DNA of 64,000 nucleotides from NCBI RefSeq assembly GCF_023498005.1, contig NZ_CP097289.1, forward strand, positions 2,046,001-2,110,000, in the 5' to 3' direction. Of the stretch, positions 1 to 64,000 are shown piece after piece. Each line of letters opens with the position of its first letter. Positions within the stretch are counted from its first letter, which is position 1. A program made the translations under genes and the position numbers. Below the pieces are notes generated by a model, which was given only the letters and a program-made list of their open reading frames with translations, was not told the origin of the DNA and searched no databases. The DNA comes from Streptomyces durmitorensis (lineage in GTDB: Bacteria; Actinomycetota; Actinomycetes; Streptomycetales; Streptomycetaceae).

Positions 1-2095
1 CGAGAAATCCGGTGGTGTGCCCGCAGGACCGCAGCGCCGCGGTGATGCGGGCCTTGTGCTCGGGGGTGCAGCGGGCGAAGACGGTGGTGCGCCGTGCGGT
101 CTCGGCGAGTTCGGCGTCGGTGAGGGTGTCGAGGCGGTTGGCGGTCAGGACCTGGCCGGAGCCGATCCCCAGCTCCCGGCAAGCCCGCGCCGCCGTCCCC
201 GGATGGTCGCCGGTGAGGATCTTGACCGTGATGCCGCTCGCCGCGAGGTCGCGCAGGGCGGTGGCCGCGGTCGGGGCGAGCGCGTCCCGCAGGGTGAGGA
301 AGCCGCGGAAGGTCAGACCGCGTTCGTCGGCCGGGGTGTAGGCGCGGGTGCGGGCGGGCCGCTCCGCGGTGGCGACGGCGAGGACCCGCAGGCCGCTGTC
401 CGCCTCGTCGGCGGCGACGGCCAGCAGCCTCGCGCGTTCGCCGTCCCCCAGCGCACAGCGTTGCAGTACGTCCTCGGCGGCGCCCTTGACCACGAGCGTG
501 TGGGTGCCGAGGCTGCCGGGGCGGCGTACGACGGCGGTGGCGATGCGGCGTACGGAATCGAAGGGCAGCGCCGCCACCCCGTCGTACCGCAGGGCTTCGT
601 CCTCGTCCACGGCGTCGAGGACCGCGTCGTCGAGCGGGTCGGGGGCGGGCAGCTCGGCGAGCTGGAGCGTCCACCAGGAGTTGACCGCGGCCCAGTGCAG
701 CGCTTCGGGCGCCGCGCCCCCGTCGGCGCCCAGGGCGCGGTCGAGCACCGGCCGGTCCTCGGTGAGCGTGCCGGTCTTGTCCAGGCACAGCACGTCGACG
801 GCGCCTAGGTCGTGCAGCGCGGGCAGCCGTTTGACGATCACCCCGTGCGTACGGGCCAGGAGCGAGGCCCCGCGCGCCAGGCAGGTGGTGACGATGACCG
901 GCAGCATCTCCGGCGTCAGGCCGACCGCCACGGCGACCGCGAACGGCAGGGTCTCGAGGCCGCGCCCGCGCAGGGCGGCGTTGGCCATCAGGACGAGCGG
1001 CGGGGTCAGCAGCATGAACCGGATGAGGACCCATGAGATGCCGTGCACGGAGCGATCGAAGGCACTCGGCCCGCGCCACCCCGGAAGCCCGCGCTGCCCC
1101 GCCGGCCCGCGCTGCTCCGACTGCCCGCGCCTCCCCACCAGCCCGCGCCCCGCCGGCCCGCGCTGCTCCGACTGCCCGCGCCTCCCCACCAGCCCGCGCT
1201 GCCCCGCCAGCCCGCGCTGCCCCGCCAGCCCCCGCCTCTCCGCGAAGCCGAGGCCGTGCGCCGCGGCGAACCGGGTCCGCTCCCCCGTCGCGACGACCAC
1301 CGCGGTGCCACTGCCCGAGGCGACGCTGCTGCCCTGGAAGCAGAGATGAGGCTGCTCGAAGGCGCCTTCGGGGCGTCGCGGGTCCGGCACATCGGCGGCA
1401 GCCTTGGGCACCGGCGCCGACTCCCCCGTCAGTGCGGCCTGGCGCACACCGAGTCCGCTCGCGCACAGCAGCCGTACGTCGGCGGGGACGAGGTCACCAG
1501 GGCCGAGCCGCACCACGTCGCCAGGCACCAGCTCCTCGACCGGGATCTCCCGCTCCTGGGGGTCCCCGTCCCGTTCCGCGCGGCGCAGCACGGTCGCGGT
1601 GGTGGCCACCAGTGCCCGGAGCGCGGCCATGGACCGGTCGGCCCGGTGCTCACCGGACGTCCGCAGCACCCCGCTGACGACGACCAGGCACAGGATCACG
1701 CAGGCTGTGCCCCACGACGCGACGGTGGCCGACACCAGGCCGAGGCAGAGCAGCACCGCCGTGAACGGATCCCGCAGGCTGCGGCCGAAGAGCCGAGCCC
1801 AAGACACCGCACGCCGGTCGGGAAGGGTGTTCTCGCCGAACCGGGCGACGCGCCGCTCGGCCTCCTCGTCCGTCAGGCCGCGCGGGCCACTGTCCACACG
1901 GCGCAGCACTTCGAGCGAGGTGAGCCCACTGGCTGCGGCCTCTGGCCCGAAGGGGTCCGGCCCGAAGGTTTCCGGACCGAAGGATTCAGGCGCGGAGGAT
2001 TCAGGCGCGGAGATCTCAGGAACCAAGGTCTCAGGCGCCGAGGCCGCGGAGCCGTCGCCCGGGAGCCTCCGCAGCGCGGTCGGAGCGAACGGCAC
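1..2095 (-). CDS. Magnesium-type (MgtA-like) P-type ATPase, C-terminus cut by window edge
   Basis: This is a membrane ATPase that would import divalent cations, most likely Mg2+. The frame stays open from a GTG at 2095 to the left edge, about 698 residues. After a Pro/Glu-rich start comes the N-terminal motif GLTDEEAERRVARFGENTLP, then the actuator domain. The P3B-type signature GLTPEMLPVIVTTCLARGA precedes the phosphorylation site DKTGTLT (Asp about 439), and the ILTGDHPGT hinge is near residue 630. The GDGVNDAPA segment and last helices lie outside the window. Odd features are a collagen-like insertion at residues about 286-345 and a repetitive N-terminal linker. The start is uncertain. The GTG overlaps the end of the upstream ArsR gene, so the two are probably co-transcribed. 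Confidence 0.88.
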   Translation of the reverse strand, partial: MPFAPTALRRLPGDGSAASAPETLVPEISAPESSAPESFGPETFGPDPFGPEAAASGLTSLEVLRRVDSGPRGLTDEEAERRVARFGENTLPDRRAVSWARLFGRSLRDPFTAVLLCLGLVSATVASWGTACVILCLVVVSGVLRTSGEHRADRSMAALRALVATTATVLRRAERDGDPQEREIPVEELVPGDVVRLGPGDLVPADVRLLCASGLGVRQAALTGESAPVPKAAADVPDPRRPEGAFEQPHLCFQGSSVASGSGTAVVVATGERTRFAAAHGLGFAERRGLAGQRGLAGQRGLVGRRGQSEQRGPAGRGLVGRRGQSEQRGPAGQRGLPGWRGPSAFDRSVHGISWVLIRFMLLTPPLVLMANAALRGRGLETLPFAVAVAVGLTPEMLPVIVTTCLARGASLLARTHGVIVKRLPALHDLGAVDVLCLDKTGTLTEDRPVLDRALGADGGAAPEALHWAAVNSWWTLQLAELPAPDPLDDAVLDAVDEDEALRYDGVAALPFDSVRRIATAVVRRPGSLGTHTLVVKGAAEDVLQRCALGDGERARLLAVAADEADSGLRVLAVATAERPARTRAYTPADERGLTFRGFLTLRDALAPTAATALRDLAASGITVKILTGDHPGTAARACRELGIGSGQVLTANRLDTLTDAELAETARRTTVFARCTPEHKARITAALRSCGHTTGFL
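1045..1250 (-). repeat. Collagen-like tandem repeat inside the P-type ATPase
   Basis: The DNA contains two adjacent copies of a 51-bp unit encoding RGLVGRRGQSEQRGPAG, flanked by shorter GLAGQR and GQRGLPG units. Most of the stretch reads as Gly-X-Y triplets rich in Arg and Gln. It lies where family members run directly from the actuator domain into the SAFDRSVHGISWVLIRFM segment before the next membrane helix. The reading frame is kept on both sides. Confidence 0.85.
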
Positions 2096-2432
2096 GGTCG
2101 GCTCGGTCGGAGCGGTCGGCTCGGTCGGACAGCTGTCCGACCATCAGCCGCACCACGGTCACCACGTCCGCGTCGTCGACGAAGTAGACCTGGCGTCGGC
2201 CCTCGCGCCGGGCCCGCACGAGTCCGGCAAGCTTCAGCTTCGTCAGATGCTGGCTGACCGCGGGCAGCGCACCGCCGACCCGCTCGGCGAGGCCCGTCAC
2301 GTCGCTCTCGCCCTGCGCGAGCGCCCACACGATGTGCAGCCGCGCGGAGGAGGCGAGCAGGCCGAAGGCCGCGGCCGCCTCGGCGAGAACCTCGGCCGGC
2401 GGATCGTCGAAGCCGGTGCCGCCTGTCGCCAC
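2031..2432 (-). CDS. ArsR/SmtB-family winged-helix repressor
   Basis: This 133-residue DNA-binding protein probably represses itself and the ATPase downstream. The winged helix runs from ASSARLHIVWALAQGESDV through LAERVGGALPAVSQHLTKLK to the wing VRARREGRRQVYFVDD. No Cys pair of the ArsR CVC type is visible, so the sensed ligand is unclear. The last 25 residues are an Asp-Arg repeat (SDRADRSDRADRAVRSDRA) outside the normal domain. The same bases, in another frame, may encode the start of the ATPase, so the two coding regions appear to overlap by about 65 bases. Family assignment is firm; the ligand is not known. Confidence 0.85.
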   Translation of the reverse strand: MATGGTGFDDPPAEVLAEAAAAFGLLASSARLHIVWALAQGESDVTGLAERVGGALPAVSQHLTKLKLAGLVRARREGRRQVYFVDDADVVTVVRLMVGQLSDRADRSDRADRAVRSDRAAEAPGRRLRGLGA

Positions 2433-2508
2433 GGTCGTCCTCCTCCGCCCTCCGCGCCCGGACTCGCGCGCACGAACGTCTCGTACGCAAGGGTCGCGAA
2501 GGCCCAGT

Positions 2509-4073
<1,565 letters not shown>

Positions 4074-4077
<4 letters not shown>

Positions 4078-4118
4078 GAGGCGGTCGGATCTGTCTGCGG
4101 CACACGTCCGAAATCCAT
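4074..4118 (-). CDS. Leader peptide ORF resembling the start of the LLM oxidoreductase
   Basis: An AAGGAG ribosome site precedes an ATG that opens a 14-codon frame, MDFGRVPQTDPTAS, ending in a TGA that overlaps the permease GTG. The LLM oxidoreductase encoded at 12603-13619 begins MDFGLVLQTDPPAS, so 11 of 14 residues match and both are starts. The short frame is probably the stump of a second copy of that gene which once preceded the permease. It may now act as a translationally coupled leader. Confidence 0.6.
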
Positions 4119-4135
4119 GCCCAGGCTCCTTACTC

Positions 4136-4170
4136 GGGTCAACGCGGGTCATCGCGGGTCAACTCAGGTC
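4136..4170. repeat. Four-copy 10-bp direct repeat upstream of the permease
   Basis: Four units ending GGGTC or AGGTC follow each other at exact 10-bp steps, the last degenerate. A second imprecise repeat of GTGGGGGCTG follows to about 4210. In the rest of the gap to 4440 I see no gene. The 10-bp spacing puts each unit on one face of the helix, which would suit a cooperative binding site, but simple repeat expansion explains it equally well. Confidence 0.6.
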
Positions 4171-4440
4171 AGGTACTGGTGTGGGGGCTGGCGTGGGGGC
4201 TGGTGTGAGGGCTGATGCCGGCGAGTGCTGGAGAGTCGTTCAGAGCCCGTCCTCCGCCAGTTTCCCCGACCGGCGGCGACGGCAATCCTGCTCCGGGTGA
4301 GCCATATCGCGCCAGCCGCGTACCCCAACTACCTTGTCCCTCATGATCAATCGTGGTTGGGCGCCGCCGTCGGGAGTCGCCGTCGGTACCACCCTCGTCA
4401 TCGGCGTCGGCGCCGATGACGGCATCGGGGAGGACGAGTC

Positions 4441-6486
4441 GTGAGCCACGGGAATCCGCAGCCCGTCCGCCACTCCGCGGACACGGACACGGACACGGAC
4501 GACGAGGCCGCGCTTCCTCGCCAGACGCGGCAACCGCCGCAGGGCGGCGGCCACATGGTCGTGTGCGGTGACGACGCACTCGCCGAACGCCTCGCCGCCG
4601 AGCTGCGCTCGGTGTACCGCGAGCAAGTGACGGTCGTCGTCCCCTCCGCGCCGCCGGTCGACGGCCCGCGGTCAGGACCGGCCCGGCGGGCGCGGGCCGT
4701 CGCCTTCCTGGGCCGGATGCAGGCCGTCATGGCGCGCGCGGCCGGTACGCCGGGCGGCAACGGGGACGGGGTGCCGCGGCCCGAGGTGCCTCGCGTCCTG
4801 GAGGCACCGGAGCCCGACGAGGCGGCCCTCGTCGAGGCGTGCGTCCACGAGGCTGCCGCGCTTGCGCTGGTGTACGACGACGACGAGACCAACATCCACG
4901 CGGCGCTCGTCGCCCGCCGTCTCAACCCCCGCCTGCGGATCGTGATCCGCCTCTACAACCGCAAGCTGGGCCAGCACTTGGAGGAGCTGCTCGACCAGGC
5001 CGCCGCGGTCGCGTCCCCCGGCCTTGATCCGGCGGAGGTGATCGCCTCCACCACTGTCCTGTCCGACGCCGACACCGCGGCTCCCGCCCTGGCCGCCACC
5101 GCGGTCGCCGGTACCAGCAAGGTGGTCCAGGCCGACGGCCTCCTCCTGCGCGCCGTGGAGCGGGACCCGCCGGGCCGCGGGCAGGTCGCCGACCCCGGCC
5201 TCTGCACGCTCGCCCTGCTCTCGTCGACCACCAACGACCCCGCGGGCGCGGAGGGTTCGGACGACGGCGGCCAGGACGGACCGCTGCTGCTGCCCGACGA
5301 CCGCACCGTCACGTCCGCCACCGGCAGGGGCACCGTGGTCCTCAAAGCCGTCTCGCACGCCGGGCCCGACCGGCCACCCGGCCGCCTCACCGGCCGCGGG
5401 CTTCCGCTCGGCTCACTCTTCTCGCCCCGGCTGCGCTGGTCGGTGGCCGGGCTCATGGCCTGTGTCCTCGGCCTCGCGGTGGCGAACTGGCTGACCAGCG
5501 ACGCCCACCCCCTGCACGCCGCGTATCTGACCCTGCTCGACCTGTTCGCCATCGACGACCCCGCGCTCGGCGAGTCCACCGCACGTCAGATCCTTCAACT
5601 CCTGTCCGGACTCGCCGGGTTGCTCCTCCTGCCGGTGCTGCTCGCCGCCGTCCTCGAGGCGCTGGGCACGTTCCGCACCGCCTCCTCCCTGCGCCGTCCG
5701 CCACGCGGTCTCTCCGGCCACGTGGTCCTGCTCGGCCTCGGCAAGATCGGCACCCGCGTCCTGGCCCGCCTCCGCGAACTCGGCATCCCCGTCGTGTGCG
5801 TGGAGGAGGATCCCGAGGCGCGCGGCATCCCGCTCGCCCGCCGGCTGCGCGTCCCCACGGTCGTCGGCGACGTCACGGACGAGGGCGTGCTGGAAGCCGC
5901 CAAGATCCACCGCGCGCACGCACTGCTCGCCCTCACCAGCGTCGACACCACGAACCTCGAAGCGGCCCTGTACGCCCGCTCGGTCAAGCCCAACGTGCGC
6001 GTGGCCCTCCGCCTCTACGACGACACGTTCGCCACCGCCGTCTACCGCACCCTGCGCGCCGCCCACCCGCAGGCCCTCACGCGCAGCCGCAGCGTCTCCA
6101 CCCTCGCCGCCCCCGCGTTCGCGGGAGCCATGATGGGGCGGCAGATCCTGGGCGCGATCCCCGTCGAGCGCCGGGTCCTGCTGTTCGCCGCCCTCGACGT
6201 CGCCGGGCACCGCCAGCTGGAGGGGCGGACGATCGCCGAGTCGTTCCGGCCCGGGGTCTGGCGGGTCATCGCCCTGGATTCCGCCGCGCCGGACGAGCGG
6301 CTGCCGGATCTGACGGCCTCCCGGTCGGACGACGGCAGCGACCAGCCGACGGGCCTCGTCTGGGACCTCCACCCGGGGTACGTCCTGCGCCCCCAGGACC
6401 GCGTCGTCCTGGCCGCGACCCGCCAGGGCCTGGCGGAACTCCTCGGCCGACGCACCCAGGCCCGGACGGGCCCTGCCGACGCGTAG
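4441..6486 (+). CDS. Two-RCK-domain (TrkA-N/KTN) membrane protein
   Basis: This 681-residue protein should bind a nucleotide and sense or gate monovalent cations. The first Rossmann-type domain begins HMVVCGDDALAERLAAEL near residue 38. Two hydrophobic segments follow near residues 335-355 and 378-402. A second, better preserved TrkA-N domain has GHVVLLGLGKIGTRVLARL and ends in a TrkA-C-like segment. The linker between the helices has no TVGYG-like selectivity filter, so this is not an obvious potassium channel and may be a regulatory partner. The N-terminus has an ADTDTDTDDE run encoded by a GGACAC repeat. The GTG at 4441 is the likely start. It stands alone, divergent from the permease. Confidence 0.75.
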   Translation: MSHGNPQPVRHSADTDTDTDDEAALPRQTRQPPQGGGHMVVCGDDALAERLAAELRSVYREQVTVVVPSAPPVDGPRSGPARRARAVAFLGRMQAVMARAAGTPGGNGDGVPRPEVPRVLEAPEPDEAALVEACVHEAAALALVYDDDETNIHAALVARRLNPRLRIVIRLYNRKLGQHLEELLDQAAAVASPGLDPAEVIASTTVLSDADTAAPALAATAVAGTSKVVQADGLLLRAVERDPPGRGQVADPGLCTLALLSSTTNDPAGAEGSDDGGQDGPLLLPDDRTVTSATGRGTVVLKAVSHAGPDRPPGRLTGRGLPLGSLFSPRLRWSVAGLMACVLGLAVANWLTSDAHPLHAAYLTLLDLFAIDDPALGESTARQILQLLSGLAGLLLLPVLLAAVLEALGTFRTASSLRRPPRGLSGHVVLLGLGKIGTRVLARLRELGIPVVCVEEDPEARGIPLARRLRVPTVVGDVTDEGVLEAAKIHRAHALLALTSVDTTNLEAALYARSVKPNVRVALRLYDDTFATAVYRTLRAAHPQALTRSRSVSTLAAPAFAGAMMGRQILGAIPVERRVLLFAALDVAGHRQLEGRTIAESFRPGVWRVIALDSAAPDERLPDLTASRSDDGSDQPTGLVWDLHPGYVLRPQDRVVLAATRQGLAELLGRRTQARTGPADA

Positions 6487-6490
6487 ACCG

Positions 6491-6566
6491 GCAGAAGAGC
6501 AGAAGGGCAGAGGGGCATAGAGGTAGAGGGGCATAGGGACAGAGGAACAGAGGGGCGGAACAGCAG
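6491..6566. repeat. Purine-rich imperfect repeat after the RCK gene
   Basis: The plus strand is nearly all A and G in loosely repeated AGAGGGGCATAG and GCAGAAG units, against a strongly GC-balanced background. No coding or terminator hairpin is apparent. Such a tract could form an unusual structure or a transcription pause. It lies between two same-strand genes. Confidence 0.6.
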
Positions 6567-6679
6567 ACCGGCATGAAAGAGCTCCAATGATTGCCGGATC
6601 ACGGCAATGTGCCCCATCTGCCCGGCATGCGACGATCCCCACCGCACCGAGACATCCGGCAAGTTGGGGAGGTGCTCCG

Positions 6680-7195
6680 GTGACTGTCTTTCTGGGTCTT
6701 GGCATCGCGGGAATCGCGCTGCTGGTCCTCTGCCTCGTCTTCGACGGGGTGCTTGAAGGGCTCTTCGACGGCGTGGGAGTGTTCGACGGGCTCTTCGAAG
6801 GGGTGCTGTCCCTTCCCGTGGTCGCCGGATTCGCGTCCATGCTCGGCTTCGGCGGCGCGATCGTGCTCGGCACGACCGGGCTCGGCGCCGGCGGCGCCAC
6901 CGCCGTCGGAGCGGCCGCCGGCGCGGGAGCGGGCTGGCTGACGTGGAAGTTCAGCCGCGCCCTGATGCGGGATCAGACCGCGGCCACGCCACGGGGCGAC
7001 GATCTCGTGGGCACCGCGGGGGCCGTGGTCACCGCGATCCCGGTCGGCGGCTACGGCGAGGTGCTGCTCCAACTGGCCGGTCAGCCGGTGAAGTTCGCCG
7101 CCAAGAGCGCCGTGGCCATCACCCGCGGCACGGAGATCTGGGTGGAGGCGGCACTGTCGCCGACCTCGGTCGCGGTCCGCCCCGTGCGGCGCTGA
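6680..7195 (+). CDS. NfeD-like membrane protein
   Basis: I place the start at GTG 6680 behind GGGGAGG, giving 171 residues. The first third is hydrophobic with a small repeated segment (FDGVLEGLFDGVGVFDGLFEGVL). A Gly/Ala-rich second membrane region follows, then a soluble C-terminal beta-rich domain with DDLVGTAGAVVTAIPVGGYGEVLLQL, the layout of NfeD-type OB folds. NfeD proteins are commonly encoded next to flotillins and act with them in membrane microdomains, and a flotillin gene follows here on the same strand. Family assignment rests on this pairing as well as on the sequence. Confidence 0.78.
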   Translation: MTVFLGLGIAGIALLVLCLVFDGVLEGLFDGVGVFDGLFEGVLSLPVVAGFASMLGFGGAIVLGTTGLGAGGATAVGAAAGAGAGWLTWKFSRALMRDQTAATPRGDDLVGTAGAVVTAIPVGGYGEVLLQLAGQPVKFAAKSAVAITRGTEIWVEAALSPTSVAVRPVRR

Positions 7196-7225
7196 CCACC
7201 GCACCGGCCTCCTTCACGCCCACGT

Positions 7226-7277
7226 ACAACCACGCCCGCGACAACCACGCCCGCGTACAACCACGCCTGCGTACAAC
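7226..7277. repeat. Three-copy 15-16-bp direct repeat
   Basis: Three near-identical units of ACAACCACGCCCGCG sit between the NfeD and flotillin genes, followed by a partial fourth. The 125-base gap holds no gene. The flotillin start ATG at 7321 follows a GGGGGG-rich ribosome site. Confidence 0.65.
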
Positions 7278-7320
7278 ATCACCGATCTGCCGCCCTCGGG
7301 GAGGCAGGGGGGAATTCACC

Positions 7321-8745
7321 ATGAGTCCAGTCCTGGCCGCCGTCATCGGAGTCGTCGTACTCCTCGTACTGCTCGCCCTCGTCGTCGTGACCCGCTACAA
7401 GGTCGCCGGGCCCAGCGAGGCCTTCATCGTGACCGGGCGGCGCGGCAAGAAGTCCACCGACCCCGACACGGGCCGGATCTTCACCGACAACAGCGGCCAG
7501 AAGGTCGTGGTGGGCGGCGGCGTGTTCGTCGTGCCGTTCGTCCAGCAGAAGTTCACGCTCGACCTCTCCTCGCGGCACATCCCGATCGCGGTGCGCGGCG
7601 CGGTCACGCTGCGCGGCGTGAAGGCCAACCTGGAGGGCGTCGCGATCGTCAAGGTCGGCGGCACCGAGGACTCCATACGCGCCGCGGCCCAGCGGTTCCT
7701 CGCCCAGCAGGGCGGCATCGTCGGCTTCACCCAGGAAGTGCTCTCCGGCGCACTGCGCTCCATCGTGGGCCGGATGTCGGTGGAGGACATCATCCGCGAC
7801 CGTGCCGCCTTCGCCGGGCAGGTCGCCGAGGAGGCCGAGGCCAGCCTGTCCGGGCAGGGCCTGGTGCTCGACGCCTTCCAGATCCAGGACATCACCACCG
7901 AGGGTTCCTACCTGGAGGACCTCGGCCGTCCCGAGGCCGCCCGAGCGAAGCAGGAGGCGGACATCGCCGAGGCCGTGGCCCGCCGCGCCGCCGAGCAGGC
8001 CAGGCTGAAGGCCGAGGAGGAGATCGCCGTCGCCCAGCGGACGTTCGCCCTCAAGCAGGCGGAGATCAAGGCCGAGACCGACGAGGCGTCCGCGCGCGCC
8101 GGGGCCGCGGGACCGCTCGCCGAGGCCGCCCGCCAGCAGGAGGTCCTCACCGAGCAGGAGAAGGTCGCCCAGCGGCAGGCCGCCCTGACCGACCGGGAGC
8201 TGGACACCAAGATCCGCAAGCCCGCGGACGCCGCCCGCTACCAGGCCGAGCAGGAGGCGGAGGCCCGCCGTGTCTCCCTGGTCAAGCAGGCCGAGGCCGA
8301 CGCCGACCGGGCCCGTCTGACCGGTGAGGGCGAGAAGGCGCAGCGTGCCGCGCTCGCCGATGCCGTACGCCTGGAGGGCGAGGCCGAGGCCGCCGCGATC
8401 GGCGCCAAGGGAGCCGCGGAGGCGGAGGCCATGCGCAAGAAGGCCGACGCGTTCGCTCAGTACGGCGACGCGGCGGTGTTGCAGATGCTCGTCGAGGTGC
8501 TGCCCAGCGTGGTGGCCAAGGCGGCCGAGCCGCTCAGCGCGATCGACAAGATGACCGTGATCTCCACGGACGGTGCGAGCCAGCTGTCGCGCACGGTCGC
8601 CGACAACGTCGCCCAGGGCGTCGAACTCCTCAGCTCCACCACGGGAGTCGACGTCGCCGAACTCCTCAAGGGCATCACGGGCGGCAAGCCCCTGGCGGGC
8701 GCGGCTCCCACCAAGCTCAACGGCAAGATCGACGTCACCGACTGA
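7321..8745 (+). CDS. Flotillin-like SPFH/band 7 protein
   Basis: This 474-residue protein should scaffold membrane microdomains. It begins with one transmembrane helix (residues 5-25). The SPFH domain follows (YKVAGPSEAFIVTGRRGKK to about residue 190, including LRSIVGRMSVEDIIRDR), then a long Ala/Glu/Lys-rich coiled coil (about 200-370) with the repeated EA-rich units typical of flotillins. The C-terminus includes QMLVEVLPSVVAKAAEPLSAIDKMTVI, a conserved flotillin segment. It follows the NfeD-like gene on the same strand across a 125-base gap, so the two are likely one unit or share regulation. Confidence 0.9.
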   Translation: MSPVLAAVIGVVVLLVLLALVVVTRYKVAGPSEAFIVTGRRGKKSTDPDTGRIFTDNSGQKVVVGGGVFVVPFVQQKFTLDLSSRHIPIAVRGAVTLRGVKANLEGVAIVKVGGTEDSIRAAAQRFLAQQGGIVGFTQEVLSGALRSIVGRMSVEDIIRDRAAFAGQVAEEAEASLSGQGLVLDAFQIQDITTEGSYLEDLGRPEAARAKQEADIAEAVARRAAEQARLKAEEEIAVAQRTFALKQAEIKAETDEASARAGAAGPLAEAARQQEVLTEQEKVAQRQAALTDRELDTKIRKPADAARYQAEQEAEARRVSLVKQAEADADRARLTGEGEKAQRAALADAVRLEGEAEAAAIGAKGAAEAEAMRKKADAFAQYGDAAVLQMLVEVLPSVVAKAAEPLSAIDKMTVISTDGASQLSRTVADNVAQGVELLSSTTGVDVAELLKGITGGKPLAGAAPTKLNGKIDVTD

Positions 8746-8747
8746 CC

Positions 8748-8795
8748 TCACGGGTCACAGGTCACGGCTCACAGGCCACAAGTCACAGGTCACAG
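8748..8795. repeat. GTCACA-rich direct repeat at a convergent gene end
   Basis: About six copies of (G/C)TCACAG or close variants follow one another between the flotillin stop and the convergent PucR-type gene, running into the end of the latter. No strong hairpin is visible, so this is not a standard terminator. Confidence 0.55.
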
Positions 8796-9845
8796 CGAGG
8801 TGGTCGGCCAGCCCAGCAGTCGGGCGCCGATCACCGCTGTCTGGAGGGTGTAGCGGTCCAGCGGGTCGGCGGGGTCGGACCCGGTGAGGGTGCGGACGCG
8901 CTCCAGGCGGTACGTCAGGGCTCGTACGCTCAGCGACAATTCCCGCGCCGCCTGGGCCGCCACGCACCCGGTGTCGAAGTAGGCGAACAGGGTCTCCAGC
9001 AGCGGCACGGCGCCGCCCCGCGCCTCTTCCAGGGGTCCGAGCGTGGTGAGCACCAGGTCCACCAGAGCCTGCCGATCACGGGCGAGGACGGGGAAGACCA
9101 GGAGGTCGGCGGCGCGCAGCACGGGCTCGTCGAAGCCCATGCGCGTCGCGAGCTCCAGCGTGCTGACGGCTTCTTCGTAGCTGTGGGCGATGCCTGCCGC
9201 GCCGGGCTGGGGCCGGCCGATGGCGATGCGGCCGCCGTCGGTGGCGGCGTAGGCCCGCTTGGCGAAGTGGTCGAGGACCTCGTCCTGATGGGCGGGGGCG
9301 ATGCACACGAGCCGCCCGTCCTTGGTGGTGAGCAGGATGTGGCGGTCGCCGAAGCGGCCGACGAGATCGCTCTCCACGTCCCGCGACACGGGGTCGGTCT
9401 CGTCATAGGCGTCAGGGCCCTCGGCCACGGCCACGGTGTGCGCGTGGGAGAGCCGCAGGCCGAATCGCTCGGCGCGCGCGGCGAGACGCCCCAGGTCCCC
9501 TCGGCCGTACAGCAGGTCGTCGATCAACTCACGCTGCGCGGCCTCCTCTTGGCGTACGACGAGCCGCTGCGCGTGTTCGTACCCCTCGGCGAAAGCGTCG
9601 ATGGCCTGCTCCGCGGTCGCGAGCAGATGGTCGGGATCGCCGGCCGCGGGCCGGTGGGCGCGGGTGGCGGCGAGGTGCTCGCGTATCAGGACGCGCCACG
9701 CGTATCCGGCGTGGGCGGCCTGCGCACCGAGCGCACGGCGTGACGTCAGCTCCTCACGGGTGAGGCGGCGGCCGGTCGCGGCGGCCCGAGTGAGGATGTC
9801 GGCGTAGCCGTCGAGCAGCCGCTCGGGAATCTCCTGGGCGGTCAT
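8790..9845 (-). CDS. PucR/CdaR-type helix-turn-helix regulator
   Basis: I start this 351-residue regulator at ATG 9845 (MTAQEIPERLLDGYADIL); the frame is open further upstream but loses coding character. The middle part resembles the GGDEF-like module of this family (LRLSHAHTVAVAEG and GRIAIGRPQPGAAGIAHSYEEAVSTLELA). The C-terminus is the PucR-type helix-turn-helix, LLETLFAYFDTGCVAAQAARELSLSVRALTYRLERVRTL without the conserved Asn that often precedes RTVxYRL. Members control purine, pyrimidine or proline catabolism. The pyrimidine operon 3 kb away is a possible target, but no adjacency proves it. Confidence 0.82.
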   Translation of the reverse strand: MTAQEIPERLLDGYADILTRAAATGRRLTREELTSRRALGAQAAHAGYAWRVLIREHLAATRAHRPAAGDPDHLLATAEQAIDAFAEGYEHAQRLVVRQEEAAQRELIDDLLYGRGDLGRLAARAERFGLRLSHAHTVAVAEGPDAYDETDPVSRDVESDLVGRFGDRHILLTTKDGRLVCIAPAHQDEVLDHFAKRAYAATDGGRIAIGRPQPGAAGIAHSYEEAVSTLELATRMGFDEPVLRAADLLVFPVLARDRQALVDLVLTTLGPLEEARGGAVPLLETLFAYFDTGCVAAQAARELSLSVRALTYRLERVRTLTGSDPADPLDRYTLQTAVIGARLLGWPTTSL

Positions 9846-10237
9846 CTGGTCTCCAGAGGACAGACACGGCGGTGCGACACGGGCGCACGGCGCTCCGTGC
9901 CGTCGGAAAAGAAGGGCGACGGCAACTGGGCGCGGGCACAGCGGAGTCAGAACCCCGAAGGCATCAGCGGCGCGGGCTGCTCGTCGTGGCGCCGTCGATA
10001 TCGGGCACGCTGTCACGGGCGGAGTTGTCGATGCGTACGACTCTGGGACCCATCTCTTGCCCCCGCCCCTCCGACCGTCGGCGATCGTCGCCGCCGCTTG
10101 AATATTGAGCAACCTCTGGCTCAATGGAGCGCCTTGGCTCAGTTCGTTAGTTTACCGTACGACAAAGATCGTAAATGGGAAACCAAGGGCACCAAGCGGA
10201 CAGACACCGGCGCCCGGCAGCTCGACCGGGAGGCATC
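9846..10237. other. Gene-free stretch with an inverted repeat
   Basis: No convincing gene lies here. An inverted repeat ATTGAGC-N8-GCTCAAT spans 10104-10125, and a further TGGCTCAG half-site follows about ten bases later. The part from 10100 to 10180 is unusually AT-rich. This is the likely promoter zone of the PucR-type gene on the minus strand and a candidate operator for it. Confidence 0.45.
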
Positions 10238-11170
10238 TCAGGCCGTCCAGGTCCGCAGCTTCTCGGGGTTCCGTACGGCCCAGAAGCGTGTGATCCGGTC
10301 GCCTGCGACGTCGAGGGCGATCACCGACGTGGTGATGCCCTCGTGCTGGACCACCAGGCCGGGGCGGCCGTTGACCGTGCGCTCCAGGATCGTCTGGCCG
10401 GACAGCCTGCCCGCGACGGCGATCAAGTAGCGCGCGATCTCCTCGGCTCCCGCGACGGGGTGGGGCGCGGCGTTGACCAGGCCGCCGCCGTCGGCGAGTG
10501 CCGTGGCGTCGGGGTCGAGGAGGCCGATGAGCGCCGCGATGTCCTTGGCCTCCCATGCCCGCTTGAAGTCCCTGACGACGTCGGCGCTGCGGGCCGCCGG
10601 AGCCGCGGGAGCGTGCGAGGCGCGCATGCGGCGGCGGGCCGAGGACGCCAGCTGGCGGCAGGCCGCCGGGCTGCGGCCGACGATCTCGGCCACTTCGGCG
10701 AAGGAGTAGCGGAAGACGTCGTGCAGGATGAACGCGACGCGCTCGGCCGGGGTCATGGATTCGAGCACGACGAGGAACGCCATGTTGACCGACTCGTCGA
10801 GGGTGACCCGGTCGGCCGGATCGGATGCCGTGCCGCCCGGCCGCCCCTCGGTCCACTCCGTGCGATCGGGCAGCGGCTCCGGGATCCATGCGCCCACGTA
10901 GCTCTCGCGCCGGGCCCGTGCCGAGCGGAGCTGGTCGAGGCAGATGCGACCGGCGACCTTCGTCAGCCAGCCGCCGGGGTTCTCGATGGCCTCCCGCTGT
11001 CGCGCGGTCATGGCGTACCAGCGGACGTAGGCCTCCTGCACGACGTCCTCGGCATCGGCAAGTGAGCCGAGGAGCCGGTACGCGAGATTGATCAGCTGCC
11101 GCCGCTCGCTCATGATCGCGCCCAGGCCCGGGTCGCGCCGGGCGTCGCCGGTCGTGAACTGGATCCTCAT
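10238..11170 (-). CDS. ECF41-type (SigJ-like) RNA polymerase sigma factor
   Basis: This 310-residue protein has sigma region 2 (LINLAYRLLGSLADAEDVVQEAYVRW) and region 4 (VAFILHDVFRYSFAEVAEIVGRSPAACRQLASSARRRM), then a fused SnoaL-like C-terminal domain (ADVVRDFKRAWEAKDIAALIGLLDPDA). It ends RNPEKLRTW, matching the NPDKL motif known as the ECF41 hallmark. In this group the extension replaces a separate anti-sigma factor. I chose ATG 11170. Across the promoter region lies an AhpD-like gene, the usual ECF41 neighbour, and the factor probably drives both that gene and itself. Confidence 0.92.
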   Translation of the reverse strand: MRIQFTTGDARRDPGLGAIMSERRQLINLAYRLLGSLADAEDVVQEAYVRWYAMTARQREAIENPGGWLTKVAGRICLDQLRSARARRESYVGAWIPEPLPDRTEWTEGRPGGTASDPADRVTLDESVNMAFLVVLESMTPAERVAFILHDVFRYSFAEVAEIVGRSPAACRQLASSARRRMRASHAPAAPAARSADVVRDFKRAWEAKDIAALIGLLDPDATALADGGGLVNAAPHPVAGAEEIARYLIAVAGRLSGQTILERTVNGRPGLVVQHEGITTSVIALDVAGDRITRFWAVRNPEKLRTWTA

Positions 11171-11211
11171 GGTGTCGCCGCTCCCCCTTGCCGCATGTGC
11201 CGTCACCAGTA

Positions 11212-11291
11212 CGACGAGACAGCCTCCCGGAATGTGATGCCCGCCTGCGCCGCCGGGGCTTCGCCTCACATTCCGGCGGGCTGTCTCGTCG
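11212..11291. promoter_or_regulatory. Divergent pair of ECF41-type promoters forming a palindrome
   Basis: Two 26-bp arms (11212-11237 and 11266-11291) are inverted copies differing at about two or three positions, around a 28-bp centre. Each arm, read outward, contains TCACA, 16 bases, then CGTC. This fits the ECF41 promoter pattern as I recall it (TGTCACA and CGTC). The left arm points at the sigma gene and the right arm at the AhpD-like gene. The same region could also fold as a hairpin in RNA. Confidence 0.65.
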
Positions 11292-11371
11292 GTGGTGCTG
11301 GGACGCCAAGGTCCCGCGAACGGCCGTTCCGCCCAGGGGGCGAGCCGGTCAGGCAGGCAAAGGAGATCACT

Positions 11372-11845
11372 GTGGACACCCGTCTCGACTTCCTCACCAA
11401 TCCGGTCTCGGCCAAGGTCGTCAAGCACATCGCCGCCGCGGGCAAGGCACTCGCGGACTCGACGCTGCCGGCCGCGACGCACGAGCTGGTCGCGCTCCGC
11501 GCCAGTCAGATCAACGGGTGCGGTTTCTGCGTCGACATCCACACCAAGGAAGCGGCGCACGCCGGGGAGACCCAGGTCCGCCTCCACCTGGTCGCGGCCT
11601 GGCGCGAGGCCTCGGTGTTCACCGACGCCGAGCGGGCCGCGCTGGAGCTCGCGGAGGAGGGCACCCGCATCGCGGACGCGGCCGGAGGTGTCAGCGACGA
11701 GGTGTGGGCGAACGCCGCCAAGCACTACGACGAGGACCAGCTCGCCGCCCTGGTGTCGATCATCGCCGTCATCAACGCCTTCAACCGTCTGAACGTCCTC
11801 ACCGTGCGGCCCGCGGGCGAGTACCAGGTCGGCCAGTTCGGCTGA
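11372..11845 (+). CDS. AhpD-like carboxymuconolactone decarboxylase-family protein
   Basis: This 157-residue all-helical protein starts at GTG 11372 behind AAAGGAGA. It carries the redox motif NGCGFCVDIHTKEA, the CxxC followed by a His, as in AhpD-type peroxidase partners. It lies directly downstream of one arm of the divergent ECF41 promoter, the context known for this sigma group. A redox or detoxification role is likely; the substrate is unknown. A YceI-family gene follows after about 75 bases, so the two may be one unit. Confidence 0.88.
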   Translation: MDTRLDFLTNPVSAKVVKHIAAAGKALADSTLPAATHELVALRASQINGCGFCVDIHTKEAAHAGETQVRLHLVAAWREASVFTDAERAALELAEEGTRIADAAGGVSDEVWANAAKHYDEDQLAALVSIIAVINAFNRLNVLTVRPAGEYQVGQFG

Positions 11846-11919
11846 CCGGCGGCCGGCTCCCGGTCCTCGGGAGCCGGCCCATCCCACCCCCAAGCTCCAA
11901 CCTCCAGGAGGCACCACCC

Positions 11920-12468
11920 ATGTCATTGACCCCGATCGATCTCGCCGAACTGACCGGCGCCTACGCCCTCGACACCACCCAGAGCCGGATCGGCTTCGTC
12001 GCCCGGCACACCATGTCCACCAGGGTGCGCGGCCGGTTCGAGGCGTACGAAGGCGACGTACTCCTGCACGGCGACCACCCGTCGACATCCGGCGCACGCC
12101 TCACGATCCGGGCGAGCAGCCTCCAGACCCACAACCGGCAGCGCGACGACCAACTGCGCAGCACGTTCCTGGACACGGACAACCACCCGGCCATCACCTT
12201 CGCCTCGACCGATGTGACGCCGACGGGCGAGACCACCTACAAAGTCACCGGCGACCTGACCATGCGCGGCGTGACCAATCCGGTCACCCTGGACGTCCAG
12301 CTGACCGCCGCCGAGAGCGACGCACAGGGCGACTTCCGGGTCGGCCTCCAGGGCGGCGTCACGATCAACCGCAACGACTGGGGCGTGAACTGGAACACCG
12401 CGACCTCACTTCTCGTGAGCCCGAAGGTGACCCTGGAGTTCGACGTCATCGCCGTCCGGCAGCCCTGA
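11920..12468 (+). CDS. YceI-family lipid/isoprenoid-binding protein
   Basis: The 182-residue protein begins at ATG 11920 behind CCAGGAGG. The YceI lipocalin-like fold is recognisable from YALDTTQSRIGFVARHTMSTRVRGRF, then the LRSTFLDTDNHPAITF segment and GDLTMRGVTNPVTLDV. No signal peptide is present, so this copy is cytoplasmic. YceI proteins bind long isoprenoid-type ligands and are often stress-linked. Its place behind the AhpD-like gene suggests it belongs to the same sigma-controlled response. Confidence 0.9.
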   Translation: MSLTPIDLAELTGAYALDTTQSRIGFVARHTMSTRVRGRFEAYEGDVLLHGDHPSTSGARLTIRASSLQTHNRQRDDQLRSTFLDTDNHPAITFASTDVTPTGETTYKVTGDLTMRGVTNPVTLDVQLTAAESDAQGDFRVGLQGGVTINRNDWGVNWNTATSLLVSPKVTLEFDVIAVRQP

Positions 12469-12486
12469 GCGGTCCGGCAGCCCTGA
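12454..12486. repeat. Tandem 15-mer at the end of the YceI gene
   Basis: The sequence GTCCGGCAGCCCTGA, which contains the stop codon of the YceI gene, occurs twice with an 18-bp period, and a related segment follows near 12507. It lies at the junction with the convergent LLM gene. Confidence 0.55.
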
Positions 12487-12602
12487 CCGGACACCGGACG
12501 GACCAAGCCCTGACCGGTCGGCAGTCACTCTCCGGGCGCAGCACCCACTTTCACGACGCGTGGGACTTGTGGTGTGGTCGCCGACCTGGAGGGTGGGGCT
12601 GC

Positions 12603-13619
12603 TCACGACAGGGCGGGGATGACCGTGTCGCCGTACCCGTCGATGACGCCTTCACGGTCGTCATACATCGCGTACAGCGCGAACTGATCCACCCCCAACT
12701 GCTTCAACTCCCCCAGTTTCGCGATGTGTTGGGCCGCAGTCCCGATCACGCAGAAGCGGTCCACGATGTCGTCGGGGACGAAGGCCGTGTCGGGGTTGTC
12801 GGCGCGGCCGTGGTGGGAGTAGTCGTAGCCCTCGCGGGCCTTGATGTACTCGGTGAGGGCCTCGGGGACCAGGTCCGAGTGTTCGCCGTACTTCTTCACC
12901 AGGTCGGCGACGTGGTTGCCGACCATCCCGCCGAACCAGCGGCACTGTTCACGGGCGTGCGCGAGGGCCGCCGGTGAGTCGTCCTGCGTCAGGTACGCGG
13001 GGGCGGCGACGCAGATCTTCACCGACGCCGGGTCGCGTCCCGCCGCCGTGGCCGCGTCCCTGACCGCCTTCACCATCGACTCCGTGAGATACGGGTCGGC
13101 CAGCTGGAGGATGAAGCCGTCGGCCTCCTCGCCGGCCATCTTCAGCGCCTTGGGGCCGTACGCGGCCATCCACACCGGGAGTTGGGCGTCCGGCTTGATC
13201 CACGGGAAGCGGATCGTGGTGCCGCCCAGGTCCGCGTCCCCGCCCGAGGCCAGCGACCGGATGACCTTCATCGCCTCGCTGATCCGGGCGAGGGTGTTCG
13301 GGGCGCGGCCCGCCACCCGCATCGCGCTGTCGCCGCGGCCGATGCCGCACACCGTGCGGTTGCCGTACATGTCGTTCAGGGTCGCGAAGGTGGAGGCCGT
13401 CACCTCCCAGGTGCGGGTGCCCGGGTTGGTGACCATCGGGCCGACGATCAACCGGTCGGTCTGGGCCAGGATCTGGCTGTAGATGACGAAGGGCTCCTGC
13501 CAGAGCACCGCAGAGTCGAAGGTCCAGCCGTAGCGGAAGCCGTTGCGTTCGGCGCGCTTCATGAGGCTGATGACCTGGGATGCCGGCGGATCGGTCTGCA
13601 GGACGAGTCCGAAGTCCAT
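12603..13619 (-). CDS. F420-type LLM-class oxidoreductase, last gene of the pyrimidine operon
   Basis: This 338-residue TIM-barrel enzyme has the luciferase-like monooxygenase layout: MDFGLVLQTDPPASQVISLMKRAERNGFRYGWTF shortened here as the N-terminal strand and helix, ILAQTDRLIVGPMVTNPGTR, RTVCGIGRGDSAMR and PVWMAAYGPKALKMAGEEADG. Close relatives use deazaflavin F420, and I see no reason to assign FMN instead. It lies 15 bases behind the dihydropyrimidinase gene in one operon with the two later steps of reductive pyrimidine breakdown. The missing step there is reduction of uracil or thymine, so an F420H2-dependent dihydropyrimidine-forming role is an attractive inference. Alternatives are ring oxidation or an accessory step. 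Confidence 0.85.
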   Translation of the reverse strand: MDFGLVLQTDPPASQVISLMKRAERNGFRYGWTFDSAVLWQEPFVIYSQILAQTDRLIVGPMVTNPGTRTWEVTASTFATLNDMYGNRTVCGIGRGDSAMRVAGRAPNTLARISEAMKVIRSLASGGDADLGGTTIRFPWIKPDAQLPVWMAAYGPKALKMAGEEADGFILQLADPYLTESMVKAVRDAATAAGRDPASVKICVAAPAYLTQDDSPAALAHAREQCRWFGGMVGNHVADLVKKYGEHSDLVPEALTEYIKAREGYDYSHHGRADNPDTAFVPDDIVDRFCVIGTAAQHIAKLGELKQLGVDQFALYAMYDDREGVIDGYGDTVIPALS

Positions 13620-13634
13620 GGTGCGTCGCCTCTC

Positions 13635-15038
13635 CTAGCCGAGGTACTGGGTGGTGCCGCGCGGCACGTACGCGCCGTGTCCTGCGTGGCCGGTGAACTT
13701 GCGCTGGTCGATGACCACTTCACCGCGGGACAGGACGGTCTCCACCTGGCCGGTGACGTGCTTTCCCTCGTACGCGGAGTAGTCCACGTTCATGTGGTGC
13801 GTGTCCGCCGACATGACCTGCTCGGCGGCCGGGTCGTAGATGACGACGTCGGCGTCCGCGCCCGGCGCGATCGTGCCCTTCTTGCCGTACAGGCCGAACA
13901 TCCTGGCCGGGCTGGCGCAGGCGATCTCGATCCAGCGGCGGCGGCTGATGTGCCCGTCCACGACGGCCTGGTGGAGGAGGTCCATGCGGTTCTCCACGCC
14001 GGGCAGGCCGTTCGGGATCTTGGAGAAGTCCCCGCGGCCCAGCTCCTTCTGTCCGACGAAGCAGAAGGGGCAGTGGTCGGTCGACACCACCTGGAGGTCG
14101 TTCGTGCGCAGGCCGCGCCACAGCGCCGCCTGGTGCTCGCGCGGCCGCAGCGGGGTCGAGCAGACGTACTTGGAACCCTCGAAGCCCGGCTCAGCGAGGT
14201 TGTCCGTGGACAGGAACAGGTACTGCGGACAGGTCTCGCCGAACACCGGCAGGCCCTCGTCGCGCGCCCTGGCCAGCTCGGCCACCGCCTCCTGCGCCGA
14301 CACGTGCACCACGTACACCGGCGCGCCCGCCACCTGGGCGAGCTTGATCACCCGGTGCGTCGCCTCCGCCTCCAGGAGCGCCTTGCGCACCTCGCCGTGG
14401 TAGCGCGGATCCGTCTCGCCCCGCGCGAGGGCCTGCTCCACCAGGACATCGATGGCCAGGCCGTTCTCCGCGTGCGTCATGATCAGCCCGCCGTTGCCCG
14501 CGGCCTTCTGCATCGCCCGCAGGATCTGGCCGTCGTCGCTGAAGAAGACGCCGGGGTAGGCGGTGAAGAGCTTGAACGAGGTGACTCCTTCCTCGATCAG
14601 CAGGTCCATCTCCCGCAGGGACTTCTCGTTCACGTCCGAGAGGATCATGTGGAAGCCGTAGTCGATCGCGCATTTGCCGTCCGCCTTCGCGTACCAGGCG
14701 TCGAGCCCGGCCCGCAGCGCGTGCCCCCGGCTCTGCACCGCGAAGTCCACGATGGTGGTGGTGCCGCCCCAGGCCGCGGCCCGGGTGCCCGTCTCGAAGT
14801 CGTCGGAGGAGAACGTGCCGCCGAACGGGAAGTCCATGTGCGTGTGCGCGTCGACTCCGCCCGGAATCACGTACTTGTGGGAGGCGTCGATGACGCGGTC
14901 CGCCGTCCACGCCTCGGCGGCGCCCGAGCCGTGTGCGGCGAGCGCGGCGATCCGGCCGTCCTCGATCAGCACATCGGCGTGGGTCTCTTCGGCGGCGGTG
15001 ATGACGAGTCCACCGCGGATCAGGGTGCGGGTACTCAT
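13635..15038 (-). CDS. hydA: Dihydropyrimidinase / D-hydantoinase
   Basis: This cytoplasmic amidohydrolase opens the ring of dihydrouracil or dihydrothymine to give N-carbamoyl-beta-amino acids. At 467 residues it has the family's normal length. The metal site begins with GGVDAHTHMDFPFGG (His65 and His67), and the bridging carboxylated lysine is in SFKLFTAYPG (Lys156). The further His ligands fall in TTHxxxV-like and HAENG segments, and the SxAxxxG end segment ASPARMFGLYGKKGTIAPGADAD is intact. It lies between the aminotransferase and the LLM oxidoreductase genes. Some relatives act on hydantoins, so substrate range is open. Confidence 0.93.
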   Translation of the reverse strand: MSTRTLIRGGLVITAAEETHADVLIEDGRIAALAAHGSGAAEAWTADRVIDASHKYVIPGGVDAHTHMDFPFGGTFSSDDFETGTRAAAWGGTTTIVDFAVQSRGHALRAGLDAWYAKADGKCAIDYGFHMILSDVNEKSLREMDLLIEEGVTSFKLFTAYPGVFFSDDGQILRAMQKAAGNGGLIMTHAENGLAIDVLVEQALARGETDPRYHGEVRKALLEAEATHRVIKLAQVAGAPVYVVHVSAQEAVAELARARDEGLPVFGETCPQYLFLSTDNLAEPGFEGSKYVCSTPLRPREHQAALWRGLRTNDLQVVSTDHCPFCFVGQKELGRGDFSKIPNGLPGVENRMDLLHQAVVDGHISRRRWIEIACASPARMFGLYGKKGTIAPGADADVVIYDPAAEQVMSADTHHMNVDYSAYEGKHVTGQVETVLSRGEVVIDQRKFTGHAGHGAYVPRGTTQYLG

Positions 15039-15089
15039 GATGGGGCGCTCCCTCTCATGCTCGTACGTTCATACCGGCAGGCACGTGAA

Positions 15090-16373
15090 CTAGACGCTCC
15101 GCAGGGCCTGTTCGAGGATCGCCGCCCCTTCTTCCGCCTCGGCGACGGTCAGCGAGAGCGGCGGGGCGATGCGCAGGACGCTGGTGTCGTGGCCGCCGCC
15201 CTTGCCGATCAGGAGTCCGCCTTCGCGGGCCGCTTCGAGCACGGCGGCGGCCGCCCGCGGATTGGCCTCGCCCGTACCGGGGTCGACCAGTTCGATGCCG
15301 ATCATCAGGCCCCTGCCGCGCACTTCGCGTACGACGGGCAGCTGGGCGCAGATGGCGCGCACCCGCTCGATGAGCAGACCGCCGACGCGCCGCGCGTTGC
15401 CCTGGAGGTCGTGTTCCAGGAGGTACGTGAGGTTGGCGAGGCCGGCCGCCATGGTGACCGGTGAGCCGCCGAAGGTCGAGATGGAGTTGGAGTCGAGGGA
15501 GTTCATGACCTCGGCGCTCGCGACGACGCCGCCGATGGACATGCCGTTGCCGATGCCCTTGGCGAAGGTGAGGATGTCCGGCGGGCCGCTCGCGCCGTGC
15601 GCCTGCCAGCCCCAGAAGTGGTCGCCGGTCCGGCCCCAGCCGGTCTGCACCTCGTCCGAGATCCACAGGACGCCGTGCTCCCACAGGACTTCGCGGAAGG
15701 CGGCGTAGAGACCGTCCGGAGGCGAGGTGAAGCCGCCGACTCCCTGGATGGGCTCGGCGATCAGCGCGGCCACTCCCCCGCGCGCCTGACCGAGCATGTC
15801 CTTCAGATCGGCCACGCAGGCCTCGATGAACTCGGCGTCGCTCAGCGCGGCGTACGGTCCTCGGCTGCGGACGCCCCCGTGGACGTACAGCGTCTGGAGC
15901 GGTGAGAGGCTGGTCGGCGACCAGGCGTTGTTGCCGGTGATGCCGACGGCCGTGAACGAGCGGCCGTGGTAGCTGTTGCGCATGGCCAGGATCTGGTTCG
16001 AGCGGCGGTGCGCGGTGGCGAGGAGCAGGGCGGTGTCGTTGGCCTCGGTGCCCGACGTGGTGAAGAAGACGCGGGCGTCCGGGATGCCGGAGAGGCCCGC
16101 GACCCGCTCGGCGAGGTCGATCATCGGCCGGTTGAGGTAGAGCGTGGACGAGTGGATGATCCGCCCGGCCTGCTCGCTGACCGCCTTGGTGACCTCGGGC
16201 AGTGCGTGGGCGGTCATGGTGGTGAGGATGCCGCCGAAGAAGTCGAGGTACTGCTTGCCGTCCGCGTCCCAGACGTGGCGGCCCTCGCCGTGGGTGATCT
16301 CCAGCGGGTCTGCGTAGTAGAGCGCGAGCCACTCGGGCAGGACGGCTTTGTGGCGGGTGTGCAGATCACTCAC
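15090..16373 (-). CDS. Class III omega-aminotransferase, probably beta-alanine/3-aminoisobutyrate:pyruvate
   Basis: This PLP enzyme would remove the amino group from beta-alanine or 3-aminoisobutyrate released by the ureidopropionase. I start it at GTG 16373, which overlaps the stop of the preceding gene in a GTGA junction and gives 427 residues. The fold is clear from FFTTSGTEANDTALLLA, IAEPIQGVGGF, ISDEVQTGWGRTG and the PLP lysine in LTFAKGIGNGMSIGG (Lys272). The sequence resembles the AGXT2-like branch. Translational coupling to the ureidopropionase gene supports the pathway assignment. Confidence 0.9.
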   Translation of the reverse strand: MSDLHTRHKAVLPEWLALYYADPLEITHGEGRHVWDADGKQYLDFFGGILTTMTAHALPEVTKAVSEQAGRIIHSSTLYLNRPMIDLAERVAGLSGIPDARVFFTTSGTEANDTALLLATAHRRSNQILAMRNSYHGRSFTAVGITGNNAWSPTSLSPLQTLYVHGGVRSRGPYAALSDAEFIEACVADLKDMLGQARGGVAALIAEPIQGVGGFTSPPDGLYAAFREVLWEHGVLWISDEVQTGWGRTGDHFWGWQAHGASGPPDILTFAKGIGNGMSIGGVVASAEVMNSLDSNSISTFGGSPVTMAAGLANLTYLLEHDLQGNARRVGGLLIERVRAICAQLPVVREVRGRGLMIGIELVDPGTGEANPRAAAAVLEAAREGGLLIGKGGGHDTSVLRIAPPLSLTVAEAEEGAAILEQALRSV

Positions 16374-17212
16374 GGCTGTACCAGTCCTTCGTACGCGTCG
16401 GGTCGGCGGTCCCGGTAGAACGCCCACTGCTGGCGTACTTCCTCGATCAGCCCCAAGTCCAGGTCCCTGACGACGAGTTCCTCGGCCTTGTCGCTCGCGG
16501 TCTCACCGACGAACTGGCCGCGCGGGTCGACGAAGTACGACGTTCCGTAGAAGTCGTTGTCGCCGTACTCCTCGACACCCACGCGGTTGATGGCCGCGAT
16601 GAAGTACTCGTTGGCGACGGCCGCAGCGGGCTGTTCCAGCTGCCAGAGGTAGGCGGAGAGGCCGCGCGAGGTGGCTGAGGGGTTGTAGACGATCTGGGCG
16701 CCGTTCAGGCCGAGCTGCCGCCAGCCCTCGGGGAAGTGGCGGTCGTAGCAGATGTAGACGCCGACCTTGCCGACGGCCGTGTCGAAGACGGGCCAGCCCG
16801 CGTTCCCCGGCTTGAAGTAGTACTTCTCCCAGAAGCCCTTGACCTGGGGGATGTGGTGCTTGCGGTACTTCCCGAGATACGAACCGTCGGAGTCGATCAC
16901 GGCGGCGGTGTTGAAGTAGAACCCGGACTGCTCGACCTCGAAGACCGGGACGACGACGACCATGCCGGTCTCGCGGGCGAGTTCCCGCATCCGCGTGACG
17001 GTGGGTCCGTCCGGCACGGGTTCGGCCCAGCGGTAGTGCTCGGCCTCCTGCACCTGGCAGAAATAGGGGGCGTTGAACACTTCCTGGAAGCCGATGATCT
17101 TCGCACCCTGGCGGGCCGCCTCGCGGGCGTGCTCCTCGTGCTTGGCAATCATGGATTCGGTGTCGCCGGTCCAGGTTGCCTGAACCAGTGCGGCGCGTAC
17201 GACGTTGGCCAT
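16370..17212 (-). CDS. Beta-ureidopropionase-like nitrilase-superfamily amidohydrolase
   Basis: This 280-residue enzyme would hydrolyse N-carbamoyl-beta-alanine to beta-alanine, CO2 and ammonia. The catalytic triad of the nitrilase superfamily is visible: Glu44 in GFQEVFNAPYFC, Lys118 in KYRKHHIPQ and Cys155 in GVYICYDRHFPEGWR. The segment NDFYGTSYFVDPRGQFVGE is characteristic of ureidopropionases. It is the first gene of the minus-strand operon, preceded by a CGTAGA-type inverted repeat. Its start ATG at 17212 has AAGGAGC eight bases upstream. Confidence 0.92.
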   Translation of the reverse strand: MANVVRAALVQATWTGDTESMIAKHEEHAREAARQGAKIIGFQEVFNAPYFCQVQEAEHYRWAEPVPDGPTVTRMRELARETGMVVVVPVFEVEQSGFYFNTAAVIDSDGSYLGKYRKHHIPQVKGFWEKYYFKPGNAGWPVFDTAVGKVGVYICYDRHFPEGWRQLGLNGAQIVYNPSATSRGLSAYLWQLEQPAAAVANEYFIAAINRVGVEEYGDNDFYGTSYFVDPRGQFVGETASDKAEELVVRDLDLGLIEEVRQQWAFYRDRRPDAYEGLVQP

Positions 17213-17244
17213 GAGCTGCTCCTTCGACGGGACGTCAGAGAGCT

Positions 17245-17271
17245 TCTACGCCCGTAGACTTGGTGCGTAGA
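17245..17271. promoter_or_regulatory. Candidate operator of the pyrimidine operon
   Basis: A perfect palindrome TCTACG-CC-CGTAGA (17245-17258) is followed 13 bp later by another CGTAGA half-site. It lies 33-60 bases upstream of the ureidopropionase start. A dimeric repressor or activator, perhaps the PucR-type protein encoded nearby, could bind here. Confidence 0.5.
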
Positions 17272-17403
17272 CAGGAAAACGTAAGCCTCGTCGCCGGGCT
17301 GGGCAAGACCATCGCCGTTAACCGGCGGAGTCGATCATGTTTCGCACCCAACCGGGCGAGAAGCGGACGAGAACGCGCAGCCGAAACGGGCGCGTCAGGC
17401 GCC

Positions 17404-18993
17404 TCAGGCGCTGAATCCGGCGACGCGCAGCGCGTGCACGAGATCCCAGTGGCGCTCGTCCGACACCCCTTGGGCCGCCTGGAGGAGCAGCGGGATGAGC
17501 CGGTAGGGATCGGTGTGCGCGCAGCCGGCCGCGTCCTCGGGCGTACGGACACGGAGATAGGCGTCGAGCAGGGCGCGCGCCTCGCGCTCGCGGCCCGCGT
17601 CGATCAGCGCGAGCACCGCCTCGGCGATCTCCGGGGCGGGCCGCGAGACGCCCTGCCGAAGGAGCTTGCGGCAGTCGTCGGCGCGGCCTGACCCCGCGAG
17701 GGCGTCGGCAAGCGCCACGAGCCGGTCGGGCGGCAGCGATGCGGCCTCCCAGAGCAGCGTCGACCAGTCGGCGCCGAGGCCCGCGCGGTGCAGCTCACCG
17801 GCGAGCACGGGGATGCGCGCCGCGGGCCAGCCCGCCGCCTCGACCAGGACGCCGTGCGCCTCGCCGCTGCGGCCCTCGCCCCGGAGCCGGACGAGGGCGG
17901 CGACCGCCTCGGCGGTGACCCGCTCGGCGTCGCGGTCCGGCCCCTCGGTGTCGCGGCCCTCGGCTTCTTCGCCGCCGCCCTCGGAGGCGTGCGCGAACCG
18001 CGCGCCGCGCGGGGTGCCCACGGCGGGCGGCTGCCCGGCCGCCTCCGGTGCGCCGACGGGATCGGCCGCGTCCGCGCCCTCGTCGAGGCCCGTGAACCCC
18101 GCGAAGCGGGCGCCTCGGGGGCGGCGCGGGCGGCGGGAGGTGTCGCGCGACTTGCGGCCCTGCTTCGGGACGACGGGAACGTCGGGGGCGTCGGGGGGCG
18201 AGGCCTCGGGGCCCGAGCCGGAGCCGGAGTCAGCCGGATCGACGTCGACGGAGACGGTGCGGGAATCCGGAGCCGGGGCGCCCCGACCCCCCGGGGACTC
18301 GCCGAACTCCCGTGTCCGGCCGCCGAGTTCGGAGGATCCGGTGTCGAGGCCATCACCGGCACCGCCGAAGCCGCCCACCCTCCGAGCCCCGAGAGCCGTC
18401 GGCGCCTGCCCGTCAAAGGCGTCGAAGTCCTCGGCCGCGAAGTCGTCCGACACCGGAGTCCCGAAGTCGACCCACTGAGGGCGGTCCGCCCGGTCGAGCA
18501 GCTCGATGCGCTCCCGGAGCTCCGCGCACCGCGCGGTCGCCCGCTCGTGGTCGTCGCGGACCCAGGCCAGATCGCGGTTGAGCCGCTCCACCTCGTGCGC
18601 CGTGGCCGCGGCCGCGAGCGCCCGGCCCAGGTCCGCCTGCCGCTCCACGGCGAACCGCTGCTCGGTGAGCATCATGTCGAGGCGCTCGCCGAGCAGCCCG
18701 CGGCCACCGGGCCGCGCGTCGTACGCGGCGAGCGAGGCACCGTGCAGCGCCCGCGCCCGCTCCGTCTCCCGCTCGGCGGCCTGCGCCCCGTACCGGGTGG
18801 CCAGATCGTGCAGCAGGGCCTCCATCACGTCCCAGGGGGGCACTTCCGAGCCATCCAGGCAGGCCCGCATCCCCTCGGGGTCACGGGACCAGAACACGCC
18901 GCACCACCCGGCGCCCGGATCGAGCCGCGCCAGGAGATCTCTGAGGTACCTCGCGAACTCCCGCACCTGATCCGGGAGTTGTCCTACTGCCAT
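17404..18993 (-). CDS. Large cytoplasmic protein of unknown function with coiled coil and low-complexity middle
   Basis: I do not recognise a named family. From ATG 18993 (MAVGQLPDQVREFARYLRDLLARLDPGAGWCGVFW) it is 529 residues. Residues 1-150 form a compact helical domain with a WCGVFWSRDPEGMRACL core. A predicted coiled coil runs to about 205, followed by a long Gly/Pro/Asp-rich disordered middle with two RGARFAGFT/RGARFAHAS repeats. The last 150 residues are helical repeats (AEAVAALVRLRGEGRSGEAHGVLVEAAG and relatives) resembling TPR or PPR-like solenoids. Such proteins are common in Streptomyces. The domain order suggests an adaptor or scaffold. Confidence 0.72.
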   Translation of the reverse strand: MAVGQLPDQVREFARYLRDLLARLDPGAGWCGVFWSRDPEGMRACLDGSEVPPWDVMEALLHDLATRYGAQAAERETERARALHGASLAAYDARPGGRGLLGERLDMMLTEQRFAVERQADLGRALAAAATAHEVERLNRDLAWVRDDHERATARCAELRERIELLDRADRPQWVDFGTPVSDDFAAEDFDAFDGQAPTALGARRVGGFGGAGDGLDTGSSELGGRTREFGESPGGRGAPAPDSRTVSVDVDPADSGSGSGPEASPPDAPDVPVVPKQGRKSRDTSRRPRRPRGARFAGFTGLDEGADAADPVGAPEAAGQPPAVGTPRGARFAHASEGGGEEAEGRDTEGPDRDAERVTAEAVAALVRLRGEGRSGEAHGVLVEAAGWPAARIPVLAGELHRAGLGADWSTLLWEAASLPPDRLVALADALAGSGRADDCRKLLRQGVSRPAPEIAEAVLALIDAGREREARALLDAYLRVRTPEDAAGCAHTDPYRLIPLLLQAAQGVSDERHWDLVHALRVAGFSA

Positions 18994-19099
18994 CCGAGCC
19001 AGCACCGCCCCATGGAGCCTGGAGTGTTCCGGTCCGGAAGATAACACCAGTCGTGTTACGGGACGACTACACGTGGTTTTCCGGCCGCCCCACAGCTCC

Positions 19100-19693
19100 T
19101 CACACGCCGTCGTCCGCACCGTGAGCGAGCACGGAGGCGCACAGCCTGCGCAGCCCCGCGTGCAGCTGGCCGGGGCTCGCGCCCTGGCTGGTCAGATGCT
19201 CGACGAGGTCGCTGCGGACGGCGGCGAGCAGGGCGTGCGCGAGGTAGTCGGCGTCCTCGCGTCCGTGTACGCCGGTCAGCATCCCGGCGACTTCGGAGTG
19301 CCACAGGTCGTAGGCGGGGTTGAGGTAAGGGCTGCCGGTCCCCGCCCGGTCCAGGGCCAGCATCAGCGCGCGCTGGTTCAGCTTGAGGTCGAGGAGCGCG
19401 GCCATGAGCGCGGGCACCCGTTCGGCGACCGGCGCGCCGGGCCCCAACGGCGGCGGCCCGTCGACGACTTGCTCGCGCAGCTGCTGCGTCTCCTCGACGA
19501 CCAGCGCCCTGACCAGGCCGATGCGGTCGGAGAAGTGCCGGAAGACCGTGCCTTTGCCGGCCCCGGCGGCCTGGGCGATGTCGGCCATCTTGACGGTGTC
19601 GGGGTCGGCCGCTTCCTTGAACAGCCGGGCGGCGGCTGCCAGCAGCGCGGCCCTGTTGCGGACGGAGTCGGCTCTCTCCTTGCGGGCGGTGAT
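19100..19693 (-). CDS. TetR-family repressor with an apparent ATC start codon
   Basis: The DNA-binding domain reads TARKERADSVRNRAALLAAAARLF, then VKMADIAQAAGAGKGTVFRHFSDR. Coding character begins immediately after AAGGAGGAATC, at the codon ATC (19693-19691) where ATG would be expected before ACC GCC CGC. No ATG, GTG or TTG lies in frame upstream. The first internal ATG (19588) would delete helix 1 and so the DNA-binding fold. The gene is either translated from a rare ATC start (197 residues), silenced by a point mutation, or miscalled. It is divergent from the SnoaL/NmrA pair, which it probably represses. Confidence 0.75.
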   Translation of the reverse strand: MTARKERADSVRNRAALLAAAARLFKEAADPDTVKMADIAQAAGAGKGTVFRHFSDRIGLVRALVVEETQQLREQVVDGPPPLGPGAPVAERVPALMAALLDLKLNQRALMLALDRAGTGSPYLNPAYDLWHSEVAGMLTGVHGREDADYLAHALLAAVRSDLVEHLTSQGASPGQLHAGLRRLCASVLAHGADDGV

Positions 19694-19784
19694 GATTCCT
19701 CCTTGGTGGCGGGCTACTCGGTGACGGGCGACTCGGTGGCGGGCGAACGGAACGGCGGTACGACCACCAGCATAAGTCGACCCA

Positions 19785-19809
19785 GGGTCCGGTACTTGTA
19801 AACGGACCC
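19785..19809. promoter_or_regulatory. TetR-type operator overlapping a promoter
   Basis: The inverted repeat GGGTCCG-N11-CGGACCC lies in the divergent region. A TTGTAA at 19796-19801 and a TAACGT at 19820-19825, 18 bases apart, would form the promoter of the SnoaL gene, with the operator covering its -35 box. Confidence 0.55.
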
Positions 19810-19832
19810 GGGGTCAGGTTAACGTCGCCCCC

Positions 19833-20291
19833 ATGACGCCACACCCCGCAACGCACGCTTCACCCACCGAAGTCTTCTCCCGCTCCCTCGACCTCCTCCT
19901 CGCCAAGGACATCGACGGCTGGGTCGCCCTCTGGGCACCCGACGGAGTCTTCGAGTTCCCGTTCGCACTCCCCGGGGCCCCGCACCGGCTCGTCGGCCGC
20001 GACGCCGTGCGCGCCTACATCGCCGACTACCCCGACCACATCGACCTGCGGAGCTTCGAGGACCTATCCGTCCACCGCACCGAGGACCCCGGGACGATCG
20101 TCGCGGAGCTGCGCGGCATCGGCCGGGCGGTCGCCACGGGGCGCCCCTTCGACATGCCGTACATCCAGGTCGTCACCGTCCACGAGGGGCGGATCACGCG
20201 GTTCCGCGACTACTGGAACGGCGCGCTGGCCGCCGACGCCTTCGACGGCCCGATCCCCGTCGGCGCCACGCACTCCGGAGAGGCCCGATGA
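19833..20291 (+). CDS. SnoaL-like (NTF2-fold) protein
   Basis: This 152-residue cone-shaped fold protein reads VFSRSLDLLLAKDIDGWVALWAPDGVFEFPFALPG, the usual nuclear transport factor 2-like start, and ends in a beta-rich half with VTVHEGRITRFRDYWNG. Members are small isomerases, cyclases or ligand binders. The gene ends in an ATGA overlap with the NmrA-like gene, so the two are translationally coupled. The operator upstream suggests TetR control. The chemistry is not predictable from the sequence. Confidence 0.85.
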   Translation: MTPHPATHASPTEVFSRSLDLLLAKDIDGWVALWAPDGVFEFPFALPGAPHRLVGRDAVRAYIADYPDHIDLRSFEDLSVHRTEDPGTIVAELRGIGRAVATGRPFDMPYIQVVTVHEGRITRFRDYWNGALAADAFDGPIPVGATHSGEAR

Positions 20292-21139
20292 CCATGCGAT
20301 TCCTCATCACCGGCGGCACCGGCACCACCGGCAGCCGTGTGGCGAAGGCACTGGACGACCAGGGCATGTCCGTACGCGTCGCGAGCCGCGCCCCGGCGCC
20401 GGGCACCCGCCGGGTCCGCTTCGACTGGGCCGATCCCACCACCCACGGTCCCGCCCTCAGCGGCACGGACGGCGTCTATCTGGTGCCGCCCATCGGGGAC
20501 GCGGAGCCCGCCCGGCTGATGGTGCCGTTCCTGGAACAGGCCCTGGCCGCGGGGGTGCGCCGCTTCGTGCTCCTGAGCTCCTCCGCCATCGAGGAGGGCG
20601 GCCCCGGGGCCGGGGAGGTACACCGGGCGCTGCGCCAACTGGCCCCGGAGTGGGCGGTATTGCGTCCCTCCTGGTTCATGCAGAACTTCGTCAGCCCGGG
20701 GCATCTCCACGTCGGGAGCATCCGCGCCGCGGACGAGATCGTGACGGCCACCGGGCAGGGCCGGGTGGCATTCGTCGACGCGGGCGACATCGCCGCCGTC
20801 GCCGTACGGGCCCTGACGGACGAGCGGCCGCACAACGCGGCGCATCTGATCACCGGGCCACAGGCACTCAGCTACGCGGACGTCGCGGAGGCGGTCTCCA
20901 AGGTCACGGGGCGCGGGATCAGCCATCGCTCCGTCCCCGTGGCGGGCTTCCGCGAGCGGCTCGTCGCCACCGGAATGCCCGAGGCGTTCGCCCGCGTACT
21001 CGCCGCCATGGACGACTCCATCGCGCACGGGTCCGAGGACCGCGTGGACCCCGCCGTCGAGCGGATCACCGGCAGGCAGGCCCGCGACTTCGCGGACTTC
21101 GCCGCCGAGCACGCCGCCGAGTGGACCCCGGGTCCATGA
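20288..21139 (+). CDS. NmrA-like NAD(P)-binding protein
   Basis: This 283-residue atypical short-chain dehydrogenase begins MRFLITGGTGTTGSRVAKALDDQGM, with the GGTGTTG nucleotide-binding loop. The YxxxK catalytic pair of classical dehydrogenases is not evident. The middle segment LAPEWAVLRPSWFMQNF is typical of NmrA/HSCARG-type proteins, which act as NADPH sensors or quinone reductases. It is coupled to the SnoaL gene and probably controlled by the divergent TetR protein. Confidence 0.85.
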   Translation: MTMRFLITGGTGTTGSRVAKALDDQGMSVRVASRAPAPGTRRVRFDWADPTTHGPALSGTDGVYLVPPIGDAEPARLMVPFLEQALAAGVRRFVLLSSSAIEEGGPGAGEVHRALRQLAPEWAVLRPSWFMQNFVSPGHLHVGSIRAADEIVTATGQGRVAFVDAGDIAAVAVRALTDERPHNAAHLITGPQALSYADVAEAVSKVTGRGISHRSVPVAGFRERLVATGMPEAFARVLAAMDDSIAHGSEDRVDPAVERITGRQARDFADFAAEHAAEWTPGP

Positions 21140-21169
21140 CCCCATGATCCCGGCGGCCCGCACCGGCCC

Positions 21170-21430
21170 TCACACAGGGGCGAGCGGCACCAGCGCGCAC
21201 GCCTGAGCCACCTCGTCCAGCGAGAGGCCGAGCGCCAGCGCAAGGGCCGACACGGTGAAGAAGGCGGGCGTCGGGGCCCGCCCCGTCTCGATCTTGCGGA
21301 GCGTCTCCGCGGAGAGTCCGGCGCACGCGGCGACCTCCACCATGCTCCGCTCGCCACGCGCCGACCGCAGCAGGCGGCCAAGACGCTCACCGCGCTCGCG
21401 CTCTTCTGGGGTCAGGGGAGTCCGTACCAT
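21170..21430 (-). CDS. Small XRE-type helix-turn-helix regulator
   Basis: An 86-residue single-domain regulator: LGRLLRSARGERSMVEVAACAGLSAETLRKIETGRAPTP is a clear Cro/C1-type helix-turn-helix, followed by a short helical tail. It converges on the NmrA-like gene. The probable -10 box (TAGGAT) is only about seven bases from the ATG, so its message may be leaderless. A perfect ATACCGGTAT palindrome lies further upstream. Confidence 0.85.
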   Translation of the reverse strand: MVRTPLTPEERERGERLGRLLRSARGERSMVEVAACAGLSAETLRKIETGRAPTPAFFTVSALALALGLSLDEVAQACALVPLAPV

Positions 21431-21436
21431 GCGCCC

Positions 21437-21480
21437 ATCCTAGTCCCACCGCGCGCGGAAAACCATTCTCATACCGGTAT
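21437..21480 (-). promoter_or_regulatory. Promoter of the XRE regulator with ATACCGGTAT palindrome
   Basis: TAGGAT (minus strand, 21442-21437) lies about seven bases before the ATG at 21430. The 10-bp perfect palindrome ATACCGGTAT (21471-21480) sits about 30 bases further upstream. The layout fits autoregulation by the XRE protein. The -35 box is weak. Confidence 0.4.
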
Positions 21481-21580
21481 AGTAATTGGCAGGGCCGAGC
21501 TCACGACGGACACATCACACGACTCGGCACAGCACGGCCAACGAGCTGGAGCAGAACTGCGACGCGGCCCGCTGAGCCCA

Positions 21581-21608
21581 CCGGGCGGGCCCCCGCGGGC
21601 CCGCCCGG
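21581..21608 (-). terminator. Strong hairpin behind the gamma-glutamyltransferase gene
   Basis: CCGGGCGGGCCC and GGGCCCGCCCGG form a perfect 12-bp stem with a four-base loop, eight bases past the stop codon of the minus-strand gene. No T-run follows, which is usual in high-GC actinobacteria. Confidence 0.7.
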
Positions 21609-21616
21609 CCTGTTCC

Positions 21617-23428
21617 TCAGCCGGGCCGCACCACCATCGCCGACCCGCCACCGCGCCGCACCTTCTCCGCCGCGGCCAGCCACTTGCCGCCCGGCAGCCG
21701 CTGCACCCCCGTCGCCGCACCGATCTCCGGGTTCTGCTTGAACGAGTGCCCGATCGCCTCCAGGTCGGCCCGCACCGGGCTCTCCCACAGGCCCGGCTCC
21801 AACTCGGTCTGCGCGGCGTTGCGTTGGCTCGCGCGCGGCGCTGCGATCGCGTCGACGAGCGGAAGACCCCGGTCGACGAATCCCGTGAGGGTCTGCAGGA
21901 CGGTCGTGATGATCGTGGCGCCGCCCGGCGAGCCGAGGGCGACCACCGGCTTGCCCTTCTCCAGGACGATCGTCGGCGCGATCGAGGACCGGGGCCGCTT
22001 CCCCGGACCCGGCAGGTTCGGGTCGTGCACGGCCGGGTCGGCCGGTGCGAAGGAGAAGTCGGTCAGTTCGTTGTTGAGCAGGAATCCGCGTCCGGGCACG
22101 GTGATCCCGCTGCCGCCCGTCGACTCGATGGTCAGGGTGTAGGCGACGACGTTGCCCCACTTGTCGGCGGCCGTGAGGTGCGTCGTGTTCTCCCCTTCGT
22201 ACGTGGTCGGGGCGGCCTTGTCGCCGGACGTGCAGGCGGCCGGGTTCCGTGGGTTCCCCGGCGCGAGCGGGCTCTTGAGGACCGCGTCGTCGCGGATCAG
22301 GCACTCCCGCGAGTCGGCGAACTGCTGCGAGAGCAGCTCCTTCGTCGGTACGTCCTCGAAGGCGGGGTCCCCCACCCAGCGCCCGCGGTCGGCGAAGGCG
22401 ACGCGGCTCGCCTCGATGTAGCGGTGCAGGTACTTCTTCTTCGACGCCTTCGAAAGGTCGGTCCGCTCAAGGATGTTGAGCGCCTCACCGACGGTGGTGC
22501 CGCCGGACGACGAGGGGGCCATCGAGTAGACGTCGAGCCCACGGTAGGAGGTCTTCGTCGGTGCCTGCCGTTTCACCGCGTAGGCCTTGAGGTCCTTCGC
22601 GGACAGATCGCCGGGCCGGGCCACCCGCCCGGACGCCGGGTCCACGGGCGGTTTGTTCACGGTGCGTACGACGTCCTTGCCGATGTCACCGCGGTAGAGC
22701 GCCCCGACGCCCTTGCGCCCCAGCTCCTCGTAGGTCCGCGCGAGATCGGGGTTCTTGAAGGTCGAGCCGACTACGGGCAGCGCGCCGCCGGGCAGGAACA
22801 GCTCGGCCGAGTCCGGGAAGTCGGCGAACCGCTTCTGGTTCGACTCGGTCTGCGAGCGGAAGGTGCCGTCCACCGTGAACCCGTCGCGCGCGAGCCGCTC
22901 GGCGGGCTTCAGGAGCGTGCCGAGCCGCTTGCTCCCCCACCGGTCGAGCGCGGACTCCCAGGTCGCGGGCGTGCCGGGCGTGCCCACGCCAAGGCCACTG
23001 GTGACGGCGTCCGCGAACGGGATCGGCTTGCCGTTCTCCAGGAAGAGGCCGGAGTCGGCGGTCCGCGGGGCCGTCTCACGGCCGTCGATCGTGCTCACCT
23101 TGCGGCTCTTGGCGTCGTAGTGGACGAAGTAGCCGCCGCCCCCGACGCCCGCCGAGTAGGGCTCGGTCACGCCGAGGGCCGCCGCGGTGGCGACCGCCGC
23201 GTCCACCGCGTTGCCGCCCTTCTTCAGGACCTCGATCCCGGCGGCCGACGCGTCCGCGTCGACGCTGGAGACCGCGCCGCCGTAGCCGACGGCCACCGGC
23301 GCCTTCTCCGGGGACCGCGAGGCCGGTTCAGCTGAGCGCGGAGACGAAGGGGGCACGGCCGCTCCGACCGACACCAACACCCCTCCGACCGCCAATAGCG
23401 TCAGATTCCGTACGACAGCACGACGCAT
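21617..23428 (-). CDS. ggt: Secreted gamma-glutamyltransferase
   Basis: This enzyme cleaves glutathione-type gamma-glutamyl bonds outside the cell. The 603-residue precursor has a signal peptide (MRRAVVRNLTLLAVGGVLVSVGAAV) and a family start GGNAVDAAVATAAALGVTEPYSAGVGGGGYFV. The self-cleavage site is in YEGENTTHLTAAD (catalytic Thr near residue 417), giving the usual large and small subunits. The small subunit keeps STGGSGI and KRPRSSIAPTIV, with LGSPGGATIITTVLQ near its end. A strong hairpin follows the gene. It stands alone. Confidence 0.93.
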   Translation of the reverse strand: MRRAVVRNLTLLAVGGVLVSVGAAVPPSSPRSAEPASRSPEKAPVAVGYGGAVSSVDADASAAGIEVLKKGGNAVDAAVATAAALGVTEPYSAGVGGGGYFVHYDAKSRKVSTIDGRETAPRTADSGLFLENGKPIPFADAVTSGLGVGTPGTPATWESALDRWGSKRLGTLLKPAERLARDGFTVDGTFRSQTESNQKRFADFPDSAELFLPGGALPVVGSTFKNPDLARTYEELGRKGVGALYRGDIGKDVVRTVNKPPVDPASGRVARPGDLSAKDLKAYAVKRQAPTKTSYRGLDVYSMAPSSSGGTTVGEALNILERTDLSKASKKKYLHRYIEASRVAFADRGRWVGDPAFEDVPTKELLSQQFADSRECLIRDDAVLKSPLAPGNPRNPAACTSGDKAAPTTYEGENTTHLTAADKWGNVVAYTLTIESTGGSGITVPGRGFLLNNELTDFSFAPADPAVHDPNLPGPGKRPRSSIAPTIVLEKGKPVVALGSPGGATIITTVLQTLTGFVDRGLPLVDAIAAPRASQRNAAQTELEPGLWESPVRADLEAIGHSFKQNPEIGAATGVQRLPGGKWLAAAEKVRRGGGSAMVVRPG

Positions 23429-23532
23429 TCGTACCTCCAGTCAACAACCGTCTGCGCAGCGTAACTTCGGTACACCCGCCACGTCAGGACCCCCTCGAAC
23501 ACGGGTCCTAGAGCCCGCTAGCATGCGCCCCC

Positions 23533-24291
23533 ATGACTGAAGACGTGCGCAATATCGTCCTCGGCCTGATCGCGGCCGGCCTCGGTGCCGTGCTGGGCTG
23601 GCTCGCCCGTACCTACCTCTGGCGGCGGGGGCTCCGCCGCAAGCAGGCCTTCTTCGGGCTGCCCGACAACTCCGAGTCGCTGCTCGTGGTGAACCGCGAG
23701 GCGGGCGGCCCCGAGCTCACCGTCGTACGCCACGACGTGTTCGCGCTGCTCGAACTCGCCGCGCTGATCAAGGACTGCGGGGCGCACGCCCAGCTCGTCG
23801 CGCACGACGCCGTCCAGCAGAGCTTCGGCGAACGCACCGAGTTCTGCGTCGGCTCCCCCACGGCCAACCGCCGCATGGCCGCGCACATGCACTCCCTGCT
23901 GCCCGGGGTCCGCATCAACACCGAGCCGGAGCCGGGTCCCGACCGCGGGGCCTTCCAGATCGGCAGCGAGCGGTACCGCATGGAGGGCGGCATCACGGAG
24001 TACGTGATCCTCGCGCGGCTCACCGCGGGGCAGGGCCAGGAGGCGAGACCCGTCTTCCTCTTCTGCGGCCAGCGCGCGATCACCAACCAGGCGGCGACCC
24101 GCTATCTCGCCCGGCACCACGAGCGCCTCGCCCGCAAGCACGGCGCGAACACCTTCGTGCTGCTCCTGAAGGTCGTCAACTCCCAGGCGTACGGTCCCGA
24201 CGTCGTCGAACTCGTCGGTGACGTCACCCGTGCCGCCCAGGCCCCGGCTCCCGCCATCGCACCGGCGCGCACGTCCCATCGCGCCAAGTAG
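23533..24291 (+). CDS. Membrane-anchored protein of unknown function
   Basis: I recognise no named domain. The 252-residue protein has one N-terminal helix (NIVLGLIAAGLGAVLGWLA), a basic stop-transfer stretch WRRGLRRK and a soluble alpha/beta domain. That domain includes LLVVNREAGGPELTVVRHDVFALLELAALI, FCVGSPTANRRMAAHMHSLLPGV and VFLFCGQRAITNQAATRYLARHH. The latter resembles nucleotide- or sugar-binding Rossmann-like sheets and similar proteins occur widely in Streptomyces. It sits between ggt and an L,D-transpeptidase gene with no sign of an operon. Confidence 0.75.
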   Translation: MTEDVRNIVLGLIAAGLGAVLGWLARTYLWRRGLRRKQAFFGLPDNSESLLVVNREAGGPELTVVRHDVFALLELAALIKDCGAHAQLVAHDAVQQSFGERTEFCVGSPTANRRMAAHMHSLLPGVRINTEPEPGPDRGAFQIGSERYRMEGGITEYVILARLTAGQGQEARPVFLFCGQRAITNQAATRYLARHHERLARKHGANTFVLLLKVVNSQAYGPDVVELVGDVTRAAQAPAPAIAPARTSHRAK

Positions 24292-24320
24292 GCGGCGGGC
24301 CACCGAGCGCCGACCACGAA

Positions 24321-24354
24321 CCCGCACCCGCACCCGCACCCGCACCCGCACCCG
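24321..24354. repeat. CCCGCA hexanucleotide repeat
   Basis: Five perfect CCCGCA units and a partial sixth follow one another in the 174-base gap between two genes. Copy number is likely to vary between strains. Confidence 0.85.
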
Positions 24355-24465
24355 GCCGATACCCCGCCTCTGTGACGTATTCGGCAATTCGGGGCAAGAG
24401 ACAACCCAACGGGACCTTTGGCCATCTCACCGTGCAGTTCCACATTCGCACGGAGGTACGTTCCC

Positions 24466-25665
24466 TTGAGGCCCCTGAGCTCGCCGAGTCGCCGACGCCC
24501 CCTACGCACCCGCCACACCGGGGCCGCGGTCACGGCCGCCGGCCTTGCGGCACTGGCCGCCGCGCTGACCGCCTGTTCGGGCAGCACCCCGGCGTCCGCC
24601 GACACGGCCGCGAACAAGCCGGACATATCAGTCAATCTGCAGGGCAAGCAGGCCAAGGCGGGCTCCCCGGTCGAGGTGAAGCTGGCCGACGGCAAGCTGA
24701 AGCAGGTCACGGTCGCCGACTCCAAGGGCACGAAGCTCACCGGCAAGGTCGCCGCGAACGGCAAGACCTGGACCTCGGACCGCAAGGCGGTGCCCGGCAC
24801 CTCGTACAAGGTCCAGGCGACGACGGACGAGGGCGGCAGCGCGCGGACCTCCTTCAGGACGGCCGCCCCGGAGCAGGTGAACAAGCTGAGCCTGACGCCC
24901 GGCAAGGACACCACGGTCGGCATCGCGCAGCCCCTGTCGGTCGTCTTCGACCACCCGGTGAAGAACAAGGCCGACATCGAGAAGCACCTGAAGGTGACGA
25001 CCTCGAACGACACCACCGGATCCTGGGGCTGGATCAAGAACTACGACGGCAAGGACCGCATCGACTGGCGGCCCAAGGACTACTGGAAGTCCGGCACGAA
25101 GGTGAAGCTCGCCGCCCAGCTGGGCGGCGTCGACTCAGGCACGGGCGGCGGCTGGTTCGTCCGCGACTACGTCACCGGCTTCACGGTCGGCAAGAGCCAG
25201 AAGGTCAAGGTCGACCTCGACAGCAAGCAGGCGACGCTCGTGCGTGACGGGCAGAGCGTCAAGACCGTCCCGATGTCGGCGGGCACTCCTGGCGGCGACA
25301 AGGCGTCCTGGGGCGGCACGTCCGTCCTGATGGCCAAGGAGGGCACGATCAACATGCGCTCCGAGACGGTCGGCCTGGGCGACGCCTACGACAAGATGGT
25401 CGACAACTCGATGCGTCTGACCTGGTCGGGCATGTACGCGCACGCGGCTCCCTGGAACGCCTCGTACTTCGGCAACACCAACCACAGCTCGGGCTGCATC
25501 GGCATGAGCGACGGCGACGCGTCCTGGCTCTACGGCCAGGTCCAGGTCGGCGACCCCTTCGAGGTCTCCGGCAGCGGCTCGAAGGGCGTCCCCGACCCGG
25601 GCAACGGCTACGGCGAGTGGAACATCTCCTGGACCGACTGGCAGACGAAGAGCGCACTGAGCTGA
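24466..25665 (+). CDS. L,D-transpeptidase lipoprotein with Ig-like domains
   Basis: This enzyme makes 3-3 peptidoglycan cross-links at the outer face of the membrane. I start it at TTG 24466, nine bases behind GGAGG, giving 399 residues; a second TTG lies 48 bases upstream. The signal peptide ends in a lipobox, AAALTACSGS. Two Ig-like domains (about residues 45-250) precede the YkuD domain. Its active site is SYFGNTNHSSGCIGMSDGDA, in which the HxxxxC pattern gives His and the catalytic Cys. The architecture matches mycobacterial Ldt enzymes. A row of GTAAC-type boxes follows the gene. Confidence 0.92.
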   Translation: MRPLSSPSRRRPLRTRHTGAAVTAAGLAALAAALTACSGSTPASADTAANKPDISVNLQGKQAKAGSPVEVKLADGKLKQVTVADSKGTKLTGKVAANGKTWTSDRKAVPGTSYKVQATTDEGGSARTSFRTAAPEQVNKLSLTPGKDTTVGIAQPLSVVFDHPVKNKADIEKHLKVTTSNDTTGSWGWIKNYDGKDRIDWRPKDYWKSGTKVKLAAQLGGVDSGTGGGWFVRDYVTGFTVGKSQKVKVDLDSKQATLVRDGQSVKTVPMSAGTPGGDKASWGGTSVLMAKEGTINMRSETVGLGDAYDKMVDNSMRLTWSGMYAHAAPWNASYFGNTNHSSGCIGMSDGDASWLYGQVQVGDPFEVSGSGSKGVPDPGNGYGEWNISWTDWQTKSALS

Positions 25666-25682
25666 TCAAGCGCTCAACAATC

Positions 25683-25747
25683 GTTACCGGGGCGTAACTT
25701 ACCGACGGGTTACCCCCGGTAAGAACACGAGGTTACCGTCGGGTCAC
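25683..25747 (-). promoter_or_regulatory. Three GTnAC-N6-GTAAC boxes upstream of the S15-like gene
   Basis: Read on the minus strand, three pairs of pentamers each have a 6-base spacer: GTGAC/GTAAC (25747-25732), GTAAC/GTAAG (25713-25698) and GTTAC/GTAAC (25698-25683), the last being palindromic. Five-base boxes at 11-bp steps are typical of MtrA and GlnR, two response regulators with similar sites. The cluster ends 28 bases before the S15-like start, with AAGGAG in between. Confidence 0.55.
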
Positions 25748-25774
25748 TTTGCTTGCACGAGTAAGGAGTGACCC

Positions 25775-27370
25775 GTGGGACAACCGCGCAAGGCTCTGCG
25801 TACGACCACCGTGGGCGCCGTGTCGGCGACTCTCGTCGCCGGCGCCGCCTTCGGCATCGCCCCGGCCGCCCAAGCCGCTCCGGCGGCCGCTCCACGGGCG
25901 GCGAGCTCCTCGGACGTGCGCTTCGTCGACATCCCAGGCGACGGCGGCACGATCCTCAAGGCCAACGTCTTCACCCCCAAGGGCGCGAAGGCGGGCGCCA
26001 AATACCCGGCGATCGTGCTGCCCACCAGCTGGGCCATGCCGCAGATCGAGTACGTCGCGCAGGCCCAGAAGCTCGCGAACTCCGGCTACGTGGTGGTCAG
26101 TTACAACTCGCGCGGCTTCTGGCAGTCCGGCGGCGAGATCGAGACCGGCGGCCCCGAGGACATCGCGGACGCCTCCAAGGTCATCGACTGGACCCTGGAG
26201 AACACCGCGGCCGACCCCGACAGGATCGGCATGGGCGGCGTCTCGTACGGCGCGGGGATCAGCCTGCTCGCCGCAGGGCACGACAAGCGGATCAAGGCCG
26301 TCGCCGCGCTCAGCGGCTGGGGCGATCTGATCGACTCAATCTACAGCGGCCGCACCCAACACCAGCAGGCCGCCGGACTCCTCGGCGGCGCCGGTGTCCT
26401 CACGGGCCGCCCGAGCCCCGAACTCCAGCAGACCCTCAAGGACTTCCTCGGGTCCAACCTGGACAAGGAGGACGAGATGATCGCGTGGGGCGCCAAGCGC
26501 TCCCCCGCGACCTACATCGACCAGATCAACAAGAACGGCGCGGCCGTCATGATGGGCAACGCCTGGGGCGACACGATCTTCCCGCCCAACCAATACGCCG
26601 AGTTCTACGAGCAGTTGACGGGCCCCAAGCGGCTGGAATTCCGGCCCGGCGACCATGCGACATCCGAGTTGACCGGCCTGCTCGGGCTGCCCAACGACAC
26701 CTGGACCTCCACCCAGCGCTGGTTCGACCGCTACCTCAAGGGCGAGAAGAACGGCGTCGACACCGAGCAGCCCGTCCAGCTCAAGTCCCGCTCCACAGGC
26801 GGCTACGAGGGCTACCCCGACTGGAAGTCCGTCGGCGCGACGAAGAAGAAGATCGACCTGGCCGGGTCCACCACGATCCGCGCGAACGTCGACTCGGGCG
26901 CCAACGGCGGCACCGTGCTGCTCTCGAATGCCCTGGACCAGTTCCTCAAGATCCCGCCGGTGGCCTCGATGCCGCTGCTCCCGCGGCGCTACGCGGGCGT
27001 CTGGCAGTCCGAGAAGTACGCCACGGACCAGCGCGTGCGCGGGACGGCGAAGCTGCACACCACGCTCACCAGCACCAAGGAGAGCGGCACCCTCGTCGCG
27101 TACCTCTACGACGTGGGCCCGCTCGGCCTCGGCAAGCTGGTCAGCAACGCGCCGTACACCTTCCACGGCAAGACCCCCGGCCGGCCGTTCGGCGTGGACC
27201 TGGAGTTGTTCTCCACGGCCTACGACGTTCCGGCAGGCCACAGGCTCGCCCTGGTGGTCGACACGGTCGACCCGCTCTACATCGAGCACAACCCGTCCGG
27301 CGCGCAGCTGACCTTCTCCTCGCCGGCGTCCGACCCGTCGTACGTGTCGGTCCCGCTGCGCGAGAAGTGA
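25775..27370 (+). CDS. Secreted S15/CocE-type alpha/beta hydrolase
   Basis: The 531-residue precursor has a Tat- or Sec-type signal ending AAQAAPAAA. The hydrolase domain has the nucleophile elbow IGMGGVSYGAGISLLAAG (Ser157), an acid in MMGNAWGDTIFPP and a His in FRPGDHATSE. The C-terminal jelly-roll domain of X-prolyl dipeptidyl peptidases follows (LVAYLYDVGPLGLGKLVSNAPY). Such enzymes act as secreted peptidases or esterases; the substrate cannot be told. GTG 25775 lies behind AAGGAG. The three upstream GTAAC boxes suggest control by an MtrA- or GlnR-type regulator. Confidence 0.88.
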   Translation: MGQPRKALRTTTVGAVSATLVAGAAFGIAPAAQAAPAAAPRAASSSDVRFVDIPGDGGTILKANVFTPKGAKAGAKYPAIVLPTSWAMPQIEYVAQAQKLANSGYVVVSYNSRGFWQSGGEIETGGPEDIADASKVIDWTLENTAADPDRIGMGGVSYGAGISLLAAGHDKRIKAVAALSGWGDLIDSIYSGRTQHQQAAGLLGGAGVLTGRPSPELQQTLKDFLGSNLDKEDEMIAWGAKRSPATYIDQINKNGAAVMMGNAWGDTIFPPNQYAEFYEQLTGPKRLEFRPGDHATSELTGLLGLPNDTWTSTQRWFDRYLKGEKNGVDTEQPVQLKSRSTGGYEGYPDWKSVGATKKKIDLAGSTTIRANVDSGANGGTVLLSNALDQFLKIPPVASMPLLPRRYAGVWQSEKYATDQRVRGTAKLHTTLTSTKESGTLVAYLYDVGPLGLGKLVSNAPYTFHGKTPGRPFGVDLELFSTAYDVPAGHRLALVVDTVDPLYIEHNPSGAQLTFSSPASDPSYVSVPLREK

Positions 27371-27376
27371 TCACCG

Positions 27377-27430
27377 GCTGCTGCCGGGTCGGGCCCTGGC
27401 CCCTGTAGCTACTGCACACCCGGCAGCAGC
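27377..27430. terminator. Bidirectional hairpin between convergent genes
   Basis: GCTGCTGCCGGG and CCCGGCAGCAGC are perfect 12-base inverted copies separated by 30 bases, and the loop contains a GTAGCTAC palindrome. The right arm lies inside the last codons of gluD. The structure would serve both the S15-like gene and the glutamate transporter operon. Confidence 0.6.
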
Positions 27431-28278
27431 GTCCCTGGTTCGGCCGGGGCCACGTCCGCGGCCTCGGTCTTGGGATTGCGCCGCTGTCGTCTGGACACCC
27501 ACTGGGCGAACCACGAGAGCAGCATGCACATCCCGATGTAGATCGGCGAGATCACCAGAACCACGGGGATGAAAGGTAGATCGTAGTCGAGGTTCGACGC
27601 GATCAGCTTCCCGGCGTGGAGGAACTCCTCATAGGTGATCAGATAGCCGAGCGAGGTGTCCTTGAGCGCGACCACCAACTGGCTGATGATGGCGGGCAGC
27701 ATGGCGCGCACGGCCTGCGGAACGAGGACGTGCGTCATCACCTGTGTCTTGCGCATCCCGAGCGCGTACGCCGCCTCCCGCTGCCCGCGCTCCACGGAGT
27801 TCACGCCCGAGCGGAAGACCTCGGCGAGCACCGAGCCGTTGTAGAGCGTGAGCCCGGCGACCAGGGCCGGCAGCGGCTGGACCTTCAGCGCCACGAAGAC
27901 GAAGAAGATCATCACCAGGACCGGCATCGCGCGGAAGAACTCCACCAGGAGCGTGGCGATCCAGCGCACGGGACGGTGGTCGGAGAGCCGCCCCATGGCG
28001 AGCAGGCCGCCGAGGGCGAGCGCGAGGACCGCGGAGATGGCGAAGGCCTTGAGCGTGTTCCCCAGGCCCTTCAGGAGGAGTTCCTGGATGCCCTTGTACT
28101 CGAAGGGCGTCCACTTCGTCGCGGTGAACTGGTCGGTGTCGAAGAGCAGATAGATGATCCAGCCGACCAGCGCGAGCAGGACCAGGGTGGAGAGCAGCCC
28201 GTAGAGCTTGTGTCTGCGCTCGGTCTTGGGGCCAGGTACGTCGTAGAGGGCGGTTGATTCGTGGGAGAGGGCTTTCAT
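27409..28278 (-). CDS. gluD: Glutamate ABC transporter permease GluD
   Basis: The 289-residue inner-membrane permease has a long N-terminal cytoplasmic tail and the amino-acid permease core GNTLKAFAISAVLALALGGLLAMG. The EAA loop is EVFRSGVNSVERGQREAAYALGMRKTQ. Its ATG overlaps the stop of gluC in an ATGA junction. It pairs with GluC to form the channel of a high-affinity glutamate importer. The gene ends at a convergent hairpin. Confidence 0.93.
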   Translation of the reverse strand: MKALSHESTALYDVPGPKTERRHKLYGLLSTLVLLALVGWIIYLLFDTDQFTATKWTPFEYKGIQELLLKGLGNTLKAFAISAVLALALGGLLAMGRLSDHRPVRWIATLLVEFFRAMPVLVMIFFVFVALKVQPLPALVAGLTLYNGSVLAEVFRSGVNSVERGQREAAYALGMRKTQVMTHVLVPQAVRAMLPAIISQLVVALKDTSLGYLITYEEFLHAGKLIASNLDYDLPFIPVVLVISPIYIGMCMLLSWFAQWVSRRQRRNPKTEAADVAPAEPGTLLPGVQ

Positions 28279-28919
28279 CGGGCGACTCCCCAGCGCTTCT
28301 CGAGGACATTGAAGACGGCGCTGATGGCGAGGGTGATGATCAGGTAGCCGACGGCGATCCAGACGAACGTCCAGATGATGTTGTAGCCGAGCTCACTGAG
28401 CGTCTTGTACGTGCCGAGCAGTTCGGTGACGCTGAACGCGCCGGCGATGGCCGAGTTCTTGGCGAGGGCGATGAGGGTGGAGCCGACCGGCGGGATGACG
28501 GACCGGAAGGCCTGCGGGAGCACGACCATGGACAGCGTCTGCCCGAAGGTCATCCCCAGGCTGCGGGCGGCCTCGCCCTGGCCCTTGGGGACGGTGTTGA
28601 TGCCCGAGCGCAGTGCCTCGCAGATGAAGGCGGAGGTGTAGCAGCCGAGCGCGAGGACGGCGAACACCTTGAAGGGGAGCACGAGTCCGAAGCGCGGGAG
28701 CCCGAGCAGCACCGCGAAGAAGAGCAGCGTGAGCGGGGTGTTGCGCAGGACCGTCACCCAGGCGGTGCCGAACGCCCGGAAGGAGCCGACGGGTGCCACC
28801 CGGAACGACGCCATGATGAAGCCGAGCACGAGGGCGAGGATGGAGGCGTAGACGGTGAGTTCGACGGTGCCGAGGAACCCCTTGCCGAAGGTGGAGAAGT
28901 TGTCTGTCAGTACGTCCAC
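28275..28919 (-). CDS. gluC: Glutamate ABC transporter permease GluC
   Basis: This 214-residue permease has the segment FLGTVELTVYASILALVLGFIMASFRVAP and the EAA loop ICEALRSGINTVPKGQGEAARSLGMTFGQT, matching polar amino-acid permeases. It starts nine bases after gluB and is coupled to gluD. Together with GluD it forms the membrane pore. Confidence 0.93.
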   Translation of the reverse strand: MDVLTDNFSTFGKGFLGTVELTVYASILALVLGFIMASFRVAPVGSFRAFGTAWVTVLRNTPLTLLFFAVLLGLPRFGLVLPFKVFAVLALGCYTSAFICEALRSGINTVPKGQGEAARSLGMTFGQTLSMVVLPQAFRSVIPPVGSTLIALAKNSAIAGAFSVTELLGTYKTLSELGYNIIWTFVWIAVGYLIITLAISAVFNVLEKRWGVAR

Positions 28920-28928
28920 GACGCCTCC

Positions 28929-29837
28929 TCAGCTCGCCGGGTAGCGGTCGATGGCGGGCGGCTTGGGCGCCGGGACCCCGGAGAGGCCGAGGGTGGCGTC
29001 GTAGGCCTTCTTCCAGTCGCCGTTCTTCTCCCGGGCGGCGAGCGCGTCGTCGACGGCGAACCGCAGGGTGTTGTCGCCCTTGGGGACACCGATGCCGTAG
29101 GGCTCCTCGGAGAACGGCTTGCCGACCACCTTGAGCTCGTCGGGCACCTTGGCCGCGTAGCCGATCAGGATGGCGTCGTCGGTGGTGACGGCGTCGACCT
29201 GATAGGTCAGCAGGTTGTCGACGCAGACCGAGTACGTGTCGTACGCGACGAGCGTCGCCTTCGGGTAGTCCTTCTGGATGCGCTGGTAGGGGGTCGAACC
29301 GGCCGCCGAGCAGACCTTCTTGCCGTTCAGGTCCTGCGGCCCCTTGATGTCGTCCTCGTCGGAGCGCACGAGGAGGCCCTGTCCCGCCATGTAGTAGGGG
29401 CCGCCGAAGCCGACGAGCTTCTTGCGGAGGTCGTTGATGGTGTAGGTGCCGACGTAGTAGTCGATCTGCCCGTTCTGCAGGGCGGTCTCGCGGTTCGCCG
29501 ACGCGATCGTCTTGAACCGGATCGACTTCGGTTCGAAGCCGAGCGAGGCCGAGATCATCTTGGCGATCTCGATGTCGAAGCCGGAGTACTGCCCGGTGGC
29601 GGGGTTCTTCTCGCCGAGGAACGGCTGGTCCTCCTTGGCCCCGACGACGAGGTGGCCGCGCCGCTTCGCCTTCTTCCAGGTGCCGGAGCCCGGCAGCGTG
29701 AATCCCTTCGCCACCTGGTACTTGGGCAGTTCGTCGGGCTGCGGCCCCTTCACCGGGGGGCTGCCCTCCTTGCCGCAGGCACTGGCGGCGCAGGCGGCGA
29801 TGACGAGCGCCGCGAGCAGACGTGTCGTACGCATCAT
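28929..29837 (-). CDS. gluB: Glutamate-binding lipoprotein GluB
   Basis: The 302-residue solute-binding protein has a lipoprotein signal with lipobox AASAC. The family 3 binding fold follows: HLVVGAKEDQPFLGEKNPATGQYSGFDIEIAK, then QNGQIDYYVGTYTINDLRKK and VCSAAGSTPYQRIQ. It delivers glutamate to GluC and GluD. Twelve bases separate it from gluA. Confidence 0.93.
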   Translation of the reverse strand: MMRTTRLLAALVIAACAASACGKEGSPPVKGPQPDELPKYQVAKGFTLPGSGTWKKAKRRGHLVVGAKEDQPFLGEKNPATGQYSGFDIEIAKMISASLGFEPKSIRFKTIASANRETALQNGQIDYYVGTYTINDLRKKLVGFGGPYYMAGQGLLVRSDEDDIKGPQDLNGKKVCSAAGSTPYQRIQKDYPKATLVAYDTYSVCVDNLLTYQVDAVTTDDAILIGYAAKVPDELKVVGKPFSEEPYGIGVPKGDNTLRFAVDDALAAREKNGDWKKAYDATLGLSGVPAPKPPAIDRYPAS

Positions 29838-29849
29838 GGCTGGCCCCCG

Positions 29850-30593
<744 letters not shown>

Positions 30594-30725
30594 GCCCTGC
30601 CCTGCCCACTCTCAGCGGTGTCGGTCGTCGCAAACTATCCACGCGAAAACGGGACTTACTGGACGACACGCACTTATGGGCATTAACCGTATTTGCAGTT
30701 ACGTCATCACGGACGCATCCCGCGG

Positions 30726-31166
30726 CTACGCCTCCGACGCCTCCGCGTAGACCTGGGACAGCTCGGGAGCACCCTGCACCGCCCAGTCGAGCCCCGCCTC
30801 GACCACCTGGATCTCACGCCCCGATGCGAGTCGTACGGCGGGGCCGCCGCCGGGCCAGACGTGCCAGGTGGCGCCGGGCACCGTACGGACGATGACCGAA
30901 CCGAGGTACAGGCCCGCGTCGTTGCCGAGCCATGGAAGCAGCTCGGGGTCGTCGCGCCAGCGCGGCAGGAGCTGGTCGAGCGCGGTCAACGAGGCCGGGG
31001 AGTCGTCGAGTTCGAGGCCCGCGGTGGCCGCCTGGGAGCGCAGCAGCTCGCATTCGGAGAGGAGTTCGGCCACACCGGCCGGGTCCTCGTCGAACGCCGA
31101 GGCGAGTCCTGGGCTTCGGTCGGCGGCGTGCTGCTTGCGCCACTTGCCGAAGAAGGAGATGTTCAT
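30726..31166 (-). CDS. DUF6278-type small protein
   Basis: The 146-residue protein starts MNISFFGKWRKQHAADRSPGLASAFDEDPAGVAELLSECE, which I know as a widespread uncharacterised Streptomyces family. It has a conserved Trp-rich end, ATWHVWPGGGPAVRLASGREIQVVEAGLDWA. No catalytic motif or membrane segment is visible. It stands between the glutamate operon and a secreted hydrolase on the other strand. Confidence 0.75.
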   Translation of the reverse strand: MNISFFGKWRKQHAADRSPGLASAFDEDPAGVAELLSECELLRSQAATAGLELDDSPASLTALDQLLPRWRDDPELLPWLGNDAGLYLGSVIVRTVPGATWHVWPGGGPAVRLASGREIQVVEAGLDWAVQGAPELSQVYAEASEA

Positions 31167-31375
31167 GATCGGCCTCTCCGTGAGGGTGCCTCTGCTCCCC
31201 GGTCCAACGAATGTAACTTGCGTCAGTTGATCACGGAATCATGCGAGTGGCCCCGACGCGTCGGCGAACTGCCGGTACGGGGCGACGAGTAGCGCGCGGC
31301 TCGCGGCGGCGGGCACCGCGCCACTCCCTTGATCCGGCATCCCGGCGAGTTCGGGTCGTGTTCACGCGCACCTCA

Positions 31376-31404
31376 TTGACGCGTCTCCCTGACCTCCTTA
31401 GCTT
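31376..31404 (+). promoter_or_regulatory. Housekeeping-type promoter of the SGNH hydrolase gene
   Basis: TTGACG and TAGCTT lie 17 bases apart, a good match to the vegetative sigma consensus. They lie about 50 bases before the GTG at 31455. The rest of the gap from 31167 holds no gene. Confidence 0.6.
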
Positions 31405-31454
31405 CATGGCGCACCTGTCGTCACGTCAGCTTCAGCCAAGGGGAGGGGTCTGGT

Positions 31455-33263
31455 GTGCGCCTACGCAACCCACGCAGCTCGCGTACCTCGCGTATCTCAC
31501 GTATCTGGGGATCGGCCGCCGTACTCGCGGTACTCACCACCGGCCTCGCCCCCGTGGCGGCGCAGGCCGCCCCGCACAGACCCGAGCCGCTCCCCCTGGA
31601 GCGGCTCTTCGACAACAGGGCCATCAGTGACGACGCGCGGCCCGGCGACGCGGACTTCGACGGCTCGGGCGGCTCGTTCTCGGCCCAGGACCTGACGGCG
31701 GCGGGCTGGACCCCGGGCCGCTCGATCGCCGTGGACGGGGCGCGGCTCACCCTGCCGCGGACCGACGCGGGCGAGGCGGACAACGTCCGCGCGGACGGGC
31801 AGTCCGTGCGGGTGCGCGGGCGCGGGGACGCGCTCGCGTTCCTGGTCGCGGGCACGGGCGGCGAGGCGAGCGGCACGGGGACGGTGCGCTACCGGGACGG
31901 GTCGAAGGGGACGTACCGCCTGACGGCGCCGGACTGGCGCTCGGGCCCGCTCGCCACGAAGGCGGTCGCGCTGCCGCATCTGAACACTCCGGGCGGCCAA
32001 CTCGCCCAGAAGACACGGCTGTACGTCGTGACCGTGCCGGTGGCGCGCGGGCGCGAGATCGCCTCGGTGACCCTGCCGAAGGACCCCGGCGCCCCCGACC
32101 TGCACGTCTTCTCGCTCTCCGTGCGGCAGCCCGCGAAGGGGTGGACCGGCAGCTGGTCGGCGTCGACGGCCGGGTACACGGCGGTGGGCCCGTGGGCCGA
32201 CCGGACCGTGCGGCTGGTCGTCCACACGAGCACGGGCGGGCCACGGGTGCGGATCCGGCTCGACAACACCTTTGCCTCCGCGCCCGTTCGGATCGGGAGC
32301 GCGACGGTGGCGGTGCAGGAGTCCGGCGCGGGGGCGCGGGGCGAGCCGCGGCGGCTTTCGTTCCGGGGCGAGGCGGGCACCCAAATCCCCGCGGGGGCAC
32401 AGGCGTTCAGCGATCCGCTCGACTTCGATGTGCCCGAGGACACCAATCTCCTGGTGAGCTTCCACCTCCCTCAGACGGTGACGACCGCGCCCGTCCACAG
32501 CCAGGCCATCCAGCGCTCGTACGTGAGCGGCCCCGGCGACCACGCGGCCGACGGCTCCCCGGCGGCGTACACGTCGATGATCTCTACGTGGCCGCTGCTC
32601 ACGGGGGTCGACGTGGGTGGTGGTCCCGGGTCCGTGGTGCTGCTGGGCGACTCCATCACGGACGGCGTGAAGTCGACGCAGGACGCGAACCACCGCTGGC
32701 CCAACGTCCTGGCGACGCGGCTCCTCCAGCAGGACGAGGTCCCGCGTTTCGGGGTCCTGAACCAGGGGATCTCGGCGAACCGCGTGGTCGCGGACCGCTA
32801 CCCCGGCGACGGTGTCTCCACGGACACCGGCGGCGTGAGCGCGCTGCACCGCCTCGACCGTGATGTGTTCGCCCAGACGTCGGCCCGCACGGTGGTCGTC
32901 TTCGAAGGCATCAACGACGTCCGCTGGGGCGCGTCGGCGGATCAAGTGACCGCCGGTATGCGGGAGATCTCCGAGCGGGCGCACGCGCGCGGCCTGCGCG
33001 TGGTGGCGGCGACGATCGCGCCCTGCCAGGGGGAGTCGCTGTGCACGGCGGCGGCGGACACCGAGCGGAGAGAGGTCAACGACTACCTGCGGGGCGGCGG
33101 CGACTTCGACGCCGTCCTGGACTTCGACGCGGTGCTGCGGGATCCGGCGAATCCGGCGCGGATGCTGGCCGCGTACGACAGCGGGGACCATCTGCATCCG
33201 GGGGACGCCGGGCTCGCGGCGATCGCGGAGTCGGTGGATCTGGGGGTGCTGGTCCCGGACTAG
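31455..33263 (+). CDS. Secreted SGNH/GDSL-family esterase
   Basis: The 602-residue precursor has an Arg-rich signal peptide ending AAQAAP. Its first codons are a 12-bp DNA repeat encoding SSRTSRISRIWG. An N-terminal beta-rich region (about 60-370) precedes the catalytic domain. Its conserved blocks are VVLLGDSITDGVKS (nucleophile Ser), NQGISANRV, VVFEGINDVRWG and DHLHPGDAG (Asp-x-x-His). The enzyme should cleave acyl or acetyl esters on an extracellular polymer. The start GTG lies behind AAGGGGAGG. Confidence 0.92.
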   Translation: MRLRNPRSSRTSRISRIWGSAAVLAVLTTGLAPVAAQAAPHRPEPLPLERLFDNRAISDDARPGDADFDGSGGSFSAQDLTAAGWTPGRSIAVDGARLTLPRTDAGEADNVRADGQSVRVRGRGDALAFLVAGTGGEASGTGTVRYRDGSKGTYRLTAPDWRSGPLATKAVALPHLNTPGGQLAQKTRLYVVTVPVARGREIASVTLPKDPGAPDLHVFSLSVRQPAKGWTGSWSASTAGYTAVGPWADRTVRLVVHTSTGGPRVRIRLDNTFASAPVRIGSATVAVQESGAGARGEPRRLSFRGEAGTQIPAGAQAFSDPLDFDVPEDTNLLVSFHLPQTVTTAPVHSQAIQRSYVSGPGDHAADGSPAAYTSMISTWPLLTGVDVGGGPGSVVLLGDSITDGVKSTQDANHRWPNVLATRLLQQDEVPRFGVLNQGISANRVVADRYPGDGVSTDTGGVSALHRLDRDVFAQTSARTVVVFEGINDVRWGASADQVTAGMREISERAHARGLRVVAATIAPCQGESLCTAAADTERREVNDYLRGGGDFDAVLDFDAVLRDPANPARMLAAYDSGDHLHPGDAGLAAIAESVDLGVLVPD

Positions 33264-33299
33264 CCGCAGCCGCCGGGCGGCGCAGGGGCCGGGCGCGCG

Positions 33300-33324
33300 C
33301 AGGGGCCGGAAGATCCGGCCCCTG
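33300..33324. terminator. Bidirectional terminator hairpin
   Basis: CAGGGGCCGG and CCGGCCCCTG form a perfect 10-bp stem with loop AAGAT, between the convergent SGNH hydrolase and exonuclease III genes. Confidence 0.75.
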
Positions 33325-33331
33325 CTCCTGC

Positions 33332-34111
33332 CTAGACGTCCAGGTCCACCACGACCGGCGCGTGGTCGGACGCGCCCTTGCCCTTGCGCTCCTCGCGGTC
33401 GACGTACGAATCCGTCACGGCCTTCGAGAACGCCTCGTTCCCGTACACCAGGTCGATGCGCATGCCCCTGTTCTTGGGGAAGCCGAGCTGGCGATAGTCC
33501 CAGTACGTGAACGGGTGGTCGTACTTCAGGGGGCGCGGCACCACGTCCGAGAGCCCCGCTTCCCGCAGCGCGGCGAGCGCCGCTCGCTCGGCGGGGGTCA
33601 CGTGCGTGGCGCCCTCGAACAGGGCGGGGTCCCACACGTCCGCGTCGGTCGGCGCCACGTTGAAGTCCCCGAGGACCGCGAACGGCCGCGCGCCCGCCGC
33701 ATCGGCGGCGACGGAGGCCTTCAGGGCCTCGAACCACTGGAGCTTGTACGCGTAGTGCGCGTGGTCCACCTCGCGGCCGTTCGGCACATAGACCGACCAG
33801 ACGCGCGCCGGGCCGCAGGTCGCGGAGATCGCGCGCGGCTCCTGCACCCCTTCGTAGTCAGGCCCGCCGGGCAGGCCGACCGTCACGTCGTCCAGGCCGA
33901 CCCGGGAGACCAGCGCCACGCCGTTCCACCGGCCCGTCGCGTTCACCGCCGACTCGTACCCGAGCTCGCGCAGCTCGTCGGCGGGGAACTGCTCGGCGGT
34001 GGTCTTGGTCTCCTGGATGCACAGCACATCCGTACCGCTGCTCTCCAGCCAGGCGAGCAGCCTCGGCAGCCGAGCGGTGATCGAGTTCACGTTCCAGGTG
34101 GCAATGCGCAT
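33332..34111 (-). CDS. xth: Exodeoxyribonuclease III
   Basis: This 259-residue AP endonuclease and 3' exonuclease acts in base-excision repair. The fold is clear from MRIATWNVNSITARLPRLLAWL, the metal-binding Glu in CIQETKTTAEQFP, the GDFNVAPTDADVWDP motif and the ending KGKGASDHAPVVVDLDV with the catalytic Asp-His. The length is normal. It stands alone. Confidence 0.95.
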   Translation of the reverse strand: MRIATWNVNSITARLPRLLAWLESSGTDVLCIQETKTTAEQFPADELRELGYESAVNATGRWNGVALVSRVGLDDVTVGLPGGPDYEGVQEPRAISATCGPARVWSVYVPNGREVDHAHYAYKLQWFEALKASVAADAAGARPFAVLGDFNVAPTDADVWDPALFEGATHVTPAERAALAALREAGLSDVVPRPLKYDHPFTYWDYRQLGFPKNRGMRIDLVYGNEAFSKAVTDSYVDREERKGKGASDHAPVVVDLDV

Positions 34112-34178
34112 GCCTCACAACCTACCGGGCGCCACTGACAGTCTCAGGTCGGCCGGTGGCCGTCGGTCCTGCCGCCGG

Positions 34179-34832
34179 TCACAGCTCGGCGGACTCCCCC
34201 GGCGTGAGCCGCAGGTGCTCGGCTCCGCCCAGGGACCCGATCTGCGAGTCGTAGATCGGCCGGGCCAGATCCGTGAGCAGCGCGTCGTGGATGTCGTAGG
34301 CGCGCTGCGGCTTGATCTCGCGGACGTAGTCGATGACCTCGGAGATCTTGTTCCAGGGAGCCATGACCGGCAGCATCAGCGTGTCCACCGGCTGCTCGGG
34401 CACGGTCAGGGCGTCACCCGGGTGGAAGACCGAACCGTCCACGAGATAGCCGACGTTGGTGATCCGCGGGATGTCCGGGTGGATCACGGCGTGCAGCTCG
34501 CCGTGCACCTGCACGTCGAACCCGGCGGCCGTGAAGGTGTCGCCGTGCCCGACGGTGTGCACCCGCCCGGGGAAGGCGGCCGAGATCTTCTGTGCGACGG
34601 AGCGCAGGGTCCAGATCTCGGCGGCCGGGTTGGCCTCCAGGCCGACGCGCAGCCGGTCCTCGTCGAAGTGGTCCGGGTGCTCGTGCGTCACGAGGATCGC
34701 GTCGGCGCCGAGGGCCGCGTCCTGTTCGCTGAAGGTGCCGGGGTCGATGACGAGACTCCGTCCGTCCCGCTCCAGGCGGACACAGGCGTGTGTCTTCTTG
34801 GTGAGCTTGATGCGCTTCGCGGCAGTCGTCAT
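34179..34832 (-). CDS. Metallo-beta-lactamase-fold hydrolase (UlaG-like)
   Basis: The 217-residue protein has the metal-binding motif VTHEHPDHFDED and a second His/Asp group near VHGELHAVIHPDIP and VFHPGDALTVP. The early KKTHACVRLERDGRSLVIDPGTF is typical of UlaG-like hydrolases. These act on lactones or phosphodiesters in the cytoplasm, but this subfamily has no assigned substrate. The gene lies 19 bases behind the PcaD-PcaC fusion and may be co-transcribed with it. Confidence 0.88.
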   Translation of the reverse strand: MTTAAKRIKLTKKTHACVRLERDGRSLVIDPGTFSEQDAALGADAILVTHEHPDHFDEDRLRVGLEANPAAEIWTLRSVAQKISAAFPGRVHTVGHGDTFTAAGFDVQVHGELHAVIHPDIPRITNVGYLVDGSVFHPGDALTVPEQPVDTLMLPVMAPWNKISEVIDYVREIKPQRAYDIHDALLTDLARPIYDSQIGSLGGAEHLRLTPGESAEL

Positions 34833-34851
34833 GCCCCCATCCTGCTACGCG

Positions 34852-36150
34852 TCACTCCTGGGGCGTGGTTTCCTCGCGGATCACGGCCTGGGCGACCTTG
34901 AAGGCGGAGTTCGCCGCGGGGACGCCGCAGTAGACGGCCGCCTGGAGCAGCACTTCCTTGATCTCCTGCGGGGTGAGGCCGTTGCGCAGGGCGGCGCGGG
35001 TGTGGAAGGCCAGCTCGTCGAGGTGGCCGCCCGCGACGAGGGCGGTGAGGGTGACGCAGCTGCGGGAGCGGCGGTCGAGGCCGGGTCTGTTCCAGACCTC
35101 GCCCCACGCGTAGCGCGTGATGAGCTCCTGGAAGTCCGTGGAGAAGTCGTCGGCGGCGGCCAGCGCGCGGTCGACGTGCGCGTCGCCGAGCACCTCGCGG
35201 CGGACCTTGATCCCCGCGTCGTACGGGTCGGGGCGTCCGCCGCCCACGGCCTCGGGCTGCTCCATGGGCCCGATCTCGGCGACGGGGAAGACGGGCGGCG
35301 GCGGGGCGAGGATCGGCTTGACGGGCGGTGCGCTGATCGCCGCGTGCGTCCCGGTGGCGTCGGTCGCGAGCTGCCAGGCGGTGGAGAAGTGGCGTACGAG
35401 AAGGTCGGTGACGGCGGCGGGCTGCTCGACGGGGGCGAGGTGGGAGGCCCCCGGCACGACGGCCAGGCGGGCGTCCGGTATCCCCGCGACGAGGGTGCGG
35501 GCCTCGCCCTGCCCGGTGACCTGGTCCTCCGACCCGACCAGGACGAGGGCAGGCACGCTGATCCGGTTCAGCTCGGCGCGCACGTCGAAGGCGGCGAGGG
35601 CCTCGCAGGCGGCGATGTAGCAGCCGGGGTCGGTCGTACGCACCATCTGTACGGCCCAGTCGGTGATCGCGGGCTGCGCGGCGGCGAAGCCGGGCGTGAA
35701 CCAGCGCTCGGGGGACGTACGCGCGATGGGGTCGAGTCCGTTGCTCCGCACGATGACGCCGCGCTGGCGGAACTCGTCCGCGCTGCCGAAGCGCGGCGAC
35801 GCGGATATCAGCGCCAGGGACGCGACGCGCTGCGGGTGCCGCAGAGCGAGCTCGGCGCCGATCGCGCCGCCGAACGCGCAGCCCGCGTAGCCGAAGCGCT
35901 GCACGCCGACCTCGTCGAGGGTGGCGAGGAGCCGCTGGGCGAGCTCGCCGACGGAGCCGCAGGGGTGTGCGGGGGCGCCGCCGTGCCCGGGCATGTCGAA
36001 GCGGAACACCCGCCACTGCTTGACCAGCTCGGGCACCTGCCGGTCCCACATGTGCCATGTGGTACCCAGTGAGGGACCCAAGATCAGGACAGGGGCGTCT
36101 TCTGGCCCGTCAAAGCGGTATTGCAGGGTGCTCTTCGGTGTCTCACTCAC
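34852..36150 (-). CDS. PcaD-PcaC fusion: enol-lactonase-like plus carboxymuconolactone decarboxylase-like
   Basis: The 432-residue protein (GTG 36150) joins an alpha/beta hydrolase (residues about 5-265, YRFDGPEDAPVLILGPSLGTTWHMW) to a PcaC-like domain (about 310-425, RREVLGDAHVDRALAAADDFS to LHTRA-like end). Such PcaL fusions perform two steps of protocatechuate breakdown in actinobacteria. Two oddities stand out. The nucleophile elbow is GYAGCAFGG with Cys91 where Ser is expected, and no other pca genes lie nearby. A different substrate is therefore possible. An alternative GTG lies 24 bases upstream. Confidence 0.85.
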   Translation of the reverse strand: MSETPKSTLQYRFDGPEDAPVLILGPSLGTTWHMWDRQVPELVKQWRVFRFDMPGHGGAPAHPCGSVGELAQRLLATLDEVGVQRFGYAGCAFGGAIGAELALRHPQRVASLALISASPRFGSADEFRQRGVIVRSNGLDPIARTSPERWFTPGFAAAQPAITDWAVQMVRTTDPGCYIAACEALAAFDVRAELNRISVPALVLVGSEDQVTGQGEARTLVAGIPDARLAVVPGASHLAPVEQPAAVTDLLVRHFSTAWQLATDATGTHAAISAPPVKPILAPPPPVFPVAEIGPMEQPEAVGGGRPDPYDAGIKVRREVLGDAHVDRALAAADDFSTDFQELITRYAWGEVWNRPGLDRRSRSCVTLTALVAGGHLDELAFHTRAALRNGLTPQEIKEVLLQAAVYCGVPAANSAFKVAQAVIREETTPQE

Positions 36151-36182
36151 TCGCCTGAGCCTCTCATCTGTCACGACAGCCC

Positions 36183-36480
36183 CTATAACAGGGGGTCGCT
36201 GGATACCGTTTTGACCAGGTTGGATACCTCGCGGGCGGCATATCGCTTGAGGCACCTGATGATCTCACGACGGGTCTTGCCCTCCCAGGTGCGGCGTTCG
36301 TAGTACGCCTGCATGCGCGGGTCGTGGCGCAGCCTAGTGAACCCCAGGGCGGCGAACGATGCCTCGGTGTGCACGCGCTCGGGATTGTCCCCCATGGTGA
36401 TCAGGAGCGTTACGGCGCTGTCCGGGCCGATACTCACCGGTGCGAGCAGCTGCGGGGCGTGAATCCGGGAGTGGCTGACA
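36183..36480 (-). pseudogene. IS110-family transposase relic with internal deletion
   Basis: The frame reads APQLLAPVSIGPDSAVTLLITMGDNPERVHTEASFAALGF, then TRLRHDPRMQAYYERRTWEGKTRREIIRCLKRYAAREV. Both parts match the C-terminal half of IS110 transposases. The expected middle segment (the G-x-x-P and RGGDRxAN region) is missing, so the gene cannot be functional. The N-terminal catalytic DEDD half is also absent. Confidence 0.75.
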
Positions 36481-36696
36481 GGTTCAGCCGGAATGACACG
36501 AGCCGCGGTTTGTAGATGCTTGTGGCGCGGAATAGTGCACCTTCCGACGTCCATCTATTGTCGAAACTGTTCACGTTGTACGACAGCGTCCAGCGGTCCC
36601 CTGCCGGCGTCGGCCTCCAACGCGGCGGTCCTTCGCGTGGCGAGCACAACCGAGCAGCGCCGCACGGCGAAAGCGGGCTCTGGGTCAGCTCAGTAC

Positions 36697-37146
36697 TCAG
36701 TACTTCGTCAACCGTCCGGGCCGCTCGAAGTAGAAGCCTCTGGGCCCCTGCAGTTCACCACTCTCCCCAGGTGGTCCAGCAGTCGCGACACCCTTGACCA
36801 GCGCGCTGCCGTTGAGGACGCGCTTGCCGTCGAACCGGTGGCCGGTGAAGCCGAACATATGGGTTCCCCGGCCCAGCCGCAGCAGCCCCAAGGTGACGTG
36901 CGTCGCCGAGAGGGGCACACCGTCGGACACCAGTGGGATGGACAGGAAGAGGTTCTTCTTCTCGCGCGCCGCGGGACCGGTCCACAGCGCAACGGTCACC
37001 CGAGGCTCGTCCAGGTCTGGGATGCACCCGCGCACGTAGTACGGCTTGGCGACCGGGGTGGTGGTGTAGTGCCACAGCGCATCCGCGACGGCGCACTGCG
37101 TACGGAACAGCACGTCTGGGGAGACGGTGGCTAGCGGTTGACCCAT
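36697..37146 (-). CDS. Unrecognised 149-residue protein in the IS-relic zone
   Basis: From ATG 37146 it reads MGQPLATVSPDVLFRTQCAV, with later segments PYYVRGCIPDLDEPRVTVALWTGPAAREKKNLFLSIP shortened here to its ordered strands and HVTLGLLRLGRGTHMFGFTGH. The alternation of short hydrophobic strands suggests a beta-rich soluble fold. No signal peptide or membrane segment is visible. It is surrounded by transposase relics and has lower GC than its neighbours, so recent transfer is likely. No function can be assigned. Confidence 0.5.
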   Translation of the reverse strand: MGQPLATVSPDVLFRTQCAVADALWHYTTTPVAKPYYVRGCIPDLDEPRVTVALWTGPAAREKKNLFLSIPLVSDGVPLSATHVTLGLLRLGRGTHMFGFTGHRFDGKRVLNGSALVKGVATAGPPGESGELQGPRGFYFERPGRLTKY

Positions 37147-37394
37147 GACGGGCACTTCTGCACCCCTCTGCAGTAGGCGGTGATCACACCGATCTAGCGG
37201 CAAAGCCGAGAGCGGCGAGAGCCGCGGCGGCGGCGATAGTTCTTCTCAACGTTCCTCCTGGGCAAGACGCTGGTCACATCAGGGTTGCCCGTCAGAACGA
37301 GTGGCTATGAGCAAGGACTGACTAATCACCCGGTTGAGGGCGTGTCGGCCCTTTGCCTACTGGCGCACTCACCACCGCGCAGCTACTCCTGCCG

Positions 37395-37560
37395 AGACAC
37401 GGACGGACCAAGGCCGCGGGCAAAATGCTGAGTTCGTGGGTGAAGTACTCGCCGAACCGCTTGAGGTTCTCCGTAATCACTGGGGAGACCTGGGCCAGGT
37501 TGTCCGGCTCGATCTTCCAGCCCTCGCGTGGTGCCCCTGAGCCTCGCGTCACTTGAAGCA
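37395..37560 (-). pseudogene. Probable Tn3-family transposase C-terminal relic
   Basis: One frame reads DNLAQVSPVITENLKRFGEYFTHEL, close to the SP-x-x-x-x-x-I-x-RFG-x-Y end of Tn3-type transposases as I remember it. The rest of the 594-base stretch 37147-37740 shows no gene and is comparatively AT-rich. Confidence 0.4.
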
Positions 37561-37740
37561 GAAGGAGGCGGGGCATGCGGCAGCCAGCACGGGTACGCCC
37601 AGCCGCCACCCGAAAGGTCGAGCACACTGCTCCTGGACAGTCGCGCGCCGGGTCCCCCCTTTCACGCAGGCCCCCGTCGGCACCATCAAACGGATCCCCT
37701 CAAATCACATGCGCTGTCACACCACGCCCCTACGAGCGGG

Positions 37741-38060
37741 GTACTGGCTGTAACTGTATGACCAGGTGGGAGACCTCTCGGGCCGCATAGCGCTTAAGGC
37801 GACGGACGATTTCTCGGCGGGTCTTACGGGGCTGACCCCGCGCAAGGCGGCGAAGGACGACTCACTGTCCAGGCGTTCCGCGTTGTCCCCACCGTGATCC
37901 GCTGAGCGACGGCCGTGTCCGGACCCATCCCCACCACGGCCAGCAGCTGCGGGCAGGAGCTTCCACTAGCCGTAGCCGGGCCAGACGAGCGTCCATATCC
38001 CGGATCCGCCCGGAGACCTGGCCGATCCGGCAAGTCGGCAGGCCAACACCGTCCCGCAAT
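37741..38060 (-). pseudogene. Second IS110-family transposase relic, frameshifted
   Basis: Read in successive frames the region gives GQVSGRIRDMDARLARL, AQLLAVVGMGPDTAVAQRITVG, DNAERLDSESSFAALRGVSP and KTRREIVRRLKRYAAREVSHLV. The order matches IS110 transposases, but at least two frameshifts and a loss after FAALRGVSP interrupt it. It is related to, but not identical with, the relic at 36.2-36.5 kb. Confidence 0.72.
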
Positions 38061-38083
38061 TACGCCGCGCCTGCGCGATGCCC

Positions 38084-39286
38084 TCACGCCACGCTGGGCA
38101 GCACGTGGGTCCGGCCGATGGCGCCGAGCCAGGCGGCCGAGGGCTTGGGGGTACGGACGAAGGTCTCGCGGTCTACGGCGATCAGGCCGAAGGTCGGCTC
38201 GTAGCGGCCCCATTCGTAGTTGTCCAGGGCGCTCCAATGGAAGTAGCCACGGACGTCGATGCCGTCGTTCATGGCGTCGGCAAGGGACTCCAGGGCGCCG
38301 GTGGTGTACTGGATGCGGCGGGAGTCGTCGGCTGTCGCGATGCCGTTCTCGGTGACGATCAGCGGGGTGCCGCCGGTGACGGAAGCGCTGTGGCGCACGG
38401 CATCGCCCAGTGCCTGGGGGTAGTACTCCCATCCCATGAGGGTGCGTTCCGCGTCCTCGGGCACGGGCAGTCGGCCGTTCGGGCCGATGAGCGTGCGGGT
38501 GTACGCCTGCACCCCGAGCCAGTCGTCGCCGCGGGCAGCTTCGAGGAACACGTCCACACGTGGGTGCCGGAATACCGCGGCGACCTCCTCTGATCCGGGC
38601 AGGGCCTTGCACACCAGGTTGGCGACGGACCAGCCGGTGCTTACGTGTGGGGCAAGGGACTTGACCGTTTCGACGGCTCGGGTGTGCGCCCGTACCAGAG
38701 CGTCGGTGGTGGCCTCGTCCGGAGCCGGCGGGCCCTCGGCGAAATTCACGGCCTGTCCGGAGGCAAGCGCGGCCTGTGCGGCAGCCATGACGGCGACGAT
38801 GTTGGGTTCGTTGATGGTGCAGACGTGCGCCACGTCCGTGGCGAAGATGGGTGCGGCCGCGGTGAGGTAGCGGGCGAACAGTTCGTCCGATCCGGTGGCG
38901 GCCCAGCCGCCGCGCCGGGCGAACCACAGGGGTGTCGTGAAGTGGTGCAAGGTCACCATGGGCCGTAGACCGCGTTCACGGGCGCCCTCGACCATGCGCC
39001 GGTAGTGGGCGATCGCGGCGCGGGAGAACTCACCCGGGGCCGGTTCGATGCGGGCCCATTCAATGCTGAACCGGTAGTCGGTGAAGCCGAGTTCGGCCAG
39101 CAGGTCCATGTCCTCGCGCCAGCGGTGGTAGCTGTCGCAGGCGTCACCGCTGGGCTCTTTGACGTAGGGGATGTTGCCGTGCTCGAACTCCCACCAGTCG
39201 CTGTTGGTGTTGCCGCCCTCGATCTGGTGGGCGGCGGTGGAGGTGCCCCACAGGAATCCATCGGGCAGACGTCGTGCATGCGTCAT
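38084..39286 (-). CDS. GH1 beta-glycosidase
   Basis: This 400-residue cytoplasmic enzyme would hydrolyse beta-glucosides or related glycosides. The family is shown by RLPDGFLWGTSTAAHQIEG, RFSIEWARIEP, the acid/base in CTINEPNIV (Glu160) and the nucleophile in IVTENGIATAD (Glu313), ending RGYFHWSALDNYEWG. It is slightly short for GH1 (usually 430-480). No signal peptide is present, so the substrate must be imported. It is the last gene of the minus-strand PadR/sulfatase/transporter group, 177 bases behind the transporter. Confidence 0.93.
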   Translation of the reverse strand: MTHARRLPDGFLWGTSTAAHQIEGGNTNSDWWEFEHGNIPYVKEPSGDACDSYHRWREDMDLLAELGFTDYRFSIEWARIEPAPGEFSRAAIAHYRRMVEGARERGLRPMVTLHHFTTPLWFARRGGWAATGSDELFARYLTAAAPIFATDVAHVCTINEPNIVAVMAAAQAALASGQAVNFAEGPPAPDEATTDALVRAHTRAVETVKSLAPHVSTGWSVANLVCKALPGSEEVAAVFRHPRVDVFLEAARGDDWLGVQAYTRTLIGPNGRLPVPEDAERTLMGWEYYPQALGDAVRHSASVTGGTPLIVTENGIATADDSRRIQYTTGALESLADAMNDGIDVRGYFHWSALDNYEWGRYEPTFGLIAVDRETFVRTPKPSAAWLGAIGRTHVLPSVA

Positions 39287-39463
39287 GAGTTGCTTCTCTC
39301 TTGTGTGTGGCCACGTGCGTGACCAGTCGCGGCAAGTCGGCAGAACCGGCGGTTGGGGGGGACAGGCGGCAGGCACGCGCGGATACCGAAGGCAGCGCCT
39401 CCCGTGGGCTGCTGGAGGCTGGCCCGATCCCGCTTCGGGCGGCGCCTGCGTGGGCCTGAGGGG

Positions 39464-40807
39464 TCAGGTGGTGGGGTCGAGGGCCTGTTCGCGGCGCGCG
39501 TGCAGTTCCCTCTGGACTCGGGCCACGTCCTCGGCGTATGAGCGGTGAAGCAGCGTCAGGAAGATGCCGTTGACCAGCATGAGGATGACGAGCGCCCACA
39601 GGAAGACGGTGCGGAGCCCGATCGCGTCGCCGAGGAAGCCGGCGCCGAGGCTGAAGGAGGCCCAGGCGATCGCCTCGAAGACGGAGACGTAGATGGCGAA
39701 GGCGGCGCCGCGCAGCTCGGGCGGGGTGATGGCCATGACCATGGGGCGATTGACACTCGGGTTGACGCCCTGGGCCGCGCCCATGAGGGCGAAGAAGACA
39801 CCGAACAGGGCAATGCTCCCGTAGTCGAACTGGGTCCCGAAGTAGGCGAAGCCCGCAAAGGCGAACTGGGCCGTCTGAAGGACGGTGACCAGGCCGTGGC
39901 GAGGGCTGCGCCGGGTGGCCCAGTCCGCCCCGAAGCCGCCCAGGAGTGTGCCCAGGAAGTAGCCGACACCGAAGGGAAGCAGCACGATAGACGCCTTCTG
40001 CGTGCTGAAGCCGTACACATCCACCAGGTATACGACGCCGAAGGTGCCCACCAGGAGATGTCCCGACAGGAGGCGGGAGACCAGGAGGACGACCAGGCTG
40101 CGGATCTTGAGGAGCGAGAGTGCCTTGGTCCAGGTGAGCTTCGAGTGAGCGTTGCGGGTGGCGCGGTCGAGGTCGGCGAGCTGTTCCTCGGACGCACCCC
40201 GTCCCGGGTCGCGGAACCACATCCACATGGCGAGGCCGAGCAGGATGTTGAAGGTGCCGATGCCCCACAGGCCCCAGCGCCAGCCCTCTTCGATGCCCGC
40301 CAGCTGGCCCTTGAGCGGGCCGATCACCGCGCTCACCAGTGAGACGGCGCCGTAGACCACGCCGATCGCGCGGCCGCGGGTCGATCCCCCGAAGAGGTCG
40401 CCGATGAGTTCGGTGATGATGGGGTGCGCGGCCGCGTAGCCCGCGGCCAGGATGGTGTAGAGGATGACGAGTTGGGTGAAGTTCTGTGCGAAGCCCGCGG
40501 CCACGCCCCACACACCCCAGAGCCCGGTGGCCACAACGAGGACGCTCTTGCGCGACCAGCGCTCCGCCACCCACACCCACAGGGGCCCGGTGAAGGCACC
40601 CGCTATCTTCCCGGCGGCGGTCAGTATGCCCAGCGCGCCCAGCGAGACCCCGAGGGACTGCCGGATCAGCGGAAAGAGGCTGCTGACCAGGCTCGCCTCG
40701 GTGCTGTCGACCAGCATGGTGCCGCCGAGCAGGGACAACTGCCGCCAGCGCCCTTTCACCTGCACCTCGGGTTTGGGCATGACGGGGCTCTGGCTAAGCT
40801 CGGGCAT
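39464..40807 (-). CDS. MFS transporter of the sulfatase gene group
   Basis: The 447-residue protein has twelve hydrophobic segments. Conserved major-facilitator parts include GPLWVWVAERWSRKSVLVVATGLWG (motif A-like) and DLFGGSTRGRAIGVVYG. The family resembles organic-anion and sugar-conjugate transporters. It would import the sulfated or desulfated glycoside, given its place between sulfatase and GH1 genes. I start it at ATG 40807; a strong hairpin separates it from the sulfatase gene. Confidence 0.88.
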   Translation of the reverse strand: MPELSQSPVMPKPEVQVKGRWRQLSLLGGTMLVDSTEASLVSSLFPLIRQSLGVSLGALGILTAAGKIAGAFTGPLWVWVAERWSRKSVLVVATGLWGVWGVAAGFAQNFTQLVILYTILAAGYAAAHPIITELIGDLFGGSTRGRAIGVVYGAVSLVSAVIGPLKGQLAGIEEGWRWGLWGIGTFNILLGLAMWMWFRDPGRGASEEQLADLDRATRNAHSKLTWTKALSLLKIRSLVVLLVSRLLSGHLLVGTFGVVYLVDVYGFSTQKASIVLLPFGVGYFLGTLLGGFGADWATRRSPRHGLVTVLQTAQFAFAGFAYFGTQFDYGSIALFGVFFALMGAAQGVNPSVNRPMVMAITPPELRGAAFAIYVSVFEAIAWASFSLGAGFLGDAIGLRTVFLWALVILMLVNGIFLTLLHRSYAEDVARVQRELHARREQALDPTT

Positions 40808-40869
40808 CGGGCCGTCTCTTTTCTCTGTGACTTTCTTCGCGGGAGGTCTGCGGGAAGGGGAGGTCGTAC

Positions 40870-40901
40870 GCCGGTGACGGGGCTGCAACCCCGTCACCGG
40901 C
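40870..40901 (-). terminator. Perfect 13-bp hairpin between sulfatase and transporter genes
   Basis: GCCGGTGACGGGG and CCCCGTCACCGGC pair perfectly around the loop CTGCAA. It lies in the 113-base gap inside what otherwise looks like one operon. It could end most transcripts after the sulfatase or act as an RNA processing and stability element. Confidence 0.7.
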
Positions 40902-40920
40902 TCAAGTGGCCGCAGTGGTC

Positions 40921-42684
40921 TCAGAGTTGGGCGAGTTCCTCGGCGACCCGGTGGAGACTCGGGGGCGGGAACAGCGCACCCGCCATGGCGGCGACGTCGA
41001 TGAGCGGTGTCGCGCCGATCATCTGCAGCAGCTCCGAGTCGGCGACACCGGGCAGGTGTGTGCGCAGCACCTCGACGGCGACCGGATCGGAGATCAGTGC
41101 CTTGAGAGGGGTGCGCAGCGAGAGGCGGCCCTGTGGATAGTCCTCGGCCCGCGGCAGCGGCTGCGCGGCACGCTCCGCCTGCTCACGCTGGGAGCGGACC
41201 AGCAGGTGCTGCTCCGTGACCGGCCCAAGGCCGGGCAGACCGAGGCGTTCGTACTGGCTGGGCGGCGCGTCGTTGGCCCGCATGAGCTCCACCAGCAGGG
41301 TGGCCATGCGCAGTTCGGCGTCGTCGTCGATCAGCGGAGTGCTCTGGTCGGGGTCGGTCTCCAGGTCGAACAAGAGCGTGCCGTGGTGGTAAGGGTTGAC
41401 GAGGGTGCGGCCCGGCACACGCAGGGTGCGCACGTTCTTGGTGAAGCCGAACGGCTCGGCCAGTTCCAGGTCCACGAGTTCGGCGGGTGAGAAGCGGCCC
41501 CGCATGTGGGTCGGCATCAGGGTGTGTTCGTACAGGGGCGCGTTGTCGGGCGAGGCGGGCGCCCGCATGTAGACGTGGCGGCCGTCCGTGACGTTGACGT
41601 GTCCGCCGTGGATACCGAACAGGCCCGCCTCCCGCACCGGAGTGTCGTCGGCGACCGGGAGCGGCGCGCCCTGCATGTCGGTGGGCCGGTCGACGCCGAA
41701 GAACTCCAGCAAGGTCGGCGCCACGTCCACGGTCTGCACCAGCGCCGAACGCCGCTGGCCCGCGGCGCGGTTGCGCGGGTCCCAGGCGAACAGCGGCAGG
41801 TGGACCAGTTCGTTGAACCATGGCTGGACGCTCTTGCCCCACCAGCCCTTCTCCCCCAGCAGCAGCCCGTGGTCGGTGTTGACGATCAGCAGAGTGTCGT
41901 CCCACAGGTCCAGCTCGTCCATGGTGTCCAGGACCCGGCCGAGCGAGTGGTCGCACATCGACAGGAGCGCCCCGTACTCGAAGCGGGCGTGCTCCACCTG
42001 GCCGTCGGATTCGACCACGCGCTTGTAGTCGGGCCAGTCGAAGTGCGGGCCGTCGTAGTCGTGGGGGTAGAGGTCCTTGTAGGGCTGGTGGCTGAAGAAC
42101 GGCTCGTGCGGGTCGAAGGTCTCGATCTGCACGAACCACCGGTCGGCGTCCTGGTTCGTCCGAACGAACTCCAGGCCCGCGTCGAAGGTGAGGGTCTGCG
42201 GGTGCCGGTCCTCCGTCGCCATGTGGGGCCGGTTCACCCAGTCCTGGCGGTAGGAGCCGAACCGCATCCGCTTCAGGTCGTCGGGTATCTCCGGGTCGGA
42301 CACCTGGCCCTTCCAGGGGTCGCCCTCCTGGCCGCGGAAGAACTCCCAGGTGTTGTAGCGGCCGTGATAGGTGGCGCCGCCGTCCTCCCAGTAGTGCGGG
42401 TGGTCGCTGACGAGGTGGGTGTAGACGCCGTTCTGCTTGAGGAGTTCGGGCATCGAGTCGTCGAACGGCTCAAGCGGCCCCCAGCTGCGGTGCAGGAAGT
42501 TGTGCCGCCCGGTGTGGATCTCGCGGCGGGCCGGCATACAGGGCATCGATCCGGCGTACGCGTTGTCGAAGGTGACCGCCCGATCCGCGAGGCGGGCGAA
42601 GTTCGGTGCGTGGGTCCAGTCGCCTCCGTACGGCGGCAGCATGTGCCGGTTGAGACTGTCGAACATCACCATGATCGCCCTCAT
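40921..42684 (-). CDS. Cys-type formylglycine-dependent sulfatase
   Basis: This 587-residue enzyme hydrolyses a sulfate ester. The start MRAIMVMFDSLNRHMLPPYG carries the first metal-binding Asp. AGSMPCMPARREIHTG contains the CxPxR motif whose Cys49 is converted to formylglycine, and the later NTDHGLLLGEKGWWGK segment has the Asp-His metal ligands and Lys. There is no signal peptide, so it acts in the cytoplasm. Its ATG overlaps the PadR stop (ATGA), and the activating enzyme is encoded just across the promoter region. The exact sulfatase subfamily and substrate are not determined; a sulfated sugar or glycoside fits the neighbours. Confidence 0.93.
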   Translation of the reverse strand: MRAIMVMFDSLNRHMLPPYGGDWTHAPNFARLADRAVTFDNAYAGSMPCMPARREIHTGRHNFLHRSWGPLEPFDDSMPELLKQNGVYTHLVSDHPHYWEDGGATYHGRYNTWEFFRGQEGDPWKGQVSDPEIPDDLKRMRFGSYRQDWVNRPHMATEDRHPQTLTFDAGLEFVRTNQDADRWFVQIETFDPHEPFFSHQPYKDLYPHDYDGPHFDWPDYKRVVESDGQVEHARFEYGALLSMCDHSLGRVLDTMDELDLWDDTLLIVNTDHGLLLGEKGWWGKSVQPWFNELVHLPLFAWDPRNRAAGQRRSALVQTVDVAPTLLEFFGVDRPTDMQGAPLPVADDTPVREAGLFGIHGGHVNVTDGRHVYMRAPASPDNAPLYEHTLMPTHMRGRFSPAELVDLELAEPFGFTKNVRTLRVPGRTLVNPYHHGTLLFDLETDPDQSTPLIDDDAELRMATLLVELMRANDAPPSQYERLGLPGLGPVTEQHLLVRSQREQAERAAQPLPRAEDYPQGRLSLRTPLKALISDPVAVEVLRTHLPGVADSELLQMIGATPLIDVAAMAGALFPPPSLHRVAEELAQL

Positions 42685-43250
42685 CGGACGGGTTTCCCTT
42701 CTGTCAGGTTGCGCAAAGTCCGCTCCAGCCAGGCGACCCAGCGGTCCATGGCGGCCGCGCCGAGCGCGTGGAGGGCATCGTGGACCTGTAGGTCGAGGTC
42801 CTGGTCGAGGCCGGGCGCCGGGTCCTCGTAGATCAAGGTGCGGTCGCGGTCCCGGTTCTCGGCGATCTGCGCGCGGCGGTGGTCGAGCTCGGTCCCGACG
42901 ATCCGGATCGCGGCGTCCTTGTCGAGCGGCGCCGCGACGCTGAACCGCGCGAGGAAGTCGATCTCCTGGAAGCGGCTGGGCGGCTCGTAGGGCGAGCGCA
43001 CCCATTCCAGGAGGACCTCGCGCCCGCCGGGCGTGAGCCGGTACACCTTGGCGTCCGGGCGGCCTTCGCGCGCGTCGACCTCGTGGCGCACCCAGCCGTC
43101 GACCTCCATCTGCCCGAGCTTGCGGTAGATCTGGCTGTGGTGGGCTCGCGCCCACAGGAACTGCCCCTCGACCTCGAGCCACTTGCGCAGGTCGTACCCG
43201 CTGTAGGGGCGACGGGCCAGCAGGCCGAGCAGGACGTACTCGAACTTCAC
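42681..43250 (-). CDS. PadR-family regulator of the sulfatase group
   Basis: From GTG 43250 the protein has 189 residues: VKFEYVLLGLLARRPYSGYDLRKWLE is the PadR winged helix start, HSQIYRKLGQMEVDGWV the recognition region, and the C-terminal half a long-helix dimerisation domain (IRIVGTELDHRRAQIAENRDRD). Earlier starts in frame are possible but would run into the operator. It is translationally coupled to the sulfatase. A perfect 16-bp palindrome lies 50 bases upstream, the likely binding site, through which it would also control the divergent formylglycine-generating enzyme gene. Confidence 0.88.
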   Translation of the reverse strand: MKFEYVLLGLLARRPYSGYDLRKWLEVEGQFLWARAHHSQIYRKLGQMEVDGWVRHEVDAREGRPDAKVYRLTPGGREVLLEWVRSPYEPPSRFQEIDFLARFSVAAPLDKDAAIRIVGTELDHRRAQIAENRDRDRTLIYEDPAPGLDQDLDLQVHDALHALGAAAMDRWVAWLERTLRNLTEGKPVR

Positions 43251-43300
43251 GGACGTGGACTCCCTTGTGCGGAAGCGGTGTGCGATCTTGCTATGTGCAG

Positions 43301-43327
43301 TCTCACCTAGGTGAGAATTCATATACT
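43301..43327. promoter_or_regulatory. PadR-type palindromic operator with divergent promoters
   Basis: TCTCACCTAGGTGAGA (43301-43316) is a perfect 16-bp palindrome. On the plus strand TATACT (43322-43327) lies seven bases before the ATG at 43334, which predicts a leaderless message for the formylglycine-generating enzyme. On the minus strand a weak TTCTCA / CATAGC pair straddles the palindrome and would serve the PadR operon. A protein on this site would block both directions. Confidence 0.7.
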
Positions 43328-43333
43328 CGCGTC

Positions 43334-44302
43334 ATGGAGACGTCAATGGGATGTTGCGTACCGGAAACCCGAATCTGCTCCACCGGCCCGCTGCCCACGC
43401 CGGCCCGCGTGCCGCCCGCGCACCCCCAAGTCAGGCTCCCCGGCGGCGAGTTCTTGATGGGTGACTCCTTCGGCGAGGGCTATCCGACAGACGGTGAACA
43501 GCCGGTGCACGCCGTACGCGTCACCCCGTTCGCCATCGACGTCACGACGGTGACCGTGGCGATGTTCCGGGCCTTCGTCGACGACACCGCGTACCTGACC
43601 GCCGCCGAACGGGAGGGCAGTTCCGCCGTGTTCCACCTGGCCGTCGCCGCCGAGCGGGCCGACATCATCGGGAACAGCCCGGCCGCCCCCTGGTGGCTGG
43701 ACGTACGGGGAGCCGACTGGCGCCACCCCCTTGGCCCGCTGTCCACCGCGGAACCGGACCACCCAGCGGTGCACGTGGCCTGGGACGACGCCATGGCGTA
43801 CTGCGCGTGGGCGGGGCGCCGCCTGCCGACCGAGGCCGAGTGGGAGTACGCGGCCCGCGGCGGACTCGCAGGCCGCCGCTTCGCATGGGGAGACGAACTC
43901 ACCCCCGACGGGCGGTGGTTGTGCAACATCTGGCAGGGCGCGTTCCCGTACGCCAACACCGGTGCGGACGGCTGGCTGGCGACCGCACCGGTCCGCACGT
44001 ACCCGCCCAACGGCCACGGCCTGTACGAAGTCGCCGGGAACGTCTGGGAGTGGTGCGCGGACTGGTTCGCCACCGACTACTACGCCCACTCCCCCGCCGC
44101 CGACCCCAAGGGGCCGCGGAGCGGCGAGCGCCGTGTCATGCGCGGCGGCTCCTACCTGTGCCATCACACCTACTGCCACCGCTACCGCGTGGCCGCCCGC
44201 TCGGCCAACACGCCCGCCTCCAGCAGCGGAAACTGCGGGTTCCGGACGGTCGCCGCGCGAGGGGTCACCCCGGGGGTCAGGAGGACTCCTTGCTCCCGGT
44301 GA
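43334..44302 (+). CDS. Formylglycine-generating enzyme (sulfatase-activating)
   Basis: This 322-residue copper oxidase converts the CxPxR cysteine of sulfatases to formylglycine. The FGE-sulfatase fold is shown by LPGGEFLMGDSFGEGYPTDGE, VTPFAIDVTTVTVAMFRAFVDDT, GRRLPTEAEWEYAARGG and GNVWEWCADWF. The two active cysteines are in RGGSYLCHHTYCHRY (Cys276 and Cys281, five apart as in known enzymes). The start ATG appears leaderless. Its 3' end overlaps the convergent GH3 gene by 26 bases. It faces the PadR/sulfatase operon, its obvious partner. Confidence 0.94.
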   Translation: METSMGCCVPETRICSTGPLPTPARVPPAHPQVRLPGGEFLMGDSFGEGYPTDGEQPVHAVRVTPFAIDVTTVTVAMFRAFVDDTAYLTAAEREGSSAVFHLAVAAERADIIGNSPAAPWWLDVRGADWRHPLGPLSTAEPDHPAVHVAWDDAMAYCAWAGRRLPTEAEWEYAARGGLAGRRFAWGDELTPDGRWLCNIWQGAFPYANTGADGWLATAPVRTYPPNGHGLYEVAGNVWEWCADWFATDYYAHSPAADPKGPRSGERRVMRGGSYLCHHTYCHRYRVAARSANTPASSSGNCGFRTVAARGVTPGVRRTPCSR

Positions 44303-46583
44303 CCGCGGCTGACCGCACCGTCTCGACCAGTTCCTGTACGTCGTCGAAGCTCAGGGGGACGATCGGGAGCCCCGCGAGCTGGCTGAGGCGCATGTTGGCC
44401 ACCATCCGGTGGCGGGGGCTTCCCTCCTTGGGGTAGGTGTCGCCCATGGACTGCCGGACGCGGCACAGCAGTGCCTCGATGGCCGGGCCGCCCGCGGGGT
44501 GGGCGAGCCATACTTCGACGGTCGAGTCGGCGTCCGGCTGCTCGGCGTAGGCGTCGCCTGTGACCGGGACCGTCGCGCTCAGCCGGATGTCGCGGCTGGA
44601 GGCCCCGACGTCGATGCGGTGGTCGGCGTTTTCGACGAGCCAGGTGTCGGCTGCGGTGTCGAAATAGGCGAGGTCGGCGCGGGCGACGCGGACGGTGACG
44701 TTCTGGGTCTCGCCAGGCGTGAGCCACACGGTGGCGAAACCCTTCAACTCCCTCACTGGGCGTCGGACCCGCTCCCCCGGCGCGGCCACGTACACCTGGA
44801 CGACCTCGTGCCCGGTCCGCTCCCCCGTGTTGGTGACCGCCACCGTGACGTCGAGCCCGCCTGCGTCCGAGGTGACCCGCAGGTCCGCGTAGTCGAAGGT
44901 GGTGTACGAGAGGCCGTGCCCGAAGGGGAAGGAGACCGCCATGTCGCGAGCGTCGTAGTGGCGATAGCCGACGAACAGGCCCTCGCGGTACGCGACATGA
45001 CCGTTCTCGCCAGGCCAGGCCAGGTAGGCCGGGGTGTCGGCGAGCCGCTGCGGGATCGTCTCCGCGAGACGCCCCGACGGGTTCGCCCGACCGAACAGCA
45101 GATCCGCGGTGGCCGATCCTCCGGCCTGACCGAGCAGCCAGCCCTCCAGAACAGCCGGTACGTCGTCGATCCACCCGGCCAGGCGGACCACGCCGCCGTT
45201 GGCGAGGACCACGACGATGTTCGGGTTCACCGCACTGACGGCGGCGAGCAACCGGGTTTGCTCTTCCGGGAGTTCGATGTGCTCGCGGTCATAGCCCTCG
45301 GACTCCAGGCTCGGCGGAAGACCGAGGAAGAGCACGGCCACGTCCGCGCTCTCGGCCGCGCGGACGGCCTCCTCGTGCAGCGCGGCCGCGTCGGCGTCCG
45401 GAGCATCGACGGGGAAGCCGGGAGCAAAGGAGATGTGCGCCGCGGGCGCGGCCTCACGGACCGAGGTCAATGCGTCGTCGAGCCGGGTCGGGGTCACGCG
45501 CGAGCTGCCCTCACCCTGATAGCGCGGTGTGCGTGCGAACTCACCGATGACCGCGATGCGTTGTGGCGCGGCGGGGTCCAGGGGGAGCAGCGCGCCATCG
45601 TTCTTGAGCAGGACCGCCCCGCGCGTGGCGACCTCGCGGGCCAGATCGTGGTGGGCGGCCGGGTCGAAGCAGGCGTCGGGGCGCGCGTGCGCGGCCGCCT
45701 TGCGGGCAACTGCCACGATCCGGGCGGCGCTGCGGTCCAGTGCTTCCTCGGAGAGTTCACCGGATTCCACGGCCGCGACGGCGCGGGCGGGGCCGGCGCC
45801 GGACGAGGACGGCATCTCCAGGTCGAGCCCGGCGGCGAGGGCCCGCGCCCGGTCGACGACGGCTCCCCAGTCGGAGACGACCACGCCGTCGAATCCCCAT
45901 TCATCCCGCAGGACGTCCGTCAGCAGCCACGGATTCTGTGACGCGTGCACGCCGTTGACCCGGTTGTACGCGCACATGACGGTCCAGGGCCGGGCTTCGG
46001 TCACCACGCGGCGGAAGGCCGGGAGATAGATCTCGCGCAGGGCCCGTACGTCGATGTCCGCGCTGACCGACATGCGGCCGGTCTCCTGGTTGTTCGCGGC
46101 GAAATGCTTGACCGAGGCCCCGACACCATGCGCCTGCAGTCCGTTGACCCACGCCGCTCCCAACACGCCACTGAGCAATGGGTCTTCGGAGAAGTACTCG
46201 AAATTGCGCCCGCACAGCGGGCTGCGCTTGATGTTGACGCCCGGTCCGAGCAGCACGTGCACGCCGTGTGCGAGGCACTCGCGGGCCAGTGCGCCGCCGA
46301 CCCGCCCCGCGAGGTCGGTGTCCCAGGTGCAGGCCAGGGTGACGGCCGGCGGGAAGCAGGTGGCCGGGGCGCTGGCGTTGATGCCCAGGTGGTCGGCCTG
46401 GGTGTCGTTCTGCAGCCGCAGTCCGTGGGGGCCGTCCGAGAGGCGGAACGCCGGGATCCCCGCGTCGGGGAGTGCGGTGGTGTGCCACCAGCCTGCGCCG
46501 GTGGTCAGGGCGGCCTTCTCGGCGAGGCTCAGCCGGGCGACCGTCTCGCCGGGCGTCTGCGCCGGCTGATTCGGGTTGTTCAT
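44277..46583 (-). CDS. GH3 beta-glycosidase
   Basis: This 768-residue cytoplasmic enzyme has the GH3 N-terminal barrel (RLSLAEKAALTTGAGWWHT, RLSDGPHGLRLQ, VKHFAANNQETGR) with nucleophile Asp238 in GVVVSDWGAVV. The second domain contains LPLDPAAPQRIAVIGEFA, and a fibronectin III-like end follows (VAVTNTGERTGHEVVQVYV). It probably removes glucose or xylose residues from an imported glycoside. It follows the second transporter on the same strand after 64 bases. No signal peptide is present. Confidence 0.95.
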   Translation of the reverse strand: MNNPNQPAQTPGETVARLSLAEKAALTTGAGWWHTTALPDAGIPAFRLSDGPHGLRLQNDTQADHLGINASAPATCFPPAVTLACTWDTDLAGRVGGALARECLAHGVHVLLGPGVNIKRSPLCGRNFEYFSEDPLLSGVLGAAWVNGLQAHGVGASVKHFAANNQETGRMSVSADIDVRALREIYLPAFRRVVTEARPWTVMCAYNRVNGVHASQNPWLLTDVLRDEWGFDGVVVSDWGAVVDRARALAAGLDLEMPSSSGAGPARAVAAVESGELSEEALDRSAARIVAVARKAAAHARPDACFDPAAHHDLAREVATRGAVLLKNDGALLPLDPAAPQRIAVIGEFARTPRYQGEGSSRVTPTRLDDALTSVREAAPAAHISFAPGFPVDAPDADAAALHEEAVRAAESADVAVLFLGLPPSLESEGYDREHIELPEEQTRLLAAVSAVNPNIVVVLANGGVVRLAGWIDDVPAVLEGWLLGQAGGSATADLLFGRANPSGRLAETIPQRLADTPAYLAWPGENGHVAYREGLFVGYRHYDARDMAVSFPFGHGLSYTTFDYADLRVTSDAGGLDVTVAVTNTGERTGHEVVQVYVAAPGERVRRPVRELKGFATVWLTPGETQNVTVRVARADLAYFDTAADTWLVENADHRIDVGASSRDIRLSATVPVTGDAYAEQPDADSTVEVWLAHPAGGPAIEALLCRVRQSMGDTYPKEGSPRHRMVANMRLSQLAGLPIVPLSFDDVQELVETVRSAAVTGSKESS

Positions 46584-46647
46584 GCTTTCTCCTTGGAGCG
46601 TGGTGCGGGTTGATGCGCGGTGCGGAGGTTGCCGTGGTCGGCTGCGG

Positions 46648-47937
46648 TCATCGGACGCTCTTCACGCGCAAGACCGCCACAGCACCGAGCAGCGCGAAGG
46701 CCATGGCCAGGGGGAAGAGCGTCCGGTACCCGCCGAGCCACAGGACGACTGCTCCGGCAATGGCGGGGGCAAGGACCTGCGGCAGGGTGGCCGCGACGTT
46801 CACGACGCCGAGGTCGCGAGCGAAGGACCGCTCGGACGGCAGCACTTGAGAGATGAGCGCGGTGTCCACGCCCTGGAAGCAGCCGAAGCCGATGCCCACC
46901 AGGAAGGCCATTGCGGTCATTCCGGTCATGGTGGGGACGGCGAAGGGGATGAGCATGGCGCATCCGATGAGGGAAGCCGAAGCCACCACGAACACCTTGC
47001 GCCGGCCGAGCCGGTCCGAGAGGGGTCCGCTGATGACAGCGGCCGGAAGCAGCCCCGCCACGGCGCTCAGCGCGAGAGCGGGGACGTGGTCGATGGCCTC
47101 GTCGTGCAGGCCGATGTAGTCCTGGAGGATGTAGAGCTTGTAGCCGATGACCAGGAAGTACGACAGGTTGGTGCACAGCCTGCCGATGAACACCCAGAAG
47201 AAGTCGGGGTGCCCCCGCGGGTTCGGCAACAGCCCGCCCAGGAACTCACGCACCCGGAAGGGCTCTTGGGGCTCGCTCTGGCTCGGGCGGTCCGGGTTGA
47301 GGGTCACGAGGACGACCGCCAGGGTCGTCGCGAGCGCGGCGAGCACTCCGTACGCCGTGGTGATCCGGTCGTCGAGGGCGGCGGCGAAGACCTGGCCGAG
47401 CAGCGAGCCGCACATGGCTCCGAGGCCGAAGACGGTGGAGAACAGGCCCCGCTTCTGTGGCGGCACCCGGTCGGGCATGACGGCCGAGAGCGGGCCCATC
47501 GCGAAGTTGTAGCCGATCTGTACCAGGCACCAGAGGGCCAGCGTCGCCGGTATGGAGTGTGTGAACGCCATGCCGATCAGGGCCAGGCCGCCGGTGGCCG
47601 TGCCGGCCACGATCCAGGGCCCGCGTCTCCCGAAGCGGCTGCGGGTCCGGTCCGAGAGGGCTCCCGCGACGGGCTGGGCGACCATCGCGGCGAGCGCGCC
47701 CACCGTGGTGACGATCGCGAGCGTGCCGACCTTCGCTTCCTCGCCGACCGTGCGCTGGATCTGGAGGGCGAGGAGGGTGCCGGGGACGGCTCCCCACACG
47801 AGGGCGATGCCGAGGTTGGCGGGGCCGATGCATGCCATGAGGCGCCGCAGCGCCCGACCGTCGACCAGCGGGGCCGCTCCCGCCGGATCGGCGGGCAGCA
47901 CGGAGGGAGCACGGAGCTCCCTAGGGGGTCTCGCCAT
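46648..47937 (-). CDS. MFS sugar/glycoside transporter
   Basis: The 429-residue protein has twelve hydrophobic segments. The pattern VAQPVAGALSDRTRSRFGRRGPWI is typical of sucrose/maltose-type (SLC45-like and GPH-like) carriers, and GPLSDRLGRRKVFVVASA repeats it in the second half. It likely supplies the GH3 enzyme encoded downstream. Expression should respond to the divergent TetR protein, since a 21-bp palindrome overlaps its promoter. Confidence 0.88.
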   Translation of the reverse strand: MARPPRELRAPSVLPADPAGAAPLVDGRALRRLMACIGPANLGIALVWGAVPGTLLALQIQRTVGEEAKVGTLAIVTTVGALAAMVAQPVAGALSDRTRSRFGRRGPWIVAGTATGGLALIGMAFTHSIPATLALWCLVQIGYNFAMGPLSAVMPDRVPPQKRGLFSTVFGLGAMCGSLLGQVFAAALDDRITTAYGVLAALATTLAVVLVTLNPDRPSQSEPQEPFRVREFLGGLLPNPRGHPDFFWVFIGRLCTNLSYFLVIGYKLYILQDYIGLHDEAIDHVPALALSAVAGLLPAAVISGPLSDRLGRRKVFVVASASLIGCAMLIPFAVPTMTGMTAMAFLVGIGFGCFQGVDTALISQVLPSERSFARDLGVVNVAATLPQVLAPAIAGAVVLWLGGYRTLFPLAMAFALLGAVAVLRVKSVR

Positions 47938-47977
47938 CGGGACCTTCTTTCGGTGGGCCGCACCTGCGACTGGCGAG

Positions 47978-48008
47978 AAACAGTACGGCGTACTGTTTTT
48001 GCGGGCAA
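47978..48008 (-). promoter_or_regulatory. Transporter promoter overlapped by a 21-bp TetR-type palindrome
   Basis: AAACAGTACG-G-CGTACTGTTT is perfect (47978-47998). On the minus strand TTGCCC (48008-48003) and TACTGT (47985-47980) lie 17 bases apart and form a good promoter whose -10 box is inside the palindrome. Bound repressor would block the transporter and GH3 genes. Confidence 0.72.
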
Positions 48009-48049
48009 GGCTTTGCGCAGGTGAAATGTCGGCGGAATAGGGTGGTCGC

Positions 48050-48667
48050 GTGAAATCCAGAAGCTCCTACCCCAAGGGGGTCGCCAAGCGCGAGGAGATC
48101 CTCAAGGTCACCCTTGAGATCTTCGGCCGCGAGGGCGAGCGGAACACCACGCTGCGGACGGTCGCCAAGGAGAGCGGCATCAGCCTGACCGGGCTCATGC
48201 ACTACTTCGCGTCCAAGGACCACCTGCTGACCGAGGTCCTGCGCGCCAGCGACCGAGCGGCCGAGGCCCGTTTCCACGGCCCGGACGCCGTGCGTGATCC
48301 CGGCGAGTTCCTGGCCCGGGCCTTGACGGCGAACGCCGCCAACTCCGCCCGCGTACGCCTCTACATCACCCTCGCCGCGGCCTCCACCAACCCGGCGCAC
48401 CCGGCGCACGCATACTTCAAGGAACGCTTCGCCCTGCTTCGAGCGACCATCGCCGAGCATCTCGCGGCCGAGCAGCGGGCGGGCCGGGGGGACCCCGACC
48501 TTGACCCGGACTTCACCGCCTCCGCCCTCGTCGCGGCGTCCGACGGCATCCAACTCCAGTGGCTGAGCGACCCCGACATCGACATGGCAGACCAGGTCCG
48601 CCGCGTCTGGTGCATGCTCGTGGCGGCGCCCGGCCCACCGGGCCCCGCCGCATCACGCGATACGTAG
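48050..48667 (+). CDS. TetR-family repressor of the GH3 unit
   Basis: The 205-residue protein has the N-terminal DNA-binding domain KREEILKVTLEIFGREGERNTTLRTVAKESGISLTGLMHYFASKDHLL, followed by an all-helical ligand domain. It starts at GTG 48050, 50 bases behind the 21-bp palindrome, and is divergent from the transporter. The ligand is probably a sugar or aglycone from the imported glycoside. Confidence 0.88.
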   Translation: MKSRSSYPKGVAKREEILKVTLEIFGREGERNTTLRTVAKESGISLTGLMHYFASKDHLLTEVLRASDRAAEARFHGPDAVRDPGEFLARALTANAANSARVRLYITLAAASTNPAHPAHAYFKERFALLRATIAEHLAAEQRAGRGDPDLDPDFTASALVAASDGIQLQWLSDPDIDMADQVRRVWCMLVAAPGPPGPAASRDT

Positions 48668-48671
48668 CGCC

Positions 48672-49244
48672 TTAGGCGTGGCCCGCCACGTCGTGACCCA
48701 TGACCGCGCAGGCATAGGCGTGCAGGACGGTGATCACTTCGGCGCGGGCGCGGCGGCCCGCGAGGACTTCCATCTGGTAGCCGTCCTCCATGGCGACGAA
48801 GCTGGCGGCGAGCAGGCGCGGCGGATCCTGCAACGCGAAGTGCCCCTGAGCCTGGCCCAGCACCAGGATCCCTGAGTAGACAGCGATCTGACGTTCCGTC
48901 AGAGCACTGTCGAGGGCCGCAGCCTTGGCGTCGCGCAGGCAGCGCGGCCAGTACTCGAAGAGCAGCCGCGTCAGCGCGTCGTCGGGCCCACTGGCGACCC
49001 CCTTGTCGATACAGGCTCCGAGTTGATCGCGGGCGTCGGCGAAGTGGTGCGCGGCCTCTTCGCGTTGCCGGCTGTAGCGCTCGATGGCCTGCTGATAGGT
49101 CACGTGAACCAGCGCGTCCAGGTCGCCGTAGTAGAGCACCGCGGCGGGCGTGACCCCCGCCTCCTCCGCGACATCGCGCAGCCGCAGACCCTCGAGCCCA
49201 CGTGCCACCAGAGCGCGCTCCATGCCGACCACCGCCCGCGCCAC
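48672..49244 (-). CDS. TetR-family regulator with a very short N-terminus
   Basis: The protein reads VARAVVGMERALVARGLEGLRLRDVAEEAGVTPAAVLYYGDLDALVHVTYQQAIERYSRQ, a TetR domain, then a 120-residue helical ligand part. With the GTG at 49244 it has 190 residues, but the usual basic residues before helix 1 are missing. Further upstream the frame runs antisense to the cupin gene. The gene is therefore either intact with an unusual start or has lost its first codons. It faces the cupin gene head-to-head. Confidence 0.72.
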   Translation of the reverse strand: MARAVVGMERALVARGLEGLRLRDVAEEAGVTPAAVLYYGDLDALVHVTYQQAIERYSRQREEAAHHFADARDQLGACIDKGVASGPDDALTRLLFEYWPRCLRDAKAAALDSALTERQIAVYSGILVLGQAQGHFALQDPPRLLAASFVAMEDGYQMEVLAGRRARAEVITVLHAYACAVMGHDVAGHA

Positions 49245-49506
49245 TTTGCAGAACGAAGACGAGCGGGTTCGGGTCATCCGCTGGGACTTCGAACCCCAGG
49301 AGAGCACCGGCCATCACCTGCACGAGCACGACTATGTCGTCGTACCCGTCACCGACGGGCAAACCGACGTCATCACTCCCGACGGCACCGTCACCACCTC
49401 GCAACTGCGGGCCGGCCGCTCCTACGCGCGCCCCGCCGGCGGCGAACACGAAGTCGTCAACACCGGCACTGCCCCGCTGACCTTCATCGAGATCGAACTG
49501 AAGTGA
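49222..49506 (+). CDS. Small single-domain cupin
   Basis: From ATG 49222 the 94-residue protein reads LQNEDERVRVIRWDFEPQESTGHHLHEHDYVVVPVTDGQ, with the metal-binding GHHLHEHDY motif of cupins, and PAGGEHEVVNTGTAPLTFIEIE at the end. The function could be a dioxygenase, isomerase or sugar-binding role. Its first 23 bases overlap the start of the divergent TetR gene, so there is no room for a normal promoter between them. Confidence 0.78.
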   Translation: MPTTARATLQNEDERVRVIRWDFEPQESTGHHLHEHDYVVVPVTDGQTDVITPDGTVTTSQLRAGRSYARPAGGEHEVVNTGTAPLTFIEIELK

Positions 49507-50062
49507 CGGCACCTGAAGTCAACGAAATCCGCTGAACGAACGGCGGCCCCGCGCGGTTACAGTACGGCGATGACCAGCGCATACCGCCCGGCCCGCGCCT
49601 CGGCGCACGACGGACGACTGCCTCCTGGTCTACGACAAGGTCCCGTCCCAAGCCCCCGGCCCGGTGGTCCCGCACTGGCCGGCAAGATGTCGACCCGCAG
49701 CTCTGGGGCGACTGGGGATCGGCCGACCTCAACTCGGCGACGGGCACAGTCGTGTCGTTGCTACACACGCGCACTTCACGTCGACGGCATCAAGCTCTCA
49801 CCCCTGGACGCTGAACGAGAGCGCGCGCTGCGCGTACGGAACCGACAGGCATACGTTGGCTGACGCTCAGCTCGCTCTGTCTACGGCCCTGGCGTGGCCC
49901 AGTCACACCCACTTCGATCCTCATTGGAGGCACTGAGGGTTCGTTCGGTGGTTCCCTGGTCGGGATCTCTGCCCGAAGGTAGCCGCTGTGTGACGACAGG
50001 ACTACGGTGGGAGGACTGGCCCCAGCCCCCGGCTCCGCGAAAATGACCGAGCAAGGTGTGTC
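49507..50062. other. Gene-poor stretch
   Basis: I see no convincing gene. Frames here are short and lack the usual third-position bias. A plus-strand piece near 49615-49660 (DCLLVYDKVPSQ) may be a gene fragment I cannot identify. Confidence 0.5.
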
Positions 50063-50422
50063 ATGCAGCGCACATTGAGGACGTACGAGGAGCGCTGGTC
50101 TCGAAAAGAGTCGCTCGTCTGGCATGAGAGCAATCCTTCCGGCGAGGTCGAGACTCTTCGCTCGGAGAACGTGGAACTGCGCCGACGGCTGCGCAGGCGT
50201 GCGGTCACCATTCGGGCTCAGGGCGTGGTCATGGCCCTCGTGCCCTGTTCCAGCGCACACGCCAAGGACTTTCTCGCTGATCTGGCCGATCACTGCGGCC
50301 TCACGGTGCGCGACGTCGCCCGGGCCCTCGTCGGCGCCTTGGAGGGCCGTCCACTCACGGCGAAGATGCAGCGCGAGCTCGGCAGCGCGGTGGTGCGCCT
50401 CAAGGACGGCGCTCCGGCCTGA
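50063..50422 (+). CDS. Small ANTAR-domain protein
   Basis: The 119-residue protein has a coiled-coil start (GEVETLRSENVELRRRLRRR) and an ANTAR RNA-binding helix bundle, ELRRRLRRRAVTIRAQGVVMAL to HCGLTVRDVARALVGALEG, with a Leu/Val-rich ending MQRELGSAVVRLKDG. ANTAR proteins bind two-hairpin RNA structures and prevent transcription termination. No receiver or GAF domain is attached. A decayed relative lies at 62.9 kb. The start ATG has AAGGTG nearby. Confidence 0.72.
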   Translation: MQRTLRTYEERWSRKESLVWHESNPSGEVETLRSENVELRRRLRRRAVTIRAQGVVMALVPCSSAHAKDFLADLADHCGLTVRDVARALVGALEGRPLTAKMQRELGSAVVRLKDGAPA

Positions 50423-50578
50423 GCGGGTCAGCCGCTCCTCCTTCCGGCCGCGCGCTCCTGCCCCCCGGCCGAAGATGCACGACACGGACCAGACACCACG
50501 CCCCTGCGCCGGACGGACGCCGCCGCGCAGAGGCCGCACCCGCCGTTGGAGCAGGGACTTGAACCACAGGAGGTTCGC

Positions 50579-51148
50579 ATGCCTGAGGACCATGCCCGTA
50601 AGCCGAAGATCGACCAGGCGTTCCGCGTTTCGGACGGTCAACCGGTGGAGTTCGAGGGTAAGACAGTGCACCTTGCCTTCGGTATTTCCATGAAGTGGGC
50701 GACGTCCAGGCTGGCGATCGCCTTCACCTCTTCCGTAAGCAAACCGCCCCAGGGCGTGTGTCTGGAACTGTCGGAAGGCGATCTGCTCGTCAACGGCTCC
50801 CGGTCGCCGGGCGTCTGCCTGTGGGCCGACTCGGCGCCGCCGGTGGTATACCTGGAGCCGCTGATCAAGCCCACCGCCACGTCGACGCTGCAGGTCTGGA
50901 ACTGCTGGCGAGGCGGGGACGGGGAACCCCAGATGTGGAGGGGCAACGCCGGCCTGCTCGTCGACCTCAACCCCGGCGCCTCCTACCGCTTCAGCTGCAG
51001 CGACGGCACGGGACATGCCGACTTCACCGATCTCATCTTCGGCCTGGAGATCCAGGAGAAGACCAGCGACCCGTGGCTGGAGCCGCTGCCGCCCCAGACA
51101 TTCACCCTGAGTACGGACTCCACCCACCCCCGCAGCGCCAACGCGTGA
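50579..51148 (+). CDS. Unrecognised 189-residue beta-rich protein
   Basis: From ATG 50579 behind AGGAGG the sequence reads MPEDHARKPKIDQAFRVSDG, followed by alternating strands such as GVCLWADSAPPVVYLEPLIK and TSTLQVWNCWRGGDG. Two or three Trp/Cys positions (QVWNCW, CSDGTG) suggest a carbohydrate-binding or lectin-like sandwich, but I recognise no family. There is no signal peptide. It follows the ANTAR gene by 156 bases on the same strand. Confidence 0.6.
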   Translation: MPEDHARKPKIDQAFRVSDGQPVEFEGKTVHLAFGISMKWATSRLAIAFTSSVSKPPQGVCLELSEGDLLVNGSRSPGVCLWADSAPPVVYLEPLIKPTATSTLQVWNCWRGGDGEPQMWRGNAGLLVDLNPGASYRFSCSDGTGHADFTDLIFGLEIQEKTSDPWLEPLPPQTFTLSTDSTHPRSANA

Positions 51149-51220
51149 CGACCGCCAGCGCCCGGCACATCTACCAACCGCAAACCCCACTCACCCCTTG
51201 ACCAAAGTCATAGGGCCCCC

Positions 51221-51333
51221 GTGGACCTGATCCAGGGGGATCCCCAGACCCACCGGATCGGCTCGCCCTGAGCAACTTCTCCGGATTCGGCAGGCAGAAC
51301 ACCTCGTTCGCGTTGCAGCACGACCGGGCCTGA
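51221..51333 (+). pseudogene. Fragment resembling the end of a beta-ketoacyl synthase
   Basis: One frame gives VDLIQGDPQTHRIGSP and stops; the next gives ALSNFSGFGRQNTSFALQHDRA and stops. The pair resembles the C-terminus of ketoacyl synthases (SNSFGFGGQN near the last strand) with one frameshift. Nothing upstream continues it. The stretch 51149-51692 otherwise holds no gene. Confidence 0.4.
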
Positions 51334-51692
51334 TGCTCTGCGGGAGCAACAGCTCCCATCGTGTCAACTGACCATTCGCCACCCTGCCCCGCGGCGCCTT
51401 CGCCCGACTCACGTCACTCTGCTGTGCAGCACAGGGTGGACGGCTGCTTCCGTATCCGCGGACTAGTCCTCATCAGCGGTCGTGTGGCACAGCTTCTCGA
51501 CTGCCCCGTTCTCGTCGCTGGCACCGAACATCCAGCGGTTCACGGACGAAGGGGTCGTTCATGGCCCTTCCTATGCCTTGCAGCCGCAGACAGGATTCAG
51601 CTTCCGCCGTGGTCCGATAGCAGGTGCGCGCCCGCTGGCAGGCACAGCCCCTCTGCTCCCCTGCGGGCACAGGCGGGTGACAGCCTCACCCG

Positions 51693-52031
51693 CTATTGCA
51701 TCGACCTGCGCGGCTCGGAGTTCACCGGCGGCGCGCTCGACAACAAATAGCCCGTCCGGTGGCTTCTCGCGCCAGACCTCGCCTGAGCGGCTCTCCCCTG
51801 GTACGCATCGCGCCATGTGACCCCGGTGAACTCGAGCAGTAGATGCCGTCGGCCTGCCTCGAACTCGCGGATGATGGTGTCACTGAGCTTGCCGATGTTG
51901 ATGACGTCCAGCTCGCCGGTGAGTGCGAGCGTGAGAAACGGTGGGTTGCAGGGCAGGGCCTCGCGGATGGCCCGTCGATCCTTCGCACGCCATGCCGACC
52001 GCTGGCGGGGCCCGGAGTTCACTGGCGGCAC
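51693..52031 (-). pseudogene. STAS-domain relic between two direct repeats
   Basis: PFLTLALTGELDVINIGKLSDTIIREFEAGRRHLLLEFTGVTW matches the first half of anti-sigma-factor antagonists. The phosphorylated-Ser segment DSSGL and the rest are absent. The fragment is bounded by near-identical segments around CCGGTGAACTCCGAGCC and CCAGTGAACTCCGGGCC (about 51710-51735 and 52007-52031), which read PPVNSEPRR and PPVNSGPRQ in the frame. The repeats may mark a recombination event. Confidence 0.55.
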
Positions 52032-52153
52032 ACCTTCAACGCCAAAGTCACCCGCCCCGCAGACCCTCGCGATCGACCTCGCCCGACGCGGTGACGGTGC
52101 TCTCTCGTCGGACTACGGTCAACAACACCATCGTTGTGGGTGCCAGCCAGCGT

Positions 52154-52990
52154 TCACAGTCGGCGCCAGCGTGCGGAGGCGAAGGAGAAGACGCCGAAGA
52201 GGATCAGCCCGATGGCGACGGCGACCAGCAGCCACGGCCCCATGGGGGTGTCGGTGAAGCTGCGGAGTGTGCCGTCCACGCCTTTGGCTTCGTCCGCGTC
52301 GAATTGGATGGCCGCTGTCAGGACGAAGATCCCGGCCGCGGCGAACACCATTCCGCGTGCCACGCCACCGCTGACGCCGAGGCCGGTGACGATCTGTTTC
52401 GTGCGGGGGCTCATGGCAGCGGTGTCCAGCTGGCGCAGGAACTTGCGCATGGCCGCCCGGAGCGCGAGCACCGTGCCGATCCCGATCAGGAGGCATCCTC
52501 CGGCGGCCACGAGGATTTGCCCGTAGGGCAGTTTCAGTACGGATGCCGTCCAGTCCTTGGACTGCGCGTTGCCGCTGGATCCCTGGCCGCCGCCGGCGGC
52601 GTAGGTGGCGGTGGCCCAGCAGATGAAGCCGTAGAACAGCGCCCGGCCGCCATCGAGCAGTCGGGAGGGAGTCTTGCGGTCGGGGCCACGGGTCAGCACC
52701 GCACGGGAGGAACGCCACAGGGCCATGCAGCCAAATCCCACGACCAGCACCCACAACATGATCTTCCCGAAGGGCTGTTCCGCGATCTTCGCCAGCGCAC
52801 CCTGCCGGTCCGCCGACTTCCCGCCGCTGCCGAGCGCCATCTGGATGGCCAGGGCGCCGATGAGGACGTACACGACTCCCCGCGCGGAAAAGCCCGCCCG
52901 CCCCGCGGCGGACAGCGTCTGGTTCTCCGCCGAGCGCCGGATCGCGGCACCGCCGGTCCGCTTCTGACCGGATACTTGGGACGACGTCAC
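52154..52990 (-). CDS. DUF1206 membrane protein
   Basis: From GTG 52990 behind AGGAGAG the protein has 278 residues with three repeats of a two-helix unit: GRAGFSARGVVYVLIGALAIQMAL, YGFICWATATYAAG..., and SGGVARGMVFAAAGIFVLTAAIQF. The (A/G)R-x-G-x-x-x-RG-x-V signature recurs. DUF1206 proteins have no established function and are often near stress genes, as here. Confidence 0.85.
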   Translation of the reverse strand: MTSSQVSGQKRTGGAAIRRSAENQTLSAAGRAGFSARGVVYVLIGALAIQMALGSGGKSADRQGALAKIAEQPFGKIMLWVLVVGFGCMALWRSSRAVLTRGPDRKTPSRLLDGGRALFYGFICWATATYAAGGGQGSSGNAQSKDWTASVLKLPYGQILVAAGGCLLIGIGTVLALRAAMRKFLRQLDTAAMSPRTKQIVTGLGVSGGVARGMVFAAAGIFVLTAAIQFDADEAKGVDGTLRSFTDTPMGPWLLVAVAIGLILFGVFSFASARWRRL

Positions 52991-53056
52991 AATGTCTCTC
53001 CTTGCAGCATGGCCGACGGTGAGCATCTCGGCCCGCCGAGTGGCCCCTTGGTGTGA

Positions 53057-53200
53057 TCAGCGGCAGGCGAGTTGTCGCTCGCCGTGGGTGCCCGGCTCAT
53101 GGGTCAGGTCGTAGTGCTGGAAGACCGCCGCCTCCTGGTCGGCCGAGAGCACGTCGTCCTCTCGTTTTCCTGGGCCCGGACTGGCTGGCCATGAAACCTG
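53057..53200 (-). other. Possible gene tail of unknown origin
   Basis: One minus-strand frame ends REDDVLSADQEAAVFQHYDL, then THEPGTHGERQLACR, a plausible protein end with normal codon bias. No start is apparent before it collides with the small membrane-protein gene, so it may be a relic. Confidence 0.3.
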
Positions 53201-53240
53201 CCTCACCCTGAGACGCTCGGGTATCGGAGGCCGGTAACCG

Positions 53241-53510
53241 TCACCGGTGATGTTGTTGGTCCCGGCGGTCCTGGCTGTTCCAGCGCCCCTGGCGCTGGCG
53301 TCGGTAGCGGCGATCCCAGCGGTCTTGACGATCCCTGCGGTCCCGATAGTCGCGGTACTCGAAATTCCCGCTCTGATCCCGGCCGCCCCTGCCACCCCGG
53401 CCGTAGTGGAAAGCACCGAAGATCAGCACGGCTGCGGCCACCCACCACATGGCATGCAGGAATCCGAGGCCGAGCAGAGCCACGACAAGGATGACGAACA
53501 AGACGATCAC
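53241..53510 (-). CDS. Small hydrophobic protein with Arg/Asp-rich tail
   Basis: From GTG 53510 behind GGGAGG the 89-residue protein has two membrane helices (IVLFVILVVALLGLGFLHAM and WWVAAAVLIFGAFHYG). A long charged tail follows with repeated YRDYRDRRDRQDRWDRR, encoded by short DNA repeats. It resembles the small protein at 54.2 kb in helix layout. Function is unknown. Confidence 0.72.
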   Translation of the reverse strand: MIVLFVILVVALLGLGFLHAMWWVAAAVLIFGAFHYGRGGRGGRDQSGNFEYRDYRDRRDRQDRWDRRYRRQRQGRWNSQDRRDQQHHR

Positions 53511-53888
53511 GGCGCGCCTCCCGGGGCGGAACAGATCATCGCGCCGGGGACTGGGGCCTCACTTCGCAGCCTAGCCCTGTCAAGAGGTCGCGGATACGTT
53601 TCGACGCCAGCGCATTTCGCCTTACGCACATGGCTACTTGACAGCTTGTCAGGAAATGAGGCGGCGATTAACGTCTGCGGTGCCGCCCCGGCCCCCGGCA
53701 GCGTCGACTGGTTGCCGCGCCCCTCACAGGCGCCACTCGCGCACCGCAGACGGCCCGCCGCATCACGCACGTTGCCGCCTTCGCCCTTGCCTCCCCCACA
53801 GCGACCACGGCAACGGCTCGATGCGCTCCACGCGGGCATCCCCGCCCCTGCCCGCCTCACCGCACATGCCCCCAAGCAGGCGGTATTC
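53511..53888. other. Gene-poor stretch
   Basis: No supported gene. The frames are short and contradict each other. The segment around 53600-53660 is relatively AT-rich and may contain promoters for the flanking small genes. Confidence 0.45.
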
Positions 53889-54068
53889 ATGTACGCGCTG
53901 GTCGCTCTCGTCCCCTTCATCCTGCTCGCCACCGTGATGAGCCTGTCCTGGTGGGAGGACCGCATCCTCCCGGCGCAGGCCGACCCGACCGACGCTTCCC
54001 GCGCGGCTCCGGCAACCCCAGTGGGCCCGCATCTCACACCTGACCCCACGCCGCTCAACGGCCGTTGA
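53889..54068 (+). CDS. Small single-helix membrane protein
   Basis: The 59-residue product MYALVALVPFILLATVMSL continues SWWEDRILP before a Pro/Thr-rich tail. Similar tiny proteins with an N-terminal helix followed by WEE/WED and an acidic or Pro-rich end are common in Streptomyces. The ATG follows AGGCGG. Confidence 0.6.
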   Translation: MYALVALVPFILLATVMSLSWWEDRILPAQADPTDASRAAPATPVGPHLTPDPTPLNGR

Positions 54069-54211
54069 CAGGCGTCAGGAGCAGGCGTTGACTGGCGGCA
54101 CGGCGTAGGACCGTGCCACTCCGGACCCATCGGGTGCGGCATTCCACCTTCCCGCTTCGCCCGGACCCCGCGGATGTCAAGAACCTCTCCGCGTGCTCTG
54201 GAGGCCCGGCG

Positions 54212-54403
54212 ATGCTGTTCTGGATTCTCCTCCTTCTGCTGATCCTGGTGATCTTCGGGTTCGGCTTCACCATGCAGGTCCTCTGGTACGTCGCAGCGGT
54301 ACTGCTCGCCGTCTGGCTCATCGGATTCGTCATGCGCGGCCGCAGCGGTGGCAGTCGGAACCGCGGCGGTGGCCGCGGCCGGTTCAGCCGCAGCCACGGA
54401 TAG
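54212..54403 (+). CDS. Small two-helix hydrophobic protein
   Basis: From ATG 54212 behind GGAGG the 63-residue protein consists of MLFWILLLLLILVIFGFGF, a second helix LWYVAAVLLAVWLIGFVM, and a Gly/Arg tail. It resembles the product of 53241-53510. A CsbD gene follows after 42 bases. Confidence 0.75.
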   Translation: MLFWILLLLLILVIFGFGFTMQVLWYVAAVLLAVWLIGFVMRGRSGGSRNRGGGRGRFSRSHG

Positions 54404-54445
54404 CCCGGCACCCACCCCTCAACCAAGGTCGGAGAGAGGACAACT

Positions 54446-54619
54446 GTGAGTACTGAACGCAGGTTTGGGAACAAAGTGCAGGCGCTCAAGGGCCGGATCA
54501 CTCAGCGCATCGGTCGAGGCACCCGCAACAGGCGACTTGAGCGCGAAGGCAGGACCGACCGGATGTCCGGAAACCTGAAGCAGGCCGGCGACAAGGCAAG
54601 GAACGCCTTCCGACGCTGA
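54446..54619 (+). CDS. CsbD-like small stress protein
   Basis: The 57-codon frame starts at GTG 54446 behind GAGAGAGGA. It reads VSTERRFGNKVQALKGRITQ and ends RMSGNLKQAGDKARNAFRR. The two K/R-rich helical repeats with KxxxLKG and LKQAGDK are those of CsbD proteins, which are abundant after general stress. It is short, and follows the small hydrophobic gene. Confidence 0.72.
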   Translation: MSTERRFGNKVQALKGRITQRIGRGTRNRRLEREGRTDRMSGNLKQAGDKARNAFRR

Positions 54620-54751
54620 CCCCCAAACCGCCCCGGGTGGCACTCACGCCACGTGGGCGCCACCCGGCCGGCATCAACAGAGAACAACTCAATAGAGGTT
54701 GATGGAAATGAAGCAGAGCACCGAACAGAGCATGAGGCGGAGAAGGCAGCC

Positions 54752-55378
54752 ATGTTCATCATCGTGATCATCGCCGTGGCCGTCATCGCGGCGACCGCCC
54801 TCTTCTTCATCAAACGCACGCGGACTCCCGGCGGCGGCAAGCACGGACTGCAGAGCCGCTTCGGACCCGAGTATCAGCGCGCGATCACTGACCACGACGG
54901 TGACGTCAAAGCAGCCGAACGGGAACTCGGCGAACGCGTGAAGCGGCACGGATCGCTCCAGGAGCAGCCGCTGTCACCCGAGGAGCGCGAGTACTACGTG
55001 GCCCAATGGGCCGACGTTCAGGAACAGTTCGTCACATCGCCGCAGAAGGCAGTCGCTGAGGCCGACACGCTGTTGGCGCGGCTGGCCGGCGACCGGGGAT
55101 ACCCCGTCGGGGAGCAGTTCGAGGAGCGGATCGCCGCCCTCTCCGTCCACCATGCCCCCTACGTGCAGGGCTATCGCAGCATGCACACCGCGGCTCACGG
55201 TCAGAGCGGGACCGAGGAGATGCGAGAGGCCATGGTCGAGGCCCGCGGCCTCTTCGATGCACTGGCCACCGCACCACCCGCCCACAACGACCGGCACCAT
55301 ACGCAGTCCGCCGAAGACCACGGCCACCCGTCGTGGACACCCAGGAGGCGGCACGCCAAGGGAAGCGGCACATCATGA
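54752..55378 (+). CDS. Membrane-anchored helical protein, first of a pair
   Basis: From ATG 54752 it has 208 residues: one N-terminal helix (FIIVIIAVAVIAATALFFI) then SRFGPEYQRAITDHDGDVKAAERELGERVKRHG and YYVAQWADVQEQFVTSPQKAVAEADTLLARL. I know this as a frequent, uncharacterised Streptomyces family. It is translationally coupled (ATGA) to the next gene, whose product shares the helical motif. Confidence 0.78.
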   Translation: MFIIVIIAVAVIAATALFFIKRTRTPGGGKHGLQSRFGPEYQRAITDHDGDVKAAERELGERVKRHGSLQEQPLSPEEREYYVAQWADVQEQFVTSPQKAVAEADTLLARLAGDRGYPVGEQFEERIAALSVHHAPYVQGYRSMHTAAHGQSGTEEMREAMVEARGLFDALATAPPAHNDRHHTQSAEDHGHPSWTPRRRHAKGSGTS

Positions 55379-55794
55379 GGTACGACCAAGAACGCGCCCA
55401 GGAGCCTGTGACCACGAGCGCGGAATCCGCGAAGCAGCGCGCCCCACAGACACCTGGGGCCGAACCGGCCCGCGCACCGCACCAGTCCGGCATCAGCGCC
55501 GTCAATTCTGGTCAGACCCCGACGGAGATGCTGATCACGCAGGGCGACCGGGACAAGATGACCATGCGCCTTCAGCAGGCCCTGAGCACTTTCGTCGAGA
55601 ACCCGCACCAGGCGGTCCAAGAGGCTGACAGCGTCTTCGAGGAAGCCGCCACCCACCTGACCGATGTCCTCACCGAACGACGCCACACCCTGCGCGCAAG
55701 CTGGCAGGGCCCGGGCACCGAAACACAGACCGAGGAACTACGCCTCGCACTGCGCCAGTACCAAGAGACCACCGAGCGGCTGCTGCGCATCTGA
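55375..55794 (+). CDS. Helical protein related to its upstream neighbour
   Basis: The 139-residue product has a disordered N-terminus and then the segment LSTFVENPHQAVQEADSVFEEAATHLTDVL, which parallels FVTSPQKAVAEADTLLARL of the coupled upstream gene. It lacks a membrane helix. The two may form a complex, one membrane-bound and one soluble. Function is unknown. Confidence 0.75.
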   Translation: MRYDQERAQEPVTTSAESAKQRAPQTPGAEPARAPHQSGISAVNSGQTPTEMLITQGDRDKMTMRLQQALSTFVENPHQAVQEADSVFEEAATHLTDVLTERRHTLRASWQGPGTETQTEELRLALRQYQETTERLLRI

Positions 55795-55853
55795 TCCAGG
55801 ACGGGGCCAGTGGCAATCCTTTTCCTGCAGGCCCGGCGCGGGCTGCGCGTGTG

Positions 55854-56279
55854 TCACGGCCCTTCGTCCACCGGCCGCACGGTCCAGCAGGTACCGCAGG
55901 AGGTACCTGCCTGACCGGCGGCCGCGATGAGGAACTGCGGAGGGTTCGTCAACGGATCCTCCGCCTCGATCCAAAGATCGTGGCCCGCCAGCTGCAGTGC
56001 GACACCATCGCCGTTCGGCACAGCGGTCCAGGTCGTATGCCCCATACCGCTCGACAGCGTCGTCACGACTGCGCCGAACTCTGCGGCCGGCACCCCCAAC
56101 AGCCTGCCGGTCGCCGCGTTTTTCAACTGGACTCCGGCCCCCAGGACATCCACGCTCCACCGCTCACGTGGTCCGCGGGCAGGCACGAGCAGCGCGGCAA
56201 CACCGCCACCGACATCGACGGTCCCCAGCACCAAGCCCGCATCCGACTCCAGCGTCACGGTGCCAACCAGCACGACCAT
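55854..56279 (-). CDS. Unrecognised 141-residue beta-rich protein
   Basis: From ATG 56279 it reads MVVLVGTVTLESDAGLVLGT and continues in short strands with GVQLKNAATGRLLGVPAAEFG and LQLAGHDLWIEAEDP. The repeated Leu/Gly turns suggest a beta-trefoil or lipocalin-like fold. There is no signal peptide, and the ending carries CGTCW. No family is recognised. Confidence 0.5.
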   Translation of the reverse strand: MVVLVGTVTLESDAGLVLGTVDVGGGVAALLVPARGPRERWSVDVLGAGVQLKNAATGRLLGVPAAEFGAVVTTLSSGMGHTTWTAVPNGDGVALQLAGHDLWIEAEDPLTNPPQFLIAAAGQAGTSCGTCWTVRPVDEGP

Positions 56280-56418
56280 CGAACCCCCTGCCTCCACCAA
56301 ACCTGCGCCCGACCGCTGGCAGCCTCACACGGCCACGCCCGCGCCACAACTACACCGGAGCGGGTAACTCGACTCACCCTGGCGGGATGGGTGCTATGCG
56401 GTCTTCGAGGTTGCACAG

Positions 56419-56556
56419 TCAATGCGGGGCGTCGGCACGGGTGCGGTACTTCCGCGCTACGGCCTCGATCACTGTGCGGTGGCTGTGCCACCGGCCGCCC
56501 CGTGCAGGCTGGCGTGGGAGCAGGCCCTTGATCCGCTTCCACGCTGTGTCGGTCAC
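56419..56556 (-). pseudogene. IS5-family transposase N-terminal relic
   Basis: A 45-codon frame reads VTDTAWKRIKGLLPRQPARG, then GRWHSHRTVIEAVARKYRTR and ends ADAPH. This is the start of IS5/IS4-type transposases (LTDxxWxxIxPLLP...RGRxxDHR...). It stops where such proteins continue RxLP, and nothing downstream continues it. The flanking gap 56280-56651 has no other gene. Confidence 0.6.
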
Positions 56557-56651
56557 TGCGCACGCGTGATCAGAGCTGCGTGGGGCACTCGTGTGTCGGC
56601 GTAGCCACCGGAATCGCCTGTGGTTCGCCGCTCATCGGCAGGAGGAGACAG

Positions 56652-56834
56652 ATGCTGGCATTCGCGGCGGCCGTGCTCTTCGTCATCGCCTTCATCATCC
56701 ACGCAACCGAGACGTCAACCGAGGCGGTCTTCAGCCCGACGAGCCTCATGCTCGTCGGGCTCGCCCTCCTCGCCCTCCACTCGGGCGGCCTGGGGTCCGG
56801 ATGGTCCCCTCGCAGCCGCGGTCGCCGGCGCTGA
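56652..56834 (+). CDS. Small two-helix membrane protein
   Basis: The 60-residue protein starts at ATG 56652 behind GGAGGA. It has helix 1 MLAFAAAVLFVIAFIIHATE, then helix 2 PTSLMLVGLALLALHSGG, and a basic tail. It resembles a common small Streptomyces membrane protein near stress genes. Confidence 0.68.
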   Translation: MLAFAAAVLFVIAFIIHATETSTEAVFSPTSLMLVGLALLALHSGGLGSGWSPRSRGRRR

Positions 56835-56953
56835 GTGCTCTCGCTCTCCGACTGGACTGTCGAACGCGTGGCACGCACGTCGCCGTCCGGCACACGCGCG
56901 GCGCGCCCCGGTGCTTCCGGGCCGCCGCCGCACGTGTCGCCTTGAGCGTGGTG

Positions 56954-57365
56954 TTACCGCACCCGACCCTCGACAGTCTCTGATGCGTTCCCTTCGGGCA
57001 GGTGCACGTCGGCTACGGAAATATCCACTTCGACGACTTCGAGACCAGCCATTCGTTCCACCGCCCCGATCACGTTCTCGCGTACGTCCGCGGCGACCTC
57101 GGTGATGTTCACTCCTTACTCCACGACCACTTCCAGGTCGATGGCGGTCTGCTTCTCGCCGACCTCGGCCCTGACGCCGCGTCCCGCGCTGGAGCGTCCG
57201 CCGGGCACGCGATCGCGCATCGCACCCACGGCGCGGCTGAATCCGCCTCCCCGTGCGTGGATTCCGGGCACGTCGCGTGCGGCGATTCCGGCGATCTTTT
57301 CCACAACCCCGTCCGCGATGGTCGTCTTACCCCGGGTGCTGGGTCTGGCTGATCGGCTCCGTCAC
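56954..57365 (-). pseudogene. Broken Asp23/Gls24-family stress protein gene
   Basis: The gene starts at GTG 57365 behind GAGGAGG and reads VTEPISQTQHPG, then needs a +1 shift at a run of four G (about 57330) to continue KTTIADGVVEKIAGIAARDVPGIHARGG. A TAA at 57118-57116 stands where Tyr is usual (VVVE-stop-GVNITEVAADVRENVIGAVERM). The frame ends normally at 56956. Two independent lesions indicate decay, though a sequencing error could explain the first. Confidence 0.78.
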
Positions 57366-57583
57366 GCGAAGCCACCTCCTCGGGCGGGATGGGGACTATC
57401 CTGAAGTACGGACGTCCTGGACCCCGGCGGACCTGTTGTTGCTCGACACAGATGGCTGCGGGGAGCGGACCACGTCGTCCGGTCGCCCGGTGCATCCCTT
57501 GGAGGCAACTGAGCGGTTCCCTTGTCCTGGTGGGCAGTTTTTGGGACCGCCTGTTCGCCTGCCTCCGCCGAATGTATGCCTCT

Positions 57584-57641
57584 GCCGGGCGCATCCCGAG
57601 AGGAACCGGGAGTCCGATTCCTCTGTGTGGCTCTGCCCGGC
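57584..57641 (+). promoter_or_regulatory. Two-tier hairpin in the leader of the STAS operon
   Basis: GCCGGGC (57584-57590) pairs with GCCCGGC (57635-57641), and inside it AGAGGAA (57599-57605) pairs with TTCCTCT (57618-57624). The structure ends 23 bases before the STAS start ATG at 57664, next to GGAGCTGAGG. The inner loop has 12 bases, so it is not the classic hexaloop of ANTAR targets. Confidence 0.45.
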
Positions 57642-57663
57642 GGATCTTTGGAGCTGAGGCGTC

Positions 57664-58101
57664 ATGCCTTTACCGCAGTTGAACATCTACCGGCACGGCA
57701 AAAGGAACCGGGCGCTGATCACCCTGGCCGGTGAGATCGATCTGGAGACGGTGCCGCTGATGCGCGCGACGTTTGAGCGGTGCCTCCGGGACGGCGTGCG
57801 CATCATCGACGTCGATCTCACCCCTGTCACCTTCTGCGACTGCAGCGGCCTCAACACCTTTGTCGAGGCGTTCCTGCACTCCAGCGCGGCTGGGGGGACG
57901 CTACGACTGCATTACCCGCCTCCCATGCTGGCGCGGATGATCGCCCTGACCGGTTGCGGCTTCGTACTCATGGGGCTGCCTGTCGTTCCAAGACCAACGC
58001 CCCTCCAGGGCCCTCTCTCCGCTGCCCCGATTCCACTCCCCGTGGCGGGTTTCGAGGCAGTGCATCAGCTCGCTCCTGCTGTCTCGGGCGGTGTGCTGTG
58101 A
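57664..58101 (+). CDS. STAS-domain anti-sigma-factor antagonist
   Basis: The 145-residue protein has the fold NRALITLAGEIDLETVPLMRATFERCL and the phosphorylation segment VTFCDCSGLNTFVEAF, where Ser of CSGLN is the predicted target. A 40-residue Pro-rich tail follows the domain. It would switch partners with a kinase-type anti-sigma factor; none is encoded in the window. Its end overlaps the next start in a GTGA junction. Confidence 0.9.
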   Translation: MPLPQLNIYRHGKRNRALITLAGEIDLETVPLMRATFERCLRDGVRIIDVDLTPVTFCDCSGLNTFVEAFLHSSAAGGTLRLHYPPPMLARMIALTGCGFVLMGLPVVPRPTPLQGPLSAAPIPLPVAGFEAVHQLAPAVSGGVL

Positions 58102-58706
58102 CGGCCTGGTCCCGGCTGCGCCGGGTGAACCGCTGGCTGGTGGAGGACCTGCTCGAGGATCTGGCGGATCTGTACGTGGAGTCCCGAGAGACAGAGCCCC
58201 GCGAGGAGTACCGCAGTCGCAGTCGGCAGGACTTCCTGAACCGTCTGGCCGGTGACATCCGTCGGCCGGGGTTCGCCATGGTGATCGCGGAGACTGATGG
58301 CTTGGTGGGATGTGCCTTCGGCTTCCCGGTGCGCAGCGACGGCTTTTGGTGGTCGGGCTTCGACGGTGAGTTGCCGCGCAGCATTGAGCAACTCACCGAG
58401 TCCGACCGGGCCTTCGCGATCACCAACATCTTGGTCCGCCCGCACTCTCAGGACCAGGCCCTGGCCCGCCGTCTGCAGGAGCGGCTGTTGGGCGACCACC
58501 AGGCGTCACTGGGCACCACCTTGGTGGATCAGGCCGATCATCTGGCCCTGTGTGCCTTCCGGGCCTGGGGGTGGCAGGACATCGGAGAGAACTGGAGTCC
58601 GCCCGGCGCCATAGTGTTCCGTGTGCTGGTCCTCCCCCTCGGAGAGCGGACCATGGCGAGGCTGGAGGGACTGGCCCGACACGCCTGGACGCGGTGGCCC
58701 GCATGA
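58098..58706 (+). CDS. GNAT-like acetyltransferase in the STAS/ANTAR operon
   Basis: From GTG 58098 the 202-residue protein starts RLRRVNRWLVEDLLEDLADLYVES. The acetyl-CoA-binding core is FAITNILVRPHSQDQALARRLQERLL, and CAFRAWGWQDIGENWSPPG the C-terminal strand. The core R-R-L loop is a variant of Q/R-x-x-G-x-G/A. Its ATG-TGA overlap with the next gene couples it to a GAF-ANTAR regulator. A close paralogue is at 62.0-62.7 kb. The acceptor is unknown, possibly a regulator or translation factor. Confidence 0.8.
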   Translation: MTAWSRLRRVNRWLVEDLLEDLADLYVESRETEPREEYRSRSRQDFLNRLAGDIRRPGFAMVIAETDGLVGCAFGFPVRSDGFWWSGFDGELPRSIEQLTESDRAFAITNILVRPHSQDQALARRLQERLLGDHQASLGTTLVDQADHLALCAFRAWGWQDIGENWSPPGAIVFRVLVLPLGERTMARLEGLARHAWTRWPA

Positions 58707-59449
58707 AACCCACCAGCCGGTCGTCCCGAATCCGCGTGCTGGTCGCCGAGCAGGCGGCCCGGCGTGGTGCCCGGGTCGGGGTGGTAGACGTCTGCATCGC
58801 GGCGGTGGCCTCACTGCCGGTCGGCGGGGCCGGGGTGTCGGCGATGTTCCGGACCGGGGCGAGTCATCCCCTGTGCAGCACCGATGACATCAGTGAGCAG
58901 TTGGAAGAGCTGCAGCTCACGCTGGGCGAGGGGCCGTGTGTGGATGCCTTCACGCGCGGTGCGGCCGTCCTGACGTCCGACCTGAGGACCGGTGAACTAC
59001 AGGACTGCTGGCCCGTATTCTCCGACGCGGCCCTGGAAGCCGGGGCACGCGCGGTCTTCGCGCTCCCTCTGCAGATAGGAGCGATCAGCCCGGGGGTTCT
59101 GGATCTGTACGCCCAGGTCCCGGTCCGGTTGGACACGGAGGAGCTGGCCGACGCACTGGCGTTCGCCGATCTCGCGACGCTGGTCCTGCTCGACGCCCGG
59201 ATCGATGAAACGGGCGCATCAGGGAAGGGCCATACCGAGGACCTGGGCGGGTACCGCGCGGAGATCTCCCAGGCCACCGGCATGCTCACCGTCCAGCTCG
59301 GGGTCGGTATCGAGGAAGCCTTCGTGCGTCTGCGCGCCCATGCCTATGCCCACGGGCATCGGCTCACCGTCGTGTCCGCCGACGTGGTGGCCCGCCGTCT
59401 CCGCTTCTCCCCCGACGCGGAGCCGACCAGGAACGACGAGGACACATGA
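58703..59449 (+). CDS. GAF-ANTAR regulator, coupled to the acetyltransferase
   Basis: The 248-residue protein has a GAF domain (GVSAMFRTGASHPLCSTDDISEQLEELQLTLGEGPCVDAF to about residue 165) and an ANTAR domain (YRAEISQATGMLTVQLGVGIEEAFVRLRAHAYAHGHRL). GAF-ANTAR proteins sense a signal and then bind RNA to allow readthrough of terminators. The gene is third in a chain STAS / GNAT / GAF-ANTAR with overlapping starts. Confidence 0.9.
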   Translation: MKPTSRSSRIRVLVAEQAARRGARVGVVDVCIAAVASLPVGGAGVSAMFRTGASHPLCSTDDISEQLEELQLTLGEGPCVDAFTRGAAVLTSDLRTGELQDCWPVFSDAALEAGARAVFALPLQIGAISPGVLDLYAQVPVRLDTEELADALAFADLATLVLLDARIDETGASGKGHTEDLGGYRAEISQATGMLTVQLGVGIEEAFVRLRAHAYAHGHRLTVVSADVVARRLRFSPDAEPTRNDEDT

Positions 59450-59535
59450 CGCCCTCGCGCGGTCCGGTGAACGCACGATGCGCCGCGCTTCCCTCCCCAT
59501 TCGGGCAGGGCCAGTCCTTCTTCATAGAGGTGTAA

Positions 59536-60255
59536 ATGATGGACGAGCGACTACTGGCCAAGACCTTCGTCGAGTTGGCGGACACCTTGGTCGCCGACTT
59601 CGACCTGATCGACTTCCTGCGCCTGCTGACCGACCGCTGCGTGGGAATGCTCGGCGCGAGCGCCGCCGGCGTCCTGCTCGCCGACCGCGACGGCGAACTG
59701 CGAGTGATGGCCGCCTCCGACGAACAGGTGCGCCTGCTGGAGCTCTTCCAGCTCCAGAACGACGAGGGCCCCTGCCTGGACTGCTACCGCACCGGAACGC
59801 CCGTAGCCGTCCCGGACCTGCGTACGGAGACCGCCCGCTGGCCCCGCTTCGCCGCCCGGGCCCAGCTTCACGGTTTCAGCGCGGTCCAGGCCCTGCCCAT
59901 GCGGTTGCGGGACGAGGTCGTCGGCGCACTGAACCTCTTCCGTACCGCCCCCGGCCCCTTCGATCCGCTAGGCACGCCCATCGCCCAGGCTCTGGCCGAC
60001 GTCGCCACCATCAGCCTCCTGCAACAGCGCACCGCCCAACGCACCACGGTCCTCAATGAACAGTTGCAGACCGCGCTGAACAGCCGGGTACTGATCGAAC
60101 AGGCCAAGGGGAAACTCGCCGAACGCCAGGGCATCGACATGGAGCAGGCGTTCACCGCCCTGCGCAGCTATGCCCGCGCCCACAACCGCCGTCTCTCCGA
60201 CGTGGCCCGCGCCTTCATCGACGACACCGAACCCCTCGCTGATCTGGTGTCCTGA
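59536..60255 (+). CDS. Second GAF-ANTAR regulator
   Basis: The 239-residue protein has a GAF domain (FLRLLTDRCVGMLGASAAGVLLAD to LQNDEGPCLDCYRTGTPVAVPDL and beyond). The ANTAR domain is textbook: SRVLIEQAKGKLAERQGIDMEQAFTALRSYARAHNRRLSDVARAFI. It follows the first GAF-ANTAR gene by 86 bases. The 290 bases after it hold no gene. Confidence 0.92.
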   Translation: MMDERLLAKTFVELADTLVADFDLIDFLRLLTDRCVGMLGASAAGVLLADRDGELRVMAASDEQVRLLELFQLQNDEGPCLDCYRTGTPVAVPDLRTETARWPRFAARAQLHGFSAVQALPMRLRDEVVGALNLFRTAPGPFDPLGTPIAQALADVATISLLQQRTAQRTTVLNEQLQTALNSRVLIEQAKGKLAERQGIDMEQAFTALRSYARAHNRRLSDVARAFIDDTEPLADLVS

Positions 60256-60545
60256 CCCAGGCCACCAGAAGTGACGGGTGGTGCCCCCGGGACATCGCCG
60301 GCGCCCTCGGAAGGCCGGTGTGGTTGACGCGTCTTCGGCCAGACCGTCCAGCGTGGTTGCTCCGGGGGCGAGCGGGGTCTTTGCGCCGGGAGCGCGGGAT
60401 CTGGGTCCGGCCCTCCCGAATGTGCCGCGGCGGGCTGATCCTGGCTGCCGGTTCCGAGCATGGATGGATCTGTCTCCCGGGCCGGTGCTGCCTTCACCGG
60501 CGAAGGCAGCAGCCTGTCTCCCACCGGCCGGGGTACCCGGCCGGC

Positions 60546-61889
60546 ATGCGAACCCTCGAACCGCGTCCCGGCGAACACACAAACCTCGCTTCCTCGGCCA
60601 CGAAGGGCCTGGCCGGCAACCGCAGCGCACGCCGGGCCGCCCTGCGCGGTACCGGCTCGCTGGCCCTTGTCTCCGCCGCCGTCCAGGCCACTGCCAAGGC
60701 GGTCGACCAGCTCCGACCGCTCCGGCATCCGCCGAGCGGGGTGGCGACCTCTCACCGCACGGCCGGAGCCGCCGCCCTCGCAACTGCTGTCACCCTGGAG
60801 ACGCCACGGCTGGGGGCCGCCCTCATTCCCATAGCCGCGGGCATCGCCGTCTCCCGCCTCCGTTCCGGAGCACACACGCCCGGCCGCGTTCTCGCGGACG
60901 CCGCGCTCGGCGTGGGGATCGCCGTGGCGACCTGCCGCTGGTGGCCGCTGCACCGCGACGAGCCCGCCGACAGCGCCCGGCCGAAGCTCCCGGTTCCCGC
61001 TCTTCCGTCCGGCGAGGGTCTTGTCGTGGTCGTCAACAGCGACGCCGGTGGCGAAGTCCCGGCCGACGTCGAACTGCGCACTCTGCTGCCGAAAGCGGAC
61101 CTGCGGCTCTGCGAAGCAGGCGAGGACCTGCACACCGTGCTTCGGCAGGCCGCCACGCAGGTACAGGCGCGTGGCGGCGCACTGGGCGTGGTCGGGGGCG
61201 ACGGCACGGTCAACGCGGCAGCCGTGCTGGCCGTCGACAACCGGCTGCCGCTCGCGGTGTTCCCCGGCGGCACCCTCAACCACTTCGCCGCCGACCTCGG
61301 ACTGCCGACCTTGAAAGAGGCCGCCGACGCGGTAGAGGCGGGCCGCGGCGGCGCCGTCGACCTCGGCCGGATCACCGGCAACGGCACCTGTACCTACTTC
61401 CTCAACACCTTCAGCATCGGCGTCTACCCCGAACTCGTCCGGGCCCGCGAAGCCCGCGAGAGGGCCCTCGGCAAATGGCCCGCCCTCGCCATCGGCCTGC
61501 TCCGCGTCCTCGCAGACGGCGCCCCCATCGACGTCACCGTTGACGGACAGCCCCGGCGGTTGTGGCTGCTCTTCGCCGGTAACAGCCGCTACGACCCGCC
61601 TGGCTTCGCCCCCTCCTACCGCCGCACTCTGGACGACGGCCTCCTCGACCTGCGCATCGTCGACGGGAAGCACCCCTTCGCCCGCACCCGCCTCGTGGCG
61701 GCCTTCCTCACCGGAACTCTCGCCCGCTCCCGCGTCTACCAGGAGACCACCGCCACCCGCCTGCACATCGAGGGCGCGGGCACGGGGGGCGACTACAGCC
61801 GTGACGGTGAAGTGAGCCCCGCCGCCGACATCCTCGTCCTCGACAAGAGGGGCCACGCCCTCACCGTCTATCTGCCTGCTCCCCAGTGA
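60546..61889 (+). CDS. Diacylglycerol/lipid kinase-like protein with decayed PAP2-like N-terminus
   Basis: From ATG 60546 it has 447 residues. The C-terminal part is a lipid kinase: GLVVVVNSDAGGEVPADVEL, the nucleotide loop VVGGDGTVNAAAV and FPGGTLNHFAADLGLPT. The N-terminal part resembles the last third of PAP2 phosphatases, with SHRTAGAAALATAVTLETP and SGAHTPGRVLADAALG, but the RP-x-x-x-SGH and SR-x-x-x-x-x-H-x-x-x-D residues are partly lost. Intact relatives fuse PAP2 and kinase. It probably acts in lipid turnover as a kinase only. The start is uncertain. Confidence 0.8.
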   Translation: MRTLEPRPGEHTNLASSATKGLAGNRSARRAALRGTGSLALVSAAVQATAKAVDQLRPLRHPPSGVATSHRTAGAAALATAVTLETPRLGAALIPIAAGIAVSRLRSGAHTPGRVLADAALGVGIAVATCRWWPLHRDEPADSARPKLPVPALPSGEGLVVVVNSDAGGEVPADVELRTLLPKADLRLCEAGEDLHTVLRQAATQVQARGGALGVVGGDGTVNAAAVLAVDNRLPLAVFPGGTLNHFAADLGLPTLKEAADAVEAGRGGAVDLGRITGNGTCTYFLNTFSIGVYPELVRAREARERALGKWPALAIGLLRVLADGAPIDVTVDGQPRRLWLLFAGNSRYDPPGFAPSYRRTLDDGLLDLRIVDGKHPFARTRLVAAFLTGTLARSRVYQETTATRLHIEGAGTGGDYSRDGEVSPAADILVLDKRGHALTVYLPAPQ

Positions 61890-62032
61890 TTCCGTGCCAT
61901 CAGGGGACAGCAACGCCGGACCGATCCCGGGGCTATGCTGCGAAGCAGGCGCCCCCAGACCCCGGCCGCGCACCGCCCATTGGGCACGATGCCGTCCCGC
62001 GTGTCTTCCGGTCTTCTGAACCGAGGCGCCCC

Positions 62033-62686
62033 ATGCACACTCCGCAGCACTCACACGAACCCGACAGCTCAGAGCCGTCCGCCATGGACGCCGTGCGTCT
62101 GCGCCGGCTGAACCGCTGGCAGGCCGAGGAACTGCGAGAGGACCTCGCGGACCTGTACGTGGAATCCTCCGCGGTTGACTCCGGTGAGGAGTTCCACGGC
62201 CGACAGGAGTTCCTGCATCGCCTGGCACACGACGTACAACAGCCGGGATTCGACATGCTGGTCGCCGAGGCGAAAGCACTGACCGGCTGCGCGTACGGAC
62301 TTCCCGTGGCGCGCGACGGCTCCTGGTGGCAGGGGTTTGACGGTCCTCTGCCCCAGAACCTCGAGCAACTCACCGCGTCCGGACACGTCTTCGCGATCAC
62401 CGAAACCCTCGTCCATCCGCACGAGCACGCCCGCGGACTCGCCCGCCGCCTGCAGGAACGCCTGCTCGCCGACCACCAGGCATCCCTCGGCGTCACCCTG
62501 GCCGACCAGGCCGATCACCCCGCGCTCGCCGCCTTCGAAGCCTGGGGCTGGCAGGAGATCGGACAGATCCACCGGCAGCCACCTGCCCCGACAACCCTGC
62601 GCGTACTGGTCCTTCGGCTCGGAGCGCGCACGACAGAGCACCCTGACGGTCTGGCTCACAACGCCCGGACCCAGCGGCCCGAGTAG
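62033..62686 (+). CDS. GNAT-like acetyltransferase, paralogue of the operon copy
   Basis: This 217-residue protein starts VRLRRLNRWQAEELREDLADLYVES after a short N-terminal tail and has VFAITETLVHPHEHARGLARRLQERLLADHQASLG as core. It aligns along its whole length with the acetyltransferase at 58.1-58.7 kb; the DLADLYVES and ARRLQERLL segments are nearly identical. Here it stands alone. Duplication within this region is the simplest explanation. Confidence 0.8.
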   Translation: MHTPQHSHEPDSSEPSAMDAVRLRRLNRWQAEELREDLADLYVESSAVDSGEEFHGRQEFLHRLAHDVQQPGFDMLVAEAKALTGCAYGLPVARDGSWWQGFDGPLPQNLEQLTASGHVFAITETLVHPHEHARGLARRLQERLLADHQASLGVTLADQADHPALAAFEAWGWQEIGQIHRQPPAPTTLRVLVLRLGARTTEHPDGLAHNARTQRPE

Positions 62687-62851
62687 CCCCGCATCCGGCA
62701 GCCCGCGGAGCATGCAGGGATACCGCAGGGCCCCTGTTTGGGATCCGCACGGCGGGCTACCCGAGCGAGGCGTCCAACGGTCGACCCGGGCGAAGGCACC
62801 GGAGAGTTGGGGACACAGCTCCTGGTGCCGCCCGCAGCACGCGCACGCCGT

Positions 62852-63040
62852 CACCGCCCATCGCGGAAGCACCTCAGCGCTCGGCGCAGCTCGCGTTGCA
62901 TCTGCTCTGGGAACGGCTCGTCCACCGGCAGGCCCCAGGCCCGTTCACTGGAGCACGAGCCCCGGGACCCTGATCATGCCGCGCGCCTGGTCGATCACCG
63001 CACGACTGGACAGCGCCCTGCCCTCGACGCACAACTGCCG
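62852..63040 (-). pseudogene. ANTAR-protein relic with internal loss
   Basis: One frame gives VEGRALSSRAVIDQARGMI then VPGLVLQ and a stop, the start of an ANTAR domain. In another frame follows LPVDEPFPEQMQRELRRALR ending CFRDGR, which parallels EGRPLTAKMQRELGSAVVRLKDG of the ANTAR protein at 50.1-50.4 kb. The middle helices are missing. The surrounding stretch 62687-63169 has no other gene. Confidence 0.5.
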
Positions 63041-63169
63041 CTTGGCCCAGCGAGGCAAGGATGCCGAGGTGATCCCATCGGCCGTAACACTCGTGTCGCC
63101 GCCGCCTGCCTCCCCCCTCATAGAGCCGAAAGCGACAAACCGAGCACTACCTAGCCCGCATAGTCCTGC

Positions 63170-63530
63170 GTGCGCGGGTACATCAAGACCCTCGCCAACG
63201 AGGCCGCCGTCGACCGCACCGCGTTCTACGGCACCCGCCCCTACGCTCGCCTCCGCGCCGAGTTCGAACGACGGCTCCAGGCACTTCAAGACACCGGGGA
63301 GATCACCGACCCTCGCGAGGCCCAGATCACCCGGCTCAAGACAGAGAACACCAAGCTCAAAGAGCGGCTGACCAGGTCGGAGCAGATGATCGACGAGCTC
63401 GCGGACTTCCGTGGCCGCCCTGGCCCGGCTCGCCGCCCAGCACGAAGGAGATCGTCCGACTCCGCGAACCCGCCGGGACAAGTCGCGTCAGCCGCCTCCC
63501 GGCGCCACGAACCACCGTGATCGGGACGTG
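63170..63530 (+). pseudogene. Recombinase-accessory (DUF6262/TnpC-like) relic
   Basis: The frame RGYIKTLANEAAVDRTAFYGTRPYARLRAEFERRL, then REAQITRLKTENTKLKERLTRSEQMIDELADF, resembles the small coiled-coil protein that accompanies Tn554-type tyrosine recombinases. After DELADF the coding continues in a second frame (VAALARLAAQHE) and then a third (EIVRLREPAGTSRVSRLPAPRTTVIG). The start is also missing. It is probably a remnant of an integrated element. Confidence 0.45.
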
Positions 63531-63570
63531 CAGTTGAGTCGGACCCGAGCTTGCCCGAGATCACTACTAG

Positions 63571-64000
63571 TCACACGGCGAGGATCCATACAGAAAGAAT
63601 GGCCCCGCTCAAGGCGATGGCGGAGTGCAGTGCAACCCAAAGGGCATACATCCTGGTCCTCACCAGCAACGGGAAACGAAGGCGGTGGGTGCTTCGCACG
63701 GCCGCCAGCCCATCTTCAAATTCCAGTTCCGGGTGAAGTACACCGATCTTCTGACGCAGCCATCTGGCTTGCCGCATGTGAAACGCGCATCGCTCATGGG
63801 ACTTCAGCGACGCCATGGCTCCATAGATCCCCAGAGCCACCATGGTCACGGTCACCGTGAGCATGGGCGGGTGGAGGCCCTTTTGCGCGAGAAACCCCAG
63901 TCCGGCCGAGACGATGACGACGATGATGTTCGTCAACGTCGCCCGCTGGTTCTCGACCTGGCGGTCAGATTCACGCTGTTCCTGCCAGAACGCTAAAAGT
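63571..64000 (-). CDS. Membrane protein of unknown function, start beyond the window
   Basis: The frame is open to the right edge (LAFWQEQRESDRQVENQRATLTNIIVVIVSAGLGFLAQKG from there). At least 142 residues are seen, and a TTG at 63936 is a less likely internal start. Two helices (NIIVVIVSAGLGFLAQ and MLTVTVTMVALGIYGAMAS) are followed by a charged helix HERCAFHMRQARWLRQKIGVLHPE and a third hydrophobic end (ALHSAIALSGAILSVWILAV). The N-terminal amphipathic helix before the first membrane segment recalls two-helix membrane effectors, but I cannot name a family. Confidence 0.5.
   Translation of the reverse strand, partial: LLAFWQEQRESDRQVENQRATLTNIIVVIVSAGLGFLAQKGLHPPMLTVTVTMVALGIYGAMASLKSHERCAFHMRQARWLRQKIGVLHPELEFEDGLAAVRSTHRLRFPLLVRTRMYALWVALHSAIALSGAILSVWILAV

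Follow-up and report, generated by a model that had tools for sequence, protein, structure and literature searches.

Sulfated-glycan loci, such as the glycosaminoglycan loci of Bacteroides thetaiotaomicron, combine locally controlled sulfatases and glycosidases that act sequentially (as outlined in passages of PMC6994673). Here, we report a comparable combination in the window, a 64,000-nucleotide stretch of the Streptomyces durmitorensis genome. It is unlike loci of the B. thetaiotaomicron type in that its sulfatase and its two glycosidases are apparently cytoplasmic, its carriers belong to the MFS, its regulators are of the PadR and TetR families, and a formylglycine-generating enzyme (FGE) is included. 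The S. griseus beta-1,2-glucan cluster SGR_2422-2427, described in part of PMC12369401, has a GH1 enzyme of the same subfamily as that of the locus, with Trp291 kept. A literature search found no prior description of the locus in the searched portions of open-licence PMC papers.

Gene content, proposed pathway and co-occurrence

The first-pass annotation had proposed a self-contained locus for a sulfated glycoside. Pfam profiles, motifs and sequence reading recovered all the parts that it named at 38084-48667, and the GH1 and GH3 enzymes indeed appear by eye to be without signal peptides. The features, in window positions, are as follows.

38084..39286, minus strand: GH1 beta-glucosidase-like enzyme (PF00232) at the end of the PadR run; by eye, lacks a signal peptide
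39464..40807, minus strand: MFS carrier A (PF07690), ATG start MPELS
40870..40901: 32-base inverted repeat between sulfatase and MFS-A, 13-base arms and 6-base loop
40921..42684, minus strand: cytoplasmic Cys-type sulfatase (PF00884), motif CMPAR
42681..43250, minus strand: PadR-family regulator (PF03551), GTG start
43301..43316: palindrome TCTCACCTAGGTGAGA, candidate PadR operator common to the PadR run and FGE
43334..44302, plus strand: FGE (PF03781), with cysteine pair
44277..46583, minus strand: GH3 beta-glycosidase with Fn3-like domain (PF00933, PF01915, PF14310), no signal peptide by eye
46648..47937, minus strand: MFS carrier B, GPH-like (PF07690 and PF13347)
47978..47998: palindrome AAACAGTACGGCGTACTGTTT, candidate TetR operator
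48050..48667, plus strand: TetR-family regulator (PF00440, TetR_N)
48672..49307, minus strand: second TetR-like gene, optional neighbour (PF00440 22.1 bits, cut-off 24)

The FGE gene, on the plus strand, diverges from the PadR-sulfatase-MFS-GH1 run. PadR and sulfatase genes overlap in an ATGA at the sulfatase start, and the FGE and GH3 genes share 26 bases at their 3' ends. Profile scores exceed the cut-offs for the sulfatase (PF00884, 120 bits; cut-off 25), FGE (PF03781, 272; 23.3), GH1 (PF00232, 230; 22.6), PadR (PF03551, 45.7; 27), TetR (PF00440, 39.7; 24) and both GH3 domains (PF00933, 155 bits; PF01915, 194 bits). The sulfatase begins MRAIMVMF, with no signal peptide by eye. Its CxPxR core with a modifiable Cys fits, as a sequence motif, the formylglycine-dependent (type I, S1) class, and the residues C48, M49, P50, A51 and R52 (counting begins at the residue following the initiator Met) show no variation across the 55 aligned sequences.

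The locus is probably a catabolic cassette that is inducible, moves horizontally and serves the use of a small sulfated glycoside. The sulfated compound would enter through one or both of the MFS carriers; the adjacent FGE would convert the Cys of CMPAR to formylglycine, enabling the cytoplasmic sulfatase to strip a sulfate, presumably carried on the sugar; and the intracellular GH3 and GH1 enzymes would then cut the beta-glycosidic bonds. PadR is expected to repress its own run and the divergent FGE gene through one shared operator, with MFS-B and GH3 under TetR control, each regulator answering to a presumed ligand. The earlier statement that everything needed for import, desulfation and cleavage is present went too far as regards substrate, inducer and transport direction.

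The same gene set does co-occur in other actinobacteria, and the lack of co-occurrence named beforehand as fatal to this reading did not materialise. We compared 49 actinobacterial loci containing a sulfatase relative with 40 arbitrary Streptomyces stretches. Within 10 kb of the sulfatase relative, 35 of the 49 loci have an FGE gene, 38 a PadR gene and 20 a GH3 gene; for each of these the controls gave 0/40. Relatives of MFS-A (30/49), TetR (12/49) and MFS-B (10/49) were also found, and the second TetR-like gene has a relative in only two of the 49. All eight genes of the set are carried by a linear plasmid of S. anulatus. Judged by these sequence comparisons, the gene set is no chance grouping. 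It probably forms a coherent and movable module with which soil actinobacteria use sulfated glycosides, and its central sulfatase family is without a close solved relative.

Substrate and alternative roles

Sulfatase relatives elsewhere have sugar importers and other glycosidases as neighbours, including GH38 and GH2 enzymes as glycosidase partners of some, which makes the use of a sulfated glycoside in the cytosol the best reading. The sulfatase fold was discarded as a guide to the substrate: despite a good structure model (pLDDT 91.1), it scarcely separates sugar sulfatases from phosphonate hydrolases and choline sulfatases. The S1 subfamily comparison likewise gave ties across several S1 subfamilies and the latter two groups. 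The best PDB match reaches 90 bits, and the S1 carbohydrate sulfatases 6hhm (S1_7), 6hr5 (S1_25) and 7oz8 (S1_46) are 21-24% identical over the aligned part only.

The GH1 enzyme matches SGR_2426 (PDB 8kap) at 589 bits. Gln229 of SGR_2426, at subsite +1, is tied to sophorose selectivity in passages of PMC12369401. The locus enzyme has Leu here, so it does not class as an SGR_2426-type beta-1,2-glucosidase; Leu is also found in L025, L030 and L064 and Pro in L036. Gln is kept in the genome's other close GH1 (L138, 66% identical), whose neighbours are LacI, AXE1 esterase, SBP, permease and PF10091 genes. Beta-1,2-glucan was rejected as the substrate because Gln229 is replaced and the same genome holds a better counterpart. 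For the GH3 enzyme, the exo-alpha-(1->6)-L-arabinopyranosidase model NF041610 scored 886 bits, below its curated cut-off of 1300.

It is unlikely that the locus serves mainly to scavenge sulfur by freeing sulfate from organic sulfate esters, with the glycosidases only trimming the released compound. In favour of scavenging, sulfate esters are among the main forms of soil sulfur (according to part of PMC4267179), and up to three sulfatases are present in related loci (L047, L056, L059); however, the locus has two pathway-type regulators with single-copy operator words rather than the marks of a sulfur regulon, and the recurrence of GH3 (20/49 against 0/40) also argues against it.

PadR and TetR regulators often control efflux. 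Together with the weak matches of both MFS proteins to export-family models, this would suit a role in detoxifying or inactivating some natural product that is sulfated or glycosylated, the MFS proteins then being exporters. We regard this as improbable, since MFS-B resembles the GPH sugar symporters (PF13347; TIGR00792 at 51 bits, below cut-off) and sulfatase relatives in other phyla adjoin ABC and PTS importers.

Hydrolysis of choline sulfate or another small alkyl sulfate, with the glycosidases unrelated, is very improbable (activity on choline sulfate was named in the first-pass annotation as a result that would count against its proposal), given scores far below cut-offs (108.4 against a curated 433.45 bits for the choline-sulfatase model TIGR03417; 114 against 900 in a second comparison), a TetR protein that is not BetI (TIGR03384, 41.5 bits against a curated 201.3) and no betaine genes recognised by Pfam within the locus. 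Myrosinases belong to GH1, and one bacterial myrosinase to GH3. Glucosinolate use, in which the sulfatase would yield a desulfo-glucosinolate and GH1 or GH3 would remove the thioglucose, has a precedent in insect glucosinolate sulfatases (part of PMC6823443) and is just as hard to credit: direct evidence is absent, and the multi-sulfatase relatives and GH38/GH2 partners favour oligosaccharides over one sulfated aglycone.

Candidate operators and a 32-base inverted repeat

Two clean palindromic operators had been proposed. Both palindromes exist, and each is unique in the genome: TCTCACCTAGGTGAGA is the only copy within 2 mismatches and AAACAGTACGGCGTACTGTTT the only copy within 3. When the two gaps were shuffled by simple mononucleotide permutation (5000 times each), an inverted repeat with an arm of at least 7 arose in 127 for the PadR gap, and one with an arm of at least 9 in 12 for the TetR gap. 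The TetR palindrome is perfect in all four close relatives examined (L025, L026, L030, L064). Relatives do not preserve the PadR palindrome itself: among 20 compared, L025 alone keeps its 12-base core, and most have, by eye, tandem CACATAGG-like words at the site. The sequence at 43301-43316 is a candidate PadR operator, its binding suggested by position. A promoter scan of the PadR-FGE gap returned none. By eye, TTGACG-17-TATGAA is visible on the PadR side of this gap and TATACT six bases upstream of the FGE ATG.

The repeat between the sulfatase and MFS-A genes had been overlooked. Its core is exact in 15 of the 22 relatives having this junction and has one arm mismatch in two others, so that it is kept in 17/22; it is absent from 800,000 control bases. 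A hairpin is predicted, and Rfam models gave zero matches at 40870-40901 at E <= 5 (36000-50000 scanned). The repeat was rejected as MFS-A coding sequence, as the frame from it stops within 31 codons in 3 of 16 sequences; in five more it departs from the MFS frame (by eye), and in eight it is open into MFS. An intrinsic terminator was also rejected, since the terminator scan gave no hit on the strand of the operon. The arms differ at few places (in L028, L037, L038, L039, L068 and L071), and these changes are non-compensatory, which hints weakly at a constraint on sequence rather than structure.

The formylglycine-generating enzyme and sulfatase maturation

The motif GGSYLCHHTYC contains the active-site cysteine pair (C-x4-C after GGS), which is kept with its surroundings in the solved FGEs 2q17 (449 bits), which we take to be the S. 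coelicolor enzyme, and 6muj (447 bits). Unlike these, the locus FGE is the sole one found in its genome and diverges from a PadR-sulfatase run. It is the only protein of the genome found with the cysteine pair, which the two other PF03781 proteins do not have; the idea that it stands out as an extra copy was wrong. Nor is FGE the usual single housekeeping gene in Streptomyces: at E <= 1e-40 it was found in 55 of 150 genomes and not in the other 95. For at least 42 of 72 FGE genes in the surveyed Streptomyces, a listed sulfatase is no more than 10 kb away, so that a sulfatase-adjoining FGE is common in the genus.

The FGE had been called dedicated, a term that suits its position and probably its regulation, not its sequence, because sulfatase-linked FGEs are not one clade. 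On a tree of 34 linked and 21 other rows (8 sulfatase-linked or sulfatase-genome rows left out), a single clade was ruled out (AU p 5e-70). Linked FGEs do cluster, with 7 label changes where shuffles gave 17.2 (0/500 as low), and the FGE-sulfatase mirror-tree correlation over 33 loci is weak, not nil (rho 0.22; 23/2000 permutations as high). Specialisation of the FGE for the locus sulfatase was set aside on the weak mirror-tree signal and the rejected single clade.

As the sole one found, the FGE may also decide whether other sulfatases of the cell work. We tentatively raise the possibility that, gated by PadR, it controls maturation of two unlinked Cys-type sulfatases, and that, alongside, the 32-base repeat is a new cis-acting element. 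With such gating, whether both enzymes mature would depend on a sulfated glycoside being present, a mobile catabolic cassette would switch whole-cell sulfatase activity, and FGE-less hosts acquiring it would obtain a maturase; the repeat would act either as a palindrome bound by protein or as an RNA hairpin setting the sulfatase-to-carrier ratio. With no FGE recognised in many genomes and the sole FGE found here inside a catabolic cassette, the regulation of sulfatase maturation becomes a testable question.

Separately, the genome encodes two more Cys-type sulfatases, unlinked to the locus, of which one is apparently exported. This exported CSPTR sulfatase, overlooked in the first-pass annotation, is conserved, and its maturation where FGE goes unrecognised is a second testable question; relatives occur in 24 Streptomyces genomes without a recognisable FGE.

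Gene content and the FGE of this genome

The gene set on which the first-pass annotation based a self-contained sulfated-glycoside locus was confirmed, and the named genes were located at 38084-48667. These genes, and one optional neighbour, are arranged as follows:

38084-39286, minus strand, GH1 glycosidase
39464-40807, minus strand, carrier MFS-A
40921-42684, minus strand, Cys-type sulfatase
42681-43250, minus strand, PadR regulator
43334-44302, plus strand, formylglycine-generating enzyme (FGE), divergent from PadR
44277-46583, minus strand, GH3 glycosidase
46648-47937, minus strand, carrier MFS-B
48050-48667, plus strand, TetR regulator
48672-49307, minus strand, second TetR-like gene (TetR2)

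The PadR and sulfatase genes overlap in ATGA, and by their coordinates the FGE and GH3 genes share 26 bases at their 3' ends. The sulfatase begins with MRAIMVMF, and its CMPAR motif is invariant across 55 aligned sequences from actinobacteria, Bacillota, Chloroflexota and one planctomycete MAG; among the matches listed, its closest relatives (93-94% identity) are in named Streptomyces. By eye, no signal peptide was seen in the sulfatase, GH1 or GH3. The FGE contains GGSYLCHHTYCHRYR and matches PDB 2q17 with 449 bits. Near the locus, 34852-36255 (minus strand) encodes an alpha/beta hydrolase fused to a carboxymuconolactone decarboxylase domain, comparable to beta-ketoadipate pathway proteins. 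Genes at 12603-17212 (minus strand) for a luciferase-like monooxygenase, an amidohydrolase and a carbon-nitrogen hydrolase resemble a cluster for the breakdown of pyrimidines or hydantoins.

The FGE had been considered remarkable as an extra copy of a housekeeping gene; the reverse holds, as it is the sole FGE found in this 9.86 Mb genome (rated 100% complete). A PF03781 search returned three proteins, and the active-site cysteine pair is absent from the two besides the locus FGE, one of which reads as EgtB. Three sulfatases passed the PF00884 cut-off, and a fourth match fell below it. The Cys-type sulfatases are the locus enzyme, a 755-aa protein with CSPTR, and a 469-aa protein with CSPTR and a twin-arginine-like leader; each of the three should need a maturase, and one maturase was found.

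Nor does FGE behave as a housekeeping gene across the genus. In one draw of 150 Streptomyces genomes, used for all three counts, FGE was detected in 55 (E <= 1e-40), the locus sulfatase in 16 (E <= 1e-60) and a PF00884 protein in 90 (E <= 1e-20). All 16 genomes with the locus sulfatase have FGE, versus 39 of the 134 others (Fisher 2e-8, relatedness ignored). For 14 of the 17 sulfatase copies in these 16 genomes FGE lies within 2 kb and for one it is 10.5 kb away, while two have no FGE on the same contig. At least 42 of 72 FGE genes in the 150 genomes have a listed sulfatase no more than 10 kb away. Thus, FGE in Streptomyces is accessory and commonly found beside a sulfatase, and the arrangement at this locus is typical rather than exceptional.

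Relatives of an apparently exported sulfatase in genomes without a recognisable FGE

In the genome that holds the locus, the sulfatase with CSPTR and a twin-arginine-like leader is an apparently exported Cys-type enzyme (L106:6582-7991, minus strand). Its relatives occur in 53 of the 150 Streptomyces genomes (E <= 1e-100), 25 of which have no FGE match in the E <= 1e-40 survey. CSPTR is retained in all 30 loci fetched, 11 of them from genomes without an FGE match. We read all 39 PF03781 matches in the 25 genomes: in 24 none has the FGE cysteine pair, and in G039 an FGE C-terminal remnant carries it (a loose cysteine-pair pattern also matched six other loci, taken as out-of-frame noise). A radical-SAM sulfatase maturase exceeded the cut-off in one of the 150 genomes (G025) and in none of these 25. 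Relatives below the cut-off occur in 106 of the 150, so a divergent maturase may be present. Residual sulfatase activity reported in M. tuberculosis without FGE is attributed to other sulfatase types in an excerpt of a review (PMC3141025). The sole protein above the anaerobic sulfatase maturase cut-off among the 150 genomes (L177; G025:C1:1558941-1560101) has a sulfatase (G025:C1:1557261-1558556) about 0.4 kb away.

Conservation, mobility and probable function of the cassette

A GTDB scan with the sulfatase gave 151 loci, the best 80 of which comprise 49 actinobacterial and 31 other loci; contig ends cut some of them, and some are close relatives and therefore not independent. In the actinobacterial loci and in the controls, genes were scored as present with a match of at least 60 bits. 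When the same gene set was sought in these 49 actinobacterial loci, we found PadR in 38, FGE in 35, MFS-A in 30, GH3 in 20, TetR in 12, MFS-B in 10, GH1 in 8 and TetR2 in 2, along with a second (16) and a third (13) sulfatase family, versus 0/40 for each gene scored in 20-kb control stretches at arbitrarily chosen positions in 11 Streptomyces genomes. FGE and GH3 occur jointly in 17 of the 49, and all 14 loci without a local FGE have one elsewhere in the same genome. Outside actinobacteria, FGE is nearby in 6 of the 31 loci and GH3 in 5.

All eight genes, with an adjoining IS3 transposase, are on a linear plasmid of S. anulatus NBC_01598. A linear plasmid of Streptomyces sp. NBC_01445 has GH1, MFS-A, sulfatase, PadR, FGE, GH3 and MFS-B (88-96% identity) on a stretch that ends within MFS-B, leaving the TetR position outside it. 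On two further megaplasmids, genes for PadR, FGE, two sulfatases and MFS are found close to insertion sequences. Given the plasmid copies and the sulfatase's presence in 16/150 genomes, the locus is an accessory, mobile cassette.

Across relatives the sulfatase is constant, while importers and glycosidases vary. Three actinobacterial loci (L047, L056, L059) each have three sulfatases with FGE, PadR, MFS and GH3. Relatives are accompanied by an ABC solute-binding protein, GH38 and GH2 in S. xiaopingdaonensis; by SBP_bac_5-type ABC and GH3 in Paenibacillus (L093); by oligopeptide-type ABC, GH3 and more sulfatases in Neorhizobium; by sugar ABC and FGE on R. leguminosarum pRLG203; and by PTS IIC and IIB in E. 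coli and Enterobacter records, the Enterobacter stretch additionally encoding an anaerobic sulfatase maturase. This varying company supports a predicted role in intracellular desulfation of an imported sulfated sugar compound, of a kind that the neighbours do not specify. The function proposed initially is most likely correct in outline, apart from the point on FGE as an extra copy.

The protein closest to the locus GH1 among solved structures is SGR_2426 of S. griseus, described in excerpts of PMC12369401 as a beta-1,2-glucosidase. At the position of its Gln229, Leu is found in the locus enzyme and in L025, L030 and L064, and Pro in L036. The other close GH1 of this genome retains Gln and is located in an SGR_2426-like cluster. 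The locus GH1 probably prefers a different aglycone. The cluster holding the Gln229-keeping paralogue (L146:2714-12184; G000:C1:3643000-3662000) likely corresponds to the beta-1,2-glucan cluster SGR_2422-2427 of S. griseus.

Intergenic repeats and candidate operators

The gap that separates the sulfatase stop from the MFS-A start contains a 32-base inverted repeat at 40870-40901, GCCGGTGACGGGG-6-CCCCGTCACCGGC on either strand. Among the best 80 of 151 loci, 22 relatives have MFS-A after the sulfatase on the same strand; the repeat core is exact in 15, has one arm mismatch in L037 and L071, and is absent from L027, L040, L042, L063 and L067. Repeat-bearing junctions (L025, L026, L028, L029, L031-L035, L037-L039, L041, L064, L065, L068, L071, L260-L262) extend to Nonomuraea (L041) and Planobispora (L068). 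The repeat was not found in 800,000 control bases, and all exact matches among 259 loci fall in loci of this sulfatase. Plasmid sequence totalling 7.3 Gb contains three full-length matches with at least 93% identity, each at this junction; an S. microflavus plasmid has a partial, 24-base match at another site, and there are weaker matches. Full-length matches in phage DNA reach 85%. Of 16 sequences, 8 keep the repeat in frame with MFS and 8 do not; the repeat is therefore not simply coding. Folding of the junction includes the repeat hairpin (z -2.8); the loops vary and the arms hardly change, with no compensatory changes among those seen and no Rfam match.

Both palindromes previously called clean operators are there, and one is kept in relatives. 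In the PadR-FGE gap, TCTCACCTAGGTGAGA (43301-43316) occurs once in the genome when up to 2 mismatches are allowed. At this spot relatives mostly have, by eye, tandem CACATAGG-like words, so the palindrome in its perfect state is a local variant. At 47978-47998, AAACAGTACGGCGTACTGTTT likewise occurs once with up to 3 mismatches allowed, and its palindrome is perfect in L025, L026, L030 and L064. The locus likely has two local regulators; going by position only, we infer that PadR represses FGE. In L064, MFS-B is apparently a remnant between TetR and GH3 (5658-6016) and the TetR palindrome is intact, so MFS-B may be dispensable.
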